From Actinomycetota bacterium (lineage in GTDB: Bacteria > Actinomycetota > Thermoleophilia > Solirubrobacterales > 70-9): a stretch of 64,000 bases of DNA. The notes under the pieces are model-generated. The model did no database searches. It was not told the DNA's origin and was given only the letters and a program-made list of their open reading frames with translations. The number at the start of each line of letters is the position of its first letter. Positions within the stretch are counted from its first letter, which is position 1. This document shows positions 1 through 64,000 of the stretch, one piece after another. The stretch spans positions 1 through 64,000 of the forward strand of contig JAFDWB010000084.1 in the NCBI GenBank assembly GCA_018268675.1, read 5' to 3'. A program made the translations under genes and the position numbers.

Positions 1-77
1 CCAGGGAGTCGATCGCCCTGGTCCTCGAGGACCAGGGCGATGCCCACGAAGGCGAGGTGGCGGCCCTGGAGGGATGA
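1..77 (+). CDS. possible 3' end of a gene cut by the left edge
   Basis: One plus-strand frame runs open from the left edge to a TGA at 75-77 and reads ...ESIALVLEDQGDAHEGEVAALEG. This is a plausible acidic C-terminus but too short to assign to a family. The minus strand over the same bases also gives a protein-like reading, because the stretch holds a 30-bp perfect palindrome. Strand and reality are therefore uncertain. Confidence 0.2.
   Translation, partial: RESIALVLEDQGDAHEGEVAALEG
12..41. repeat. 30-bp perfect palindrome
   Basis: The sequence reads the same on both strands over 15+15 bases with no spacer (half-site ATCGCCCTGGTCCTC). It has no T-tract. It may be a chance product of coding sequence (ALVLEDQG reads on both strands) or a binding site; nothing nearby decides this. 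Confidence 0.5.
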
Positions 78-99
78 GAGGCGTGCCCGACGAGTCTGG

Positions 100-974
100 T
101 TACACCACAACTCGCGACTTGACTAAGGTGACAGCTTCGCCTTCGCCGACACCGACGCAGAAGGATGCCGAGTAACAGGACACCGAGTCGAGTCGAGCCG
201 GCGGGGTCGAGTTTTCCCATCCGGAACCGTTGTAGATGTACGCAGTTTCGTCGTGTTCGGTACTGCCTATGCAGAAGGACGCCGACGCACAGGACACGGA
301 GTTGAATCCATTACCGGATGCTTTGAATGGCGTGCTCCATGAGGTCCCGTCATAGCTGAGTCCGTACCCTTCGAAGTCGACTGCCAGGCAGAAAGATGCC
401 GACGGGCAGGACACGGACACCAGCCGTTCGGGGTAGTCGATCGACACCGGTTGACCCCAGGAGCTGCCGTTGTAGGTAACGGCCTCGCCTGCGTTGTCGA
501 CCGCGACGCAGAAGGTCGCGGATGCACAGGAGACCGACATGAACCACCTTCCGGTCCCGATTTCGGCGGGTGCGCTCCAGGAGCTGCCGTTGAAGGTGAG
601 GGCTTGCCTCCCCCCCACCGCCACACAGAAAGAAGCTGAGCTACAGGAGACGGCGGTGGCTCCTTCGGGAATGCCGAGCGACGTCGGGGGGCTCCACTTA
701 CTGCCGTCGAAGGTCGCCGCGGCCCCTTCCCCGGTCGGCCCGACGGCCATGCAAAACGACGCCGTAGGACAGGAGATGGACGATGGGTAGAACCACGGGT
801 CGATCTTCGTCGGCGCGGTCCATTCGCCCCGACCTGCGCCCGGGCATCGGAGGCAGAGAAAGCGAAGAGCAACGCGCAGACGAGGGTCAGGGCGACGACG
901 AAACGGTGGGCTGCGTCGCTGATCCCCAACGTCGACCCGGTCGGTCGACCCCCTGATGAGACAGATGCGTGCAT
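100..974 (-). pseudogene. secreted six-repeat beta-propeller-like protein, frameshifted
   Basis: From the ATG at 974 the minus strand encodes a short N-region, a hydrophobic segment (FVVALTLVCALLFAF) and a cleavage-like SDARA-Q, which is a Sec signal peptide. The rest of the protein lies in a different frame: six repeats of about 42 residues, each with SxSCxSASFCxAV followed about 20 residues later by YNGSSWSxP. This repeat is typical of actinobacterial secreted propeller-like proteins of unknown function. The two frames join if one G is added in the G4 run at about 827-830, giving QVGGEWTAP. Either the gene is inactivated by a -1 slip or the run was misread. The repeat part shows no internal stop and ends with TAA at 100-102. 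Confidence 0.6.
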
Positions 975-1258
975 TACTCGACGGCAGTATGCCCAAAACC
1001 AGACGCGCGGGGGCACGCTGGTGCTGAGACGACCGTGGTGGCGCCGTCTGATCAGGTGGGGTGAGCCATGAGCGTGATGTAGACACGGGTTTGCCTGGTC
1101 GAGGAGGCGTTGCGGATCGACGTCGGTCTGCAACGGCGGGTCCGGGAGTCTGGATGAGGATGACGCTGGCAAAGGTTTGGGCGTTCTCCTTGGGATAGCC
1201 GACGCAGGAAAGGTCATGAATCGAGGGTGCGGGAAGGCCGCTACAGTCGCAGCGGGAA

Positions 1259-2584
1259 ATGGAAGTCGCCACCCGCTACGCGAACTCCGACGGAGTGAGC
1301 ATCGCCTACCAGGTGCACGGGGAGGGGCCGCTGGACCTCGTCTTCGTCCCCGGCTTCGTCTCCCATGTCGAGGTCTACTGGGAATTGCCGATGGTCGCGC
1401 GCTTCTTCCGCCGCCTCGCCTCGTTCTCGCGGCTGGTGCTCTTCGACAAGCGCGGCCAGGGCCTCTCCGACCGACCGGGGCGGCCACCGACCCTGGAGGA
1501 GTCGATGGACGACCTCGGGGCGGTGATGACGGCGGCCGGCTGCGAGCGACCGGCGATCTTCGGCATCTCGGAGGGCGGGCCGATGTCGGCCCTCTTCGCG
1601 GCCACCCACCCGCAGCGCGTGTCTTCTCTGGTCCTCTACGGGACCTTCTCCCGGATCGTCAAGGCGCCCGACTTCGCTCAGGGCCTGCGGGGGGAGGCAC
1701 TCGATGGCCTCTACGAGATGTTGAAGCAGGAATGGGGCGGGCCGGCGGCGATCGACTTCTGGGCGCCGAGCCTCGTCGACGACCTGGAGTTCCAGCGGTG
1801 GTGGTCGCGACTGCTGCGCCAGGGCACGAGCCCTGGCGGGGCGATCGCCCTGATCGAGCTGTACCGCGAAATCGACGCGCGCGCGGTGCTGTCGACGATC
1901 GACGTGCCCGCCCTCGTCCTGCACCGGCGCGACGACCGGGTCGTGCCCGTCCGTCAGGGCCACTACCTGGCGGAGAAGATCCCGGGCGCCCGCTACGTCG
2001 AGCTGTCGGGCGAGGACCATCTGGCGATGGTCGGCGACCAGGACGAGCTGCTCGACGAGGTGGAGGAGTTCCTGCTCGGCAGCCGGCGCGCCCGCGAGCC
2101 GGAGCGGGCCTTGGCCACGGTCCTCTTCACCGACATCGTCGGCTCCACCGAGCTTGCGGCCGAGCTCGGCGACCGTCGCTGGCGCGACCTGCTGGAACGC
2201 CACGATGCCTTGGTCCGCCGCCAGCTCGATCTCCATCGCGGCCGTGAGGTGAAGACGACGGGCGACGGCTTCCTCGCGACCTTCGACGGACCGACCCGGG
2301 CGATCCGCTGTGCCTGCGCGATCCGTGAGGAGCTGTCGGGGATCGGGATCGAGGTCCGGGCCGGCATCCACACCGGCGAGGTCGAGCTGATCGGCGACGA
2401 CGTCGGCGGGATGGCGGTCAACATCGGCGCCCGGATCGCCGCGCTCGCCGACGGCGGCGAGGTCCGGGTCTCCAGCACGGTGAAGGAGTTGGTGGTCGGC
2501 TCGGGCCTGGGGTTCTCGGACCGTGGCGCGCACACGCTGAAGGGTGCCCCCGGCGAGTGGCATCTCTTCGCGGTCGAAGCCTGA
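1259..2584 (+). CDS. alpha/beta-hydrolase fused to class III adenylate/guanylate cyclase domain
   Basis: 441 aa. Residues about 1-270 form an alpha/beta-hydrolase: an oxyanion region near GFVSHVEVYWE, a nucleophile elbow GISEGG (Ser), and a late His in GEDHLAM. Residues about 280-441 form a class III nucleotidyl cyclase catalytic domain with FTDIVGST and KTTGDGF; both metal-binding Asp positions are present. Proteins with this layout are common in Actinomycetota and are thought to couple a ligand-binding or hydrolytic domain to cyclic-nucleotide output. The substrate and the choice of cAMP or cGMP cannot be read. ATG at 1259 is chosen because the hydrolase fold begins at once (RYANSDGVSIAYQV); the ribosome-binding site is weak. 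Confidence 0.85.
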   Translation: MEVATRYANSDGVSIAYQVHGEGPLDLVFVPGFVSHVEVYWELPMVARFFRRLASFSRLVLFDKRGQGLSDRPGRPPTLEESMDDLGAVMTAAGCERPAIFGISEGGPMSALFAATHPQRVSSLVLYGTFSRIVKAPDFAQGLRGEALDGLYEMLKQEWGGPAAIDFWAPSLVDDLEFQRWWSRLLRQGTSPGGAIALIELYREIDARAVLSTIDVPALVLHRRDDRVVPVRQGHYLAEKIPGARYVELSGEDHLAMVGDQDELLDEVEEFLLGSRRAREPERALATVLFTDIVGSTELAAELGDRRWRDLLERHDALVRRQLDLHRGREVKTTGDGFLATFDGPTRAIRCACAIREELSGIGIEVRAGIHTGEVELIGDDVGGMAVNIGARIAALADGGEVRVSSTVKELVVGSGLGFSDRGAHTLKGAPGEWHLFAVEA

Positions 2585-2634
2585 CAGCCACGACCCTGGC
2601 TCCACTCGTTTCCCTGACCCGCAGGGTGCGGGCC

Positions 2635-3222
2635 CTACCGAGATAGGTCCTTGCTCCCGAAACCGGGGTGGACGCCCGCGCCGATCTTCTGCTCGTCGAC
2701 CACCTTGCGCAGTAGATCTGTCAGCTGCTGCTGCTCTGCCTCGCTCATGCCTTGGGTCAACTCCTCCTGGTGGCGGCGGGCGACCTCCCTCCCCTGGGCC
2801 AATGCCTCGCGGCCGGCCGCGGTCAGATAGAGGGCGCGGACGCGGCGGTCCCTGGGGTCGGCGCGGCGCTCGACCAGACCGCGCCGCTCGAGCTCGTCGA
2901 CGAAGGCGACCATCCGGCTCGGCGGCGCCTGCACCGCCGCCGCGATCTCCTGCTGTGAGCGGCCTTCCGCCGCGTCGACAAGATTGAGGACCCGAAAGTG
3001 CGGCGGTTGGAGATCGACCTCGGCGAGGCGCTCGGCGAAGCGGCGAGAAGCATGGATGCCTACCTGGGAGAGCAGGAAGGCGAGGTTCCGCGGCGCCTGG
3101 TCGCGGTCGAGCGCCGGCGGCAGGGCGCCCGCCGTCGCGTCGTCGGCCGATTGCGCACATTTCGAGAAGACGGGGTCGCGGTCCGCTCCTACAGTCTCAG
3201 CCTGGTGGATCTCTTCACTCAT
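2635..3222 (-). CDS. MarR-family transcriptional regulator
   Basis: 195 aa winged-helix protein. The central part (NLAFLLSQVGIHASRRFAERL, then QQEIAAAVQAPPSRMVAFVDELERRGLVERRADPRDRRVRALYLT) is a full MarR DNA-binding domain with the wing motif RDRR. The N-terminal 45 residues are a polar extension rich in Asp and Ala. It is divergent from the MmpL transporter at 3322, and the 99-bp gap holds a perfect palindrome. It is therefore the likely repressor of itself and the transporter, probably released by a small aromatic or lipophilic ligand (family knowledge). ATG 3222 is used; later in-frame starts would trim only the extension. Confidence 0.9.
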   Translation of the reverse strand: MSEEIHQAETVGADRDPVFSKCAQSADDATAGALPPALDRDQAPRNLAFLLSQVGIHASRRFAERLAEVDLQPPHFRVLNLVDAAEGRSQQEIAAAVQAPPSRMVAFVDELERRGLVERRADPRDRRVRALYLTAAGREALAQGREVARRHQEELTQGMSEAEQQQLTDLLRKVVDEQKIGAGVHPGFGSKDLSR

Positions 3223-3258
3223 TTTCAGACGCAATCTACCGATATTTCTGCTATGAAT

Positions 3259-3275
3259 GATTACACGCTGTAATC
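3259..3275. promoter_or_regulatory. MarR-type operator between marR and mmpL
   Basis: GATTACACGCTGTAATC is a perfect inverted repeat (7-bp arms, 3-bp spacer) in an AT-richer stretch between divergent starts. A second imperfect site (CTACAGCGTAATC) follows at 3280-3292. Position and symmetry suit the MarR protein encoded next to it. Confidence 0.7.
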
Positions 3276-3321
3276 TTTCTACAGCGTAATCTATTGCAAA
3301 GGTTCGCCCGGGGAGGCACCG

Positions 3322-5475
3322 ATGACCCGCAGTCTTGCTCGTATCGCCGACATCGCCTATTGCCGCCGCGGCCGCATGGTGGTGGGCTGGATCCTCGCCA
3401 CGATCGTGCTGATCGGTCTCGGCTCCAGCTTCAAGGGCGAATACCACGCCGACTACAACACTCCGGGCTCGGAGTCGAAGGCGGCGAGCGATCTCACCGA
3501 ACGCGAATTCGGTGGCTACTCGGGACAGGAAATCTACGTCGTCTGGAAGGACCCGCAGGGGGTCGAATCGGCGGCGGCGAAGCGGAAGATGGACGCCTTC
3601 TTCGCCCAGGCCGAAAAGGTCGAGCACGTCGGCAAGCCCGGCCAACTGCGCGTCTCCGGCGACGGCAAGATCGCGACCACGACGCTGCCGCTCAACGTCC
3701 CCGGCTGGGAAGTAGACAAGAAGCAGGGCGAACAGCTGATCGCCGCGGCCGAAGCGAACAGCGGCGGCGGCCTCGAGATCAAGCTCGGCGGCGAACCGAT
3801 CCTGATCGCGCAGGGAGAAACCAGCCCCGAGGGCATCGGCTTCCTGGCGGCGGCGATCGTCCTGCTGATCGCCTTCGGCTCGCTCGTCGCCGCCGGTCTG
3901 CCGTTGGTGGTCGCGCTGTTCGGCATCGGCATCTCCTCGGGCGGGCTGATCCTGCTCCTCGCCAACGTCATCGACGTCCCCAACTGGACGACCGCGGTCT
4001 CCGGCCTGATCGGGATCGGCGTCGGGGTCGACTACGCGCTGCTCGTCCTCACCCGGTTCCGCAGCGCGCTGAAGGCGGGCAAGGATCGCCATGACGCCGT
4101 CGTCGAGGCGGTCACGACCGCCGGCCGCAGCGTGATCATCGCCGGCTCGACCGTGGTGATCGCGGTGCTCGGCCTGTTCCTGACCGCGCTCCCCTACATG
4201 TACGGGGTGGCGATCTCGGCCTCGCTGGCGGTGCTCGTCGTGATGCTCGCCTCGATCACCCTGCTGCCGGCGATCCTCTCCTTCCTCGGCCCGCGCGTCG
4301 ACAAGCTGCGGATCCCGATCCTCGGGCGCCGTCTCGACCGGCCCGAAAGCGACGGCGAATCGCCCGCGGCGCGTTGGAGCCACCTGGTCCAGCGCCACCC
4401 GTGGACCGCCGCGTTCGTCTCCACCGCGATCCTGCTGGCGCTCGCCGCGCCGGCGCTCGGCATGCGGCTCGGCTTCCCCGACGCCGGCAACGACAAGCAG
4501 GGGACGATGACGCGCGAAGCCTACGACCTGATCGCCGAAGGGTTCGGCCCCGGCGCCAACGGCCCGCTGGTGATCGCAGCCGAACTACCCCCGAGCGGGG
4601 GCAAAGCCGCGATCGACGGGCTGGCGGCCGAGATTCGCTCCGACCCGGGCGTCGATTACGTGCCGCCGCCCCGCTTCAGCCCCTCTGGCGGCGCCGCGAT
4701 CCTCACCGTGATCCCGACCACCTCGCCCCAGGACGAAGCGACCAGCGAACTGGTCGAACGCCTGCGCGACCAGGTGATCCCGCCGGCGCTCGCCGGCACC
4801 GGCGTGACCGCATACGTCGGTGGGGTGAACGCCGCGCTCGAGGACCAGAGCGAATACATCACGGAACGGATCCCGATCTTCATCATCGGCGTCGTCGGTC
4901 TCTCGTTCCTGCTCCTCCTGGTCGCCTTCCACGCGCCGCTCGTCGCGCTGAAGGCGGGAGTGATGAACCTGCTCTCGGTCAGCGCCGCCTACGGGGTGAT
5001 GACCCTGGTCGCCCAGGGAGGGGCGGTCGGCAACCTGATCGGGATCGACCACGAAGTCCCGATCGCGCCGTTCATGCCGGTGATGATGTTCGCGATCCTG
5101 TTCGGGCTCTCGATGGACTACGAGGTCTTCCTCGTCTCGAGGATCCGCGAGGAGTACCTGAAGGACGGCGACACCCGCCGCGCGGTCGCCGACGGCCTCG
5201 CCAAGACCGCGCGCGTCATCACCGCGGCGGCAGCGATCATGGTCGTCGTCTTCCTCGCCTTCGTGGCCTCGCCGGAAGTGTTCCTGAAGCTGTTCGGGAT
5301 CGGCCTCGCCGCGGCGATCTTCCTCGACGCGACGCTGGTCCGGATGGTCCTGGTGCCGGCCGTGATGCAGCTGCTCGGGAAGTGGAACTGGTGGATCCCG
5401 AACTGGCTCGAGCGCGCCCTGCCCCGGATCGACGTCGAGCGGCGGGAGCCGGCGACGGAGAGTGCCTCGGGCTGA
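3322..5475 (+). CDS. MmpL/RND-superfamily membrane transporter
   Basis: 717 aa with the duplicated RND layout: one N-terminal membrane helix (VVGWILATIVLIGLG), a periplasmic loop, a block of five helices, then the same pattern repeated in the second half. Each half carries the signature acidic segment, GIGVGVDYALLVLTRFR in the first and FGLSMDYEVFLVSRIREE in the second. MmpL proteins use the proton gradient to export lipids or hydrophobic compounds. At about 720 aa it is shorter than mycobacterial MmpL3 and similar to YdfJ-type members. Expression is probably controlled by the divergent MarR protein. By eye Glu is mostly GAA, unlike neighbouring cytosolic genes. Confidence 0.9.
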   Translation: MTRSLARIADIAYCRRGRMVVGWILATIVLIGLGSSFKGEYHADYNTPGSESKAASDLTEREFGGYSGQEIYVVWKDPQGVESAAAKRKMDAFFAQAEKVEHVGKPGQLRVSGDGKIATTTLPLNVPGWEVDKKQGEQLIAAAEANSGGGLEIKLGGEPILIAQGETSPEGIGFLAAAIVLLIAFGSLVAAGLPLVVALFGIGISSGGLILLLANVIDVPNWTTAVSGLIGIGVGVDYALLVLTRFRSALKAGKDRHDAVVEAVTTAGRSVIIAGSTVVIAVLGLFLTALPYMYGVAISASLAVLVVMLASITLLPAILSFLGPRVDKLRIPILGRRLDRPESDGESPAARWSHLVQRHPWTAAFVSTAILLALAAPALGMRLGFPDAGNDKQGTMTREAYDLIAEGFGPGANGPLVIAAELPPSGGKAAIDGLAAEIRSDPGVDYVPPPRFSPSGGAAILTVIPTTSPQDEATSELVERLRDQVIPPALAGTGVTAYVGGVNAALEDQSEYITERIPIFIIGVVGLSFLLLLVAFHAPLVALKAGVMNLLSVSAAYGVMTLVAQGGAVGNLIGIDHEVPIAPFMPVMMFAILFGLSMDYEVFLVSRIREEYLKDGDTRRAVADGLAKTARVITAAAAIMVVVFLAFVASPEVFLKLFGIGLAAAIFLDATLVRMVLVPAVMQLLGKWNWWIPNWLERALPRIDVERREPATESASG

Positions 5476-5518
5476 ACGCCGATGCCCTTTCGCGCCCGAC
5501 CAGGCGAACCGGCCTGAC

Positions 5519-6292
5519 TCAGAGCAGCGCGGCCAACGCATGGGCCGCCGTGTAGACGGCGGTGGCGACGACGAGCGCGGCGAACCAGCGGGCGAGGACG
5601 CGGCGCGGCAGGCAACCGCCGAGCCAGGTGCCGACGAGGACGCCGGCGATCGCGGCGGCGGCGAAGGGCGCGATCACCGGCCAGTCGACGGCCCCGCTCT
5701 GGAGCCGCTCGGCGAGGGCGACGGCGCTGCTGATGATGATGACCAGCAGGCTGGTGCCGACCGCCTCGGTGAAGGCGAAGCCGAGGCCGACGACCAGCAC
5801 CGGCACGATCACGAAGCCGCCGCCGACGCCGAAGAGGCCGGTCAGGCAGCCGACCGCGAAGCCGAGCCCGGTCACCTTCCGCACCGAGTCGAAGCGGATC
5901 TCCAGCCGCCAGGGCCGGAATGTCGAGTCGCCGGCGGCGCGTTCGGAGACCATCGCCACCGCCCCCAGCACCATCACCGGCGAGAAGGCGAGCAGCAGCA
6001 CGTCCGGGTTCAGCTGCCGGCTCAGCAGCGAGCAGCCAAAGGCGCTGGCCCCCGCCGCGAGGCCGAAGGCGGTGCCCGCCCGCCAGCGGACCTCGCCCCG
6101 CCGCAGGTAGGCGACGAGGCCGATCGCCGCGGCGGCGACGATCACGATCAGCGAGCCCGCCTGGGCGCCGCGGACGCTCTGGTCGCCGATGTAGACCAGG
6201 GCCGGGACGGCGATCAGCGAGCCGCCGCCGCCGACCGAGCCGAGCAGGATCCCGATCGCCGCCCCGATCGGCAGCAGCAGGAGCTCGCTCAC
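5519..6292 (-). CDS. TSUP-family (TauE/SafE) anion exporter
   Basis: 257 aa, about eight hydrophobic segments, with the family's N-terminal glycine-rich motif GSVGGGGSLIAVPAL and its repeat in the second half (GLFGVGGGFVIVPVLV). TauE/SafE proteins move sulfite, sulfoacetate or related organic anions across the membrane. It is the last gene of the ABC-tenA operon, 34 bp after tenA. In this setting it could remove sulfite derived from a thiazole or other sulfur-containing part of the substrate; that role is inferred from context. The start is GTG at 6292. Confidence 0.8.
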   Translation of the reverse strand: MSELLLLPIGAAIGILLGSVGGGGSLIAVPALVYIGDQSVRGAQAGSLIVIVAAAAIGLVAYLRRGEVRWRAGTAFGLAAGASAFGCSLLSRQLNPDVLLLAFSPVMVLGAVAMVSERAAGDSTFRPWRLEIRFDSVRKVTGLGFAVGCLTGLFGVGGGFVIVPVLVVGLGFAFTEAVGTSLLVIIISSAVALAERLQSGAVDWPVIAPFAAAAIAGVLVGTWLGGCLPRRVLARWFAALVVATAVYTAAHALAALL

Positions 6293-6326
6293 GGCGACGG
6301 GCTCGGCGCCGGTGGGGGCGGGGCGC

Positions 6327-7022
6327 TCAGGCGACCGACGCGTCGAGCGTCAGGTCGGGCCACTGTTCGAGCGTGTAGGCCATCTCCCAGAACCCGAGCT
6401 CGAGCCGGGCGCCGTTCTTGAACGTCTCCAGCAGCAGGCCTTCGTCGAAGCCGGCGACCGCGGCGAACGCCTCGAGCTGGGCCTTCATCCGCTCGACCAC
6501 CTCCGCGTACTCGTCGCCGGCGAAGAAGGCGACCCAGTTGCGGTAGACCGGGTGGTCGTTGGCGGCGAGGTCGAGGCTCGCGGCGATCTCGCCGTAGCTC
6601 CAGGCGCAGGGCATGATCGCGGTCATCACTTCCAGCGGACCGCCGCGGAAGGCCGCCGCCAGCAGGAAGCTGGTGTAGGCGAGGTTGCCCGGCGCCATCG
6701 CGAGGGTGCCGCCGCGGTCCTCGGCGCCGAGCTCGACGATCTGCCCCAGCAGCGCCTCGTTCTCCGGGATCTCGGTCTCGACGATGTTGCGCAGCGCGGC
6801 GGCGAAGGCGTCGAGCTCCGCCGCATCGCGCGAGTTGGCGGCGCCGAGCGCGATCGCCCGCGAATACTCGGGCAGGTACATCAGGTTCTGCTCGAGGTAG
6901 AAGCGGAACTTCTCCCCCGGCAGCGTCCCCGCCGCCAGCTCGAGCAGGAACGGGTGCTGGTGGAGGGACTCCCAGACCGGCAGGCAGCCGGCGCGCAGGC
7001 GGTCGCAGAGGGAGTCGGTCAA
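6327..7022 (-). CDS. tenA: TenA-family thiaminase II-like protein (copy 1)
   Basis: 231 aa, full length for TenA. It keeps the catalytic Cys and following Tyr (PCAWSYGEIA) and the C-terminal Glu motif (LELGFWEMAY). TenA hydrolyses thiamine or aminopyrimidine breakdown products to release hydroxymethylpyrimidine. One difference stands out: the segment usually read as QDxxYL, whose Asp contacts the pyrimidine, is QNLMYL here, so the substrate may be altered. The gene starts with TTG overlapping the stop of the upstream ATPase gene (TTGA), which implies translational coupling. It sits with ABC genes of the ThiXZ type and a TSUP exporter. Confidence 0.82.
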   Translation of the reverse strand: MTDSLCDRLRAGCLPVWESLHQHPFLLELAAGTLPGEKFRFYLEQNLMYLPEYSRAIALGAANSRDAAELDAFAAALRNIVETEIPENEALLGQIVELGAEDRGGTLAMAPGNLAYTSFLLAAAFRGGPLEVMTAIMPCAWSYGEIAASLDLAANDHPVYRNWVAFFAGDEYAEVVERMKAQLEAFAAVAGFDEGLLLETFKNGARLELGFWEMAYTLEQWPDLTLDASVA

Positions 7023-7825
7023 ATCGTCGCCTCCTGCTGGCGGTTCTCCTCGCGCAGCGCGTGGAGCAGCTCCGCCTCCAGTTCGGTGAAGCGCGGGGCC
7101 GTGATCACGTCGATATTGCGCGGCCGCGGCAGGTCGACCGAGATCTTCATCCGCACCCGCGCCGGCCGCGCCGTCATCACGTAGATCGTGTCCGAGAGGT
7201 AGATCGCCTCGCGGATGTCGTGGGTGATGAAGACGATCGTGTGGCCGAAGCGGTCCCAGACATCGAGCAGGAACTCCTGCATTTCGGTCCGGGTCAGCGA
7301 GTCGAGAGCGCCGAAGGGCTCGTCGAGCAGCATCAGCGGCCGCTCCTGGATCACCGTCCGCATCAGCGCCGCCCGCTGGCGCATCCCCCCCGAGAGGGTG
7401 AACGGGTAGGCGTCCTCGAAGCCCTCGAGGCCGAAGATCGGGAACAGCTTGCGCGCCCGCTCGATCGCCTCGGACTTGCCGAGGCCGCCGATCTCCAGCG
7501 GCATCGTCACGTTGCGGATCACCGAGCGCCAGGGCAGCAGCAGGTCCTTCTGCGGCATGTAGGCGACCGGGTGGTCGCCGGGCTCGACCGCCTTGCCGGC
7601 GATCTCCGTGGTCCCGGTGTCGGCCCGCTCGAGCCCGGCGACGAGCTTGAACAGCGTCGACTTGCCGCAGCCGCTGGGGCCGATCACGGAGACGAACTCG
7701 CCGGGCTCGGCGGTGAACTGGATGTCCTTCAGGACCTGGACCGCGCGGCGCCCGTCGCGGAAGGTCTTGGAGACGCCATGGAGCTCGACCCCGGCCGAGA
7801 CCGCGCGCGTCGTCGCCGCCTCCAT
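7019..7825 (-). CDS. ABC transporter ATP-binding protein (ThiZ/SsuB/TauB type)
   Basis: 268 aa. Walker A GPSGCGKST, Q-loop MPQKDLLLPW, signature LSGGMRQR, Walker B LMLLDEPFGALD and H-loop ITHD are all present. This subfamily serves importers for nitrate, sulfonates, taurine and pyrimidine precursors. Its start ATG overlaps the permease stop (ATGA), and its own stop overlaps tenA. With the permease and the distant THI5-like lipoprotein (15168-16241) it probably forms a ThiXYZ-like importer. The longer open frame upstream of 7825 is only permease sequence read in another frame. Confidence 0.9.
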   Translation of the reverse strand: MEAATTRAVSAGVELHGVSKTFRDGRRAVQVLKDIQFTAEPGEFVSVIGPSGCGKSTLFKLVAGLERADTGTTEIAGKAVEPGDHPVAYMPQKDLLLPWRSVIRNVTMPLEIGGLGKSEAIERARKLFPIFGLEGFEDAYPFTLSGGMRQRAALMRTVIQERPLMLLDEPFGALDSLTRTEMQEFLLDVWDRFGHTIVFITHDIREAIYLSDTIYVMTARPARVRMKISVDLPRPRNIDVITAPRFTELEAELLHALREENRQQEATI

Positions 7826-8691
7826 CAGCCCTTCCTCCGCGCCGCGTAGTGCCAGGGCATGACGAAGCGCGAGGCGATCGCGATCAGGGCGAAGAGGGCG
7901 ATGCTGATCAGCGCGCAGATCCCGATCGCGCCGAACACGAGGTCGGTCCGGAACGAGCTCTTCGACTGCGACATCCAGATCCCGAGGCCGTGGTAGGCGC
8001 CGACGTACTCGGCGAAGATCGCGGCGAGGACGGCGTAGGTGGCGGAGATCCGCAGGCCGGTGAAGAAGTTCGGCAGCGCCCCGGGGAAGCGGACGAGACG
8101 GAAGGTCTGCAGCCGCGACGAGCCCATCGTCCGCAGCAGGTCCATCGCCTCGCGCTCGGTCGCGGCGAACCCGTCGAGGAGGGCGACGACGATCGGGAAG
8201 AAGGTGACGAGGACGATCAGCAGCACCTTCGGCAGCAGGCCGAAGCCGAACCAGATGATCATCAGCGGCGCGATCGCGATCACCGGGATCGTCTGCGAGG
8301 CGATCAGCGTCGGGTAGAGCGCGTTGCGGACCCAGCGCAGGTTGTCCATGACGAAGGCGATCAGCAGGGCGACGATCACCGAGAGAACGAACCCGACCGC
8401 CATCTCTTCCAGCGTCTGGGCGGTGTTGATCCAGGCGATTTCGCGCTGTTCGTAGAGCTGGGTGACGATCCGGATCGGCGTCGGCAGCACCGTCGGGGAG
8501 ACGTTGGCGGCCGAGACGTAGAGCTGCCAGACGACGAGGATCGCGATCGGCAGCAGCAGGCCCGGCAGGTAGACCATCGCCTCGCGCCGGCGTTCGCTCC
8601 ACGAAGGCACCCATTCCACCTCGGCCGCGGCCCCGTCGGCGGTGGCGACTCCGGATGCGCTTCTTGCCCGAATGTTGGAAATGACGCTCAT
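7825..8691 (-). CDS. ABC transporter permease (ThiX/SsuC type)
   Basis: 288 aa, about six membrane helices, with the BPD_transp_1 cytoplasmic EAA-like loop (EREAMDLLRTMGSSRLQTF). N-terminal residues 1-35 are polar; the first helix is LPIAILVVWQLYV. It is the first gene of the operon permease-ATPase-tenA-tauE. A palindromic GntR-type site ends 50 bp upstream of the start, and the start has a purine-rich GGAGAG just before ATG. It is predicted to form the membrane channel of a nitrogen-heterocycle or thiamine-precursor importer. Confidence 0.9.
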   Translation of the reverse strand: MSVISNIRARSASGVATADGAAAEVEWVPSWSERRREAMVYLPGLLLPIAILVVWQLYVSAANVSPTVLPTPIRIVTQLYEQREIAWINTAQTLEEMAVGFVLSVIVALLIAFVMDNLRWVRNALYPTLIASQTIPVIAIAPLMIIWFGFGLLPKVLLIVLVTFFPIVVALLDGFAATEREAMDLLRTMGSSRLQTFRLVRFPGALPNFFTGLRISATYAVLAAIFAEYVGAYHGLGIWMSQSKSSFRTDLVFGAIGICALISIALFALIAIASRFVMPWHYAARRKG

Positions 8692-8740
8692 CTCTCCGTA
8701 CAGGCGATACCGGCGGCACCGCGTGCTGCAACCCGTAACT

Positions 8741-8757
8741 TAGAATATCATATTCTA
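8741..8757. promoter_or_regulatory. GntR operator, site A
   Basis: TAGAATATCATATTCTA is a perfect palindrome with 8-bp arms around one base, in a GC-rich background. It overlaps the last codons and stop of the GntR gene (AGA ATA TGA, two codons that are otherwise very rare here) and lies upstream of the ABC permease. It shares the core TCATAT with five other sites in this window. On the minus strand it also supplies -10-like bases (TATTCT). Confidence 0.75.
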
Positions 8758-9440
8758 TCTGCGTCGGAGTCGTCGAGCTGCCGCGCCAGCGACTGCAACG
8801 CGTCCCGTTCGATGCTCCGCATGTGGACCCCGGTCGCCGTCCGCGCCGCCACCGGGTCGCCGGCCGTGATCGCGTCGAGGATCGCCGCGTGCTCCTCGAT
8901 CGAGCGCTGGCGGCGCCCGTCGGTGCTTTCCGCGACGTTCGCCATCAGGGCCAGGAAGTTGCGGAGGCGTTCGCCGACATCGACCGCGAAGCGGTTGCCG
9001 CTGTGGGCGAGCAGCAGGTCCGAGAAGGCGTTGACCGCGGCGACGTAGCCAGCGAGGTCGTCGTCGCCGAGGGCGCGGCGGGCGCCGTCGACGCTGTCGG
9101 TCAGCTCGTCGACCAAGGTGCGATCCTCGGCGGCCGCCCCTTCGGCCGCGATCTCGCCCTCGAGCCAGGTCCGCAGCTGGCAGACCTGGCGGATGTCCTC
9201 GGGCTTCGGCGTCGCGACCCGGGTCACGTGGTAGGGCACCTGGTCGACGAGCCCGTCGCGGCCGAGCGCGATCAGCGCCTCGCGGACCGGGGTCTTGCTG
9301 ATCCCGAATTCGGACGAGAGCTGGGCCTCGACCAGCGGGTCGCCGGGCCGCAGCTCACCGGCGACGATGCGGTCCCGGATCGCCTGGTAGACGGCGGCGT
9401 CGAGTGCGCGCGCCCGCAGTTTGTTCCCAGCGGCCGCCAT
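8748..9440 (-). CDS. GntR-family regulator, FCD subfamily (copy 1)
   Basis: 230 aa. An N-terminal winged helix (residues about 10-80, with [25 protein letters not shown] split by normal spacing) is followed by an all-helical FCD sensor domain. The sensor has the metal-ligand pattern expected of the family (Asp/His in the HSGNRFAVDVG and EEHAAILDAI regions). Its DNA-binding domain is almost identical to that of the second GntR at 17813-18499, whereas the sensor domains are clearly diverged. It is flanked by sites A and B, so it probably regulates itself and the neighbouring ABC operon. Confidence 0.92.
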   Translation of the reverse strand: MAAAGNKLRARALDAAVYQAIRDRIVAGELRPGDPLVEAQLSSEFGISKTPVREALIALGRDGLVDQVPYHVTRVATPKPEDIRQVCQLRTWLEGEIAAEGAAAEDRTLVDELTDSVDGARRALGDDDLAGYVAAVNAFSDLLLAHSGNRFAVDVGERLRNFLALMANVAESTDGRRQRSIEEHAAILDAITAGDPVAARTATGVHMRSIERDALQSLARQLDDSDADRI

Positions 9441-9443
9441 CTA

Positions 9444-9456
9444 ATACATCATATCC
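9444..9456. promoter_or_regulatory. GntR operator, site B (imperfect)
   Basis: ATACATCATATC lies a few bases before the GntR start codon. It keeps one good half-site (ATCATAT) of the regulon motif, and the other half is degenerate. Autoregulation is the likely role. The exact boundary may be off by one base. Confidence 0.5.
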
Positions 9457-9485
9457 CGGAACGGTCCCGCCATCAGGTGGGCGGC

Positions 9486-10508
9486 TCAGGGGACGAGCAC
9501 GTTGCGGCCGTTGACTTCGCGCGCCCGCAGGCGGGCGATCGCGGTGTCCACCTCCTCCAGCGGGTAGGCGGTGTCGATCGCGACCGAGAGCTTGCCCTCG
9601 CCGGCGAGGGCGATCGCCGTCTCCAGGTCGTGGCGCGAGGCGGCGACCGAGGAGAGGACCCGGGCCTCGCTGAGGATCAGGTCGATCGGGTGGATCTTCA
9701 GCTCGTCCTCGGTGTAGCCGACGAGGACGGCGGCGCCGCGGCGCCCGAGCGAGCGGATGCCGCCGCGCATCGAGGCCTCGGTGCCGACCAGCTCGAAGAA
9801 GTAGTCGGCACCGGCGCCGTCGTTCAGCGCCTTGACCCGGTCGGGGAGCCCGTCATATCCCTCTCCCCCGGGCAGCACGATCACCTCGGCCGCCCCCGCC
9901 TCCTCGGCCAGCGCCACCCGCGACTCGGCGTCGGCGACGGCGAACACCCGCAGGCCGGCCTCGGCGAGTACCTGGATCACCATCAGCCCGACGCCGCCGA
10001 CCCCGTCGACGATCGCCGTCTGGCCCAGCTCGGCCCCGGCCAGGCGCACCGCGTGGACCGCGGTCATGCCGCTGCAGGCGAGCACCGCGGCGGCCTCGAA
10101 GGAGACCGAGTCGGGGAGCTTGATCAGGTTCGCCGGCGGCGCCGCCACCTGCTCGGCGAAGCCGCCGTTGGCGGTCCAGCCGAGCTGCGCCCGCGGTTCG
10201 ACGCAGATCGACTCGTGGCCGGTCCGGCACCAGCGGCACTGGCCGCAGCCGACGAAGTTGTAGACGGCGACGCGATCGCCGGCCTCCACCTTCGAGCCGG
10301 CCGGGGCCGCGGCGACGACGCCCGCGATCTCGTGGCCGAGGACGAAGTCGGCGAACGGCGCCGGCACCATCCCGTCGAGGAAGTGGAGCTCCGAGCCGCA
10401 GACGCCGGCGGCCTTGACGTCGACCACCGCCCAGCCCTCCGGCGCCGGCGAGGAGTAGTCGTCCCGCGCCTCGAGCTTGCGCTCCTCGGTCATCACAACT
10501 GCCTTCAT
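9486..10508 (-). CDS. zinc-dependent medium-chain alcohol dehydrogenase
   Basis: 340 aa MDR-superfamily enzyme. Catalytic-zinc residues are seen in GVCGSELH and GHEIAG. The structural-zinc lobe has four Cys (CGQCRWCRTGHESIC). A Rossmann fold follows, with VDGVGGVGLMVIQ and a possible NAD-selecting acidic residue after it. It is the last gene of the operon that begins with the THI5-like lipoprotein, 25 bp behind the aldehyde dehydrogenase. Together the two could oxidise a primary alcohol (for example a hydroxymethyl group on a pyrimidine) through the aldehyde to the acid. The substrate is inferred. Confidence 0.88.
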   Translation of the reverse strand: MKAVVMTEERKLEARDDYSSPAPEGWAVVDVKAAGVCGSELHFLDGMVPAPFADFVLGHEIAGVVAAAPAGSKVEAGDRVAVYNFVGCGQCRWCRTGHESICVEPRAQLGWTANGGFAEQVAAPPANLIKLPDSVSFEAAAVLACSGMTAVHAVRLAGAELGQTAIVDGVGGVGLMVIQVLAEAGLRVFAVADAESRVALAEEAGAAEVIVLPGGEGYDGLPDRVKALNDGAGADYFFELVGTEASMRGGIRSLGRRGAAVLVGYTEDELKIHPIDLILSEARVLSSVAASRHDLETAIALAGEGKLSVAIDTAYPLEEVDTAIARLRAREVNGRNVLVP

Positions 10509-10533
10509 CGATTTGCTCCTTCTGCTCGGGGGG

Positions 10534-12021
10534 TCAGGAGAGGTCGGTCCAGACCGACTTCGTCTGCAGGTACGGGTCGAGCGCCTCGGCGCCCAGCTCC
10601 TTGCCGTAGCCGCTCATCCGGAAGCCCCCGTAGGGGACGGCGACGTCGAAGAACCCGTAGGTGTTGATCCAGACGGTCCCGGCCTGAATCTGGGCGGCGA
10701 CGCGGTGGGCGCGCTTGACGTCGCGCGTCCACAGCCCCGAGGCGAGGCCGAAGACGGTGTCGTTGGCGGCGGCGATCGCCTCGTCCTCCTCGCGGAAGCG
10801 GCTGACCATCCCGACCGGGCCGAAGATCTCCTCCCGCATCACCCGCATCTCCGGCCGCACGTCGGTGAACAGCGCCGGCCGCACAAAGTAGCCGCCCGCG
10901 TGCTCGCCCTCGAGCTCCGCGGCGCCGCCGCCGGCCAGCTCGGTCGCGCCTTCCTCGCGGCCGGCGGCGATGAAGCCGGTCACCCGCTCGGCCTGCTCGG
11001 CGCTGACCAGCGGCCCCATGTCGGTCTCGGCGTCGAGGCCGCTGCCGAGCCGCACCAACTTCAGCTTCGCCAGCAGCTTCTCGACGAAGGCGTCGTGGAC
11101 GTCCTCGTGGACGAAGACGCGAGCGCCCGCGATGCAGCACTGGCCCTGGTTGAAGTAGACGGCGCCGTAGGTGCCCTCGACCGCGGCGTCGAGGTCGGCG
11201 TCGGCGAAGACGAGGCTGGGCGACTTGCCGCCGAGCTCGAGCGAGACCCGCTTCAGGTTCGCCTTCGAGGCCTCGAGGATCTTCCGACCGGTCCCGGTCT
11301 CGCCGGTGAAGGTGACCTTGTCGACCCCGAGGTGGGCGGACAGCGGCGCCCCGGCCGAGGGCCCGTCGCCGGTGAGGACGTTGACGACGCCGGGCGGGAA
11401 GCCGACTTCCGCGACCAGGTCGGCTAGGCGCAGGGCCGAGAGCGGCGTCTGCTCGGCCGGCTTGATCACCAGCGTGTTGCCGGCCGCCAGCGCGGGGCCG
11501 GCCTTGTAGGCGCACATCAGCAGCGGGAAGTTCCAGGGGACGATCGCGGCGACCACCCCGACCGGCTCGCGGATCGTGTAGACGTGCTGGGCGAGGCCGC
11601 TCGCGGTCGGGATCGCGACCCCCTCGATCTTCGTCGCCCAGCCGGCGTAGTAGCGGAAGATTTCGCTCGCCAGCGGGATGTCGACCATCAGCGCGTCGCC
11701 GCGGGTCTTGCCGTTGTCGAGCGCCTCCAGGGTCGCCAGCTCCTCACTCAGCTCGGCGATCCGCGTGCCGAGGTTCCAGAGCAGCTCGGCCCGGCGCGCC
11801 GGCGCCAGCGCCCGCCAGGCGGGCAGCGCCGCGCGGGCGGCGGCGACGGCCGCGTCGACGTCGGCGGCGCCGCCCGCGGGGACGGTCGCGATCGTCTCGC
11901 CGGTCGCCGGGTTGAGGACGTCGAAGCGCTCGCCGGAGGCGGCCTCGACCCGCTCGCCGCCGATCAGCAGCCGCAGATCGCTCGCGGCGAGCTCGAGCAG
12001 GGCGGCGTTGGACTCGGTCAT
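10534..12021 (-). CDS. NAD(P)-dependent aldehyde dehydrogenase
   Basis: 495 aa, full ALDH length. It shows PWNFPLLMCAYK (Asn of the oxyanion hole), the Rossmann motif FTGETGTGRKI, the general-base Glu in LELGGKSP, the nucleophile Cys in NQGQCCIAGARV, and the closing motif EEIFGPV. ATG 12021 overlaps the stop of the HDAC-like gene (ATGA), so the longer open frame upstream is shadow sequence. It probably acts after the zinc alcohol dehydrogenase that follows it. Confidence 0.92.
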   Translation of the reverse strand: MTESNAALLELAASDLRLLIGGERVEAASGERFDVLNPATGETIATVPAGGAADVDAAVAAARAALPAWRALAPARRAELLWNLGTRIAELSEELATLEALDNGKTRGDALMVDIPLASEIFRYYAGWATKIEGVAIPTASGLAQHVYTIREPVGVVAAIVPWNFPLLMCAYKAGPALAAGNTLVIKPAEQTPLSALRLADLVAEVGFPPGVVNVLTGDGPSAGAPLSAHLGVDKVTFTGETGTGRKILEASKANLKRVSLELGGKSPSLVFADADLDAAVEGTYGAVYFNQGQCCIAGARVFVHEDVHDAFVEKLLAKLKLVRLGSGLDAETDMGPLVSAEQAERVTGFIAAGREEGATELAGGGAAELEGEHAGGYFVRPALFTDVRPEMRVMREEIFGPVGMVSRFREEDEAIAAANDTVFGLASGLWTRDVKRAHRVAAQIQAGTVWINTYGFFDVAVPYGGFRMSGYGKELGAEALDPYLQTKSVWTDLS

Positions 12022-13121
12022 CTCTGGTTCTCCTTGTGCGTTGCGTAGGCCAGGTCGTCGACGAGCTCGCGCTGGTGTGGGGCGAGCTCGTTGAAGCCGC
12101 CGCCGAGGAAGTCCGCGAACGGATCCTCCGAGCGCGGCGCCGCGGCCAGCACCTCGATCAGCTTCAGCCAGCAGAACGGCGCGTAGACGTGGCTGTAGCC
12201 GCCCTCCTGCTCGAAGACGACGCGGCCGCCGCAGTGGCGCTCGGCGACGGCGAGCAGCTGCTCCGCCGCCGCCGCGTAGCCGGCGGCGGTCAGGGCCAGG
12301 TTCGAGAGCGGGTCGTACATCGCCCCGTCGACCCCGGCGACGACCAGCAGCAGCTCCGGCTCGAAGCGGTCGAGGGCGGGGATCACGAGCTGCTCGAAGG
12401 CGTAGAGGTAGCCGCCGTCGCCGGTCCCGGCGGGGAGCGGGATGTTGAGGTTCGCGCCCTCGGCCCCGGCGCCGCCGCGGTCGCCGGCGGCGCCGGTCTC
12501 GAGCGGGAACATCCGGTCCTCGTGCAGGGAGATCGTCAGCACCCCGGGGTCGTCGTAGAAGATCGCCTCGGTGCCGTTGCCGTGGTGGGCGTCGACGTCG
12601 ACGATCGCGATCCGCTCGATCCCGGCCCGCTGCGCCGCCGCGGCGGCGACGGCGACGTTGTTGAAGATGCAGAACCCGTAGCCGGTGTCGCGGGAGGCGT
12701 GGTGGCCGGAGCGGCGGCCGATCGCGTAGGCGTTGTCGGCCTCGCCGCCGAGCACCCGCTCGACGCAGGTCAGGACCGAGCCGGCGCTGAGCAGGGCGAG
12801 CTCGTAGGAGTCGCCGTTCATCGGCGTGAAGCCGCCGCCGGCGTCCCCCCACCCGGCCTCCGAGACCGCCGCCATCCGGGCGACGTGCTCGGCGCTGTGG
12901 ACCGCTTCGATCTCGGCCGGGGTCGCGGCCCGCGGGACCACCGTGTCGAGGCGCTCCTCGAGCCCGGTCTTGGCGATCAGCAGGCGCAGCCGCGCGGTCC
13001 GCTTGGGGTTGTCGAGATGGAGGTCGGGCTCGACCAGCCCGGTCGGCGGGATGTAGATCGCCCAGTCCCCCATGTCGTGCTGGCCGAAGCGGTCCGACCA
13101 GGTGAGGGTGGTCGCGGTCAC
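12018..13121 (-). CDS. class II HDAC-like amidohydrolase
   Basis: 367 aa arginase/deacetylase-fold enzyme. Active-site features are SGHHASRDTGYGFCIFNN, the zinc-binding DVDAHHGNGTEAIFYDDP, a further Asp in GVDGAMYDPL, and the late catalytic Tyr in EQEGGYSHVY. Bacterial relatives include acetylpolyamine amidohydrolases; they cleave N-acyl groups from amines. Start is GTG overlapping the stop of the preceding amidohydrolase (GTGA). In this operon it may remove an acetyl or formyl group from a ring-opened or side-chain amine. Histone-like substrates are not implied. Confidence 0.85.
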   Translation of the reverse strand: MTATTLTWSDRFGQHDMGDWAIYIPPTGLVEPDLHLDNPKRTARLRLLIAKTGLEERLDTVVPRAATPAEIEAVHSAEHVARMAAVSEAGWGDAGGGFTPMNGDSYELALLSAGSVLTCVERVLGGEADNAYAIGRRSGHHASRDTGYGFCIFNNVAVAAAAAQRAGIERIAIVDVDAHHGNGTEAIFYDDPGVLTISLHEDRMFPLETGAAGDRGGAGAEGANLNIPLPAGTGDGGYLYAFEQLVIPALDRFEPELLLVVAGVDGAMYDPLSNLALTAAGYAAAAEQLLAVAERHCGGRVVFEQEGGYSHVYAPFCWLKLIEVLAAAPRSEDPFADFLGGGFNELAPHQRELVDDLAYATHKENQR

Positions 13122-14461
13122 GCCTGCACCGTCTCCAGGTCCGGCACCACCATCCGCCCGACCACCTCGCGGAAGGCGGCGTTGGCCTCGGCGATCACTT
13201 CGTCCTCGTCCACGGTGACGATCTCACGGCCCTCCATCAGCACCTTGCCGTCGCAGATCGTGGTGTCGACGCAGGAGCCGTTGGCGGCGAAGACCAGGTG
13301 CGAGAAGACGTGGTCGACCGATTCCGGCATCAGCGGCGTGAACATGGTCGAGTTGGTCTCGACCAGGATCACGTCGGCCTTGCGCCCGGCGGCGAGCTCG
13401 CCGGTCTCGTGGCCGAGCGCGGCGGCGCCGTTGCGGGTCGCCATCCGGACCACGTCCGGCGCCTGCTGGAGGCCGGCGTCGACCCGCACCGCCCGGTGCA
13501 CGAGCGAGGCCCACTTCATCACCTCGAACATGTCGCGGCTGTTGTTGCACTCGGCCGCGTCGTGGCCGAGGCCGATGTTGAGGCCGGCCGCCAACATCTC
13601 CGGCAGCCTCATCACCCCGTTGCCGAGCTTCGCGTTCGAGGAGGGGTTGTGGGAGATCTGGGTGCCGGTTTCGCGCATCAGCGCGATCTCGGCGTCGGAG
13701 AGGTGGACGCAGTGGGCGGCGATGCAGTCGGGGCCGAGGATGCCCTCTTCGTAGGCGACCTCGGTCGGCCGACGGCCGAACATCTTCTTCGAGATCTCGA
13801 CCTCGCTGAGGGACTCGTTGAGGTGGATGTGGACGCCGGCGCCGAGCTCGTCGGCCAGCTCCCGCGCTTCCCGCAGCAGCTCGCGCGAGGCGAGCGGCAG
13901 CCACTCGATCCCGACCCGGACTTCGACCCGGCCGTCGGCGGCGCCGTGCTTGGCCTTGAAGGCGGCGGTGGCGTCGGCGAGCGAGTCGAGGTCGTTCTCC
14001 TCGGTGGCGACGTCGTTGCTGAGGACGGCGCGGATGCCGATCTCCTCGGCGGCGTCGCCCAGGGCCTCGAGTTGGCGGTACATGTCGTTCACCGTCGTCA
14101 CCCCGCAGCGGATCGACTCGGCGTAGCTGGCGAGGGCCGCCCAGCGGGCCGTCTCCGGGTCGAGCGCCCGGATCATCGGGTACCAACAGGTCTGCAGGTA
14201 CTCGAACAGCGGCAGGTGGTCGCTCCAGCCCTTGCCGATCGCGGTGTGGTAGTGGAGGTCGATCAGGCCCGGCATCACGATCTTGCCGCCGGCGTCGATC
14301 TCCCGCGCCCCGGCGACCTCGACCGCCTCGCCCGCCGGCGCGACCTGTCCGATGCGGTCGCCCTCGATGGTCACCGTACCGCCGAAGTGGACATCGTTGG
14401 CGTCGTTCATCGTCACCACGGTGCCGTTGCGAATGACGATCGGCTCGCGACTCTCGCTCAT
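13118..14461 (-). CDS. metal-dependent amidohydrolase, ATZ/TRZ-like deaminase family
   Basis: 447 aa. An N-terminal beta sandwich (NGTVVTMNDANDV) and TIM-barrel metal motifs are seen: HYHTA, HIHLNES, AAHCVHLSD and GLGHDAAECNN (Asp). This family deaminates amino groups on aromatic N-heterocycles (guanine, cytosine, S-adenosylhomocysteine, s-triazines). It therefore suits removal of the 4-amino group of a pyrimidine, which is inferred. It lies 32 bp after tenA copy 2, and its stop overlaps the GTG start of the HDAC-like gene. Start ATG 14461 is preceded by a purine-rich stretch. Confidence 0.88.
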   Translation of the reverse strand: MSESREPIVIRNGTVVTMNDANDVHFGGTVTIEGDRIGQVAPAGEAVEVAGAREIDAGGKIVMPGLIDLHYHTAIGKGWSDHLPLFEYLQTCWYPMIRALDPETARWAALASYAESIRCGVTTVNDMYRQLEALGDAAEEIGIRAVLSNDVATEENDLDSLADATAAFKAKHGAADGRVEVRVGIEWLPLASRELLREARELADELGAGVHIHLNESLSEVEISKKMFGRRPTEVAYEEGILGPDCIAAHCVHLSDAEIALMRETGTQISHNPSSNAKLGNGVMRLPEMLAAGLNIGLGHDAAECNNSRDMFEVMKWASLVHRAVRVDAGLQQAPDVVRMATRNGAAALGHETGELAAGRKADVILVETNSTMFTPLMPESVDHVFSHLVFAANGSCVDTTICDGKVLMEGREIVTVDEDEVIAEANAAFREVVGRMVVPDLETVQA

Positions 14462-14493
14462 CTCTACTCCTCTACTCCTCTTAGGTTCCCGAT

Positions 14494-15171
14494 CTAGATC
14501 GGCCAGGTCTCCTCGCGCCAGGCGCAATCCCAGAACATCCACTCGAGCCGGCAGCCCCGCGCGAAGATCGCGGCGAACCGCTCCCGCTGGGACTCGCTGG
14601 ATTCGGCCCCGACGCGCTCGACGATCGCCAGCACCTGGGCCACCGTCTCGGCGAATCGAGGGTCGCCATAGGTGTCGAGCCAGCGCTGGTAGCTCGGCTC
14701 GGGCGACCCTTTCTGCTTCATCTCCTTGCCCACTTCGGCGTAGATCCAGAAGCAGGCGAGCACCGAGGCGAGGGCGTCCGCGAACGGGCCGCGGGCGGTC
14801 TGGGAGAGGATCGTCTGCACGTAGAGCTCACCGCTCGGGGAGAGCTCTTCGCGGCTCGCCTCAGGATCGGCGCCCAGCCCCGAGAGCAGTTCCCGGTGCA
14901 TTCCCGCCTCGACCGCGATCGCGTTCGAGGCGGAGCCGGTGAAGACCGCGGTGTCGCCGGGGTCCTCGGCGTGCCCCGCCGTATACGACAGGGCGCGCGA
15001 GTAGGCACGGAGGTAGAGCCGGTCCTGCTCGACGAAGTAGACGAACCGCTCCGGCGGCAGCGAGCCATCCGCGATCCCGGCGAGGAAGGGATGGTCGACG
15101 ATCGCCTCGAAGATCGGGGTGATCTCCTCCCACAGCGCCTGGGTGAACGCGGTCCCGGTATCGGTGCTCAT
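14494..15171 (-). CDS. tenA: TenA-family thiaminase II-like protein (copy 2)
   Basis: 225 aa. It keeps all recognisable TenA residues: QDRLYL (pyrimidine-contacting Asp), ACFWIYAEVG (Cys and Tyr) and CRLEWMFWDCAW (Glu). The start codon overlaps the stop of the THI5-like binding protein (ATGA), so import and cleavage are co-translated. This pairing matches the known salvage module in which ThiXYZ imports base-degraded thiamine and TenA releases hydroxymethylpyrimidine. Here the next gene is a deaminase rather than a thiamine-biosynthesis gene. Confidence 0.87.
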   Translation of the reverse strand: MSTDTGTAFTQALWEEITPIFEAIVDHPFLAGIADGSLPPERFVYFVEQDRLYLRAYSRALSYTAGHAEDPGDTAVFTGSASNAIAVEAGMHRELLSGLGADPEASREELSPSGELYVQTILSQTARGPFADALASVLACFWIYAEVGKEMKQKGSPEPSYQRWLDTYGDPRFAETVAQVLAIVERVGAESSESQRERFAAIFARGCRLEWMFWDCAWREETWPI

Positions 15172-16241
15172 GATTCCGGGCACCAGCTCGGACCGAATTC
15201 GGACGTGTACATTTCTTCCGGTTTGAGCGGCTTGGAGATCGGCTTCCCGTTGGACCCGGTGATGATGCCCTGTTTGAACTCCCATTCCGGGAACTTCGTC
15301 CACCGTTCCTTGGTCTGGCAGCCGAAACGACCTTCTTCGTCGGGGTAGAATTCCTTCGCCAGCTTTTCGGCCGAGGCGTAGACGAGGTGTTCGTTCGGGA
15401 ACCCTCCGGGGTTTTCTTCGATCAGGATTTTCGCCGCTTCTTTCGGGTTCTTGATCGCGAATTCGTAGCCTTCGGCGGTCGCCTGGACGAACTTTTTCGC
15501 CAGTTCGGGGTTGCTCTTGAGCCAACCGTCGTTGCAGGCCATGACCACGTTGTAGGTGTCCGGCACCCCGTAGTTCGAGACCGGAAATTCACGCAGTTTG
15601 AGCCCGCGTTCCTTGGCTTCGATCAGCTCCCAGGTGCGGAACCCGAGCGAGGTGTCGACCTGACCGTTGTAGACCGCTTCGTAGGCCCCGGTGTTGAGGA
15701 CGACGTTCTGGACTTCGCCGCTGCCGCCGTCGTACTTGATCATCTGATCGATGATCGGCACTTCGTAGGGGAGCCCGAAACCGCCGTACGTCTTGCCGGA
15801 AAGATCCTTGGGCGACTTGAAGGGCGAGCTCGCCTTCACGATCAGCGAGTTGACCTGGTGCTGGACGATCGCCATCACCGACTTCTCTTCGCTGCCCGCG
15901 GCGATCGCGAGCGGGATGTTTTCCTGGAAGCTGATGCCGCAGTCGGCCTTGCCTGCGCCGACCAGGGTGTCGGCCGATCCTTCGCTGTAGGGGAGGATCT
16001 GGAGGCTGACCCCGGCCTTTTCGTAGTACCCCTTGTTCATCGCCACGTAGAAACCGGTGTGGTTCGTGTTCGGCGTCCAGTCGAGCTGCAGGCTCACCGC
16101 CTGCGGTTCACCGCCACCGCCGGCACCGGTTTCGGTGGTGCTGCTCGAGGAGCTCGATCCCCCTCCACACGCGGCGACGAGCAACGACATGACACCGACC
16201 ACACAGGCGAGTGCGGTCCAGCGCAGCTTTGGCGATCTCAT
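15168..16241 (-). CDS. ThiY-like (NMT1/THI5 domain) substrate-binding lipoprotein
   Basis: 357 aa. A signal peptide ends in the lipobox LLVAACGGG (Cys at about 25), followed by a Ser/Gly-rich tether. The mature domain starts with LQLDWTPNTNHTGFYVA, the hallmark of THI5/ThiY proteins that bind thiamine-type pyrimidines such as formylaminopyrimidine. It is the first gene of a six-gene operon (binding protein, TenA, deaminase, HDAC-like, ALDH, ADH). The matching permease and ATPase are at 7019-8691. A good GGAGG lies before the ATG. I see no TPP riboswitch in the 97-base leader. Glu is mostly GAA, unlike its neighbours. Confidence 0.9.
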   Translation of the reverse strand: MRSPKLRWTALACVVGVMSLLVAACGGGSSSSSSTTETGAGGGGEPQAVSLQLDWTPNTNHTGFYVAMNKGYYEKAGVSLQILPYSEGSADTLVGAGKADCGISFQENIPLAIAAGSEEKSVMAIVQHQVNSLIVKASSPFKSPKDLSGKTYGGFGLPYEVPIIDQMIKYDGGSGEVQNVVLNTGAYEAVYNGQVDTSLGFRTWELIEAKERGLKLREFPVSNYGVPDTYNVVMACNDGWLKSNPELAKKFVQATAEGYEFAIKNPKEAAKILIEENPGGFPNEHLVYASAEKLAKEFYPDEEGRFGCQTKERWTKFPEWEFKQGIITGSNGKPISKPLKPEEMYTSEFGPSWCPES

Positions 16242-16337
16242 TTCAGTCCCTCCGTGTTGTTTTCGCTCGTCCCACTGATTCCCGCTCCCCCGCCGACAGC
16301 TCTATCCCCAGGGCCGGTTTTCCCTTGCACGGCCAGA

Positions 16338-16354
16338 TAGAATATGAGATATGA
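16338..16354. promoter_or_regulatory. GntR operator, site C
   Basis: TAGAATATGAGATATGA lies in the 131-bp gap between the aspartase stop and the start of the THI5-like lipoprotein gene. Read on the minus strand it is ATATCTCATATT, matching the regulon core. A -10-like TATTCT on the minus strand would start the lipoprotein operon with a leader of about 90 bases. Confidence 0.7.
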
Positions 16355-16372
16355 CGCACCATACAGGCGCTG

Positions 16373-17794
<1,422 letters not shown>

Positions 17795-17812
17795 CGGCCC
17801 CCCGCGGCGCGG

Positions 17813-18499
17813 CTAGCCCTTGGACCCGTCGGCGAGGCCGGCGAGGGCCTCGAGCGCATCGTGTTCGATGCTGAGCATGTGGGCGCGGGTGGCCGCCCGG
17901 GCCGCCTCGGGGTCGCCGTCGACGATCGCCTTGAGGATCTTGGCGTGCTCGTCCACCGAGCGACGGCGTCGGCCCGCGGTGCGCTGGGCGACGCTGGCGG
18001 TGAGCGCCAGGATGTTGCGGAGGCGCTGGATGAGATCCATCGCGAAGCGGTTCCCGGTGTGCTCGAGCAGGGTGTCCGAGAAGGCCTCGACCGCCTCCGT
18101 GTAGGAGTGGACATCGTCGGCTTTGAGGGCGGCGCGGGCATCGCGGATCGTCTTCCGCAGGGCGGCCCGCAGCTCGCGGTCGGGCTCGAGCGCGGCCGCC
18201 GCCGCGATCTCGCCCTCGAGCCAGCCGCGCAGCTCACAGGCATGGGTGATGTCCTCGCTCGCCGGGGTTGCGACGCGGGTGACGTGGTACGGAACCTGGT
18301 CGACCAGGCCCTCGCGCCCGAGCGCGATGAGCGCCTCCCGCACCGGCGTCTTGCTGATCCCGAATTCGGACGAGAGCTGGGCCTCGACCAGAGGGTCGCC
18401 GGGGCGGAGATCCCCTTCCAGGATCCGCTCACGAATCGCCTCCTGAACCGCCGCGTCGAGCGCGTGGGCCTTTAGCTGCACCCCCGTCATCGCCTCCAT
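17813..18499 (-). CDS. GntR-family regulator, FCD subfamily (copy 2)
   Basis: 228 aa from ATG 18499; ATG 18490 is an alternative. The DNA-binding half matches copy 1 at nearly every position from ALDAAV through YHVTRVATP, including the recognition-helix region. The FCD sensor half differs in many places (for example [25 protein letters not shown]). The two proteins therefore probably read the same operators but respond to different ligands. The 5' end overlaps the 3' end of the B12-binding subunit gene by 62-71 bp, an unusually long overlap. Confidence 0.9.
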
Positions 18500-18908
18500 C
18501 GTAGGCGTCGGGCCGGGCGACAGCCGCCGCGACCAGCGCCGCCGCCTCCCTGGTGCTGGTGCCGGGGGTGAAGATCTCCCGCACGCCCTGGGCGCGGAGG
18601 GCGGCGTGGTCCTCGTCGGGGATGACGCCGCCGACCACGACCGCCACCTCGCTCGCGTCCTCCGCCGCGAGCAGCTCCAGCACCTCGGCGGTCAGGGTCA
18701 TATGGGCGCCGGAGAGGATCGAGAGGCCGATCGCGTCGGCGTCCTCCTGCAGCGCCGTCTCGACGATCTGCGCCGGCCGCTGGTGAAGCCCGGTGTAGAT
18801 CACCTCCATGCCGGCGTCACGGAGGGCGCGGGCGATCACCTTGGCGCCGCGGTCGTGGCCGTCGAGGCCGGGCTTGGCGACGACGACGCGGATCTTCCGC
18901 TCAGCCAT
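18429..18908 (-). CDS. B12-binding small subunit of acyl-CoA mutase
   Basis: 159 aa. It shows the cobalamin-binding signature [14 protein letters not shown] (His that ligates cobalt), then [10 protein letters not shown] and a GG motif ([11 protein letters not shown]). It pairs with the separate large subunit at 20479-22176, as in isobutyryl-CoA-type and archaeal-type mutases. The last 25 residues are Gly/Arg-rich and lie over the start of the GntR gene, so the true C-terminus may have been extended. ATG 18908 overlaps the CoA-transferase stop. Confidence 0.88.
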
Positions 18909-20061
18909 CGTCGTCCTCCTCCCCGAACCCGACCGCGCCGTGCTGGTCGAGCGCGGGCGCGGGCCGCTCGGAGGTGGCGCCGGCGGCGGAGAAGGTAATC
19001 GGGAGGCCGACCTCGGCGACGGCGCCGGCGACCGGGTGGCTGCCCTCGCGGAGGAGCCCGAGCGCCTCGACCTGCGCGGAGCCGAGCACCTGGTCGAGCG
19101 TCTGCACCGGCGCGAAGGCGACCCCCTCACGCCGCAGCCGCTCCTCCCAGTGGGCGGTCGGCCGCGTCCGCAGCACCGCCTCGATCGCCTCCCTCAGGGC
19201 TTCTGCGTTCTCGACCCGCAGCGAGTTCTCGGCGAAGCGCTCGTCGTCGCGCAGGCCGGGGGCGTCGATCGCGCGGCAGAAGCGCTCCCAGCCGTCGCTC
19301 CCGCCGGTGCCGACGACGACGAGGTGGCCGTCGGCGGTCGCGTAGGCCTCGTACGGGGCGAAGAACGGGCTGCGGGTCCCCAGCGGCCGCGGCTCCTCGC
19401 CACCGGCCGCGCGGGCGGCGATGTGCATCGAGAGCCAGGCCAGGCTGGTCTCCAGCAACGAGGCCTGGATCCACTGCCCGCGCCCGGTCCGCCGGCGCTG
19501 CCAGAGGGCTGCCTGGATCCCGATCACGCCGTAGAGGGCGCTGCCGAAGTCGAGCGCCGCGACCGGGATCTTCGCCGGCGGCCCGCCCGGGTGGCCGGTC
19601 ATCGACATCAGCCCCGAGAGCGCCTGGATGGTCAGGTCGTAGGCGCCTTCGGCGGCCAGCGGGCCGGTCTGGCCGAAGCCGGAGATCGAGCAATAGACGA
19701 GCTGTGGCGCCCGCCGGGAGAGCCGCTCGTAGTCGAGCCCGTAGCGGGCCAGCGTCCCCGGCTTCGTGTTCTCGACCAGGACGTCGGCTTCGGCGGCGAG
19801 GTCGATCAGGGCGGCGCGGTCGTCCTCGTCGCGGAGGTCGAGGCCGATGCTGCGCTTGCCGCGGTTGAGGGCGAGGAAGCTGACGCTCTCGCCCGCGAGG
19901 AAGAGGGGGCCCTGGCGTCGGTAGACGTCGCCGCCCTCGGGCCGCTCGACCTTGAGCACGGTGGCGCCGAGGTCGGCGAGGACCTGGGTGCAGTAGGGCC
20001 CGGCCACGTACTGGGTCAGGTCGAGGACCTTGACGTCGGCGAGCGGGTAGGCCTCAGCCAT
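18901..20061 (-). CDS. CaiB/BaiF family III CoA-transferase
   Basis: 386 aa. It begins with the class III motif [22 protein letters not shown] and keeps the catalytic Asp ([16 protein letters not shown]). These enzymes move CoA between carboxylic acids. It is located between the epimerase-like VOC protein and the B12 subunit with overlapping ends, so it may activate the acid that the mutase uses or recover CoA from its product. ATG 20061 is chosen; the upstream open frame covers the VOC gene in another frame. Confidence 0.9.
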
Positions 20062-20479
20062 CGCTCCCCACCCCCGGCTCCGCCTCGACGATCTCGACCA
20101 GGACGCCGCCGGTCGCCTCGGGGTGGACGAAGAAGCACTTGCGGCCGTCCGAGGAGCGTTCGATCCCGTCGCCGACCAGCCGCGCCCCGTCGGTGGCGAG
20201 CCGCTCGCGCAGCGCCTCGATCGGCGCCCCGACGCGGAGCGCGACGTGGTGCAGGCCCGGGCCGCGGCGGGCGAGGAAGCCGCCGACCGGCGATCCCTCG
20301 CGCGCCTCCCAGACCAGCTCGAGGCCGTTGCCGGGGCCGAAGCGACCGACGGCGACGCCGCTCGGCATCTCCTCCCCGGCCACCTCGGGGACACCGAGCA
20401 GGCGGCTGAGGGCGGTGCCGGGACCGGGGGCGGCGATCCCGACGTGGTCGACTTGCAGGGCCTTGAGCGGGTCGGCCAT
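20054..20479 (-). CDS. VOC-family methylmalonyl-CoA epimerase-like protein
   Basis: 141 aa, one glyoxalase-fold pair. Metal ligands fit the epimerase pattern: His in VDHVGIAAP, His in GLHHVALRV and Glu in VLVEIVEAEP. Its position between the mutase large subunit and the CoA-transferase, with overlapping ATG/TGA, supports epimerisation of a 2-methylmalonyl-type CoA ester. The sequence is more diverged than housekeeping epimerases, so a related substrate is possible. Confidence 0.78.
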   Translation of the reverse strand: MADPLKALQVDHVGIAAPGPGTALSRLLGVPEVAGEEMPSGVAVGRFGPGNGLELVWEAREGSPVGGFLARRGPGLHHVALRVGAPIEALRERLATDGARLVGDGIERSSDGRKCFFVHPEATGGVLVEIVEAEPGVGSDG

Positions 20480-22176
20480 CAGATCACCGTCGAGCCCGTG
20501 TGGCGGCCGAAGACACGGCCCAACGCGTCGCTGATCTCGCCGGTGGTCGCGTAGGCGCGGACCGCGGCGACGATCGCCGGCATCGTGTTCTCGCTCCCCC
20601 GCGCCGCCGCCTCGACCCCGGCCAGCGCCGCCGCCACCGCCGCCTCGTCGCGCTCGGCGCGGGTGGTGCGCAGGCGGGCGAGCTGGCGCTCGAGCACGTC
20701 GGCACCGACCTGGAAGGTCTCGACCGGCTCCTCGCCGCCCTCCTCGGCGAACGCGTTGACGCCGACGATCACCCGCTCGCCGGCCTCGATCTGGCGCTGC
20801 TGCTCGTAGGCGGACTCGGCGATCGCCTGCTCCAGCGAGCCGTCCTCGATCCCGGCGACGATGCCGCCGTTCTCCTCGATCTTCGCGATCAGGGTGTCGA
20901 TCCGGCGCTCGAGCTCGTCGGTCAGCGCCTCGACGTAGTAGGAGCCGCCGAGCGGGTCGGCGGTGCGGGCGACGCCGCTCTCGTGGGCGAGGATCTGCTG
21001 CGTCCGCAGCGCCAGCAGCACCGACTCCTCGCTCGGCAGCCCGAGCGCCTCGTCCCAGGACATCGTGTGCACGGCCTGGGCGCCGCTGAGGACGACCGTC
21101 AGCGCCTGCAGGGCGATCCGCATGATGTTGTTGTGCGGCTCGGCCGCGGTCAGCGAGGTGCCGTCGCCGCCCGAGTAGAGGCGGAGGCGACAGGAGCGGG
21201 GGTCGGTGCTGCCGAAGCGCTCCTCGATCAGCCGCGCCCAGATCCGCCGCGCCGCCCGGTGCTTGGCGATCTCCTCGAAGATGTCGCGCATGGTCGAGTT
21301 GTTGAAGGAGATCTGCGGCGCGAACTCGTCGACCCCGATGCCGCGGTCGACCACCGACTGCACGTAGGCGAGCCCGTTGGAGATCGCGATCGCGATCTCC
21401 TGGACGGCGTCGGAGCCGGCCTGGCGGACGTGGTAGCCGCAGACGCTGATCGGGTTGAATTTCGGCAGCGTCCGCGCGCAATACTCGATCACGTCGGTGG
21501 CCAGCCGCATCGAGGGCCGCGGCGGATAGATGTAGGTCTTGCGGGCGAGGTACTCCTTGAGGATGTCGTTCTGGACGGTGCCTCGCAGCTGCGCCGGGTC
21601 GACCCCCTGCCGCTCGCCCACCACCTGGTACATCGCCAGCAGGATCGGGGCGGTGGCGTTGATCGTGAACGAGGTCGAGATCCGCTCCAGCGGGATCCCC
21701 TCGAAGATCGTCTCCATGTCGGCCAGCGAGGCGACCGCGACGCCGACCTTGCCGACCTCCGCCCGGGCCGGCTCGGCGTCGGAGTCGAGGCCCATCTGGG
21801 TCGGCAGGTCGAGGGCGACGCTGAGCCCGGTCTGGCCGCGCTCGAGCAGGTAGCGGAAGCGCTCGTTGGTGTCTTCCGCCGTCCCCCAGCCGGAGTAGAG
21901 CCGGACCGTCCACGGGCGCCCCCGGTACATCGAGGGGTAGATCCCGCGCGTGAAAGGCGGCTCGCCGGGAAAGCCGAGCCGCTCCAGGTACTCGTCCGCC
22001 GCGGCGCCAAGCGTCCCCCTGGCATCTGCGGCCGTCGGACCGTAGACGGCCTCGACCGGGAGCCCGGAGTCGGTCTCGGCCGGCGCGAGATCGGCGACCG
22101 CGTTCCGCCAGCGCTCATAGGCCGCCGCCAGCTCGGCCTCCGCGCCCACGAGCTCGGCTTCCGCCCCTTCCCTCAT
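20479..22176 (-). CDS. B12-dependent acyl-CoA mutase large subunit, divergent active site
   Basis: 565 aa, methylmalonyl-CoA mutase family, archaeal/Icm-like split form. Residues that hold the acyl carboxylate in methylmalonyl-CoA mutase appear conserved (RGRPWTVRLY with Arg and Tyr; LARKTYIYPP with Arg), as does the His in GYHVRQAG. Two usual segments are changed: RQYAGF is RLYSGW, and the HTQTAG/HSQTSG stretch is LYSGGDGTSLT. A carboxylated CoA ester other than methylmalonyl-CoA is possible. Start ATG 22176 is chosen because an earlier in-frame ATG at 22194 lies inside the operator. There is no Shine-Dalgarno sequence, so the mRNA may be leaderless. Confidence 0.85.
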   Translation of the reverse strand: MREGAEAELVGAEAELAAAYERWRNAVADLAPAETDSGLPVEAVYGPTAADARGTLGAAADEYLERLGFPGEPPFTRGIYPSMYRGRPWTVRLYSGWGTAEDTNERFRYLLERGQTGLSVALDLPTQMGLDSDAEPARAEVGKVGVAVASLADMETIFEGIPLERISTSFTINATAPILLAMYQVVGERQGVDPAQLRGTVQNDILKEYLARKTYIYPPRPSMRLATDVIEYCARTLPKFNPISVCGYHVRQAGSDAVQEIAIAISNGLAYVQSVVDRGIGVDEFAPQISFNNSTMRDIFEEIAKHRAARRIWARLIEERFGSTDPRSCRLRLYSGGDGTSLTAAEPHNNIMRIALQALTVVLSGAQAVHTMSWDEALGLPSEESVLLALRTQQILAHESGVARTADPLGGSYYVEALTDELERRIDTLIAKIEENGGIVAGIEDGSLEQAIAESAYEQQRQIEAGERVIVGVNAFAEEGGEEPVETFQVGADVLERQLARLRTTRAERDEAAVAAALAGVEAAARGSENTMPAIVAAVRAYATTGEISDALGRVFGRHTGSTVI

Positions 22177-22182
22177 GGAATT

Positions 22183-22199
22183 ATCGTATCTCATATCTT
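22183..22199. promoter_or_regulatory. GntR operator, site D
   Basis: GTATCTCATATC (22186-22197) is directly upstream of the mutase start. Read on the minus strand, GATATGAGATAC is identical to site F at 38115-38126. A -10-like GATAAT follows, ending about six bases before the ATG, which fits leaderless transcription with the repressor covering the -10 region. Confidence 0.72.
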
Positions 22200-22349
22200 T
22201 TCGTCCCGTACTCGCCGCGATGTAGGACGGGGCACGAGGGTGTGACGGAAGTGGGACGGGAGCACCACGGCTTCGTCACCGAAGTGGGACCTCGTGACGG
22301 AGAGTCGGGAAGGTCGGGGACCTCGCCCTCGTCAGGAGGACGCCCTCCG

Positions 22350-22396
22350 TCCAGCTGTTCCTTATGCCGGTATATCGGCCATAAGGAACAGCTGGA
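22350..22396. repeat. hairpin c, copy 1
   Basis: Arms TCCAGCTGTTCCTTATG and its complement, with an inner CCG/CGG pair around GTATAT and one bulged G. An identical 47-base copy lies at 54082-54128, more than 31 kb away. Confidence 0.9.
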
Positions 22397-22461
22397 GGAG
22401 GTCGGGTGGAGGAAAGGGGAGATCGTTCACCGTTCCTCCCGCCTTCCTCAACCGCCCGGGA

Positions 22462-22511
22462 CGCGCTGCAGCGATTGGTGTCGCTATGGCGACCTAAATC
22501 CTTGCAGCGCG
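22462..22511. repeat. hairpin d, copy 1
   Basis: Outer arms CGCGCTGCA/TGCAGCGCG enclose a 32-base interior with its own small stem TCGC-TATG-GCGA. The outer arms recur at 29203-29248 and 35651-35700 with different interiors. Confidence 0.8.
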
Positions 22512-22616
22512 TTCCGGGGCCTCGATCCCGGGCTTCCCCGGGGCTTCTCTCACAAGGGACCATCACGGAAGTCCGACTTCGCACCGTCCCTGTGCCCTCT
22601 CCCCGACGCACCCTCA

Positions 22617-22676
22617 CGTCCCGGGCGTCTCCTGGGGGTGACAGCCTGCCAGGACCCCCATGAGGCGCCCGGGACG
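22617..22676. terminator. hairpin e, copy 1 (possible terminator of the LLM operon)
   Basis: A 23-bp stem with two mismatches (starts CGTCCCGGGCG) and a loop containing ACAGCCTGCC. It is the first structure after the LLM oxidoreductase stop on the minus strand. It lacks a T-tract, so a terminator or mRNA-end role is inferred from position. Confidence 0.6.
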
Positions 22677-22708
22677 CAGCTCGGACGGCCGCGGCGGCCC
22701 CGACCCCC

Positions 22709-23692
22709 CTAACGCCGGATCGAGACCTCGGCGAAGTGCTCGATCGTGCGCAGGCGGGTCTCGGGGTCGCCGAGCGGAAAGACGGTGAGGGCGTCGAGGT
22801 GCTGGGTCTCCAGCCACTCGACCTTCTCGCGGACGTCGGCCGGGGTGCCGGCGAAGGCGACCTTGGTGACGAAGTCGTCGGAGATCAGCTTGGCGGCGTC
22901 GCCGGCGTGCTGGAACTCGCCGCCCTGGTAGATCTCGACCACCTTGTCGATCAGCTCCTGGTCCATCCCGGCGAGGCGGGCGTGGGCGGGGGCGGTCTGC
23001 GGGAACCAGGCGACGATCGGGCGGGCGACGTCGATCGCGTACTGGCGGTCCTCGTCGATCGCCCCGTACAGGAAGGCGGTGCGGTCGAAGCTGGGGCGGG
23101 TGCTGTCGGCCCGGCCCTCGTCGAGGCGCTGGTTGGCGAACTCGATCGCCTCCGGGAAGAGGCCCGCGAGGAGGATGACGCCGTCGGCGACGCGCCCGGT
23201 CGTGGTCAGCGTCTTCGGGCCGCTGGCGGCGATGTAGACGGGGAGGTCGCCGGCGGGGGAGAGCAGCTTCGCGCCCTCGAAGCGGCTGGAGCCGAACTCC
23301 CCGCTGATCTCCTCCCCGGCCCAGAGCAGGCGCAGGGCGTCGATCGTCTCGGTCAGGTTCTTCAGCTTCGCCATCTTCATCTCGAACTCGAGCAGCGGCC
23401 GGTCGCCGACGGCGATCCCGCAGTTGACCCGGCCGGGGGCGAGCTGGGAGAGCGAGCGGAAGGCGTTGGCGGTGATCCCGGCGTGGCGGGTCAGCGGGTT
23501 GGTCACCGCCGAGCCGACGACGAGCCGCTCGGTCGCGATCAGGGCCGTGGTCATGTAGACGTAGACGTCGCCCGCGTGCAGCGAGGAGTCGGTGATCCAG
23601 AGGTTGTCGTAGCCGAGCTCCTCGACGTGCCTGGCGAGCTCGCCGAACTCGACCGGGGGGATCACGCCTTGCAGGGTCACGCCGTAGCGCAT
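22709..23692 (-). CDS. LLM-class flavin-dependent oxidoreductase
   Basis: 327 aa luciferase-like TIM-barrel enzyme. It shows NLWITDSSLHAGDVYVYMT, GSAVTNPLTRHAGITANAFRSLSQLAPGR (flavin/F420-binding pattern, split here by normal spacing) and GIAVGDRPLLEFEM. Members are FMN-dependent monooxygenases such as RutA (pyrimidine ring opening) or F420-dependent reductases related to Mer. The sequence alone does not decide the cofactor. It is the last gene of the M20-M29-M20-LLM operon, with AGGAGA before the ATG. Ring oxidation or opening would suit the context. Confidence 0.85.
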   Translation of the reverse strand: MRYGVTLQGVIPPVEFGELARHVEELGYDNLWITDSSLHAGDVYVYMTTALIATERLVVGSAVTNPLTRHAGITANAFRSLSQLAPGRVNCGIAVGDRPLLEFEMKMAKLKNLTETIDALRLLWAGEEISGEFGSSRFEGAKLLSPAGDLPVYIAASGPKTLTTTGRVADGVILLAGLFPEAIEFANQRLDEGRADSTRPSFDRTAFLYGAIDEDRQYAIDVARPIVAWFPQTAPAHARLAGMDQELIDKVVEIYQGGEFQHAGDAAKLISDDFVTKVAFAGTPADVREKVEWLETQHLDALTVFPLGDPETRLRTIEHFAEVSIRR

Positions 23693-23705
23693 GGGTCTCT
23701 CCTTT

Positions 23706-24785
23706 TCAGCCGCGCCGCGCGGCGGCGGCGGTCGATTTCGCGGGCTGCCCGAGCAGGCGGACGAGCAGGGCTCGCAGTTGGGCGGCGCCGGTGGGCAGGG
23801 CGTCGAGGTCGATCCGCTCGCCGAGCGAGTGCATCCCGGAGCCACGCGAGACGCCGATGCAGACGGCGGGGATGCCGAGCGCGCAGGCGGCGTTGGCGTC
23901 GGTCGAGGCGGCGGCCAGGGTCGGCTCGAGGCCGAGCTCCGCGCGGACCGCGGCGACCGCGGCGAACAGCTCGGAATCGCGCGCCAGCGAGCCGCCGGGG
24001 CGGCGGCCGAGCGGCTCGACCTCGACCGCGGCACCCTCGCCGACCGCGAGCCGCCCGAGCGCGGCGGCGAACTCGTCGAGCGCCTCCTGGTCGATCGAGC
24101 GCCGCTCGACCACCAGCTCGGCGCGGTCGGCGATCGCGTTGACCGAGCGGCCGCCGGCGATCGTGCCGACGTTGACCGGCGCCTCGGCGCTCCCCAGCGC
24201 GAGCAGCGAGTCGGCGGCGGCGAGCAGCTCGTGGATCGCGCTCGGCGCCCCCCGGTCCGACCAGGAGTGCCCGCCGGGGGCGGTGACGACGACGCGGGCA
24301 CGGACGCTGCCGACGGCGTCGACGACGGCCGCCTCGAGCATGTGGCCCTCGAGCGCGACGAACGCGTCGGGGCGCAGCTCCTCGCAGGCGGCGCTCGCCC
24401 CCCGCAGATTGCCGAGCCCCTCCTCGCCGACGGTGAAGGCGACGGCGCCGGGGCCGGGCAGGCCCTCCTCCAGCAGCCCCCCTACGACCGCGATCGCGAC
24501 CGCGACGGCGGCGGCGTTGTCGCCGACCCCGGGGCCGACCAGGAAGGACCCCTCGCGCTCGAAGTCGAGCCGGGTGTCGCGCGGGAAGACGGTGTCGACG
24601 TGGGCGGCGAGCAGGACCCGCGGCCGGCCCTCCCCCCACTCCCAGATCAGGTTGCCGACCGGGTCGCGGCGGCGGCGCCCCGGGAGCTCGCGGAGCCGCC
24701 GCTCGAGCCACTCCAGCCGCCCCTCCTCGTCGAAGGTCGGCGCCGGGATCGAGGCCAGCTCCACGAGGTCGCCGGCGAGGCTCAC
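23706..24785 (-). CDS. M20-family zinc amidohydrolase/peptidase
   Basis: 359 aa with the full M20 set: AHVDTVFP, GPGVGDNAAA, the catalytic Glu pair in TVGEEGLGNLRG, a dimerisation-domain His (GGHSWSDRGAPSA) and the last metal His in GSGMHSLGERI. M20 enzymes remove acyl, formyl or carbamoyl groups; YlmB, the formylaminopyrimidine deformylase of thiamine salvage, belongs to this family. GTG 24785 overlaps the stop of the M29/NicX-like gene (GTGA). The substrate is not readable, but a deacylation step after ring opening or on a pyrimidine amine is likely. Confidence 0.87.
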   Translation of the reverse strand: MSLAGDLVELASIPAPTFDEEGRLEWLERRLRELPGRRRRDPVGNLIWEWGEGRPRVLLAAHVDTVFPRDTRLDFEREGSFLVGPGVGDNAAAVAVAIAVVGGLLEEGLPGPGAVAFTVGEEGLGNLRGASAACEELRPDAFVALEGHMLEAAVVDAVGSVRARVVVTAPGGHSWSDRGAPSAIHELLAAADSLLALGSAEAPVNVGTIAGGRSVNAIADRAELVVERRSIDQEALDEFAAALGRLAVGEGAAVEVEPLGRRPGGSLARDSELFAAVAAVRAELGLEPTLAAASTDANAACALGIPAVCIGVSRGSGMHSLGERIDLDALPTGAAQLRALLVRLLGQPAKSTAAAARRG

Positions 24786-25762
24786 GCCTCTGCCCAGGCG
24801 GGGTCGACGGGCTCCCCGTCGAGGCGCAGCTCGGCCGCCAGCATCACGCAGTCGATGTGCGAGCGGGCGGCCACCGAGCCGCCGTAGGGGACGTTGTTGC
24901 CGAGGGCGACGTGGGCGCCGCCGACGATCCCCTCGAGCTCCAGTGCCGAGCCGCCCGGCCGCGAGAACGGGTTGAGCCCGATCGAGACCTCGGCCAGGTT
25001 GGTCATCCGCTCGTCGGCCGCCGCCTCGATCGCGTCGACCAGGCGGAAGGCCTCCGGGCCGGAGGCGTCGACCAGCTCGCCACCGCGGAAGCGCAGGGTC
25101 ACGGCCGCCCCGAGCTGGTCGCCGCTGAGGAAGAGCAGCGAGCCGTCGACCACGACCGTGCCCTCGGCGCTGCCCTCCACCGGCGCCGACCCGACCTCGA
25201 TGTCGGGCGGCGCGCCGTAGCCGCCGGGGCGGTCGACGATCCCCCACAGCGGCCGCCCGGCGCGGCCCTCGAAGCTGCCGCGCAGGTCGGTCCCCGCGGC
25301 GCTCACCAGGTGGAACTCGGAGGCGGCGTCGAACCGCTCGCCGAGCCGCCGGGCGTGCTCGCCGAGGGCGGCGAAGTCGGCCTCGAAGGGGCCGCCGGGG
25401 CGCAGCGTCCTCCACGAGAGGCCCGGCACCGTGATGTACCTGGCGCCGCGCTCGCAGGCGTCGCGCCGGGCCTGGCTGGAGCCGGCGAAGATCGAGGTCA
25501 GCTCGAAGATGACGTCGACCCCGGGGTCCGACATCGCCCCCCGGACCGGCGCCGGCGGCTCGTCGCCGGGCAGCTCGACCGGCTCCGAGGAGACGACGGC
25601 GACCTCCGCCCCAAGGGTGCGCAGGACGACCGCCATCGCCTCGACCACGCTCTGGTCGGCGCGGCTGTCGGTGATCAGCAGGCACTGCTCCCGCGGCTGG
25701 ACCCCGGCGCACGCCGTGGCCAGCCGGCGCAGGCCCTCGACCCCCTCCAGCCGCGTCCGCAC
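24782..25762 (-). CDS. M29 aminopeptidase / 2,5-dihydroxypyridine dioxygenase (NicX)-like protein
   Basis: 326 aa. The fold family is shared by M29 aminopeptidases and the iron dioxygenase NicX, which opens dihydroxypyridine rings. Visible metal-site candidates are Glu in NLAEVSIGLN, His in GGAHVALGNN and the HxD pair in AARSHIDCVM near the C-terminus. NicX uses two His and one Asp, M29 peptidases use Glu residues, and this protein shows parts of both. It starts with GTG two bases after the upstream M20 stop. Given the surrounding heterocycle-type enzymes, ring cleavage or amide hydrolysis are both reasonable. Confidence 0.65.
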   Translation of the reverse strand: MRTRLEGVEGLRRLATACAGVQPREQCLLITDSRADQSVVEAMAVVLRTLGAEVAVVSSEPVELPGDEPPAPVRGAMSDPGVDVIFELTSIFAGSSQARRDACERGARYITVPGLSWRTLRPGGPFEADFAALGEHARRLGERFDAASEFHLVSAAGTDLRGSFEGRAGRPLWGIVDRPGGYGAPPDIEVGSAPVEGSAEGTVVVDGSLLFLSGDQLGAAVTLRFRGGELVDASGPEAFRLVDAIEAAADERMTNLAEVSIGLNPFSRPGGSALELEGIVGGAHVALGNNVPYGGSVAARSHIDCVMLAAELRLDGEPVDPAWAEA

Positions 25763-25764
25763 CG

Positions 25765-26955
25765 TCAGTCCTCCCGGTTGGAGAGCAGGACCGTCATCAC
25801 CGTGTTTACCTGCGCCGCCTCCTTGATGTCGGCGACGTCGAGCCACTCGTTCGGGGTGTAGACCGGGTCGTGGCCGGGCCCGAAGATGACGGTCGGGATC
25901 TGCTTGCCGAAGCTCGCCGTGTCGGCGAGCCAGGAACCGGCCGCGTAGCGCGGCTCGCGCCCGGCGACCTGCTGGAAGGCGGTGTCCAGCGCCTCGACCA
26001 GCGGGTGGTCGCGCTCGATCAGGTAGGAGTCTTTGCGGTCGGCGAGCACCATCTCGTAACGACCGTCGGGGCGCTTCGCGGCGGCCCGGTCGATCGCCGC
26101 CTGAAGGTACTCGCGAACCTGCTCGGCGTCGATCCCCGGGTGCGGGCGGGAGTCGATCCGCATCACCGTCTCGTCCGGGATCATCGACGGGCCTCCCGGC
26201 GGGAGGCCGCCGTAGATGCGGCCGACCGCGGTGTAGAGCTCGGGGCCGACGAGGTCGGTGATCCAGTCCGCCACCTCCGGTTCCCAACGCAGCGCCTCGA
26301 CCTCCTCGATCACCGGCACCGCGAGCGCGATCGAGTTGACCGCGTCGTGGCGGCGGCAGGTATGGGCCGCTTTGCCGTAGCAGGTGACGTCCCAGTAGAG
26401 GCGGCCCCGGTGGCCGAGGTAGATGTCGTTGTCGGTCAGCTCGGCGAGCAGGCAGTAGTCGCCCTGGTGCTCGTCGAAGAACTTGATCGCGCCGGTCTGG
26501 TCGCCCATGTGGTCGACCACGCCGCTGACGATCACCTTGCCCCGCCACTGGTCGCGGCAGCGCGAGAGCGCGTCGCCGGCGGCGACGACGCCGGCGATCC
26601 CGGCCTTCATGTCCATCACCGCGTGGCCGTAGAGGCGTTCGCCGTCGAGGCGGCCGGAGTAAGGGTCCTCGTCCCAGCCGACGCAGACCGGCTTGGTGTC
26701 GATGTGTCCGGTGAGGACGATGGTCGGGCCGGGGCGGCCGCTGTCGACGACGCCGACCACGTTCTTGCGGCCGGGCAGCGCCTCCTGCTGGTAGACCTCG
26801 TCGTAGCCCATCCCCCGCATGCGCTCGGTGAGCGCGTCGGAGATCTCGGCCTCTTCCCCGCAAACGCTCGGGATCCGGACGATCTCCTGCGTCAGGTCGA
26901 CCACATCATCGAGATCGACTGCCGAGAGCACGGCGGTTTGTGATGGTGCAGACAT
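25765..26955 (-). CDS. M20-family amidohydrolase with altered catalytic motif
   Basis: 396 aa. M20 landmarks are TGHIDTKPV, GHAVMDMKAG and the final metal His in GPGHDPVYTPNEW. The usual Glu-Glu of the catalytic/metal motif (DEEGG-like) reads VVDHMGDQTGAIKF, so both Glu are replaced. It is the first gene of the operon that ends with the LLM oxidoreductase, expressed from the divergent promoter at site E. ATG 26955 has AAGGAAGGG upstream. It may use a different metal arrangement or a substrate unlike classical peptides. A formylaminopyrimidine-type amide is one guess. Confidence 0.78.
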   Translation of the reverse strand: MSAPSQTAVLSAVDLDDVVDLTQEIVRIPSVCGEEAEISDALTERMRGMGYDEVYQQEALPGRKNVVGVVDSGRPGPTIVLTGHIDTKPVCVGWDEDPYSGRLDGERLYGHAVMDMKAGIAGVVAAGDALSRCRDQWRGKVIVSGVVDHMGDQTGAIKFFDEHQGDYCLLAELTDNDIYLGHRGRLYWDVTCYGKAAHTCRRHDAVNSIALAVPVIEEVEALRWEPEVADWITDLVGPELYTAVGRIYGGLPPGGPSMIPDETVMRIDSRPHPGIDAEQVREYLQAAIDRAAAKRPDGRYEMVLADRKDSYLIERDHPLVEALDTAFQQVAGREPRYAAGSWLADTASFGKQIPTVIFGPGHDPVYTPNEWLDVADIKEAAQVNTVMTVLLSNRED

Positions 26956-27011
26956 CCGTTCCCTTCCTTTCCAAAGATCGGCCGCGACTCGCCACCGGGC
27001 CGGGTTAGCGT

Positions 27012-27029
27012 AAGATATATCATATTCTA
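27012..27029. promoter_or_regulatory. GntR operator, site E (divergent promoter)
   Basis: AAGATATATCATATTCTA sits between the divergent M20 operon (minus) and the GNAT-MatB operon (plus). The core ATATATCATATT matches the regulon motif. The plus-strand ATG follows at 27031, leaving no room for a leader, so that mRNA is probably leaderless. On the minus strand TATATCTTA-like bases could serve as the -10. Confidence 0.72.
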
Positions 27030-27030
27030 C

Positions 27031-27498
27031 ATGCCAAGTTCGGTAGCGATCCGCCGCGCGCGCCCCGCCGAGCTGCGGGTGGTGCTCGACCTCCTCGCCG
27101 ACCTCGGCCGCCCCTGCCGCGAGTCGAGCCCGGCGACGCGTCGCGCCGCCGGGGGCATCCTCGAGCGCGACGACACGGAGGTCCTGCTCGCCGAGCGCGA
27201 CGGCGAGGTCGTCGGCCTGGCCTGCCTGCTGCTCCTCCCCCGCCTCGGCCACGCCTCGCCGGAGGCGCGCCTGCTCGACCTGATCGTCACCCCCGAGACC
27301 CGGGCCACAGGCGTCGGCCGCGCCCTGGTCGCGGCGGCGACCGACCGCGCCGCCGCCGCCGGCTGCCACCTGCTGCGGCTCGAGTGCGGCCACCACCGCG
27401 GAGGGGCGAAGCTCTTTTACCGCGAGCTCGGGTTCGAGAGCCGGGGCGAGGACTGGCAGCTGCCGCTGCCCTCGCGGCTGCCGCCGGGCGTCCGGTGA
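27031..27498 (+). CDS. GNAT-family N-acetyltransferase
   Basis: 155 aa single GNAT domain. It has ESRRAxxG-like helices, strand LLDLIVTPETRATGVGRALVAAATDRA (acetyl-CoA-binding RxxGxG/A region ATGVGRAL) and a C-terminal KLFYRELGFE motif. It acetylates an amine not identifiable from sequence. It is the first gene after site E, with the malonate-CoA ligase 19 bp downstream. The ATG lies one base after the operator and without a ribosome-binding site. Confidence 0.85.
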   Translation: MPSSVAIRRARPAELRVVLDLLADLGRPCRESSPATRRAAGGILERDDTEVLLAERDGEVVGLACLLLLPRLGHASPEARLLDLIVTPETRATGVGRALVAAATDRAAAAGCHLLRLECGHHRGGAKLFYRELGFESRGEDWQLPLPSRLPPGVR

Positions 27499-27517
27499 CC
27501 TAGGCTCGGGTGCCCAC

Positions 27518-28975
27518 GTGGACCCGCTACTTCCGATCGCCGAGACGCCGGCCTCGCGGCCCGCGCTGATCGCCCCCGAAGGCGAGCTCAGCTACGGGCG
27601 GCTCGACACCCTCAGCGCCGGGCTCGCCGCGGAGCTGCGGCCGGGGGCGCGCGTCGCGGTCTTCGCGACGGCGACGATCGAGACCTGCGTCGCGGTGGTC
27701 GCCGCGCTGCGGGCCGGCGCGGTGGTGGTCCCGGTCAACCCGCGGGCGGGCAGCGCCGAGCTCGACCACCTGCTCGCCGACAGCGGGCCGGAGCTGGTCC
27801 TACAGGCGGCCGGGGCCGAGCTGCCGGCGGCGCTGGCGGCGCGGCCGCGGCGCGAGGTCGGGCTCGATCGCGGTTCGGGTCGGGCGCCGGGCGAGGCGGA
27901 GGCGGGCGCGCTCCCCGAGCCGCCGCCCGAGGCGCCGGCGCTCGTCCTCTACACCTCCGGCACGACCGGGCCGCCGAAGGGGGCGGTGATCTCCCGCGCC
28001 GCGGTCGCCGCCGACCTCGACGGGCTGGCCCGCGCCTGGGAGTGGACCGCCGCCGACGTCGTCGCCCAGGCGCTGCCGCTCTACCACGCCCACGGCCTCG
28101 TGCTCGGGGTGCTGGGGCCGCTGCGGCTGGGCGGCGGCGCGATGCTGCTCGGCCGCTTCGACCCCGATGCGGTCACCGCCGCCTTGCGCGGCCCGGCGAC
28201 GATGCTGTTCGGGGTGCCGACGATGTACCGACGGCTGCGGCTGGCCGCCGAGGAGCGCCCCGAGGTGGCGGCGGCGCTCGGCTCCGCCCGCCTCCTCGTC
28301 TCCGGCTCGGCGGCGCTGCCGGCGGCCGAGCACGCGGCGCTGGAGCGGCTGACCGGCCGGCGCGTGGTCGAGCGCTACGGGATGACGGAGACGCTGATCA
28401 CCGTCGCCGCCCGCAGCGACGGGCCGCGGCGGGCGGGTAGCGTCGGCCTCCCGGTCCCGGGGATCGAGGTTCGCCTCGTCGGCGAGGACGGCGGCGAGCT
28501 CGGCGCGGGCGACCCCGAGGCGCTCGGCGAGCTCCAGGTCCGCGGCCCGACCCTCTTCGACGGCTACCTCAACCAGCCGGAGGCGAGCGCGAAGACCTTC
28601 GACGGCGAGTGGTTCCGGACCGGCGACATCGCCACCCGCGACCCCGACGGCGGCCTGCGGATCGTCGGCCGCCGCAGCGGCGACCTGATCAAGACCGGTG
28701 GCTACCGGGTCGGCGCCGGCGAGGTCGAGGCGGCGCTGCTCGAGCACCCCGCGGTGGCCGAGGTCGCGGTCACCGGCGCCCCCGACCCCGACCTCGGCGA
28801 ACGGATCGTCGCCTGGGTGGTCGCCGCCGGCCCCGAGCCGCCGCGCCCCGAGCAGCTCACCGACCACACCACCGCCCTCCTCTCCCCCCACAAGCGCCCA
28901 CGCGAGTTCCGCTTTCTCGAGGCCCTCCCCCGCAACGCCCTCGGCAAGGTCCAGAAGTCGCGGCTCGGCGAGTGA
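27518..28975 (+). CDS. matB: malonyl/methylmalonyl-CoA synthetase (MatB-like)
   Basis: 485 aa acyl-adenylating enzyme. The P-loop motif YTSGTTGPPKGAV and the motifs LFGVPTMYRRL, RLLVSGSAALP, ERYGMTETL, FRTGDIATRDPDG and LIKTGGYRVGAGEVE closely follow MatB of Streptomyces, as does the C-terminal NALGKVQK lysine. MatB forms malonyl-CoA or methylmalonyl-CoA from the free acid. Together with the epimerase-like protein and mutase this indicates a malonate-type intermediate. The start is GTG at 27518. Confidence 0.85.
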   Translation: MDPLLPIAETPASRPALIAPEGELSYGRLDTLSAGLAAELRPGARVAVFATATIETCVAVVAALRAGAVVVPVNPRAGSAELDHLLADSGPELVLQAAGAELPAALAARPRREVGLDRGSGRAPGEAEAGALPEPPPEAPALVLYTSGTTGPPKGAVISRAAVAADLDGLARAWEWTAADVVAQALPLYHAHGLVLGVLGPLRLGGGAMLLGRFDPDAVTAALRGPATMLFGVPTMYRRLRLAAEERPEVAAALGSARLLVSGSAALPAAEHAALERLTGRRVVERYGMTETLITVAARSDGPRRAGSVGLPVPGIEVRLVGEDGGELGAGDPEALGELQVRGPTLFDGYLNQPEASAKTFDGEWFRTGDIATRDPDGGLRIVGRRSGDLIKTGGYRVGAGEVEAALLEHPAVAEVAVTGAPDPDLGERIVAWVVAAGPEPPRPEQLTDHTTALLSPHKRPREFRFLEALPRNALGKVQKSRLGE

Positions 28976-29033
28976 CCTGAGCCGCGGCGGGAAGTAGGCC
29001 GCGTTGCCAGTGCCCTCGCGCCCGTCCGAGCCG

Positions 29034-29093
29034 CGTCCCGGGCGTCTCATGGCGGTCCTGGCAGGCTGTGACCCCCATGAGACGCCCGGGACG
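29034..29093. terminator. hairpin e, copy 2 (after matB)
   Basis: Perfect 19-bp stem (starts CGTCCCGGGCGTCTCATGG) with a 22-base loop containing CTGGCAGGCTGT. It lies 58 bases after the matB stop. A terminator or 3'-end stabiliser role is likely from position. Confidence 0.65.
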
Positions 29094-29202
29094 TGAGGGG
29101 TGCATGAGGGAGCGGGCACAGGGATGGTGGGAAGTCGGACTTCCGTGACCGTCCCGTGTGAAAGGAGCGCCCGGGGAGGCCCGGGATCGAGGCCCCAGGA
29201 AC

Positions 29203-29248
29203 CGCTGCAACGATTCAGGTCGCTATAGCGACACCAACCACTGCAGCG
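29203..29248. repeat. hairpin d, copy 2
   Basis: Outer arms CGCTGCA/TGCAGCG with a different interior from the other copies. The centre is the perfect 12-base palindrome TCGCTATAGCGA. Confidence 0.75.
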
Positions 29249-29400
29249 CGCCTCAGGCGGTTGAGGAAGACAGGAGGAACCGTGACGTTCCCGGCGTCTT
29301 CGTCACGAGGTCCCAGATCGGTGACGGTCCTATGGCGCACGCGTGCCTCCCCCGTCACACCCTCGCGACCCTTCCTCCCCGCGCACCGTCCCGGCCCCCG

Positions 29401-29446
29401 GTGAGTTCGCACTTTGCCGCGCTATCCGCGGGTTTCTGCGAACTCA
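29401..29446. repeat. hairpin b, copy 1
   Basis: Arms GTGAGTTCGCA and TGCGAACTCA are shared with the copy at 35477-35525. The interior (about 25 bases) is unrelated to that copy. Confidence 0.75.
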
Positions 29447-29501
29447 TCGGGGCGTGCGTCCCCTGGTACGGCGTGCCGACCCTTCCTCTCCCCGGAGACC
29501 C

Positions 29502-29552
29502 GGCCGTCTCGGCCACGGCCACAGCCCGCCCGGGTCGTGGACGAGACGGCCC
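29502..29552. repeat. hairpin a, copy 1
   Basis: Arms begin GGCCGTCTCGGCCACGGCC and pair with the 3' side except for one or two positions. The loop ACAGCCCGCCCG resembles the loops of hairpin a at 35317 and hairpin e. Confidence 0.75.
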
Positions 29553-29581
29553 GTCCGTTGTGCTTCGGGCGCCAGCCGCCG

Positions 29582-30076
29582 CTAGTCCCGCAGCGCTTCG
29601 GCGATCGCGTCGACGATTCCCTGGTAGCCGGTGCAGCGGCAGATGTTGCCGGCGATCGCGGTGCGGATCTCCGCTTCGTCGGGCGGCTCGGCGGCGCCGT
29701 CGCGTTCGCGCGACTGCGCCAGCTCGAGCGCGCTCATCAGCATCCCCGGGGTGCAGAAGCCGCACTGGAGGCCGTGGTTGCGGCGGAACGCCTCCTGCAG
29801 CGGGTGCAGCTCGCCGTCGGGGCCGGCCAACGACTCGACCGTGTGGACCTCGCGGCCGGCGGCCTGGACCGCGTAGAGCAGGCAGGAGCGGACGCTGCTG
29901 CCGTCGAGGTGAACGGTGCAGGCGCCGCAGAAGCCGTCCTCGCAGCCGACGTGCGTGCCGGTCAGCCGCAACTCCTCGCGCAGGAAGTCGGCCAGCGTCA
30001 TCCGCGGCTCGACCTCGCCGCGCCGGGTCTCGCCGTTGACGGTGAGCTCGATCGCGGTCCGTCCCGGCTCGCTCAT
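29582..30076 (-). CDS. molybdenum hydroxylase small subunit, [2Fe-2S]
   Basis: 164 aa. It has two iron-sulfur domains: plant-ferredoxin type GCEDGFCGACTVHLDG...SCL, and the alpha-helical cluster QCGFCTPGMLMSA...NICRCTGYQGI. This is the electron-transfer subunit of xanthine dehydrogenase/CoxS-type hydroxylases. ATG 30076 is chosen because GAGGTGG lies just upstream; a GTG at 30085 is possible. It is the last gene of the operon large - RidA relic - FAD - small. Confidence 0.92.
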   Translation of the reverse strand: MSEPGRTAIELTVNGETRRGEVEPRMTLADFLREELRLTGTHVGCEDGFCGACTVHLDGSSVRSCLLYAVQAAGREVHTVESLAGPDGELHPLQEAFRRNHGLQCGFCTPGMLMSALELAQSRERDGAAEPPDEAEIRTAIAGNICRCTGYQGIVDAIAEALRD

Positions 30077-30086
30077 CGAGACCACC

Positions 30087-30962
30087 TCACGAGCGTCCCT
30101 CGGCCCGGGCGGCGGCCCGCAGCAACGCCCGCCGCACGAGCACGGCGAGCACGCGGCGACGCTCCGCCGCCGAGCCCTGGTAGTCGTCGACGGGATCCGC
30201 GGCGGCGGCGACCGCGGATCCGACCGCGGCCGCGCCCTCCTCGTCGACCGCGGCGCCGAGCAACGCCTCGGCCTCGCGGCCGCAGTCGAGCGGGACCGGG
30301 GCGGCGTTGGCGCAGGCCAGCCGCACCCGCTCGCAGCGGCCGCCGGAGTCGAGGCCGACGACCGCCGCCACCCCGGCCACCGGCAGGTCGCCGCCGCGCC
30401 GGGCCAGCTCGAGCCAGGCCGAGCCGGTGCGCGGCGCCGGCGCCGGCAACCGCAGCTCGAGCGCCAGCTCGGAGCGCGCCAGCGCCGTCTCTCCCGGTCC
30501 GGCGAAGAACCTGGCGAGCGGGATCTGGCGCTCGCCGTCGGGGCCGGCGGCGACGATCGTCCCGCCCAGCGCGAGCGCGGCGCTCGGCAGCTCGGCCGAA
30601 GGGTCGGCGTTGCAGAGGCTGCCGACGACGGTGCCGCGGTTGCGGATCGCCGGGTGGGCGACCTCGGCGATCGCCTCCACCAGCAACGGCCAGCGGGCGG
30701 CGACGGCGGCGTCGCCCTCGACCTGGCGCTGGCGCACCGTGGCCCCGATCCGCAGCCCCTCGGCGTCCGCCTCGAGGCGATCGAGGCCGACGATCCGGTT
30801 GAGGTCGACGAGGTGCTCGGGCCGCTCGATCCGCCTGTGCATCAGCGGCACCAGGCTCTGGCCCCCGGCCAGCACCCGCGCCCGCTCGCCGTGGGCGGCG
30901 AGCAACGCCGCGGCCTCCTCGACCGCCGTCGGCGCGTGGTAGGTGAAGGGTGCCGATTTCAC
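30087..30962 (-). CDS. molybdenum hydroxylase FAD-binding subunit
   Basis: 291 aa, CoxM/xanthine-dehydrogenase FAD subunit. FAD-binding motifs are ARVLAGGQSLVPLMHRR and IRNRGTVVGSLCNADPSAELP. It passes electrons from the iron-sulfur subunit to oxygen, NAD or quinone. GTG 30962 overlaps the stop of the RidA remnant (GTGA), so coupling persists across the decayed gene. Confidence 0.9.
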   Translation of the reverse strand: MKSAPFTYHAPTAVEEAAALLAAHGERARVLAGGQSLVPLMHRRIERPEHLVDLNRIVGLDRLEADAEGLRIGATVRQRQVEGDAAVAARWPLLVEAIAEVAHPAIRNRGTVVGSLCNADPSAELPSAALALGGTIVAAGPDGERQIPLARFFAGPGETALARSELALELRLPAPAPRTGSAWLELARRGGDLPVAGVAAVVGLDSGGRCERVRLACANAAPVPLDCGREAEALLGAAVDEEGAAAVGSAVAAAADPVDDYQGSAAERRRVLAVLVRRALLRAAARAEGRS

Positions 30963-31147
30963 TCCGGTACCGCCGCCGGCGCCGTCGCGTGGGCGCGGTC
31001 CGTGACGAAGGCGGTCAGCTTCAGCACCGAGCCGAAGCCGGTGCCGGCGGCGTGCAGGACCCGGCCGCCGCCGATCGCCCCGTGGCTGTAGCCGCCGAAC
31101 GGCGGGGCAATGCCCTCGACCTCGACGATCTCCCTCCCTGTGGGCAT
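30959..31147 (-). pseudogene. RidA-family remnant with internal deletion
   Basis: 62 aa. Residues 1-35 (GIAPPFGGYSHGAIGGGRVLHAAG) match the N-terminus of RidA/YjgF proteins, and residues 36-58 (GSVLKLTAFVTDRAHA) match a segment found about 35 residues later in intact RidA. The middle and the C-terminal part that carries the conserved Arg are missing. RidA enzymes hydrolyse reactive enamines, and RutC of the pyrimidine pathway is a relative. The frame is still open and the start and stop remain coupled to the flanking genes. Confidence 0.7.
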
Positions 31148-31150
31148 CTC

Positions 31151-33508
31151 CTAGCTCCCCTCCCCGGCCGCCGCGGCGACGATCCGCCCGGTGTCGATCG
31201 GAAGCGACTCGATCTCGACCCCGAGGTGGGCGACGGCGTCGGCGACCGCGGCGGCGACCGCCGCCGGCGCCGCGATCGCCCCCGACTCCCCCACCCCCTT
31301 CATCCCGTTCACGGTGAAGGGCGACGGCGAGCACTCGTGGTGGAGCTCGATCGCCGGCACATCGGTCGCCTTCGGCAGCTTGTAGCGGCGCAGGTCGCCG
31401 CTGAGCAGGGCCCCGTCCTCGCCGTAGCGGACCTGCTCGAGCAGGGCGCCGCCGACACCCTGGACCAGCGCCCCACGGACCTGGCCGTCGACCAGGGCCG
31501 GGTTGACGACGGTGCCGCAGTCCTCGACCGAGAGCAGCCGCCGCAGCGTGACCGCGCCGGTCTCGACGTCGACCTCCACCATCGCGACGACGCAGCCGTT
31601 GGCGTAGCTGGCGGGCGGGTCGTGGAAGCGGCTGACGCTGAGCGAGGGGTCCGGCATCCGCGCCCGCAGCGCCGGGTCGTAGAAGGCGGCCTCGGCGACC
31701 TCGCGCAGGGTCGCCTCGCGGTCGGGGTCACCGGCGACGGCGACCCGGCCGGCTTCGATCCGGACGTCCTCCGGCTCCGCCCCGAGCAGGTAGGCGGCGA
31801 TCCGCTCCAGCTTCGCCCGCAGCTCCTCGGCGGCCAGCGCGAGGGCGCCGCCGACGACCACCGCGGTGCGGCTGGCGCGGGTGCCGGCGGTGCTGATCGG
31901 GGTGCCGGCGGTGTCGCCGGAGACGACCCGGACGCGGTCCAGCTCGACCCCGAGCCCGTCGGCGACGATCTGGGCCAGCATCGTCTCGTGGCCCTGCCCC
32001 TGGGACGGGGTGCCGACCGCGGCGGTGACCGCCCCCGAGGGGTCGATCTCGATCCGCACCGAGTCGTGGGAGGCGAACGACCAACGCGACTGCAGGGCGC
32101 CGTCGCTGCCCCATCCGGTCGGCTCGACGTAGGGGCTGACCCCGACCCCGACCGCGGGCTCCCCGACGGCCGGCGCGCCCCGGTCCCGATGCAGCTCCTC
32201 GTAGCCGATCTCGGCCAGGGCGCGGTCGAGCGAGGCGACGTAGCTGCCGCTGTCGTAGAGCATCCCGGTGCACGATTCGTACGGGAAGGCGTCGACCATG
32301 TTGCGCCGCCGCAGCGCCGCCGGGTCGACGCCGAGATGGCGCGCCGCCTTCTCGATCAGCAGCTCCCGGGCGGTGTGGCCGGCGGTCCAGCCGACGCCGC
32401 GGTAGGGCGCCACCGGCGACTTGTTGGTGACCGCGGCGAGGATCTCGCAGCTGTAGTCGCGGACCGCGTAGACGCCGGGCATCAGCCCGGCCGAGAGATA
32501 GGGCTCGATCAGGGCGCTGGTGCTGTTGTGGGAGTAGGCGCCGGCGTCGCCGAGGATGCGGGCGCGGAGGCCGAGGAAGGTACCGTCGGCGGCCAGCGCC
32601 AGCTCGGTCTCGATCAGCTGCTCCTTCGCGTGCGGGGCGGCGAGCAGGTTCTCGAGCCGGTCCTCGATCCAGCGCACCGGCCGCCCGACCGCGCGGGCGG
32701 CGAGGGCGATCGCCACCTCCTCGGCGTGGGCCGGGATCTTCTGCCCGAAGGCGCCGCCGACGTCGGGGGCGATGACGCGGATGTGGGACTCGGGCAGTCC
32801 GACCGTCTGCGAGCGCCGCCGCCGCAGCTGGTGCGGCCCCTGGGTCGAGCACCAGAGGGTCAGCTCGCCGCTGCCGGGGTCGTGCTCGGCGACGCAGCCG
32901 CGCGCCTCCATCGGCACCGCCGCGTAGCGGTTGCCGTGGTAGCGGGCGCTGACGACGTGGTCGGCGGCGGCAAAGGCGCCCTCGACGTCGCCGGCGACGA
33001 TCTCGCCGCGATAGAGGAGGTTGCCGCCCTCGAACAGGTCGGGGCCGGCGCCGGCCGCCGCGGCCTCGGCGTCGAGCACCGGCGCCAGCGGCTCGTACTC
33101 GACCCGGACCAGCTCGGCGCCGTCCTCCGCCCGGGCCCGGCTGGAGGCGAGGACGACCGCGACCGGCTCGCCCTGGAAGCGGACCCGCTCGCTCGCCAGC
33201 GCCGGCTGCGGGGTCTTGCGCAGGCCCTCGATGCGGACGCTGTCGAGCAGCGGCCGGTGCGGGAAGTCGGCGGCGGCGAGGACCGCGACCACCCCCTCGA
33301 GGGCGAGGGCGGCGCCGCCGTCGACGGCGCCGAGGCGGGCGTGGGCGTGCGGCGAGCGGACGAAGCAGGCGTGCAGCATCCCGACCCGCTCGATGTCGGC
33401 GATGTAGTGGCCCTGGCCGCGCAGCAGCCGGGCGGCGTCGAGGCGGGCCACCGGGGCGCCGACGAGCGGCTTCGTCTGAAGTCCTGAATGATCGCTCAGG
33501 ACTTCCAC
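31151..33508 (-). CDS. molybdenum hydroxylase large subunit (xanthine dehydrogenase/CoxL family)
   Basis: 785 aa. It shows GGAFGQKIPAHAEE, APYRGVGWTAGH and the catalytic Glu in GMKGVGESGAIAAP, all typical of the molybdopterin-cytosine-dinucleotide hydroxylases. The CO-dehydrogenase form I motif with Cys (AYRCSFR) is absent, so it is a general ring hydroxylase. Such enzymes hydroxylate carbons next to ring nitrogen in pyridines, pyrimidines or purines. The start is assigned to GTG 33508, but an inverted repeat at 33479-33504 overlaps the first codons, so a later start is possible. Confidence 0.9.
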   Translation of the reverse strand: MEVLSDHSGLQTKPLVGAPVARLDAARLLRGQGHYIADIERVGMLHACFVRSPHAHARLGAVDGGAALALEGVVAVLAAADFPHRPLLDSVRIEGLRKTPQPALASERVRFQGEPVAVVLASSRARAEDGAELVRVEYEPLAPVLDAEAAAAGAGPDLFEGGNLLYRGEIVAGDVEGAFAAADHVVSARYHGNRYAAVPMEARGCVAEHDPGSGELTLWCSTQGPHQLRRRRSQTVGLPESHIRVIAPDVGGAFGQKIPAHAEEVAIALAARAVGRPVRWIEDRLENLLAAPHAKEQLIETELALAADGTFLGLRARILGDAGAYSHNSTSALIEPYLSAGLMPGVYAVRDYSCEILAAVTNKSPVAPYRGVGWTAGHTARELLIEKAARHLGVDPAALRRRNMVDAFPYESCTGMLYDSGSYVASLDRALAEIGYEELHRDRGAPAVGEPAVGVGVSPYVEPTGWGSDGALQSRWSFASHDSVRIEIDPSGAVTAAVGTPSQGQGHETMLAQIVADGLGVELDRVRVVSGDTAGTPISTAGTRASRTAVVVGGALALAAEELRAKLERIAAYLLGAEPEDVRIEAGRVAVAGDPDREATLREVAEAAFYDPALRARMPDPSLSVSRFHDPPASYANGCVVAMVEVDVETGAVTLRRLLSVEDCGTVVNPALVDGQVRGALVQGVGGALLEQVRYGEDGALLSGDLRRYKLPKATDVPAIELHHECSPSPFTVNGMKGVGESGAIAAPAAVAAAVADAVAHLGVEIESLPIDTGRIVAAAAGEGS
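33479..33504. promoter_or_regulatory. inverted repeat at the hydroxylase / ligase divergent start region
   Basis: AAGTCCTGA and TCAGGACTT form perfect 9-bp arms around 8 bases, at the 5' ends of the divergent large-subunit and acyl-CoA ligase genes. It differs from the GntR motif, so a separate regulator is likely, perhaps the TetR protein at 35902-36555. Confidence 0.55.
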
Positions 33509-35164
33509 ATTCGCCCCGGAGTGTCGGCATTTAGATTGATTCCCAGCGACCTCGCTGTACTATTTTATCCCATAGGAACGGAGACCGACCCAGCCCTCGA
33601 CCGGCTCTCCTCCGAGCCTCTCACCCCGACCGCGTTCCTGCGTCGCTCGGCCCACGTCCACGGCCAGCGGACGGCGCTGGTCGACGGCGAGCTGCGGCGC
33701 ACCTACCGCGAGCTCTGGGACCGCTCGCGCCGGCTCGCCGGCGCCCTCCGCGCCGCCGGGGTCGGCGACGGCGACCGCGTCGCCGTCCTCGCCTCGAACT
33801 CGCCGGTCATGCTCGAGGCCCACTACGGGGTGCCGCTGGCCGGGGCCGTGCTCGTCACCCTCAACGTCCGCCTCGGCGCCGACGCCCTCGCCTTCATCCT
33901 CGGCAACGCCGAGGCCGACGTCCTCCTCTGCGACGCCGCCTACGAGGAGCTCGGGCGGGAGGCAATCGCCGCCTCCGGACGGGCCGTGCGGACGGTGGTC
34001 GAGGGCGCCGGGTACGAGGGCTTCCTCGCCGCCGGCGAGGCGCTCGAGCTGACCCCCGCCGACGAGCGCTCGCCGCTGGCGATCAACTACACCAGCGGCA
34101 CCACCGGCGAGCCCAAGGGCGCCGTCTACCACCACCGCGGCGCCTACCTGCAGGCGCTCTCGATGGCCCTCCACAGCGGCATGCGCGCCGACAGCACCTT
34201 CCTCTGGACGCTGCCGATGTTCCACTGCAACGGCTGGTGCTTCACCTGGGCGACAACCGCGGTCGGCGCCACCCACCTGCTCCTGCGCAAGGTCGACCCG
34301 GAGACGATCTGGGAGCTGATCCGGCGCGAGGGCGTCACCCACTTCAACGCCGCCCCGACCGTCCTCATCGCCCTCGCCGACCATCCCCGCGCGGCCCCGG
34401 TCGCCGGCCGCGAGCCGATCCGGGTCGCCACCGGGGGCGCCCCGCCCTCGCCGGCACTGCTCGCGCGGCTGGCCGAGCTCGGGATCGAGGTCACCCACCT
34501 CTACGGGCTGACCGAGACTTTCGGCCCGGCGGTGATCTGCGACTGGCTGCCCGAGTGGGACGCCCTCGACGCCGGCGAGCGGGCGCGGATGAAGGCGCGC
34601 CAGGGCGTCGCCAACGTGATCTCGCTGCCGGTCCGCGTCCTCGACCCCGACGGCGTCGACGTCCCCGCCGACGGCGAGACGATGGGCGAGGTAGCCATCC
34701 GCGGCAACAACGTCATGCTCGGCTACCACCGCGACCCGGAGGCGACCGCGGCGGCGATGCTCGACGGCCACTTCCGCACCGGCGACCTCGGGGTGATGCA
34801 CCCCGACGGCTACCTCGAGCTGCGCGACCGGGCCAAGGACGTGATCGTCTCCGGCGGCGAGAACATCTCCTCGGTCGAGGTCGAGCAGGCGCTCGAAGCG
34901 CACCCGGCGGTGCTCGAGGCGGCGGTGATCGCGGTCCCCGACGAGCGCTGGGGCGAGCGCCCCGGCGCCTTCGTCGTCCTCCGCCAGGGCGAGACCGTCG
35001 GCGCCGAGGACCTGATCGCCCACGTTCGCGCCACGATCGCCGGCTTCAAGGCCCCCCGCGACGTCCACTTCGTCGCCGAGCTGCCGAAGACCTCGACCGG
35101 CAAGGTCCGCAAGCACGCCCTCCGCGCCGAGGCCTGGCAGGGCCACGACCGCCGCATCGGCTGA
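33488..35164 (+). CDS. AMP-dependent acyl-CoA ligase (FadD/DmdB-like)
   Basis: 558 aa from the first ATG. Adenylation motifs are NYTSGTTGEPKGAVYHHRG, PMFHCNGWCFTWA, YGLTETFGP, FRTGDLGVMHPDG, DVIVSGGENISSVEVE and the catalytic Lys in KTSTGKVRK. The FHCNGWC segment is typical of short/medium-chain and methylmercaptopropionate-CoA ligases. Conserved sequence starts at about residue 40 (LSSEPLTPTAFLRR). ATG 33488 overlaps the divergent hydroxylase start; GTG at about 33520 or TTG at about 33533 are alternatives. It ends just before hairpin array R3. Confidence 0.85.
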   Translation: MIAQDFHIRPGVSAFRLIPSDLAVLFYPIGTETDPALDRLSSEPLTPTAFLRRSAHVHGQRTALVDGELRRTYRELWDRSRRLAGALRAAGVGDGDRVAVLASNSPVMLEAHYGVPLAGAVLVTLNVRLGADALAFILGNAEADVLLCDAAYEELGREAIAASGRAVRTVVEGAGYEGFLAAGEALELTPADERSPLAINYTSGTTGEPKGAVYHHRGAYLQALSMALHSGMRADSTFLWTLPMFHCNGWCFTWATTAVGATHLLLRKVDPETIWELIRREGVTHFNAAPTVLIALADHPRAAPVAGREPIRVATGGAPPSPALLARLAELGIEVTHLYGLTETFGPAVICDWLPEWDALDAGERARMKARQGVANVISLPVRVLDPDGVDVPADGETMGEVAIRGNNVMLGYHRDPEATAAAMLDGHFRTGDLGVMHPDGYLELRDRAKDVIVSGGENISSVEVEQALEAHPAVLEAAVIAVPDERWGERPGAFVVLRQGETVGAEDLIAHVRATIAGFKAPRDVHFVAELPKTSTGKVRKHALRAEAWQGHDRRIG

Positions 35165-35316
35165 GCGCGGCCGGCGACAGCCTCTGAGCTGGTTGATCCC
35201 AAGGGCTCAGGCCGTGTCGGTCGGTGCCCGGGCGGGGTGCGACAGGGACGGGGCCCGTCGGCTGGCGCCCGGAAGGGACAAGGCCCCTTGAAGCTGTCGC
35301 CTGGGGAAAGGGAAGG

Positions 35317-35364
35317 GCCGTCTCGTCCACGGCCCGGGCAGGCTGTGGCCGTGGCCGAGACGGC
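35317..35364. repeat. hairpin a, copy 2
   Basis: 18-bp arms beginning GCCGTCTCGTCCACGG with one mismatch and the loop CGGGCAGGCTGT. The loop is nearly that of hairpin e on the opposite strand (CTGGCAGGCTGT). Confidence 0.8.
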
Positions 35365-35476
35365 AGGGTATGAGAGGCGTGGGGGAAGGGTCGCGGGCGC
35401 GTCACCGACCTGCGACCGGAGAGTGACCTCGTGACGGAGATACCGGGAAGAGCCATGGATTGTCAGGCCCCCACCC

Positions 35477-35525
35477 GGTGAGTTCGCAGTTATCTACATA
35501 TAGCGTGGATGACTGCGAACTCACC
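35477..35525. repeat. hairpin b, copy 2
   Basis: Perfect 14-bp arms GGTGAGTTCGCAGT/ACTGCGAACTCACC around an AT-rich 21-base loop that does not resemble the loop of copy 1. Confidence 0.85.
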
Positions 35526-35650
35526 AGGGCGGGGCGTCTCCCCGGGGAGGAAGGGTCACGAGGGTGTGACGGGAGCGTCACCGAAGTGGGACCCCGTCAC
35601 GGAGATGCCGGGAACTCCACGCTTCCTCCCGTCCTCCCCTGGGTCGAGAT

Positions 35651-35700
35651 CGCGCTGCACGAATAGGGACCCCCATTCGGTGGATTTCTCATGCAGCGCG
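35651..35700. repeat. hairpin d, copy 3
   Basis: Arms CGCGCTGCA/TGCAGCGCG as in copy 1, with an unrelated interior that contains its own stem CGAAT/ATTCG around a G/C-rich loop. Confidence 0.8.
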
Positions 35701-35777
35701 TCCGGGTCCCCCCGGGGGACGTCACGGAAGTCCGACTTCGCCACGGACCCTCGCCCACGTCCCGACGAACCCCTTAC

Positions 35778-35835
35778 GTCCCGGGCTCCTCATGGGGGTC
35801 ACAGCCTGCCAGGACCCCCATGAGGAGCCCGGGAC
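35778..35835. terminator. hairpin e, copy 3 (perfect 23-bp stem)
   Basis: Perfect 23-bp arms beginning GTCCCGGGCTCCTCATGG, with the 12-base loop ACAGCCTGCCAG. It is the first structure after the TetR stop on the minus strand. Compared with copies 1 and 2 the stem has paired changes that keep base pairing (for example CTCCTC/GAGGAG for GTCTC/GAGAC), which suggests selection for structure. Confidence 0.7.
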
Positions 35836-35901
35836 CATCTCGGCCGGCCGCAAGCGCGGCGGACCCCGCCCGTCCCCCGCCGACCCCGTGGAATCAACGC
35901 C

Positions 35902-36555
35902 CTACGGGGTGAGGGCGCGGGAGACGAGGTCGACGATGTGGGCGACGCGGCGCTCGGAGAAGCCGGGGCTGTGGGCGACGTAGCCCATGCCCGCGAGCAG
36001 GGTCGAGTCGTGCTCGAGCGGGAAGAGGCAGAGAGCGATCAGGCTGATCACCAGCTGGTCGAGATCGGTGGCGGGACCGGGAGCCGGGACGAAGGCGGCG
36101 GCGATCCGCTCGACGCTCTCCTGGAAGGCGGCGGAGTGGCGGCGGCCGCTGACCCGGCCGCGGCGTTCGTGGTCGATCGCGTCGCGGGTCATCACCTGGA
36201 CGAAGGCGGGGCGGCGTTCGGCGAACTCGACGTAGCCGCCGACGAGACGGTCGAGGGCCGCGCGGGCAGCCGCCGGGCCACCGGCGGCCGCGAGCTCGAC
36301 GGCGTCGGCGCAGACCGCCTCCAGCGCCGCGTCGCGGTCGCCGAAGAGGCGCGAGATGACGGCGTCGTAGAGGCCGTCCTTGTCGCCGAAGAAGTAACTC
36401 GGCAGGGTCCCCGACATCCCCGCCTCGCGTCCGACCTCGGCCAGGGTCGCGCCCTCGTAGCCGGCGCGGGCGAAGACGAGCTCGGCCGCGTCGAGGATCT
36501 TGCGCCGCGACCCCTCCGGGTCACGGCGATTGGTGCTGGTCGCGCGCGCCGCCAC
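35902..36555 (-). CDS. TetR-family transcriptional regulator
   Basis: 217 aa. The N-terminal helix-turn-helix (RRKILDAAELVFARAGYEGATLAEVGREAG) is followed by the TetR-typical YFFGDKDGLYDAV. The C-terminal ligand domain is not recognised. It lies 60 bp downstream of the GMC oxidoreductase on the same strand, so it may be co-transcribed. Possible targets are the GMC gene or the palindrome at 33479-33504; neither is proven. Confidence 0.9.
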   Translation of the reverse strand: MAARATSTNRRDPEGSRRKILDAAELVFARAGYEGATLAEVGREAGMSGTLPSYFFGDKDGLYDAVISRLFGDRDAALEAVCADAVELAAAGGPAAARAALDRLVGGYVEFAERRPAFVQVMTRDAIDHERRGRVSGRRHSAAFQESVERIAAAFVPAPGPATDLDQLVISLIALCLFPLEHDSTLLAGMGYVAHSPGFSERRVAHIVDLVSRALTP

Positions 36556-36615
36556 GCCGCAACGCTAGTCAAACCGCGGCCGGAGCGGGGGCGATCGCGG
36601 CGCGGGCTCAGGTCC

Positions 36616-38112
36616 TCAGGCGTCCGCCGCCACCAGCTCGGCGCAGCGCTCGCCGACCAGCATGCAGGTGAGGCAGGGGTTGACGCCGGTCATCGCCGGG
36701 AAGACGGAGGCGTCGGCGACCCGCAGCCCGCCGACGCCGCGGACCCGCAGCCGCGGGTCGACGACCGCCAGCTCGTCGTCGGCGCGGCCCATCCGGCAGG
36801 TCCCGGCGGGGTGGCTGACGGTGGTCTGGGTGGCGGCGGCGAACTCGCGCAGCGCCTCGGCGCTCGTGGCCTCCGGCCCCGGCGCCAGCTCGCGGCCGCG
36901 CCAGGGGCGCAGCGCCGGCGCCGCCGCGACCCGGCGCGCCAGCTCGATCCCGGCGACCATCTTCGCCACGTCGTGGCCCTCGGGGTCGCTGAAGTAGCCG
37001 AAGTCGAGCCGCGGCCGGTCGTCGGGATCGGCCGAGCGCAGCCGCAGCCGGCCGACGCTGCGCGGGTACATCACGTTCGGGGTCAGGCAGAAGCAGTGCT
37101 CGGCTTCGGGGAAGCCGGAGAGCGCCCCTTTGACGTCGCCGGCGGTGAGGCCGAAGTGGATCATCAGGTCGGGCCGCGGCAGCGCCGGCTCGCTCTTGGC
37201 GAACAGCGCCGCGTCCCAGAACTGCGAGGACCGCGGCGGGATCGGCCGCGCCGCCTCCCACATCACCGTCCCCTCCGGGTGGTCGAGGAGGTTGCGGCCG
37301 ACCCCCGGCACGGCGCTGTGGACCGGCAGCCCGAGCGGCCGCAGCTCCTCCGGGTCGCCGACCCCGGAGAGGGCCAGCAGCTTCGGGCTCTCGAAGGCGC
37401 CGGCGCAGACGATCACCTCGCGGGCGGCGCGCAGGGTGCCGCCGGCGAGCTCGACCCCGGCGGCGCGCCCGTCCTCGATCAGCAGCCGCCGCACCGGGCT
37501 CTCGGTCCGGACCTCGAGCGCCGCCGGCAGCGCGGCCAGCGGATGCAGGTAGGCGACCGAGCTCGACTGGCGGACCCCGTCGCGCTGGTTCAGCTGCAGC
37601 CGGCCGATCCCCTCGCCGTGCGGGTCCTGGTTGAAGCGGACGCGCGGCAGCCCGGCTTCGACCCCGGCCTCGACGAAGGCCCGCGAGAGCGGGTTCTCGT
37701 CGGCGGCGGTCTCGACGTGGACGCGCTCGCGCAGCCTCTCCCAGGCGGGGGCGAGCGCGGCCGGGTCCCAGCCCTCGGCCCCCCGCTCGACCCAGGTCTC
37801 GAAGTCGGAGTCGAGCGGCTTGAACGCGATCCCGGCGTTGTGGGAGCTGCAGCCGCCGAGCACGATCGCGCGGGTGTGGCGGAGGCCGCTGTTGCCGTGG
37901 GGCTGTGGCTCCAGCTCGTATTCTCGGTTGATCTCGGTCCCGGCGATCCCCATCCAGTCGCGCAGCTTCAGCACCCGCTGGTCGCCCTCGTCGCTGGGGC
38001 CCGCCTCGAGCAGGCAGACGCTGCCGAGGCCGGCCTCGGCGAGGCGGCGGGCGACCGCGGCGCCGGCGGCGCCACCCCCGACGACGATGTAGTCGAAGCT
38101 CTGGACAAGCAT
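36616..38112 (-). CDS. GMC-family flavin oxidase, choline-oxidase-like
   Basis: 498 aa. FAD motif YIVVGGGAAGAAVARRLAEAG and GMC motif GGCSSHNAGIAFKPLDSDFE. The His of GGCSSHN is the residue that carries covalent FAD in choline oxidase. The second half also tracks choline oxidase (DHPEG, YFSDPEGHDVAKMVAGI, HPAGTCRMG, VNPCLTCMLVGERCA). Such enzymes oxidise primary alcohols with oxygen. Thiamine oxidase activity (oxidation of the hydroxyethyl arm) and pyridoxine 4-oxidase are relevant alternatives to choline. Its start lies only 21 bp from the divergent rhodanese gene, with site F between. Confidence 0.88.
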   Translation of the reverse strand: MLVQSFDYIVVGGGAAGAAVARRLAEAGLGSVCLLEAGPSDEGDQRVLKLRDWMGIAGTEINREYELEPQPHGNSGLRHTRAIVLGGCSSHNAGIAFKPLDSDFETWVERGAEGWDPAALAPAWERLRERVHVETAADENPLSRAFVEAGVEAGLPRVRFNQDPHGEGIGRLQLNQRDGVRQSSSVAYLHPLAALPAALEVRTESPVRRLLIEDGRAAGVELAGGTLRAAREVIVCAGAFESPKLLALSGVGDPEELRPLGLPVHSAVPGVGRNLLDHPEGTVMWEAARPIPPRSSQFWDAALFAKSEPALPRPDLMIHFGLTAGDVKGALSGFPEAEHCFCLTPNVMYPRSVGRLRLRSADPDDRPRLDFGYFSDPEGHDVAKMVAGIELARRVAAAPALRPWRGRELAPGPEATSAEALREFAAATQTTVSHPAGTCRMGRADDELAVVDPRLRVRGVGGLRVADASVFPAMTGVNPCLTCMLVGERCAELVAADA

Positions 38113-38133
38113 GAGATATGAGATACTAAATAG
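38113..38133. promoter_or_regulatory. GntR operator, site F, in a 21-bp divergent gap
   Basis: GATATGAGATAC (38115-38126) is identical to the site at the mutase start (opposite orientation). The entire gap between the GMC start (38112, minus) and the rhodanese start (38134, plus) is 21 bp. It must hold both -10 regions, such as TACTAAAT on plus and CATATCTC on minus. Neither gene can have an untranslated leader from here, so both messages are probably leaderless. Confidence 0.75.
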
Positions 38134-38985
38134 ATGACGGCGCCTCGGCAAGTGGGACCCCTGATCTCCGCCACGGAGCTGGCCGCCGAGCTCGGTGCCG
38201 AGGGCCTGGTCGTCCTCGACGTCCGCTGGGGACTCGACGACCGCGACGCCGGCCGCCGCGCCTACGCGGCCGGCCACGTCCCCGGCGCCCTCTACGCCCA
38301 CCTCGAGGACGACCTCTCCGACCCCGACGACGAGGTCGCCGGCCAGATGCCGGCGCCGGAGCGGCTGGCGCGGACGCTGGAGCGGCTCGGGATCGGCGAC
38401 GGGACCTTCGTCGTCGCCTACGACGACGACGTCATCTACACCGCGGCGCGGGTGGTCTGGATGCTGGCGGCGATCGGCCACGATCGCGCCGCCCTGCTGG
38501 ACGGCGGCTGGCTGGCCTGGCTGGCCGCCGGCGGCCCGGTCGACTCGGCCCCCGCCATCGTCCCCGACCCGCCCCGCGGCAAACTCACCGTCGCCCCGCG
38601 GCCGCGGCTGCGCCGCGAGCGCGCCGACGTCGAGCAGGCGCTGGCCGCCGGGCTGCCGCTGCTCGACTGCCGCATGGACGAGACCTGGGAGGCCGCCGGC
38701 GAGCACATCCCCGGTGCCCGGCGCCTGCCCGCCCCGAGCCTCACCGCCCCCGGCGGCGGGCTCGAGACCCCGGCGCGTACCCGCGAGCGGCTCGCCGAGC
38801 TCGGCCTCGGCCCCGAGGACGAGATCGTCCTCTACTGCGGCGGCGGCATCTCCGCCGCCCGCGCCTGGGTCGCCCTGCGCGCCGCCGGCTACGACGACGC
38901 CGCGGTCTACGACGGCTCCTGGTCGGAGTGGTCGGCGCACCCGGAGCTGCCGCGCGAGCCCCACGGCGGCGGGGCGGGCTCGTGA
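38134..38985 (+). CDS. two-domain rhodanese (sulfurtransferase)
   Basis: 283 aa tandem rhodanese. The first domain lacks Cys at the active loop (AYDDDVIYTAAR). The second has the active-site LYCGGGISAARA with catalytic Cys. It moves sulfane sulfur from thiosulfate or mercaptopyruvate to an acceptor. It is expressed with tenA copy 3 (GTGA overlap) and divergently with the GMC oxidase from site F, so it may handle sulfur from the same substrate. Confidence 0.9.
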   Translation: MTAPRQVGPLISATELAAELGAEGLVVLDVRWGLDDRDAGRRAYAAGHVPGALYAHLEDDLSDPDDEVAGQMPAPERLARTLERLGIGDGTFVVAYDDDVIYTAARVVWMLAAIGHDRAALLDGGWLAWLAAGGPVDSAPAIVPDPPRGKLTVAPRPRLRRERADVEQALAAGLPLLDCRMDETWEAAGEHIPGARRLPAPSLTAPGGGLETPARTRERLAELGLGPEDEIVLYCGGGISAARAWVALRAAGYDDAAVYDGSWSEWSAHPELPREPHGGGAGS

Positions 38986-39668
38986 CCGAGGCGGCGCCGG
39001 AGCGCTTCAGCGACTACCTGCGCGCGGCCGGCGACGAGCTCTGGACCGCCCAGCTCAACCACCCGTTCATCGTCGGGATCGCCGACGGCAGCCTCAGCGA
39101 GGACCGCTTCCGCACCTGGCTGCGCCAGGATTACACCTACCTGCTCCAGTACGTGCGGGTGGCCTCGATCGGCGTCACCCGCTCCCCCGACGAAGCGACG
39201 ATGGCGCGCTTCGCCGAGACCGCCCACCGGGTGCTCGGGATGGAGCTCAACCTGCACCGCGGCTATGCGGCCGAATTCGGCGTCACCACCGAGGAGCTCG
39301 AGCGGGAGGAGATGGCGCCCGCCACCCGCGCCTACGTCGACCACCTGCTGCGGACCGGGCTGCTGGGCGACCTCGCCGAGCTGCCGGCCGCCCTCCTTCC
39401 CTGCATCTGGGGCTACTTCTGGATCGGCCAGGAGATCGCCAAACGGCCGCCCTCGCCGGAGCCGCGCTACGCGCGCTGGGTCGAGCTCTACTCCTCCGAG
39501 CGCTTCCTCGACGTGGTCGACTGGTGCCGCGAGCTGACCGACCGCCTCGCCGACGAAGGCGGGCCGCGCGCCCGCGAGGCGGCCGAGCGCGCCTTCCTCA
39601 CCAGCAGCCGCTGCGAGCTGGCCTGCTGGGACCAGGCCTGGCACGGCCTCGGCTCCAACCACTCCTGA
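38982..39668 (+). CDS. tenA: TenA-family thiaminase II-like protein (copy 3)
   Basis: 228 aa from a GTG that overlaps the rhodanese stop. TenA residues are QDYTYL (Asp), ALLPCIWGYFWIG (Cys and Tyr) and SRCELACWDQAW (Glu; the Phe before Trp found in the other copies is Cys). It is the third TenA copy in 33 kb. The rhodanese-TenA pairing hints that this copy acts on a sulfur-containing substrate such as thiamine itself. Confidence 0.86.
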   Translation: MTEAAPERFSDYLRAAGDELWTAQLNHPFIVGIADGSLSEDRFRTWLRQDYTYLLQYVRVASIGVTRSPDEATMARFAETAHRVLGMELNLHRGYAAEFGVTTEELEREEMAPATRAYVDHLLRTGLLGDLAELPAALLPCIWGYFWIGQEIAKRPPSPEPRYARWVELYSSERFLDVVDWCRELTDRLADEGGPRAREAAERAFLTSSRCELACWDQAWHGLGSNHS

Positions 39669-39754
39669 ACCTCTGCGCAGCTGCCTCGGTTGATCACCGA
39701 GCCTTGTCGGGCGCGCTACTGTACAACCACACAGGAGTTGGAAAGGAGCAGGAC

Positions 39755-40555
39755 ATGCCCGACTGGAAGATCACCCCGCTCGTCGTCGCGATCGGCCCGC
39801 AGCGCGAGAAGAGCCGCTTCACCTACATGCACAACTTCGGCGGTCGGGTCGACGTCCCGTACGTCTCCTGGCTGCTTCAGGACGGCAGCCACAACGTCCT
39901 CGTCGACACCGGCTGCAGCGCCACCGAGTACGCCGAGAAGATCCGCCCCGACGACGGGCCGCTGCTGCTCGCCGGCGAGACCTTCGCCGACGTCGAAGAC
40001 CTGACCCCGCTCGAGCAGCGGCTGGCCGACCAGGGACTCGAGCCAGGCGACATCGACCTGATCGTCCAGACCCACCTCGACTGGGACCACACGATGAACA
40101 CGCCGGCTGTCTTCGGCGACACCGAGGTCAAGGTCGTGGTCCAGCGCGACGAGTGGGACCGGATCCCGGCCCACCCGCTGTTCGCGGGCACCTACTCGCC
40201 GAAATCGACCTACGCCGAAATCGAGGCGATGAACTTCGAGACACTCGAAGGCGACACCGAGATCCTGCCCGGGCTGGAACTCGTGGTGACCCCGGGCCAC
40301 TCGCCGGCCGGCCAGTCGGCGGTCGTCCAGACTGCCGAGGGGCCGCACGTGATCGTCGGCATGTGCACGATCGCCGAGAACTTCTGGCCGACCGAGGAGG
40401 TCCTCGCCAAGGGCACCTACACGGTGATCCCGACCGGCATGCACACCGACGTGATGGCCTGCTACGACAGCATGCTGAAGATCAAGGCGATCCCCGCGGC
40501 GCGAATCCTCCCCTTCCACGACATCGCCGTGATGGAGTACGACACGCTGGGCTGA
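39755..40555 (+). CDS. metallo-beta-lactamase-fold hydrolase (lactonase-like)
   Basis: 266 aa. It resembles N-acyl-homoserine-lactonase and 4-pyridoxolactonase families in length and order: VLVDTGCS, metal motif THLDWDH, TPGHSPAGQSAVV and a final His in LPFHDIAVME. Two ligand positions differ from the textbook pattern: the second His of HxHxDH is Asp, and the bridging-Asp segment (often GDA) reads GMCTIAENF. Substrate choice and metal content may therefore differ. AAGGAGCAGG lies before the ATG. It closes the catabolic region, and the 86-bp gap before it may contain its own promoter. Confidence 0.8.
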   Translation: MPDWKITPLVVAIGPQREKSRFTYMHNFGGRVDVPYVSWLLQDGSHNVLVDTGCSATEYAEKIRPDDGPLLLAGETFADVEDLTPLEQRLADQGLEPGDIDLIVQTHLDWDHTMNTPAVFGDTEVKVVVQRDEWDRIPAHPLFAGTYSPKSTYAEIEAMNFETLEGDTEILPGLELVVTPGHSPAGQSAVVQTAEGPHVIVGMCTIAENFWPTEEVLAKGTYTVIPTGMHTDVMACYDSMLKIKAIPAARILPFHDIAVMEYDTLG

Positions 40556-40648
40556 GCGTCGTCGACGATCACACGCCACGCCCCAATATCCCCTGATCGA
40601 GCCGAACCGTACGACGCTAAGTTTCGCCCTACAAGCGGCCTAGATGAT

Positions 40649-41050
40649 CTAGCCGGCGAAGGTCGCGAACGTCCAGTGGTTGCCGTCGGGGTCGGCCACC
40701 GTGAAGTCGCGCGACGGGTAGTCGGCCTGGTCGACGAGCTCGTGCACGATCGCTGCGTCCAGAGCGCGGGCGCGGGCCAACACCGCGTCGGGATCGGCCG
40801 TGACGACGTGCAGTGAGCTCGTCCCCGGCCGACAGGGGGTCGGACGCTCTCCAGTGCTGGACAGCATGATCCGCCCGCCCTCGGGCCAGTCGAGCTGGCA
40901 GTGGTGGATCGCGCCCTCGCCCTCGCCCGGGATCAGGAGGTCCTCGGTGAATCCGAGGGCGAGCAGCCATCCCTGGAGCCCCACGGCGTCATCACTGACG
41001 ACACTCGGCCAGATGCCCTGCTGCCGCACACCGCTGATCCTCACGGTCAC
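40649..41050 (-). CDS. VOC-family (glyoxalase-like) protein
   Basis: 133 aa single VOC module of the PhnB/YdhG-like kind: LGFTEDLLIPGEGEGAIHHCQLDWPEGGRIML and DPDGNHWTFATFAG. There are two GTG choices at 41050 and 41044; 41050 gives VTVRISGVRQQG. Such proteins often bind fosfomycin, bleomycin or small metabolites, and no specific role can be read. It is convergent with the hydrolase before it. Confidence 0.75.
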   Translation of the reverse strand: MTVRISGVRQQGIWPSVVSDDAVGLQGWLLALGFTEDLLIPGEGEGAIHHCQLDWPEGGRIMLSSTGERPTPCRPGTSSLHVVTADPDAVLARARALDAAIVHELVDQADYPSRDFTVADPDGNHWTFATFAG

Positions 41051-41224
41051 GGTCTCAACCGTACCGGGCCATCCGCTCCGTCTCGAACCGCCACTCCGAA
41101 TCTCAGGCACTTTTCGCGGTCCCTGCTGGGATTGCGGTAGCGACCCGGATAGTAGGACCGCGACGGTGTTCGAGCCCGTCGGTGACCACGAGGGCCTTGC
41201 TGGTCCCGCCGCCACGCTGCACTT

Positions 41225-41554
41225 CTACTTCTCCCAACCGCGCGTGGCATGCCGATCGGAGCTAGACGGCGGCGGGCCGCCGGACCGCGAGCAGGGATTC
41301 ACGGGCGCAGCCGGGAACGGCGGATCGTCGTCGGTGAGCAGGAGAAGGCGTAGGGCGACCACGCGGTTGTGCCACCGGAGCGCAGCCTCGACGTAGTCGA
41401 AGATCCCAGGCGGGTACCGGCCGCCGAAGAGGATCGAGAACCAAGCGGCGATCGCGGCGAGGACGGCACCGATCCAGAGGGAGAACAAGACCACGTAGTG
41501 GGGGATGGCGAGCGGCGCTCGTCGGTGGAGATAGCAGTCGTCCTCGAGTCCCAT
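41225..41554 (-). CDS. DUF4389-type membrane protein, short form
   Basis: 109 aa from ATG 41554. The core HRRAPLAIPHYVVLFSLWIG...FSILFGGRYPPGIFDYVEAALRWHNRVVALRLLLLTDDDPPF matches one DUF4389 repeat unit (helix, then RYPxGxFD, then RW). Most DUF4389 proteins have more than one unit, so this may be truncated. The function is unknown. It lies in a stretch with lower GC than the flanks. Confidence 0.6.
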   Translation of the reverse strand: MGLEDDCYLHRRAPLAIPHYVVLFSLWIGAVLAAIAAWFSILFGGRYPPGIFDYVEAALRWHNRVVALRLLLLTDDDPPFPAAPVNPCSRSGGPPPSSSDRHATRGWEK

Positions 41555-41610
41555 CGACGATTCGCCGGCGAGTCGACTCGCCGGTCGAGCCCGCCGCGCG
41601 GCGAACGATC

Positions 41611-41635
41611 TCGAATTTGTTGCAAACAAATTCGA
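41611..41635. promoter_or_regulatory. 25-bp AT-rich perfect inverted repeat
   Basis: TCGAATTTGTT - GCA - AACAAATTCGA: 11-bp arms and a 3-bp spacer, with no mismatch. It is unlike the GC-rich hairpins elsewhere. It lies between the DUF4389 gene and the I36 gene, and could be an operator for a regulator outside this window. Confidence 0.6.
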
Positions 41636-41685
41636 CCATCTAATTAGGATCTGGTAATAGTCGTACCCGCAATGGGCACGGGCGA

Positions 41686-42159
41686 ATGTATCTGCTGGTA
41701 CCAGACCGGTCTCCGGCCGAAATGCATCCTCGCCAGCTCGTGCTGCCGCCGGACTCCGTACGTCTCCCGGTCGGCAATGGAACCGGGGCGCCTCCCGAAG
41801 GAGGCGCCCCAGCAATCGAAACAGCGGACACGTTGCTGCGTGGCCGCACAAACGCCCAAGAAGCACCACAGGCGCCGAGTCAATTGGTGCCAACCATTCC
41901 ACTCGGGCCGGAAAACTGTGAAGAAGGCTACTTTTGCACCTGGACCCAAGCGAGCTTTCAAGGTGAACGCACGTCATGGACGTGTGGTGGTAACGGCGAT
42001 AACGGCGTCTACTGGTACAGCTCCATGAAGAACCGCTGTGTCAACAGGAAAGTTACTGCTGGCAACTTTGGCACGTCGGGCTGTTGGAACCCCGGCACGA
42101 ACGCTCCGAACACAACGTCGAGTGTCTGGAACGCCGGGGTATTGGGCTCAAGGTGCTAG
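41686..42159 (+). CDS. peptidase inhibitor I36-type (beta-gamma crystallin-like) protein, 5' end doubtful
   Basis: 157 aa from the first ATG. The C-terminal 75 residues (EEGYFCTWTQASFQGERT...CGGNGDNGVYWYSSMKNRC...) have the Cys spacing and FxG pattern of I36 inhibitors such as the Streptomyces metalloprotease inhibitor. The family is normally secreted, yet no signal peptide is seen; the N-terminal 80 residues are polar and low-complexity. The 5' end may be lost or the start may be further downstream. A clear terminator follows. Confidence 0.6.
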   Translation: MYLLVPDRSPAEMHPRQLVLPPDSVRLPVGNGTGAPPEGGAPAIETADTLLRGRTNAQEAPQAPSQLVPTIPLGPENCEEGYFCTWTQASFQGERTSWTCGGNGDNGVYWYSSMKNRCVNRKVTAGNFGTSGCWNPGTNAPNTTSSVWNAGVLGSRC

Positions 42160-42222
42160 CTGAACCAGAGGGTTGCGGCCGAGCATCGGCTACGAGGAAT
42201 CCCTACCAGGGTGCCTCACCCT

Positions 42223-42256
42223 GTCGAGAACGCCGCCTCCGCGCGGCGTTCTCGAC
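42223..42256 (+). terminator. rho-independent-like terminator after the I36 gene
   Basis: Perfect 14-bp stem GTCGAGAACGCCGC/GCGGCGTTCTCGAC with loop CTCCGC and a short TTTC tail. It is 64 bases after the I36 stop and upstream of pbpA. Confidence 0.75.
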
Positions 42257-42372
42257 TTTCGTGGCTTGGGCAGCCGGACTGAAGTGCGCGTTGCCGACCT
42301 CATCGACAACGCCAGTGCGAGAACTGCCGCTCCTCGATTCACTGGCAGTTCGGACTTGACGGCGAAAGCGCG

Positions 42373-43830
42373 ATGAACCGTCAGATCATCAAACTCTTCG
42401 GCTTCATCGTCTTCCTGTTCGGCATCCTGGTCGCCTTCACGTCTTGGTGGTCGGTCTTCGACGCCAAGAACCTGAAGGCCCAGGAAAGCAACAAGCGGCC
42501 GCTCTTCGAGCAACAGCAGATTCCCCGTGGTGGAATCCTCGCCGGTGACGGCCAGGTGATCGCCAAGTCGGTCCCCGAAGGGCACGGAAGCAATCGGATA
42601 TATGTGCGCCACTACCCGCTTGGGGCGCTCTTCGGCCACCCGATCGGCTACAGCTTTGCGGAACAGGGCCAATCCGAGTTCGAGAAGTTCCACAACGCCG
42701 AACTGACCGGCGAAGAATCAGAATTCGGGACGATCCTCGACCAGCTGAGCGGGCAGAGGCAGGAAGGCGAACAGATCGTCACCAGCCTCGACCCGAAGGC
42801 CCAGGAAGTAGCCATGAACGCACTCGCGGCGGCCGGCCACGGCGCCGTCGTGGCGATCGAACCAAGCACCGGCGCGGTCAAGGTGATGGCCTCGAATCCC
42901 GGTTACAACCCGAACGCCATCCCGAAAAAGATCGGGAAGTGGAACGTGGCCGAAATCAGCACGCCGCTGCTCAACCGCGCCACCCAGGGCCAGTACCCGC
43001 CGGGCTCGACCTTCAAGGTGGTAACTGCCGCAGCCGGGCTCGAATCCGGTGTCATCACCCCGGAAACCACGATCAACGCACCCGGATCGATCATCGATGA
43101 AGGCCACGAACTCGCCAACGACGGCAATCAGAACTGGGGCGAAATCTCGCTCGACACCGCGTTGACCAACTCGGTAAACACCTGGTTCGGCCAGCTGGGT
43201 CAGAAGGTCGGCCAGGCCAAGCTGTTCTCAACGATGGAAAAGTTCGGCTTCAACGCGATCCCTCCGATAGACCTGCCCGAAAACGAGGTCGAACCGAGCG
43301 GTGTCTTTGAAGGAAGAGAACTGTTGACCCGCCATGACCCGGTCGATCTGGCGCGTGTGGCGATCGGCCAGGAGCGGCTGTTGGTGACGCCGCTGCAGGA
43401 CGCAATGGTCGCGGCTGCCGTCGCCAACCACGGCAAGCTGATGCGGCCGCAGATCTGGAGCCGCGTGGTCAATGTCGACGGCAGCGTCACCAAGACGATG
43501 AAGCCGACCATCTACAGCGAACCGATCACGGCGAAGACGGCCGAAGAGCTCACCGTCGCGATGGAAGGCGTCGTGCGCGAAGGCACCGGCACCAATGCGG
43601 CGATCGCAGGCGTCCCGGTGGCGGGCAAGACGGGTACCGCGGAAACGCCGTACAACAAGGCGTGCGGTGGTAGCGCCGAAGTGAACCAGGGCTGGTTCAT
43701 AGGATTCGCCCCCGCGAACCATCCAAAGATCGCGATCGCCGCCACGGTCGAGTGTACGACCCAGTTCGGCAACGACGTCGCCGCACCGATCTTTCGCGAA
43801 GTGGCGGAAACGATTCTGGCCGGCGAATGA
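42373..43830 (+). CDS. pbpA: class B penicillin-binding protein (PbpA-like)
   Basis: 485 aa. It has an N-terminal membrane anchor (LFGFIVFLFGILVAFTSWW), a PBP dimerisation region and a transpeptidase domain with SxxK (STFK), SxN (SVN) and KTGT (AGKTGTAE). It cross-links peptidoglycan; PbpA of mycobacteria acts at the division septum. No rodA/ftsW gene follows here, unlike the usual cell-division locus, so it looks like a stand-alone copy. Glu is almost always GAA. Confidence 0.92.
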   Translation: MNRQIIKLFGFIVFLFGILVAFTSWWSVFDAKNLKAQESNKRPLFEQQQIPRGGILAGDGQVIAKSVPEGHGSNRIYVRHYPLGALFGHPIGYSFAEQGQSEFEKFHNAELTGEESEFGTILDQLSGQRQEGEQIVTSLDPKAQEVAMNALAAAGHGAVVAIEPSTGAVKVMASNPGYNPNAIPKKIGKWNVAEISTPLLNRATQGQYPPGSTFKVVTAAAGLESGVITPETTINAPGSIIDEGHELANDGNQNWGEISLDTALTNSVNTWFGQLGQKVGQAKLFSTMEKFGFNAIPPIDLPENEVEPSGVFEGRELLTRHDPVDLARVAIGQERLLVTPLQDAMVAAAVANHGKLMRPQIWSRVVNVDGSVTKTMKPTIYSEPITAKTAEELTVAMEGVVREGTGTNAAIAGVPVAGKTGTAETPYNKACGGSAEVNQGWFIGFAPANHPKIAIAATVECTTQFGNDVAAPIFREVAETILAGE

Positions 43831-43874
43831 GGGCCGTCGACGCGGCAGCCCTGGGACGTGGCGACGTGGTCTCC

Positions 43875-44111
43875 TCAGTCCTCGGGCAGGTTCGCGAAGT
43901 CCCGTTTGGCCTTGCGGTACCACCCCATCCCTGAGATCGGGTGCTTCCACCGGTTCTTCATCTCCGACAGTGCCTGCTGGTGCGTCGTATCGCCGTCCGC
44001 GACCACCTCTTTGAGGTGACGATCCTGGGCCTTGATCACCTCGTTCGCGTTCTCGCCGTGATGGGCGTGATCGCAGGGACCGCCCAGCTGCCTGCACGTC
44101 ATCGTCTTCAT
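43875..44111 (-). CDS. DUF1059 small protein
   Basis: 78 aa from ATG 44111 (MKTMTCRQLGGPCDHAHHGEN). The TCRQLGGPCD motif defines DUF1059, a short Cys/His-bearing family common in actinobacteria and archaea and of unknown function. The C-terminal half (HPISGMGWYRKAKRDF) is basic. It is convergent with pbpA; an upstream in-frame start would add a basic tail that homologues do not usually have. Confidence 0.8.
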   Translation of the reverse strand: MKTMTCRQLGGPCDHAHHGENANEVIKAQDRHLKEVVADGDTTHQQALSEMKNRWKHPISGMGWYRKAKRDFANLPED

Positions 44112-44302
44112 CGATCTCTCCCTCCGGGGACTGCGGGTTGGCTTCGGTCGGGTCGGCTCTGCGGTCATCCGACCTCGGTTCGCGACGCTAACCCCCTCAG
44201 AGCGCGGTCGCTTCTCGATTCCTGACGGATCCGGGCGCGCCGATCACCGATGGAAGGAGCCGACGCGACGTCGGAGGCGTCGAACACGGCTACCTTTCCG
44301 GG

Positions 44303-47023
44303 GTGACGCTGATCGGGCGCGATGCCGAGCTTGACCGACTCGGCTCGCTGGTCGGCGCTTCGGGGACCCTCGTGATCGCCGGTCGGCCCGGGGTCGGCAA
44401 GAGCGCCCTGCTCGCGGCAGGCGTCGCCGGCGCCGACCCCCTCCTCGAGGTGACCGGCGTGCAGACCGAGATCGCGCTGCCCTTCGCCGGGCTGCGCGGC
44501 CTGCTCGGCCCGGTCGTGGACGAGATCGAGGCGCTGCCGCGAGCGCAGCGGGGCGCTCTGCGGGGGGCACTGTCGCTGGCCGACCCGGCGGGGCCGGACC
44601 GCGGCGCGGTCCTGCACGCCTTCGCCGACCTGGTCGCGGCGCTCGCCCCGGTGACGATCGCGGTCGACGACGTGCAGTGGCTGGACGCCTCCTCGCGGGC
44701 CGCGGTCGCCTTCGTCGCCCGGCGCGCCGGGCAGCTCGGGGCGAGCGTCCTCGTCGTCCACGCGCTGCGCGGCGAGCAGCTCGAGGACTGGCCGGAGCTG
44801 CCGACGCTGATGCTGGAGGAGCTGGAGCGACCGGCGGCGATCGCGTTGGCCCGCCGCGGGGGGCTCGCGCCCGCGGTCGCCGAGACGCTGGTCGAGGCGG
44901 TCGGCGGCAATCCGCTGGCCCTGCTCGAGGGGCCCACGGAGCTGACCGCCGCGCAACGCTCCGGGGGCGCGGCGCTGCCCGACCTGCCGCCTGCCGGGCG
45001 GCGGCTCACCGACTCCTACGCGAGCCGCCTCGACCGCCTGCCGGCGGCGACCCGAGCGGCCCTGCTCCTGGCCGCCGCCAGCAGCGACGGGGCGCGCGCG
45101 CCGTTGGCCGCCGCGCTCGACGGGCTCGACGCCTTCGGCCCCGCCGAGGACGACGGCCTGGTCGTGCTCGCGGAGCGCACGGTGCGCTTCGGACATCCCG
45201 AGGCGCGCGCCGCCGTCTACCACGGCGCCCCGCCGAGCAAGCGCCGCTCCGCGCACCGGCGCCTGGCGGAGGCCCTCCCGGGCCCGGAGCGAGCCTGGCA
45301 TCTCGCGGTCGCCGCCGAGGCGCCCGACGAGGAGCTGGCGACGGAGCTGGAGCGGGCGGCCCTCGACGCGGTGGCGCGCGGCGCGCCCGGCACCGGGCTG
45401 CAGGCCCTGCGGCGGGCCGTGGCGCTGACGCCGGATCCCGGACGGAGCCGCGCGCGGACCTTGACCGCCGGCCACCTCGCGCTGGTCAACGGTCACCCGG
45501 AGAGCGCGCTCGCGCTCGCCGCCGACCTCCCCCCGCCCACCGACGACGCCGAGCACGCCGACACCCAGCTCCTGGTCGGGATGGCCACCGCGCAGGCCGG
45601 TCGCCCGGCGGACGGCCAGGCGCTGCTGGAGTCCGAGGCCGAGCGGATCGCGGCCACCGATCCGGGGCGCGCGGCGGGGCTCCTCACCCAGGCGGCGATC
45701 GCCCTGATGGGCTCCGGCCCGGTCGACCAGATCGCCCGCGTCGCCGGCCGCGCGGGCTCGCTCGCGCCGCCGGGGGCGGACCTGGTCCCGGCGGTCCTCG
45801 AGGCCTCCGCGCAGGCGGTCGCCGGCGAGCACCGCGCGGCCCGCGAGGTGCTCCTCGGGCGACTCGAGGAAATCCGGGCGCTCGACCCCGCCGGCCCGGG
45901 GCACCAGGTGATCGCCCTCTCCGGGATGGCCCTGCACTGGACCGAGGAGCAGGACGCCGCCACCGGTCTGATCGCTCCCGTCGTGCAGACGCTGCGCGAC
46001 CGCGGCGCGGTGACCCCGCTGGCCTTTCCGCTCGTGGTGCTGACCAGTGTGCACACCAGGCGCGGGGACTTCCTCGCCGCCCGCGAGCTCGCCGAGGAGG
46101 CCGCGGCGCTCGGCGAGGAGGCGATCGGGCCCTTCCTGCAGGCGCTGACCTCGAACACCCGCGCCTTCGTCGCCGCCTACCGCGCCGAAGACGAGGCGTG
46201 CGTCGTCAACGCGGAGCGCGCGCGGGCGATCTGCGAGCGACTCGGCATCTACTCCCACCGGGCGGTGGCCGAGCAGGCGCTGGGAATGCTCGCGCTCGGC
46301 GCCGGTGACCTCGACGCGGCGATCGAGCACCTGGAGCGCGGCCGCGAGTCCCGCCTCCGCTACGGAGCGGTCGACCCCGGCTACATGTTCAACGAGAGCG
46401 ACCTGACCGAGGCCTACGTCAGGGCCGGACGCCTCGCGGACGCCGAGCGCTCGCTCGCCGAGCTGCGCGCCGGGGCCTCGTCCACGGAAGGTGCCTGGGC
46501 CGCCGCGGCAACCGCCCGCTACACGGCGCTGCTCGGCGACGACGACCAGATCGACCCCCTGCTCGCGCAGGCGACGGCGGCGCACGAGCGGGTCGACTTC
46601 GCCTTCGAGGAGGCGCGGACGAAGCTGATCTTCGGCGAACGGCTGCGGCGGGCCCGGCGGCGGGTCGACGCCCGGCCGCTGCTGGCCGCGGCGGAGTCCG
46701 GCTTCCGGGCCCAGGGCGCGGCGCGCTGGGCCGACCGCGCGGCCGCCGAGCTGCGCTCGACCGGGCACCGGGACGCAAGCGCGATGGCGGCGGTCGGCGA
46801 CGGCGCCCTCCCGGACCTGACCGGACGCGAGCGGGAAGTCCTCGACCTCGTGGTCGGCGGCGCCACCAACGCGAAGGTCGCCGCCACGCTCTTCGTCTCG
46901 CCGCGGACGGTCGAGCACCACCTGCGGAGCATCTACCGCAAGGCCGGCGTGCGCTCGCGGGCCGAGCTCGCCGCCCGCTTCCCGGCGGGCCCGAGGACCG
47001 GTGGTCCTCCCGAGACGGGGTGA
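44303..47023 (+). CDS. LAL-family (large ATP-binding LuxR) transcriptional regulator
   Basis: 906 aa. N-terminal AAA/NACHT-like ATPase with Walker A AGRPGVGKSALL and Walker B VTIAVDDVQWLD; a long helical repeat middle (TPR-like); and a C-terminal LuxR helix-turn-helix (LTGREREVLDLVVGGATNAKVAATLFVSPRTVEHHLRSIYRKAG). LAL proteins activate carbon-use or secondary-metabolite genes. No obvious target cluster adjoins it; the PKD protein downstream is separated by about 70 bases. Confidence 0.92.
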   Translation: MTLIGRDAELDRLGSLVGASGTLVIAGRPGVGKSALLAAGVAGADPLLEVTGVQTEIALPFAGLRGLLGPVVDEIEALPRAQRGALRGALSLADPAGPDRGAVLHAFADLVAALAPVTIAVDDVQWLDASSRAAVAFVARRAGQLGASVLVVHALRGEQLEDWPELPTLMLEELERPAAIALARRGGLAPAVAETLVEAVGGNPLALLEGPTELTAAQRSGGAALPDLPPAGRRLTDSYASRLDRLPAATRAALLLAAASSDGARAPLAAALDGLDAFGPAEDDGLVVLAERTVRFGHPEARAAVYHGAPPSKRRSAHRRLAEALPGPERAWHLAVAAEAPDEELATELERAALDAVARGAPGTGLQALRRAVALTPDPGRSRARTLTAGHLALVNGHPESALALAADLPPPTDDAEHADTQLLVGMATAQAGRPADGQALLESEAERIAATDPGRAAGLLTQAAIALMGSGPVDQIARVAGRAGSLAPPGADLVPAVLEASAQAVAGEHRAAREVLLGRLEEIRALDPAGPGHQVIALSGMALHWTEEQDAATGLIAPVVQTLRDRGAVTPLAFPLVVLTSVHTRRGDFLAARELAEEAAALGEEAIGPFLQALTSNTRAFVAAYRAEDEACVVNAERARAICERLGIYSHRAVAEQALGMLALGAGDLDAAIEHLERGRESRLRYGAVDPGYMFNESDLTEAYVRAGRLADAERSLAELRAGASSTEGAWAAAATARYTALLGDDDQIDPLLAQATAAHERVDFAFEEARTKLIFGERLRRARRRVDARPLLAAAESGFRAQGAARWADRAAAELRSTGHRDASAMAAVGDGALPDLTGREREVLDLVVGGATNAKVAATLFVSPRTVEHHLRSIYRKAGVRSRAELAARFPAGPRTGGPPETG

Positions 47024-47095
47024 GCGCGTCCGGCGGCCGGGAAGCCCGTGGTTTCACCGATGCGCGACCGGGGGTCGGCGTGCTCGGATAGGGGG

Positions 47096-48823
47096 GTGCG
47101 CCGTGTCCTCGTCCAGAGACCGCCCGCCCGCCTCCTGGCGGCGCTCGTCGTCGGCTGCCTCGCGCTCGCCGCGTCCACCTCGGCCGCGTCGGCCACGATC
47201 ACCGCGGCGCCGGAGCCGGTGTTCACCAAGACCGCGGGCAACAACCACTTCTACTTCACCGTGGAAAAGCCCACCTACTACTCGGAATACCGGGCCTGCA
47301 TCGTGACCACCAAGGTCGTTCCGGGCGGCGAACAGATCCTCGAGGGAGCGTTCGGCGGGCCGGGCGTCTCCGGCTCGCTCTGCACCGCGAACCTGCCGGC
47401 GGGCACCAAAGCCTTCAACGAAGTCGTCTACACGGAAAGCTGGATCCCCCCGGACGGCGGCACCTACCGGGTGTGCCTCGCCGCCTACCACAACACCGGC
47501 GGCGTGATCTGGCAGACCGAGCCCCAGGCCAACGGTCAGTACGTGATCTGCCCGACCAGCACGATCGACCGCTCGAAACCGTCGATCGGGGTCCACCTGG
47601 CGGCCGACGCGGCGCGGGTCAACACCCTCTCGGTGCCCGTCCGCATCGACTATCAGGACGCGATCAGCCCGCCCTGGCAGGGCCCGAACGGGACCGCCTC
47701 CAACTGGGTCTGCGCCGCCGCCTATCCGAGCCAGTGCAACCCCACCGAAGTTTCCTCCGTGTGCAGCGTGCCGGCCGTCCCCAACGACATGGGTCACTAC
47801 CCGGCCAACCTCGCCAACACGTTCTCCTGCACGCTGAACGTGCCCGGCGAAGGGCGCTACACGGTGTGCGCGATCAGCGCCGACTCGGCCGTCCCGGACA
47901 GCCCCACCATCGCCTGGAACGGCACCGCGAGCTCGACCACCGCGAACCTCTCGGCGCCCGCCTGCGACGACGTCACCGTCGACACCACCGGCCCGGCGGT
48001 GACGGTGACGGCGGACGCGGCCAACCTGACGACCGGACAGCTGGTCCGGTTCGGGGCGACGGCCACCGACCCGGCCGGGACGAGCGGCAGCTACGACTGG
48101 GACTTCGGCGACAACAGCGCGCACGGCTCGGGACCCGCCCCGACCCACACCTACACGCAGGCGGGCACGTTCGTCGTCCGGGCCACCACCGCCGACGCCG
48201 TCGGCAACGGCGGCAGCGCCACGCTGACGATCAAGGTCGGCGCGGCGGGCGGCACCGGGGGTGGGGCGAAGGGCGAAGGCGGCGGGAAGGAAAGCGGCGG
48301 CGCGCCGCTCCCGGGGACCGGCGCCGGGACGTGGACGCCGCCGGGCTCACCGGCGCTCGATTCCGGCCAGGTCAAGGCCGGCGGCGCGGCGACGGCGGTC
48401 GCGCCACTCTCGCCCGCCGCGATCAGCCAGGCGGGTGGCGGCGGCGGGAGCCGATCGGCGACGCTGGGCAAGCTCCGGATCATGGCGCCGAGGTCGTTCC
48501 GCTCCGGCCTGCGCCTGCTCAAGGTCAACGTGACCTTCGGGCGCGCCGGCTCGCTCAGGCTGACCCTGATGAAAGGCGCGGCGCGGATCTCGCGGGGGAC
48601 GATGGTCGCCACCAGGCCCGGCACCGCCGGCCTCGCCCTACGGGTCCCGAAGACGCTCGCGCCGGGCGCCTACAAGCTCGAGGCCACCTTCCGGCCAGGC
48701 GGCGGGAAGGCGCTCACCAAATCGCTCCCGCTCACCGTCGTGCGCGCCGCCGCCAGGCCGAGCGCCTCGTCGTCGTCCACCTCGGTCCCGCTCGGTCTGG
48801 TCACGCAACCCGCGACCGACTGA
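47096..48823 (+). CDS. secreted PKD-domain protein
   Basis: 575 aa from GTG 47096; ATGs at 47048 and 47060 are alternatives. A signal peptide (LLAALVVGCLALAASTSAASA) is followed by a Cys-containing domain of about 250 residues that I do not recognise. A PKD domain comes next (GQLVRFGATATDPAGTSGSYDWDFGDNSAHGSGPAPTHTYTQAG in the usual pattern), then a Gly/Ala/Pro-rich linker and a C-terminal beta domain with an Arg/Lys-rich SLRLTLMKGAARIS. It probably sits at the cell surface. Glu codons are mostly GAA. Confidence 0.8.
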   Translation: MRRVLVQRPPARLLAALVVGCLALAASTSAASATITAAPEPVFTKTAGNNHFYFTVEKPTYYSEYRACIVTTKVVPGGEQILEGAFGGPGVSGSLCTANLPAGTKAFNEVVYTESWIPPDGGTYRVCLAAYHNTGGVIWQTEPQANGQYVICPTSTIDRSKPSIGVHLAADAARVNTLSVPVRIDYQDAISPPWQGPNGTASNWVCAAAYPSQCNPTEVSSVCSVPAVPNDMGHYPANLANTFSCTLNVPGEGRYTVCAISADSAVPDSPTIAWNGTASSTTANLSAPACDDVTVDTTGPAVTVTADAANLTTGQLVRFGATATDPAGTSGSYDWDFGDNSAHGSGPAPTHTYTQAGTFVVRATTADAVGNGGSATLTIKVGAAGGTGGGAKGEGGGKESGGAPLPGTGAGTWTPPGSPALDSGQVKAGGAATAVAPLSPAAISQAGGGGGSRSATLGKLRIMAPRSFRSGLRLLKVNVTFGRAGSLRLTLMKGAARISRGTMVATRPGTAGLALRVPKTLAPGAYKLEATFRPGGGKALTKSLPLTVVRAAARPSASSSSTSVPLGLVTQPATD

Positions 48824-48840
48824 CGAGCCGCGGCGGTCGC

Positions 48841-50649
48841 TCAGAGCGAGGACCGGCGGTAGAGCTGGACCGCGATCGTGGAGAAGACGGCCAGGATCCC
48901 CACCGCCCAGGCCAGTGACTGGAGCACCCAGGTGCCGGTGGGTTCGCCCTGCATGAGGGCGCGCGTCGCGTCGATCGTGACGCTCACCGGCTGGTATTCG
49001 GCGAAGGGCTGAAGCCAGGAGGGCATCGTCTCCACGGGGACGATCGCGGAGCTGGCGAAGACGAGGATGAAGAACGGCAGGATGCCCGCGACCTGGGCGG
49101 TTTCGGGGTCCTTGGTGAGGAGGCCGATCGTCGCGTAGACCCAAGAGAAGCAGTAGCCGAAGAAGATCACCAGGGCGAGGCCGGCGAGGATCGAGGGGAG
49201 GCTGCCGTGGAAGCCGAAGCCGACCAGCAGGCCGAGGCCGACCATCAGCGCGAGGGCGAAGACGCTGCGGGTGAGGTCGGCGAGGGTGCGGCCCGCGAGA
49301 ACCGCGTAGCGGACGATCGGCAGGCTGCGCAGGCGATCGAAGATGCCGGTGCCGAAGTCGTCGGCAAGCCCGATCGCGGTCGCCATGCCGCCGATCATCA
49401 CCGCCTCGAGGAAGACCGCGGGGACCACGTAGTCGACGTAGCTCCCCCCCGGGATGTGCACCGCGCCGCCGAGGACGTAGCGGAAGAGGACGAGCAGCAG
49501 GGCGGGCTGGATCGCGGTGATCGCGAGGAGGCGGGGCGTCCGGACCAGGCGCCGCAGGTTGCGCCCGGTCACCCCGACGACGTCCCCCACCGGGTCGCGG
49601 CGGGGCGCGGGTGGGGGCGCCGCACGCTCCGCCTGCTCCGCCGTCCGCGGGGCGGCGACCGGCAGCGACCCGGCCGCGCCGTTCCCGCGCGTCGTGGCCG
49701 GCGGCCCGCCGTTGCCGGTGAGGGAGAGGAAGACGTCGTCGAGCGAGGGGTGGCGGATGCCGAGGTCCTCCAGCCCCACCCCGGCGGCCTGCAGCCGCTC
49801 GCCGACGGCGAGCAACACCGGGGTCGAGCCGGTGGTCGGGACCGTCACCGTGCGCAGATCGCGGTCGAGGCGGGGCTCGCCGCCCGCCACCGCCGCCACC
49901 GTCGCGGCGCAGCGCTCCAGGTCGACCGCGTCGGCGACGCGCGCCTCGAGCACGTCGCCGCCCATCTGCAGCTTCAGCTCGGTCGCCGTCCCGGCGGCGA
50001 TCAGCGAGCCGGAGTCGATCACCGCGATCCGGTCCGCCAGCCGTTCCGCCTCCTCCATGTACTGGGTGGTGAGGAGGACGGTGGTGCCGCCCGCGACGAG
50101 CTCGTCGACGAAATCCCAGACGTCGCTGCGGTTGCGCGGGTCGAGGCCGGTCGTCGGCTCGTCGAGGAAGAGGACCCGGGCGCCGCCGATCAGCCCGGCG
50201 CCGACGTCGAGGCGCCGCCGCATGCCGCCCGAGTAGGTCTTGACCAGACGGTCGCCCGCCGCGAGCAGGTCGAAGCGCTCGAGCACGGCGGTCGCCCGGC
50301 GCCGGCGCTCGTCCTCGTCGAGGTGGTAGAAGCGGCCGACCAGCTCCAGGTTCTCGCGTCCGGTGAGCAGCTCGTCGACGGCGGCGAACTGCCCGGTCAG
50401 GCCGATCAGCGGGCGGACCGCCTCCGCTTCGGCCACCACGTCGTATCCGGCGACCCGGGCACCGCCGGAGTCGGGCCGCAACAGGGTCGCGAGCACCCGC
50501 ACCAGCGTCGTCTTGCCGGCCCCGTTCGGACCGAGCAGGGCCAACACTTCCCCCTCGCGCACCTCGAGGTCGACCCCGCGGAGCGCCCGCGTCGCACCGA
50601 AGCTCTTGACCAGCCCTTCGACGCTGATCAGCCGGTCGCCGGTCACCAT
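48841..50649 (-). CDS. fused ABC-2 exporter: DrrA-like ATPase plus DrrB-like permease
   Basis: 602 aa. Residues 1-320 are an ATPase (GPNGAGKTTLV, YSGGMRRRLD, VLFLDEPTTGLD) of the daunorubicin-resistance type. After a Pro/Ala linker, residues about 355-602 are an ABC-2 membrane domain with six helices (LLAITAIQPALLLVLF ... VQLYRR). Usually these are two genes; fusion is known but less common. It exports drugs, lipids or glycolipids. It is convergent with the PKD gene. Confidence 0.9.
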   Translation of the reverse strand: MVTGDRLISVEGLVKSFGATRALRGVDLEVREGEVLALLGPNGAGKTTLVRVLATLLRPDSGGARVAGYDVVAEAEAVRPLIGLTGQFAAVDELLTGRENLELVGRFYHLDEDERRRRATAVLERFDLLAAGDRLVKTYSGGMRRRLDVGAGLIGGARVLFLDEPTTGLDPRNRSDVWDFVDELVAGGTTVLLTTQYMEEAERLADRIAVIDSGSLIAAGTATELKLQMGGDVLEARVADAVDLERCAATVAAVAGGEPRLDRDLRTVTVPTTGSTPVLLAVGERLQAAGVGLEDLGIRHPSLDDVFLSLTGNGGPPATTRGNGAAGSLPVAAPRTAEQAERAAPPPAPRRDPVGDVVGVTGRNLRRLVRTPRLLAITAIQPALLLVLFRYVLGGAVHIPGGSYVDYVVPAVFLEAVMIGGMATAIGLADDFGTGIFDRLRSLPIVRYAVLAGRTLADLTRSVFALALMVGLGLLVGFGFHGSLPSILAGLALVIFFGYCFSWVYATIGLLTKDPETAQVAGILPFFILVFASSAIVPVETMPSWLQPFAEYQPVSVTIDATRALMQGEPTGTWVLQSLAWAVGILAVFSTIAVQLYRRSSL

Positions 50650-50788
50650 GCGCCGAGGCTAGGTTCGGCGGCCGCGGGGGACATCCGGCGTTGTCCGCCC
50701 CGATCGGCGGTGATCTCTACGGATCTCGGGATCGGATTGCGGTCTTCCACGGATGCCAGGACCGCCCGTCATCCCTACGTTCGAGGCG

Positions 50789-51004
50789 ATGAAGATCGGA
50801 CGTCAGAGCGAGCTGCAATGTCCCCGCTGCCGCTTGGTCGCGACGCGCGCCCCCGGCCATCAGGAACGCTGCACGCACTGCGGCGCCAGGCTGGTCCCGG
50901 CACAGAGCCCCTCCGAGGACTGGGTCCGCGCCTACCTCTACGGGGGCGGCGGCGAAGGCGTCCGGATCCGGCGCCTGAAAGACCACGAAGGGGCGCTCCG
51001 ATGA
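50789..51004 (+). CDS. zinc-ribbon small protein
   Basis: 71 aa from ATG 50789. Two CxxC knuckles (CPRCRL and CTHCGA) form a zinc ribbon. It is followed by a polar tail that ends in ATGA shared with the phosphoribosyltransferase start. The function is unknown; coupling suggests it works with the next gene. Confidence 0.7.
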   Translation: MKIGRQSELQCPRCRLVATRAPGHQERCTHCGARLVPAQSPSEDWVRAYLYGGGGEGVRIRRLKDHEGALR

Positions 51005-51666
51005 GTGCCGCGCGGCGTCGGACGCCCTTCCTCGACCGCCGCCAGGCCGGGAGCCTGCTGGCCGACGAGCTGGTCGCGATGAAGCTCTTCGATCCGATCG
51101 TCGTCGCCCTGCCGCGCGGCGGCGTACCGGTAGCCCATGAGATCGCCGCCCGGCTGGGCGCCCCGCTCGAGGTCTTCGGCGTGCGCAAGCTCGCCCTGCC
51201 CGACCGGCCCGAGGTCGGCTTCGGCGCGATCGCCGAGGACGGGACCAGGCTCGTCGACCCGGAAGGCGCCCGCGTGCTCGGGCTCCGCAACGGCGAGCTC
51301 GAGCAGATCACGGCGCGCGAGTGGGCGGAGCTGCGCCGGCGGATCGAGCTCTATCGCGACAGCCGCCCCGCCCCCGACGTCCGCGACCGCACCGTCGTCC
51401 TCGTCGACGACGGGGTCGCGACCGGGCTCACCGATGCCGCCGCGATCCGGGCCCTGCGCCGCCAGGGCGCCCGCCGGGTCGTGCTCGCCGTGCCGGTCGG
51501 CTCGGCGATCGCGGTCGAGCTCCTGCGCCAGGAGGCCGACACCGTGGTGACGCTGCGGATCCCCGCCCGCTTCCGCGGCGTCGGCGACTCCTACCTCGAC
51601 TTCCGCCAGGTCTCCGACCAGGAGGTGAACGATGCTCTGGCCCGGCCAGCACGAGCTGCTGCGTGA
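51001..51666 (+). CDS. phosphoribosyltransferase-domain protein
   Basis: 221 aa. The PRPP-binding loop VVLVDDGVATGLTDAAAIRAL and the upstream VVALPRGGVPVAHEIAARL identify the ComF/PRTase-like group found in stress-related clusters with erythromycin-esterase domains. A hood segment lies between the two motifs. The base specificity is unknown. It overlaps both the zinc-ribbon gene (4 bp) and the esterase gene (35 bp). Confidence 0.85.
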   Translation: MSAARRRTPFLDRRQAGSLLADELVAMKLFDPIVVALPRGGVPVAHEIAARLGAPLEVFGVRKLALPDRPEVGFGAIAEDGTRLVDPEGARVLGLRNGELEQITAREWAELRRRIELYRDSRPAPDVRDRTVVLVDDGVATGLTDAAAIRALRRQGARRVVLAVPVGSAIAVELLRQEADTVVTLRIPARFRGVGDSYLDFRQVSDQEVNDALARPARAAA

Positions 51667-52957
51667 GGTGATGCCGCTGACCGACGGCGCCGGCGACCAC
51701 GACCGGCTGCTCGACCTGATCGGCGACAGCTCGATCGTGATGATCGGCGAGGCCTCCCACGGTACCCACGAGTTCTATCGCGAGCGCGCCCGCGTCACCC
51801 GCCGGCTGATCGAGGAGAAGGGCTTCCGCGCGGTCGCGGTCGAGGCCGACTGGCCCGACGCCTACCGCGTCAACCGCCACCTGCACGGCGCCACCGAGGA
51901 CGGCGACGCCGAGGAGGCCCTGCGCGGGTTCCGCCGCTTCCCGACCTGGATGTGGCGGAACGCCGAGGTGCTCGACTTCGTCGGCTGGGCGCGCGAGCAC
52001 AACCGCCGCGCCGGGCAGGCGGGGCAGGTCTCCTTCTTCGGCCTCGACCTCTACAGCCTGGCCGGCTCGGTGGCGGCGGTGGTCGACTACCTCGAGGCCG
52101 TCGACCCGGCGGCCGCCTCGCGGGCGCGGCGGCGCTACGGCTGCTTCGAACAGTTCGGCGGCGACCAGGAGTACGGCCGCGCGGTCGCCTTCGGGGTCTC
52201 GGAGTCCTGCCGCCGCGGCGTCGTCGAGCAGCTGGTCGAGCTCTCCCGCGCCGCCGACGGCTACCTGCGCCGCGACGGCATCGCCGCCGAGGACGAGCTG
52301 TTCTACGCCGAGCAGAACGCCCGCGTGGTGGTCGGCGCCGAGGAGTACTACCGGGCGATGTTCGGGGCACCGGCCGAGACCTGGAACCTGCGCGACCGCC
52401 ACATGTCCGACACGCTCGAACGCCTCGGCACCCACCTCGGGCGCCACGGGGACCGATCGAAGATCGTCGTCTGGGAGCACAACTCCCACATCGGCGACGC
52501 GCGGATGACCGAGATGAGCCGCCGCGGCGAGCTGAACCTGGGCCAGCTGACCCGCGAACGCCGTCCCGGCGACACCTTCCTGATCGGCTTCACCACCTAC
52601 ACCGGCACGGTCACCGCCGCCTCCGCCTGGGACGCGCCGGCCGAGCGCAAGGTCGTCCGCCCCGCCCTGCCGGAGAGCTTCGAGGCCCTCTTCCACTCCC
52701 TCGGCGAGCCCCGGTTCCTCCTCGACCTGGCCTCGCCCCCGGCCGCCGAAGAGTTGCTGCGGCCGCGGCTCGAGCGGGCGATCGGGGTGATCTACCGGCC
52801 GGAGACCGAGCGCCAGAGCCACTACTTCCTCGCCCGCCTCGCCGCCCAGTTCGACGCCCTGATCCACATCGACGAGACCCGCGCCGTGGAGCCGCTCGAG
52901 CGCAGCGCCGGCTGGGAGCTGGGCGAACCGCCCGAGACCTATCCGAGCGCGCTCTGA
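51632..52957 (+). CDS. erythromycin esterase-family protein
   Basis: 441 aa, full Ere domain: IGEASHGTHEFYRERARVTRRLIEEKGF (catalytic His/Glu region), VEADWPDAYRVNRHLHG, and VWEHNSHIGDARMTEMS. Ere enzymes open macrolide lactones, but many family members, including those next to phosphoribosyltransferases, have no known substrate. In related genomes the two domains are often fused; here they are separate genes overlapping by 35 bp. Confidence 0.85.
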   Translation: MLWPGQHELLREVMPLTDGAGDHDRLLDLIGDSSIVMIGEASHGTHEFYRERARVTRRLIEEKGFRAVAVEADWPDAYRVNRHLHGATEDGDAEEALRGFRRFPTWMWRNAEVLDFVGWAREHNRRAGQAGQVSFFGLDLYSLAGSVAAVVDYLEAVDPAAASRARRRYGCFEQFGGDQEYGRAVAFGVSESCRRGVVEQLVELSRAADGYLRRDGIAAEDELFYAEQNARVVVGAEEYYRAMFGAPAETWNLRDRHMSDTLERLGTHLGRHGDRSKIVVWEHNSHIGDARMTEMSRRGELNLGQLTRERRPGDTFLIGFTTYTGTVTAASAWDAPAERKVVRPALPESFEALFHSLGEPRFLLDLASPPAAEELLRPRLERAIGVIYRPETERQSHYFLARLAAQFDALIHIDETRAVEPLERSAGWELGEPPETYPSAL

Positions 52958-52958
52958 C

Positions 52959-53498
52959 CTACGGGTCCGCGCCCGTGGCGGCCGGCGCGAGCTCGCGGGC
53001 GATCTGCTCGGCCCACGCCTCGATCTGCTCCCAGTCGCGGTGGTCGCCGAGCCGGCCGCCGAAGAGGTGGAAGAGGCCGCGCGACCAGAACGGCCACTGG
53101 CCCTTCTCGACGACCCCCTGGAAGACGCGGTACTCGCGCGGGCGCAAGGTCGCGCGTAGAGCCTCGATGTCCCGCGGCTCCCTGTGGGTCAGGGCCCCGA
53201 TCAGCGGCTTCGTGTCGCCGAAGGAGCCGACGCTGAACAGCCACAGTGGTCGCGCCGCGAGGGCCTCCGCATGCGCCGACACGAACTGGCCTGCCTCCGG
53301 CGGCCAGCGCTGGTCGTAGACCGGCGCCCCGAGGACGATCGCGTCATAGCCGTCGAGCGTCGCCACCGCGTCGACCCGGCGCGCCTCGGCCGTGATCCCG
53401 CAGTCGACCATGCGCCTGGCGAGGCGGGCGGCGATGCCCGCCGTCGCCCCGTGGCGGCTGGCGTAGACGACGAGCACGGTCATGGCGGAACCGGACAT
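52959..53498 (-). CDS. flavodoxin-domain protein (HemG/protoporphyrinogen oxidase-like)
   Basis: 179 aa from ATG 53498, chosen because GAGGAA lies 4-9 bases upstream; ATG 53483 would give MTVLVVYASRHG at the very start. FMN-binding motifs are VVYASRHGATAGIA, VLGAPVYDQRWPPEA and SVGSFGDTKP. Related proteins oxidise protoporphyrinogen or act in stress redox. It is convergent with the Ere gene, one base apart. Confidence 0.85.
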   Translation of the reverse strand: MSGSAMTVLVVYASRHGATAGIAARLARRMVDCGITAEARRVDAVATLDGYDAIVLGAPVYDQRWPPEAGQFVSAHAEALAARPLWLFSVGSFGDTKPLIGALTHREPRDIEALRATLRPREYRVFQGVVEKGQWPFWSRGLFHLFGGRLGDHRDWEQIEAWAEQIARELAPAATGADP

Positions 53499-53715
53499 GG
53501 ACATTTCCTCGGTGAGCTTCCTCGCATCGTCTCGACGCGCCGGCGGCGCCGCATCGGTAATTCGCCCCTCCGCCCCCTCGGGTCCCTCCGGATGGCAAGC
53601 CGGGCGCCGCGGCCCCGGATCGCCGAGGCTCGGGCCGCCGGGTGCGGTAGTCCCGGCACCAGGGGTGCGGTGATGCGCGGATGCGGCCCCGCCGCGGGCG
53701 TCGCATCCTCTCCGC

Positions 53716-53982
53716 ATGAAGCGGGTCGTGATCGTGGGCGGGGGCACCGGGGGGGACGATGGTCACCCACAAACTGGCCGAGGAGATGGAGAAGCTCGAC
53801 ATCCCGCCGATCCCGAGTTCATCGAGATGATCGCCGAATCGGGTGCGGGCCCCTACGCCTGCAAGGCCTCGGTCGACCTGTTCGGCCTGGCGAAGTACGA
53901 CTTCGTCGAGGAGGTCACCGACGTGATCACGGTCGGCGAGTTCTACGAGCTCGCGGCAGGCGGCCAGATCGTCTTCACGTAG
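53716..53982 (+). pseudogene. decayed SQR/DsrE-type fusion with two frameshifts
   Basis: The frame starts like a sulfide:quinone oxidoreductase (MKRVVIVGGGTGG) and ends like a DsrE-family protein (PEFIEMIAES...YACKASVDLFG...VGEFYELAAGGQIVFT). Between them the sense reading (TMVTHKLAEEMEKLDIPPIP) is in another frame: a G7 run at 53749-53755 has one G too many, and one base is missing at about 53808-53815. The original was probably two neighbouring genes joined by a deletion and then damaged. Confidence 0.6.
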
Positions 53983-53989
53983 GGCCTGC

Positions 53990-54425
53990 GCCCTGGAAGG
54001 GATCGAGGCTCGCCCGCTGTCGCCCGGGGGAGAAGGGACAGGGGGAAGGGTCGCGGGCCGCGTCCCGGAGCGCACCCTCCCTCCAGCTGTTCCTTATGCC
54101 GGTATATCGGCCATAAGGAACAGCTGGACGGGGTCAGGTCGGGGAGAGGCGAGGTCCGTCACGGTTCCTCCCCTCTTCCTCAGACGCTCGGGCCTCGATC
54201 CCGGGCCTCCCGGGCGCTCCTCTCGGTGAGGGACGGTCACGGAAGTTCGACCTCGTGAGGTCCCTGTGGCCGCTCCCCCACGAACCCTCACGTCACCTTG
54301 GCCGGCTCAAGGCCCGGACCCTGCCCCCGCCCCACCCTGGTGGCAGAGACCCCGATCCGCTGTGGATTTCAACGGATGGCGCCGGAGCCCCCTGGCGGCA
54401 GGCTGATCGGCACATCCCACGGCAA
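53990..54425. repeat. composite hairpin-array element, copy R4 (partial)
   Basis: About 430 bases between the DsrE relic and the universal stress protein gene, no gene seen. It contains a stretch similar to the left part of R3 (GGGAAGGGTCGCGGGC), hairpin c (54082-54128), the segment CGGGCCTCGATCCCGGGC also found in R1, and the linker GGTCACGGAAGTTCGACCTC. Hairpins b, d and a complete e are missing. Confidence 0.75.
54082..54128. repeat. hairpin c, copy 2
   Basis: Identical over 47 bases to 22350-22396, including the bulged G and the GTATAT loop, although the flanks have diverged. Confidence 0.9.
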
Positions 54426-54435
54426 GGAGGAGACG

Positions 54436-55455
54436 ATGGAGGGCAAGGAGGAGAAGGAGTGGGAGCCGCGGCACGTGTTGGTCGGCTACGACGGCAGCGA
54501 GGGCGCCGGGGACTCGGTCCGGCTGGTGCGGGCGCTCGTCGGGGGGACCGCCGGGGCGGAGGCGCTGCTGGTCAACGTCCTTCCCTGGGGCGGCGGGCTA
54601 CCGGTCGCCTACCGGCTGGTCGGCTATGACGAGGCACCGGCCTGGAAGAACTTCTTCCGCGCGGCGGAGGAGGAGTTGGCGCCGCTGCGGGTGGCGCACC
54701 GAACCTACGCCGGCGGGTCCCCGGCCAAGGTGCTGAACGACATCGCCGAACACGAGGACATCGACCTGGTGGTCGTCGGCTCACCGCACCGCGGGGCGAT
54801 CGGGCGGACCTTTCTCGGCAGCGTCGCCGAGGGCCTCCTGCACGGCGCCTCGGTCGCGGTCGTCGCCGCGCCGCGCGGCTACCGCGAACGGGTGCACGAC
54901 GGCTTCGCCCGGATCGTCGTCGGCTACGACGGCTCGGCGGAGGCCGAGCTGGCACTGCGGCGCGGAGCGGCGCTCGCAAGCCGCGCGGGGATCGAGCTCC
55001 GGGTCATCTGCGTCAGCACGACGCCGGTGACCTTCGGCCCCTTCGTCGGCCCGCTCCCCCCGGCGGTGCCCGACGCCCGCGAGATCGTCGCCCGCGCGGT
55101 GCGGTCGTTCGACCCGGATGTCGAGGTCGTCGGCAAGGCGCTCGAAGGCAGCACGGCGGTGCGCCCGCTGGCCGAATCCTGTGGGCCCGACGACCTGCTG
55201 ATGGTCGGCTCGCGCAGCTACGGGCCCCTCATGCGGACGCTGCTCGGCTCGGTCTCCTCGGCGCTGATCCACGCCGCCCCGTGCCCGGTCCTCGTCGTCC
55301 CCCGGCCCCACCAGGTGGCCAAGAAGCCGATCGAGGCCACCGGCTCGGCCGCGGCGCGGGCGCCTGAGATGAGCGCCGGACCTCGACCACATCCGGAACT
55401 GCGGTCTCTCCACGATGGCGCCGCGTCCGCGCTGACGAAGGATGGGGCGGCATGA
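54436..55455 (+). CDS. tandem universal stress protein (UspA x2)
   Basis: 339 aa. Two Usp domains: residues about 10-150 (HVLVGYDGSEGAG ... VVVGSPHRGAIGRTFLGSVAEGLLHGASVAVV) and about 155-290 (RIVVGYDGSAEAE ... MVGSRSYGPLMRTLLGSVSSALIHAAPCPVLVV). Both keep the ATP-binding G-2x-G-9x-G(S) pattern. AAGGAGGAG precedes ATG 54436. Its stop overlaps the carbamoyltransferase start (ATGA), placing a stress protein at the head of the agmatine operon. Confidence 0.9.
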   Translation: MEGKEEKEWEPRHVLVGYDGSEGAGDSVRLVRALVGGTAGAEALLVNVLPWGGGLPVAYRLVGYDEAPAWKNFFRAAEEELAPLRVAHRTYAGGSPAKVLNDIAEHEDIDLVVVGSPHRGAIGRTFLGSVAEGLLHGASVAVVAAPRGYRERVHDGFARIVVGYDGSAEAELALRRGAALASRAGIELRVICVSTTPVTFGPFVGPLPPAVPDAREIVARAVRSFDPDVEVVGKALEGSTAVRPLAESCGPDDLLMVGSRSYGPLMRTLLGSVSSALIHAAPCPVLVVPRPHQVAKKPIEATGSAAARAPEMSAGPRPHPELRSLHDGAASALTKDGAA

Positions 55456-56498
55456 AGCACTTCATCGACACCCAGGACTTCTCCCGCGAGGAGCTCGCCG
55501 AGCTGATCGGCCTGATCCTGCTGCTGAAGGAAGCCGACCGCGACCGCGCCCTGCCCGAGCTGCTGCGCCGGCGCTCGCTGGGGATGATCTTCGAGGAGCC
55601 CTCCACCCGCACCCGGGTCTCCTTCGAGGTGGCGATGGCGAAGCTCGGCGGCCACGCGCTCTACCTGAAGCCGGGGGAGATCCATCTCGGCGCGCGGGAG
55701 TCGGTCGCCGACACGGCGCGAGTGCTCTCGCGGATGTGCGACGTGATCGAGGCGCGGACGTTGAGGCACGAGACGGTGCTCGAGCTCGCCGCCGCCGCCG
55801 AGGTGCCGGTGATCAACGGCCTCACCGACTTCAACCACCCGACCCAGGCGGTCTGCGACATCTTCACGATGAGCGAGCACCTGCCCCCGGGCCGCGGCCT
55901 GCACGGCTCCACCGTCGTCTTCGTCGGCGACCGCACCAACGTCTGCAGCTCGACCATGTTCATCGCCACCCAGTTCGGGATGAGCTTCGTCCACGCCGCC
56001 CCGGCCGCCTACCAGGCGCCGGAGGAGTGGCTCGAGATCGCCCGCGCCAACGCGGCCGCGTCGGGCGGCTCGGTCGCGGTCACCGAGGACGTCGAGGACG
56101 CGATCGCGCTCGCCGACTTCGTCTACACCGACCTCTGGTGGTGGGTCGGCCAAGAGGGCGAGATCCCCGAGCGCCGGGCCGCCTTCATGCCGCGCTACCA
56201 GGTCGACGAGGAGCTGATCGGCCGGGCGCCCGCCCACGCGAAGTTCATGCACTGCCTGCCCGCCTCGCGCGGTGTCGAGGTCACCGACGCGGTGATCGAC
56301 GGGCCGCGCTCGATCGTCTTCGACCAGGCCGAGAACCGGCTGCACGCCGAGAAGGGAATCCTCACCTGGCTCACCTACCCGACCCTGACGGCGCCCGCGA
56401 GCCCGGCGGTCGAAGCCGACTACGCGGGGCGCATCCACGACTACCTGGGGCGGGTCGGCTGGGAGGTCGGCGCCGCGCTCGCCGAGGAGGGACGATGA
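55452..56498 (+). CDS. ptcA: putrescine carbamoyltransferase (ornithine carbamoyltransferase family)
   Basis: 348 aa. Carbamoyl-phosphate motifs STRTR (FEEPSTRTRVSFE) and HPTQ, and the HCLP loop (FMHCLPASRGVEVTD). It would phosphorolyse N-carbamoylputrescine to putrescine and carbamoyl phosphate. Putrescine rather than ornithine specificity is inferred from the next two genes (antiporter and agmatine deiminase), the classic agmatine deiminase set. Both ends overlap neighbours. Confidence 0.82.
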   Translation: MKHFIDTQDFSREELAELIGLILLLKEADRDRALPELLRRRSLGMIFEEPSTRTRVSFEVAMAKLGGHALYLKPGEIHLGARESVADTARVLSRMCDVIEARTLRHETVLELAAAAEVPVINGLTDFNHPTQAVCDIFTMSEHLPPGRGLHGSTVVFVGDRTNVCSSTMFIATQFGMSFVHAAPAAYQAPEEWLEIARANAAASGGSVAVTEDVEDAIALADFVYTDLWWWVGQEGEIPERRAAFMPRYQVDEELIGRAPAHAKFMHCLPASRGVEVTDAVIDGPRSIVFDQAENRLHAEKGILTWLTYPTLTAPASPAVEADYAGRIHDYLGRVGWEVGAALAEEGR

Positions 56499-57958
56499 AA
56501 TCGCGACGCAGGGTGATGGGCCTGGTCGACGTGACCCTGTTCACGGTCTCGGCGATCCTCGTCGTCGACCAGCTGACCGCCTCGGCCTCGATCGGCACCG
56601 ACACGCTCGGCTGGTGGGTGCTGGCGATCGTCTTCTTCTTCGTCCCCTACGCGCTGATCACGGCCGAGCTCGCCACCACCTACCCCGAACAGGGAGGCAT
56701 CTACGTCTGGACGAAGCGCGCCTTCGGGCGGCGCTGGGCCGCCCGCAACACCTACTGGTACTGGGTGAACGTGGCGCTCTGGATGCCCTCGGTGTTCCTC
56801 CTCTTCGCCGGCCTCTTCTGCCAGCTCTTCGTCTCCCACTGGACCGACTGGCCGGCGGGCAAGTGGCCGCAGATCGCGATCGCGGTCGCGCTCACCTGGG
56901 CGGTGGTCGGGGTGGGCATCATGCGCCTCGAGGTCGGCAAACGGGTGAACAACCTGGGCGCGATCCTCAAGGTCGCGATCATCTTCTCGCTCGGCGCCGG
57001 CGGCATCGTCTTCGCCCTCCGCCACGGCTCGGCCAACACGATCCACCTCGGCAACCTGCTGCCGTCCTTCAACGTGACCAAGACCTACCTGCCGGTGATC
57101 GTCTACCTGCTGATGGGTTTCGAGCTGGTGTCCTCGATGGCGGGTGAGGTCAAGGACCCACAGCGGCAGATCCCGCGCGCGATCTTCACCTCGGGCGCCT
57201 CGATCGCCTTCCTCTACGTCTTCGCGACGGTCGGGATCCTGCTGGCACTGCCGCTGGGGAAGCTCGAACTGGTCCAGGGCCTGGTCGAAACCTTCCGCGA
57301 AATCTTCGGCCGCACCGGGGTCGGCGAGGTGGTCGTCTACGTGCTCGGGATCGGCGCCCTCTACACCTACTTCACCAATATGACCACCTGGACGATGGGG
57401 GCGAACCGGGCGGCGGCCGAGGCGGCGAGCGAAGGTGAGCTGCCGGAGATCCTCGCGCGCGAGCACCCGGTCCACAAGACGCCGCTCGCCGCCCTCCTGA
57501 TCACCGGCGTCGTCTCCACCGTGGTGCTGGTCGGCACGGCGCTCTTCATCAACACCGAGGACAACCTCTTCTTCGCGATCTTCGCCGCCTCCTCGGTGAT
57601 CTTCCTGCTCCCCTACCTGCTGATGTTCCCGGCGGTGGTGGTGCTGCGCCGCAAGGACCCCGACCGGCCCCGCCCGTTCCGCGTCCCCGGCGGCGAATTC
57701 GGGGCGGTCGCGCTGGCGGTCGTCACCACCGTCGTGATCGCCGCCGCCACCGTCCTCTTCGTCTGGCCGGAGATCCCGAACGCGCCCGCCGAATGGAGCT
57801 ACACCGGGCCGCTGCTGGCGATCGTCGTCGCGACGCTGGCGGTCGGCGAGGTGATCGTCTGGCGGATGGCGCACCCACGCGCGCCGCTGACGGCGCGGCG
57901 CGGCGCCGAGGCCCGCACGGCTCCGACGCGCTCGGCGGCCGGGGAACAGAGCGCGTGA
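56495..57958 (+). CDS. aguD: APC-family amino acid/polyamine antiporter (AguD-like)
   Basis: 487 aa, about 12 helices, with the APC start [21 protein letters not shown] and the conserved helix-6 region [21 protein letters not shown]. In agmatine deiminase operons this gene swaps agmatine for putrescine. ATG overlaps the carbamoyltransferase stop; its stop overlaps the GTG of aguA. The hydrophilic C-terminal tail is Arg/Ala-rich. Confidence 0.85.
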
Positions 57959-59052
57959 GCAGGCTTCTGACGACCACCCCCGCGGCGGACGGCTTCCGCA
58001 TGCCGGGGGAGTTCGAGCCCCACTCGGGCTGCTGGCTCGTCTGGCCGGAGCGGCCGGACAACTGGCGCTGGGGCGCGAAGCCGGCGCAGGCCGCCTACAC
58101 CGAGGTCGCGACCGCGATCGCCCGCTCCGAGCCGGTGACCATGGCGGTGTCCGACGTCCAGTTCGAGCACGCGCGGACCGTCCTGCCGCCGGAGGTCCGG
58201 GTGGTCGAGATCTCCACCGACGACGCCTGGATCCGCGACATGGGTCCCACCTTCGTCGTCGACGGGAAGGGCGGGCGGCGCGGCGTCGACTGGCGCTTCA
58301 ACGCCTGGGGCGGCCTGCTGGGCGGCCTCTACTTTCCCTGGGACCGCGACGACCGGGCCGCCGCCAAGGTGCTCGAGGTCGAAGGCGCCGACCGCTACCG
58401 GGCGCCGATCGTGCTCGAGGGCGGCTCGATCCACGTCGACGGCGAGGGCACCGTGATCGCCACCGAAGAGTGCCTCCTCAACCCGAACCGCAACCCTGAG
58501 CTCTCGCGCGAGGAGATCGAGCGCACCCTGCACGAGTACCTCGGCACCGAGAAGATGGTCTGGCTCTCGCGCGGCGTCTTCGACGACGAGACCGACGGCC
58601 ACGTCGACAACCTCGCCTGCTTCGCCGAGCCGGGCAAGGTCCTGCTCACCTGGACCGAGGACGAGGGGGACCCCCAGTACGAGATCTCCGCCGACGCGGC
58701 GCGGCGCCTCGAAGCCGCCACCGATGCCCGCGGCCGCTCCTTCGAGGTCGTCCGCCTGCCCTCCCCCGGCCCGATCGAGATCGCCGCCGACGAGGCCGCC
58801 GGCGTCGACGCCGTCGAGGGCACCTTGCCCCGCCGCCCCGGCGACCGCCTCGCCGCCTCCTACGTCAACTTCTTCCTCGCCACCAACACGATCGTCTTCC
58901 CCCTCCTCGACGAGCGCCACGACGACGAGGCCGCCGAGATCCTCCGCACCACCTTCCCCACCCGCGAGGTGGTCGGCGTCGCCGCGCGCGAGATCCTCCT
59001 CGGCGGCGGCAACATCCACTGCATCACCCAGCAGGTCCCGGGCGAGCGCTGA
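57955..59052 (+). CDS. aguA: agmatine deiminase
   Basis: 365 aa. It shows all agmatine deiminase blocks: [67 protein letters not shown] and the catalytic Cys in [13 protein letters not shown]. It converts agmatine to N-carbamoylputrescine and ammonia. Start is GTG in GTGA with aguD. The usual carbamate kinase (aguC) is not in this window; a gene elsewhere or the carbamoyl phosphate pool may replace it. Confidence 0.93.
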
Positions 59053-59073
59053 CGCCGCCCCTTCCTCGGCGCT

Positions 59074-60642
59074 CTAGCCCCGATCGACGAAGCATTCGAC
59101 CTCGGCGACCTGGAGGGCGAGGGGGATGTCGGTGCGGAGGGTCAGGTGCCGGCGGAGCCAGCGGCCTTCGAGGGGGTCGTGCTCGCCGATCTGGCGGAGG
59201 ACGATGCTCGCGCCGGCGTCGGAGGGGTCCTGGCCGGCGGCGAGGCGGGCGTCGGCGCGGTGCATCAGGAGGCTCGGCGGGGCCTTGCACTCGACCACGG
59301 CCGGGACCGGAGAGTCCTCTCCCAGGCCCTGCTCGAAGGCGAGGCGCTCGGCCTCGCGGTGGAAGGTGGCGTCGACGATCGCCCCTTCGCCGTGCCGCAG
59401 GCGGGCCGCGGCCTCGTGACCGAGTTGGCGATAGACCTCCTCGCGGGCCTCCGCGGTGTAGAGGGCCGGGTCGGCGCGGTCGGTCGGCGCGAGGCCGGCG
59501 CCGCGCTTGCGGACGAGGTCGGAGGAGAGGTGCGGACGGCCGCTCACCGCCGCGAGCCGCTCCGCCAGTGTGGTCTTGCCGCTCGCCGCCAGGCCGCAGA
59601 CGACGAGCAGAAACGGACCCCGGGCGCGCCAGGCGAAGCGGTGGCCGAGGTCGAGGAGCGCCCGCGCCTCGTCCTCGCCGCGAGCCCGACCGTCGCCGTC
59701 CCCACCCACCTCCGCGGCGCGCTCGCAGGCGACCATCGATCGCACCCAGGCGCGGTAGGCGGCGAAGAAGAAGACGAGCGCGTCGTCGCCGGGATCGCCG
59801 CCCGCCGCGCGGTAGGTGGCGAGCAGGTCGCGGGCGCATTCGGGACGGCCGAGGCGGACCAGGTCCATGACCAGGAACGCGAGGTCGGCGGCGACGTCGA
59901 TCTCGCGCAGCCGCGGGTCGAACTCGACGCAGTCGTAGACGTAGGGCGGCGCGCCGAGCGGGACGATGGCGTGCTCGGCACGCAGGTCGCCGTGGCCGTC
60001 GCGGATGCGGCCGGCGGCGGCGCGGCGCTCCAGCTCCCCCCGGTGGCCGACCAGGAAGGCATCGGTGAACGCGGCCGCCGCGCGCACCCGGCCCGGGTCG
60101 AGCACCCCGGCGCCGATCTCGCGCAGCGTCGCCAGGCTCTCGATGACCGGCGCGAGCGCGCGCCCCAGCGCTTCGCGGCCGGCGACGACCCGCGCCGCGG
60201 CGTGGAAGTCCGCCAGCAGGCGGCCGATCGCCTCGACGTCGGAGGCGGAGAGGACGCCGGCCGCGTTCAGCGCGTCGAGGCTCCGCTCCTCCTCGACGGC
60301 CTCCATCTCGACCGCGTGGTCGATCGCCGCCGGGTCGCCGTCCCAGGACAGCCCGCAGCCCTCGCCGCGCGGCACGATCGAGACCACGCGACGGTAGAGG
60401 CGAGGGGCGAGCCGGCGGTTGAGCGCCACCTCCGCGGCGCACATCTCCCCCCGTCGCGCCGCCGTGCCATAGTCGAGGAACGGCAGCACGATCGGCTTCT
60501 TCAGCTTGTAGGCGAGCGGCCCGGCGCGGAAGACCCAGGAGATGTGGGTCTCCCGCAGGTCGACCGCGTCGGGGTGGTGGGGGTAGAAGGACGGGTCGAG
60601 CATCGCCTCGACCAGGCCGATGTTGCTTGCGACCCCGCCCAC
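59074..60642 (-). CDS. phosphotransferase-like plus P-loop kinase two-domain protein
   Basis: 522 aa. Residues about 20-330 resemble aminoglycoside-phosphotransferase-like kinases (ETHISWVFRAGPLAYKLKKPI, then RIRDGHGDLRAEHAIV and the metal Asp in VYDCVEFDPRLREID). Residues about 345-510 are a P-loop kinase (VCGLAASGKTTLAERLA, then VDATFHREAERLAF) of the gluconate-kinase/zeta-toxin-like type. This pair is widespread in bacteria; the substrate is unknown. ATG 60603 is an alternative start. Confidence 0.82.
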   Translation of the reverse strand: MGGVASNIGLVEAMLDPSFYPHHPDAVDLRETHISWVFRAGPLAYKLKKPIVLPFLDYGTAARRGEMCAAEVALNRRLAPRLYRRVVSIVPRGEGCGLSWDGDPAAIDHAVEMEAVEEERSLDALNAAGVLSASDVEAIGRLLADFHAAARVVAGREALGRALAPVIESLATLREIGAGVLDPGRVRAAAAFTDAFLVGHRGELERRAAAGRIRDGHGDLRAEHAIVPLGAPPYVYDCVEFDPRLREIDVAADLAFLVMDLVRLGRPECARDLLATYRAAGGDPGDDALVFFFAAYRAWVRSMVACERAAEVGGDGDGRARGEDEARALLDLGHRFAWRARGPFLLVVCGLAASGKTTLAERLAAVSGRPHLSSDLVRKRGAGLAPTDRADPALYTAEAREEVYRQLGHEAAARLRHGEGAIVDATFHREAERLAFEQGLGEDSPVPAVVECKAPPSLLMHRADARLAAGQDPSDAGASIVLRQIGEHDPLEGRWLRRHLTLRTDIPLALQVAEVECFVDRG

Positions 60643-60815
60643 GGGAGACCTCAGGCGAACGATGCGAGTCGGTCTGCCATGCGGTCATCCTCGACCGGGC
60701 CGGGGAACGCCGCATCGGCAACAACCCACCGCAACGGTGCGGCGTCGCCCGGATGGCCGTCCGCGGGACTCTCCTAGCTTTCCGGTATGGATGCCGGAGG
60801 ATCGGGCTGAGGGCC

Positions 60816-61817
60816 GTGGAACTGGCGCTGGCGATAGCGGCGGCGGTCGCGTTCGCGCTGACCAACGGCTTCCACGACGCCGCCAACGCGATCGCCACGC
60901 TCGTCACCTCGCGCGCCGCGCCGCCCGGGCCGGCCGTCGCTCTCGCGGCGACGTTCAACCTGCTGGGGGCGCTCGTCGTCGGCACCGCGGTCGCCTCGAC
61001 GATCGCCGGGATCGTCAGCGTCTCCGGCGCCGGCGCGGTCGCCGTGATCGGGGCGGGGGCGCTGGCGGCCACCTGCTGGAACATCGCGACCTGGTCGCTC
61101 GGGCTGCCCTCGAGCTCCGCCCACGCTCTGGTCGGTGGCCTTGCCGGGGCGGCGCTCGTCGACTCCGGGCTCGGCGCGATCCACTGGGGCGGGATGGAAG
61201 GCCTGCACCCGGTCGGCCTGGCCGGGGTGCTGATCGCGCTCGCGGTCTCGCCGCTCCTCGGGCTCGGCTTCGGCTTCGCCTTCGCGCGGCTCGACCGCTT
61301 GGCACTGCACCGCGCCACCCGCCGGGTACGGCGGCCGATCGTCGGCTCGGAGTGGGCGATGTCGGCGGCGCTCGCCTTCGGCCACGGCGCCAACGACGGC
61401 CAGAAGGCGATGGGCGTGATCGGCGCCCTGCTGCTCGCCGACGGGAAGATCAGCACCTTCGGCGTGCCGCTCTGGGCGAAGGTGGTCTGCGGCCTCTCGC
61501 TGACCCTGGGGACGGCGCTCGGCGGCTGGCGGATCATCCGCACGGTCGGCAGGCGCATCTTCCGGCTCACCTCGGTCGGCGCGTTCGCCTCCCAGAGCGC
61601 CTCGACCGCGGTCGTCCTCCCGGCCTCCTACCTGGGCGCCCCGGTATCGACCACCCAGGTCGTCGCCTCCTCGGTGGTCGGGGTGGGGGCGGGACGTCGG
61701 CGGGCGCGCCACGTCCGCTGGCGGGTGGTCGAGTCGATCGCCTCGGCCTGGGTGCTGACGCTCCCCGCGGCGGCGGCGCTGGGCGCGGTCATCCTGCCGA
61801 TCTGGAGGCTGCTGTGA
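60816..61817 (+). CDS. pit: PiT-family inorganic phosphate transporter
   Basis: 333 aa from GTG 60816. PiT signatures GFHDAANAIATLV near the N-terminus and GHGANDGQKAMGVIGALL in the second half. Upstream open sequence lacks coding character, so the GTG is preferred. The stop overlaps the start of the DUF47 gene (GTGA), a standard Pit pair for low-affinity phosphate uptake. Confidence 0.92.
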   Translation: MELALAIAAAVAFALTNGFHDAANAIATLVTSRAAPPGPAVALAATFNLLGALVVGTAVASTIAGIVSVSGAGAVAVIGAGALAATCWNIATWSLGLPSSSAHALVGGLAGAALVDSGLGAIHWGGMEGLHPVGLAGVLIALAVSPLLGLGFGFAFARLDRLALHRATRRVRRPIVGSEWAMSAALAFGHGANDGQKAMGVIGALLLADGKISTFGVPLWAKVVCGLSLTLGTALGGWRIIRTVGRRIFRLTSVGAFASQSASTAVVLPASYLGAPVSTTQVVASSVVGVGAGRRRARHVRWRVVESIASAWVLTLPAAAALGAVILPIWRLL

Positions 61818-62431
61818 CGCGCCGGCGCCACTGGTTCCTGCCCGCCAACCCGGACGTGCTCGGGCTGCTCACGGCGCAGTCGGGGCTGACCGCGGAGGCG
61901 GCGCGCGAGCTCGCCGCCTGGGGCAGGGGCGAGGCCGACGACGGCTCGCGCCTGCGCCGGCTCGAGCACGAGGCGGACACCTGCAAGCGCAACCTGCGCC
62001 GGGCGCTCTCGGAAGCATTCACCACCCCGCTCGACCCCGAGGACATCTTCGAGCTCTCCCGCGGGCTGGACGAAATCGTCAACGAGGCGAAGAACCTGGT
62101 GGCCGAGGCGGAAGCGATGTCGACGCCACCGGACCCGGCGATGGCGACGATGGCCGAGCAGCTCGCCACCGGCACGGTGCGGCTCGACGAGGCGCTGCGG
62201 GCGTTCGCGGCCGGCAGGCGCGACGAGGCGACCGCGATCGCCGACCGGGCGGTCAAGGACCAGCGCCACGTCCAGCACGCCTACCGGGTCGCGATGTCGG
62301 CGCTGGTCGAGAACGAAGACCTGCGCGAGGTGACCGCGCGGCGCGAGCTCTACCGCCGCCTGGCCCGCATGGGGGACGAACTCGTCCTCGTCGCAGAGCG
62401 GATCTGGTACTCGGTCCTGAAGGAGGACTGA
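61814..62431 (+). CDS. DUF47 (PhoU-like) Pit accessory protein
   Basis: 205 aa, all-helical PhoU/DUF47 fold: LRRLEHEADTCKRNLRRALSEAFTTPLDPEDIFELSRGLDEIVNEAKN and a second helical unit ending RRLARMGDELVLVAERIWYSVLK. It binds metal-phosphate and modulates the Pit transporter. It is translationally coupled to pit. Confidence 0.9.
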   Translation: MTRRRHWFLPANPDVLGLLTAQSGLTAEAARELAAWGRGEADDGSRLRRLEHEADTCKRNLRRALSEAFTTPLDPEDIFELSRGLDEIVNEAKNLVAEAEAMSTPPDPAMATMAEQLATGTVRLDEALRAFAAGRRDEATAIADRAVKDQRHVQHAYRVAMSALVENEDLREVTARRELYRRLARMGDELVLVAERIWYSVLKED

Positions 62432-62521
62432 GCACCTGAGCCCGGGCATCGGCAGATCGCCGCAGGCCGGGCACGGCGAGATACGGATGTGGACGGGCGC
62501 CGAGGCAGCGAGGATGCTCCC

Positions 62522-63136
62522 ATGCCCGCCCGCCTGCTCGTGCCCTTGGTGACGGTCGCCGCGCTCCTCGCGCTCGCCCCGGGAGCGGCCGCGGCGGGCG
62601 CCTTCCGCCACGATCTCTCCCGGGTGAACGCGCACCTGCGGATCGCGATCGAATACGCACCGGAAGAGCTCGGCAAGACGGTGGCGAGCGCGGAAACCGT
62701 CTGCGCGCTGGGCGAACGGGCCGCCGCGGCCGGAGATCCGGGCCAGGCCGCCGCGGACTGGATGGCGCTGGAGCAGCTCGTCGCCGAAGACGTCACCGAA
62801 GCGTCACAGCGGATCGAGACCGCCTTCGCCAACGGCGACTCGGCCTTGCGCACCGGGCGCGAACGGGCCGAACTGGAATGGAGCGCGGCACCGTCGCGGC
62901 TGCGGGCGCTGCGCCACGGGGTCGCCGAGACGCGCCGCGGGATCGCGACCATGCGCGCCGTCGTCGCCGGCCTCGCGACGCCGTTCGCGAGCTGGCGGGC
63001 GCACGAATGCGCGGCCGCGATCGCCGGGATCAAGGAAACGTTCGTCCCCGCCCCGTTCGCGTTGGAACTGATCAACAACGGCATGCTCCGGCTCTGGCGG
63101 CTCTCGATGCTGCCGCCCCTGGGCCCGAATGGATGA
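62522..63136 (+). CDS. secreted helical protein of unknown function
   Basis: 204 aa from ATG 62522. The signal peptide LLVPLVTVAALLALAPGAAAAG is followed by an Ala/Glu-rich, helical body with one Cys (ETVCALG) and another at HECAAAI. I recognise no family. Glu is mostly GAA, as in other exported proteins here. Confidence 0.65.
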   Translation: MPARLLVPLVTVAALLALAPGAAAAGAFRHDLSRVNAHLRIAIEYAPEELGKTVASAETVCALGERAAAAGDPGQAAADWMALEQLVAEDVTEASQRIETAFANGDSALRTGRERAELEWSAAPSRLRALRHGVAETRRGIATMRAVVAGLATPFASWRAHECAAAIAGIKETFVPAPFALELINNGMLRLWRLSMLPPLGPNG

Positions 63137-63163
63137 CGAAGGCCCGATCTCCGGGCCGCGATC

Positions 63164-64000
63164 TCAGGCGGCGACGCCGGCGAGGAAGTCGGTGAGGTAG
63201 CGGCCGACGATCTTGCCCCGGTCGGCTCCCCACGGGGGCGCCGCGGTCATCGTCGAGGTTTCGCCGTGGCCGCCCGCCAACCAGCCCTGCAGGTAGCGAG
63301 AGTCGCCGCCGGTCCAGAGGACGCCGCGCAGGACCGGGTCGAACTCGGCGGGCTCGATCGGGGCGCCGAGGCGGGCGGCGATCGCTTCCGCGACGACGTC
63401 GGCCTGCTGGGTCGCGAGCCCGCCCTGCTTGACCGGGAAGCTGGTGACGTCGCCCGCGGCGTAGAGGCAATCGCACTCGAGCACCTCGCAGTGGCGACCG
63501 ATCCGCACGAAGCCTTCGACGTCGTGGGGGACGCCGCGGATCCGCCGCCCCTCCAGCTTCGGCAGGCTGACGACCTTGTCGAAGGGGAGCGGCCCGGCGG
63601 GGACGGTCTCCAGGACGCCCTCCTCGAAGCGGACAGGGTGGGTGCCGCTGCGCACCTCGATGCGCCGCCCGGCGAGCAGCTCGGCCATCTCCTCGGCCAC
63701 CCCGCGGCCGAAGATCTGCAGCGGCGCGTCCTCGGGCGTGACCACGGTCAGCTCGGCATCGTCACCGGACCGCTCCAGCTCGGCACGGGTGAGCAGGGCG
63801 AGCTCGTAGAGGGGCAGCGCCCAGCTCTCGACCGTCGGCATCGTGAACGCGACCCGCCGGGTCCCGCCGCCGCGGATCTCCGCCATCACCTTGCCGACGT
63901 CGCGCTCCTCGGCGATGCCCCAGAAGGTGATCGCGCCGGGGACCGGCCACAGCAGCTTCGTCCCCGGGCAGACGACCAGGTCCCCGTAGGGAAGGGTCTC
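63164..64000 (-). CDS. FAD-dependent pyridine-nucleotide/sulfide-quinone-type oxidoreductase, 5' end cut by the right edge
   Basis: The frame is open to the edge (279 codons). Visible parts are VVCPGTKLLWPVPGAITFWG, RRVAFTMPTVESWALPLYELALL and the FAD C-terminal motif CDCLYAAGDVTSFPVKQGGLATQQADVVAEAI. This is the NDH-2/SQR/FCSD-like fold. The N-terminal GxGxxG is beyond the window. The internal ATG at 63889 is not the true start because homologous sequence continues upstream. Confidence 0.85.
   Translation of the reverse strand, partial: ETLPYGDLVVCPGTKLLWPVPGAITFWGIAEERDVGKVMAEIRGGGTRRVAFTMPTVESWALPLYELALLTRAELERSGDDAELTVVTPEDAPLQIFGRGVAEEMAELLAGRRIEVRSGTHPVRFEEGVLETVPAGPLPFDKVVSLPKLEGRRIRGVPHDVEGFVRIGRHCEVLECDCLYAAGDVTSFPVKQGGLATQQADVVAEAIAARLGAPIEPAEFDPVLRGVLWTGGDSRYLQGWLAGGHGETSTMTAAPPWGADRGKIVGRYLTDFLAGVAA

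Follow-up and report, generated by a model that had tools for sequence, protein, structure and literature searches.

What does an M20-fold protein do when the D-E-E motif of its active site reads D-H-M? The question is raised by a gene, here called M20x, in a 64,000-nucleotide stretch of Actinomycetota DNA (the window; contig JAFDWB010000084.1), which an earlier note had described as encoding an M20 amidohydrolase without either canonical glutamate. We argue that M20x is probably an enzyme turned to a new use rather than a broken one, since the family-wide invariance of the altered site and the gene cluster around it favor re-purposing over simple loss of function.

An intact M20 gene with an altered active site

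The M20x reading frame is intact: translation of 25765-26955 on the minus strand begins with ATG and meets no internal stop, and the product scores above the curated Pfam cut-offs for both Peptidase_M20 (PF01546; 66.6 bits, 3.8e-18) and M20_dimer (PF07687; 51 bits, 1.6e-13), while its score of 151.7 against the ArgE/DapE subfamily model of NCBIfam (TIGR01910) falls below the cut-off of 217.6. The altered motif is G-V-V-D-H-M-G-D, the codons GAC CAC ATG at 26506-26514 bearing out the VVDHMGD of the earlier note. When the profile of 40 M20x family members is aligned with that of 13 other M20 proteins (374 columns, E = 2.3e-64), DHM falls on the D-E-E column without a gap, and a second change appears in register: Tyr366 occupies the column of the C-terminal metal histidine, where M20x reads GPGHDP-V-Y-T-P-N-E (GPGHDPVYTPNE) versus GPGGEG-A-H-x-x-E-E in M20 relatives. 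The general base glutamate, the second glutamate, and the C-terminal histidine are thus replaced by His149, Met150, and Tyr366.

As judged from these alignments, M20x has lost the general base, and one metal site has lost both of the ligands that belong to it alone; H198 and the other site (H84, D115, and E172) are intact. We assign residues to metal sites after carboxypeptidase G2 and DapE, and His198 is the dimerization-domain histidine that reaches into the partner active site in M20 enzymes. The family and profile-profile alignments both uphold the earlier claim that His and Met had taken the places of the general base and a metal ligand, and the neighboring M20 gene (M20b) does have the normal TVGEEG; the further statement that M20x keeps the remaining M20 metal residues is right for H84, D115, and E172, but not for the C-terminal histidine, which is Tyr366 throughout the family (68/68 rows). 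Nor is the glutamate pair supplied from a nearby shifted position: no conserved Glu stands beside the motif, the profile-profile alignment has no gap there, and position 152, although D in 56 of 67 rows, is otherwise Q, E, K, N, or A.

Spread and conservation of the M20x family

We scanned 84,980 species genomes with two seeds, PPGGPSMI and WL[AG]DTASF, which are stretches away from the changed residues, and obtained 69 loci. Besides the window protein, the family alignment holds 68 of these loci, L091 being too short to include; 5 rows are fragments. The contigs of L006 and L007 recur as L023 and L024, and L006 and L007 are excluded from the counts. DHM stands in 67 of the 67 rows with letters there, and the kept residues recur in every row that covers them (H84, D86, and D115 in 65/65; E172 and H198 in 67/67). 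In the 64 full-length rows 81 of the 396 positions are invariant, where invariant means invariant within the yield of the seed scan, from which cousins lacking the seeds (for example, a form still having DEE) would escape. At 95% identity 53 rows are left, among which pairwise identity has a median of 66% and a minimum of 41%. Substitutions that are invariant even though the least similar members are only 41% identical are far beyond chance or sequencing error, and the recurrence of the same residues in 67/67 and 68/68 rows, in many genera and two major phyla, leads us to reject a sequencing error, frameshift, or decaying pseudogene, in favor of which we found nothing, as practically without likelihood.

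The family spans many genera of Actinomycetota, Alphaproteobacteria (Defluviicoccus, Rhizobium, and others), and one member of Dormiibacterota; culturable carriers include Nocardioides soli, Pseudonocardia, and Herbiconiux. True members occur in 3 of 232 genomes of the same order (the genome of the window itself and two others, 96% and 87% identical), the rest of the matches being other M20 proteins, and a phylum sample of 396 genomes yielded few relatives. Plasmid relatives are about 30% identical or less among the matches listed (30 of 531 records), with motif columns aligned for one of them (L100). In a tree built by a fast method, several branches of which were flagged as long, the 27 M20x members included lie on one side of a branch with SH-aLRT support of 99.

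By these measures M20x is a clade, not a lesion, and its site is unlike those of the M20 relatives aligned residue by residue; a search of open-licence papers found no description of the DHM motif. Invariant replacements, invariant kept residues, and a single clade together point to purifying selection on a working site, and we give an even chance to the proposal, taken jointly with the whole of our best explanation, that a two-metal peptidase site was rebuilt once in this clade into a one-metal site. We stress that conservation is by itself no proof of catalysis.

The M20x gene cluster

M20x lies in a conserved gene cluster, and the genes of interest in the window are collected in Table 1. 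Window proteins were compared with the 69 loci (1.17 Mb) by tblastn at E<=1e-15, and the locus counts are lower bounds; the gene clusters of the related loci were read from stop-to-stop frames rather than from gene-finder predictions.

Table 1. Features of the window, with codons of the M20x active site and counts among M20x family rows or related loci
Feature	Position	Strand	Remarks
M20x, M20-fold protein; DHM for DEE and Tyr for C-terminal metal His	25765-26955	-	396 aa
His84 codon, HxD metal ligand, kept	26704-26706	-	65/65 rows
Asp115 codon, bridging metal ligand, kept	26611-26613	-	65/65 rows
Asp148-His149-Met150 codons, replacing D-E-E	26506-26514	-	67/67 rows
Glu172 codon, metal ligand of kept site	26440-26442	-	67/67 rows
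His198 codon, dimerization-domain His	26362-26364	-	67/67 rows
Tyr366 codon, replacing C-terminal metal His	25858-25860	-	68/68 rows
NicX/M29-fold protein, next gene downstream of M20x	24782-25762	-	beside M20x also in same genus
M20b, second M20 protein, canonical GEE motif (TVGEEG)	23706-24785	-	
LLM-class (luciferase-like, F420-type) oxidoreductase	22709-23692	-	homologue in 57/69 loci
B12-dependent mutase large subunit	20479-22194	-	36/69 loci
Epimerase-like small protein	20054-20479	-	named by eye from sequence; weak homologues
CaiB-family CoA-transferase	18901-20061	-	35/69 loci
B12-binding small subunit	18429-18908	-	from sequence; 33/69 loci
GntR/FCD-type regulator	17813-18499	-	from sequence; homologue L041 has Pfam GntR and FCD; 38/69 loci
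Aspartase-like ammonia-lyase	16376-17812	-	700.8 bits, cut-off 510
NMT1/THI5-like binding protein	15171-16301	-	frame between stops
TenA, first of three	14497-15588	-	frame between stops; Pfam match 14515-15132
ATZ/TRZ-type amidohydrolase, presumed deaminase	13121-14827	-	frame between stops; 41/69 loci
Aldehyde dehydrogenase	10537-12045	-	in frame 10537-13194
Zinc-type alcohol dehydrogenase	9489-10613	-	frame between stops
ABC-transporter permease	7828-8739	-	
TenA, second	6372-6980	-	
TenA, third, adjoining rhodanese	39033-39641	+	
Rhodanese, beside third TenA	38134-38982	+	

Among the 49 loci flanked on both sides by 4 kb or more, the LLM oxidoreductase is detected in 45. The NicX-like protein is found in 41 of the 69 loci, M20b in 27, the ABC permease in 16, the alcohol dehydrogenase in 15, and the NMT1 protein in 12. 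Many Actinomycetota share the order M20x - (NicX-like) - B12 subunit - mutase - CaiB - M20b - LLM, and other loci have a short form, GntR - M20x - LLM - NicX-like; alphaproteobacterial loci have M20x, often with an adjoining LLM gene, but without the mutase or NicX-like gene. The nearest solved relative of the mutase large subunit is 2-hydroxyisobutyryl-CoA mutase (513 bits, versus 455 for methylmalonyl-CoA mutase), and the aspartase-like ammonia-lyase has a counterpart in only one related locus, L024, of the same genus. The predicted structure of the NicX-like protein (pLDDT 93.6) aligns with NicX (7cn3) over 314 residues (Z 32.4, rmsd 3.5), and on this model we regard it as a putative dioxygenase-like protein.

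Two other features of the window may be recorded here. Molybdenum hydroxylase genes lie at 29582-33508 (-), the small and medium subunits recognized by eye and the large subunit by Pfam, and large-subunit homologues occur in 7 of the 69 loci. A histone-deacetylase-fold protein is encoded at 12021-13223 (-), with a homologue in one locus of the 69 (L025).

A possible link to thiamin

Three of the four TenA matches in this genome fall within the window. The first of them stands side by side with the NMT1/THI5-like and ATZ-type genes, on the same strand past the GntR regulator, and beyond these come the aldehyde dehydrogenase and then the alcohol dehydrogenase. With one TenA as query, 24 hits were obtained in 18 of the 69 loci, where the phylum background (125 matches in all, in 63 of 198 genomes) would lead one to expect about 0.3 in 1.17 Mb, assuming an average genome of an estimated 3 Mb or so. 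Two or three hits fall within a single locus of about 20 kb in L025, L038, L039, L050, and L055, and related loci carry a cytosine/purine/thiamine-type permease.

TenA was undetected in 51 of the 69 loci and NMT1 in 57, in part because many of the contigs are short. Neither the window nor any of the five loci tested (L025-L028 and L033) gave a match to an Rfam family, the TPP riboswitch included, and a search of open-licence papers turned up no cluster or pathway for breakdown of HMP or the thiamin pyrimidine. A TauE/SafE sulfite exporter is encoded at 5522-6349 (-), near a TenA gene as is the rhodanese, and both proteins may be suited to handling the sulfur of the thiazole half of thiamin.

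A proposed function, and its alternatives

Our best explanation, to which we give an even chance, is that M20x would be an active one-metal hydrolase in an undescribed breakdown pathway for the thiamin pyrimidine or a similar aminopyrimidine. What the alignments, the structure model, and the locus searches show is the loss of the three residues, its invariance, the predicted M20 fold, and the gene content; the number of metals, the activity, the substrate, and the step we infer, as follows: i) H84, D115, and E172 would hold one divalent metal; ii) H149 and Y366 would assume proton transfer or substrate contact; iii) water would attack a C-N bond, either in a heteroaromatic ring or in an amide or amidine left by ring opening; and iv) M20x would act after or with the LLM oxidoreductase, and with the NicX-like protein, as gene content suggests. 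The pathway might then run from uptake (NMT1 and ABC proteins) to release of HMP by TenA, deamination by the ATZ-type amidohydrolase, side-chain oxidation by the alcohol and aldehyde dehydrogenases, ring opening by the LLM, NicX-like, and M20x proteins, deacylation by M20b, and feeding of the carbon chain into central metabolism through CaiB, the B12 mutase, and the epimerase. Chemical reasoning suggests that the 2-methyl of the thiamin pyrimidine would leave as acetyl or acetamidine after ring opening, and this would supply work for deacylases such as M20b. Against this explanation count the many loci in which TenA or NMT1 was undetected, the alphaproteobacterial loci without the mutase and NicX-like genes, the absence of a TPP riboswitch from the window and the five loci tested, and the fact that methionine is a poor ligand for zinc or manganese.

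M20x could instead be a pseudoenzyme with a dead catalytic site, acting as a regulatory or binding subunit of a protein such as M20b, the LLM oxidoreductase, or the NicX-like protein. The general base and both private ligands of one metal site are indeed gone in every member; M20 enzymes work as dimers, and a dead dimer partner is conceivable, M20b being in the same cluster in 27 of the 69 loci. But H84, D86, D115, E172, and H198 are invariant, and a binding-only protein would not need them; 5-nitroanthranilate aminohydrolase is active without the full M20 site; and M20b is absent from 30 of the 49 loci flanked by 4 kb or more at either end, which makes M20x unlikely to be an M20b subunit in general. 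We consider the pseudoenzyme explanation unlikely as a whole. We find it about equally improbable that the same one-metal M20x acts on some other N-heterocycle (a pyridine, a nucleic-acid pyrimidine, or a xenobiotic), TenA and NMT1 being incidental or handling that compound. The NicX fold of the partner and the molybdenum hydroxylase genes nearby resemble pyridine pathways, and we count it against the thiamin reading that they fit pyridine as well; ATZ-type enzymes deaminate many rings, and TenA is undetected in several loci. The three TenA genes, the NMT1/THI5-like protein, and the cytosine/purine/thiamine-type permease of related loci nevertheless point to the thiamin pyrimidine.

A further alternative is that the M20x site (H84, D115, and E172, with H149 or Y366 close by) binds iron or manganese for non-hydrolytic chemistry, as NicX does within the M29 fold. 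Every row has His in place of a Glu and Tyr in place of a His, and the M29-type partner, itself with an iron dioxygenase fold, sets a precedent for recruiting a peptidase fold to cleave a ring; the listed solved M20 relatives with a function in their names are all hydrolases, however, and we think this alternative a long shot.

Returning to an active one-metal hydrolase, we would tentatively extend it, with less confidence than we place in our best explanation, to the proposal that an M20 clade of Actinomycetota and Alphaproteobacteria uses a one-metal His/Tyr site to attack a pyrimidine-derived ring or amidine, as a step in an undescribed and complete bacterial breakdown of thiamin (the pyrimidine, perhaps also the thiazole) for which the M29/NicX fold may also have been recruited to cleave a ring. 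If our best explanation is right, the textbook mechanism is closed to a large M20 subfamily, although automatic annotation puts its members near the ArgE/DapE deacylases; the clade would be a rare natural experiment in the conversion of a two-metal site to a one-metal site; and there would be a concrete set of genes, testable in culturable strains, for breaking down the thiamin pyrimidine in bacteria.

Comparison with known systems

Structure prediction, which the earlier note had also proposed, returned an M20 fold for M20x (AlphaFold2; pLDDT 93.5, pTM 0.90). Counting matches with Z within 1 of each other as tied, the model is matched best, and equally, by DapE (7uoi; Z 42.0, rmsd 3.7, 370 aligned) and by 5-nitroanthranilate aminohydrolase (5k8p; Z 41.1, rmsd 2.4, 382 aligned; and 5k8m; Z 41.0, rmsd 2.3, 368 aligned). 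Of the top rows, those of the aminohydrolase have the smallest rmsd (2.3-2.5 over 368-382). DapE (succinyl-diaminopimelate desuccinylase) and ArgE share with M20x the two-domain M20 fold, the HxD and DMK motifs, the Glu, and the dimer-domain His, but have D-E-E and a C-terminal His where M20x has DHM and Tyr.

To our knowledge, 5-nitroanthranilate aminohydrolase (5k8m/n/o/p) has no published link to thiamin. It resembles M20x in having the M20 fold with an altered site, in being without the C-terminal His, and in a W-x-DT motif in the C-terminal part; it differs in having GEI for DHM and Asn for Asp115, and the two are about 22% identical, so that by these residues M20x is not of the aminohydrolase subtype. 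The aminohydrolase is described as a metal-dependent hydrolase that exchanges an aromatic amino group for a hydroxyl by aromatic substitution (PMC9814641), with a product that passes to a ring-cleaving dioxygenase (PMC10306065). An M20 protein without the textbook site can thus work on an aromatic ring.

The genome of the window encodes another altered M20 protein (L002; C87:243929-245122), with SNMKGA at the bridging Asp, SGEIEK for DEE, and PSATLGE at the expected C-terminal His; it resembles the 5-nitroanthranilate aminohydrolase type and is 27% identical to a relative, L101. The latter, an M20 protein like 5-nitroanthranilate aminohydrolase that is annotated as hypothetical, is on plasmid pPHS1_P of Paraburkholderia graminis (472673-473992), where its neighbors form a Rut-like set of LLM oxidoreductase, cysteine hydrolase, and flavin reductase.

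NicX itself (2,5-dihydroxypyridine 5,6-dioxygenase) shares its fold with the partner protein over nearly the whole length, with the HxD motif aligned, but the two are only 18% identical, and the partner also matches M29 aminopeptidases (Z 20-22.5). As for the cluster, the YlmB/TenA/ThiXYZ system of Bacillus, which reportedly salvages the thiamin pyrimidine and in which YlmB is said to have a normal M20 site, likewise groups an M20-fold protein with TenA and a binding protein of the NMT1 type; the deaminase, LLM oxidoreductase, mutase, and CoA-transferase of the window suggest breakdown rather than salvage of the YlmB type.
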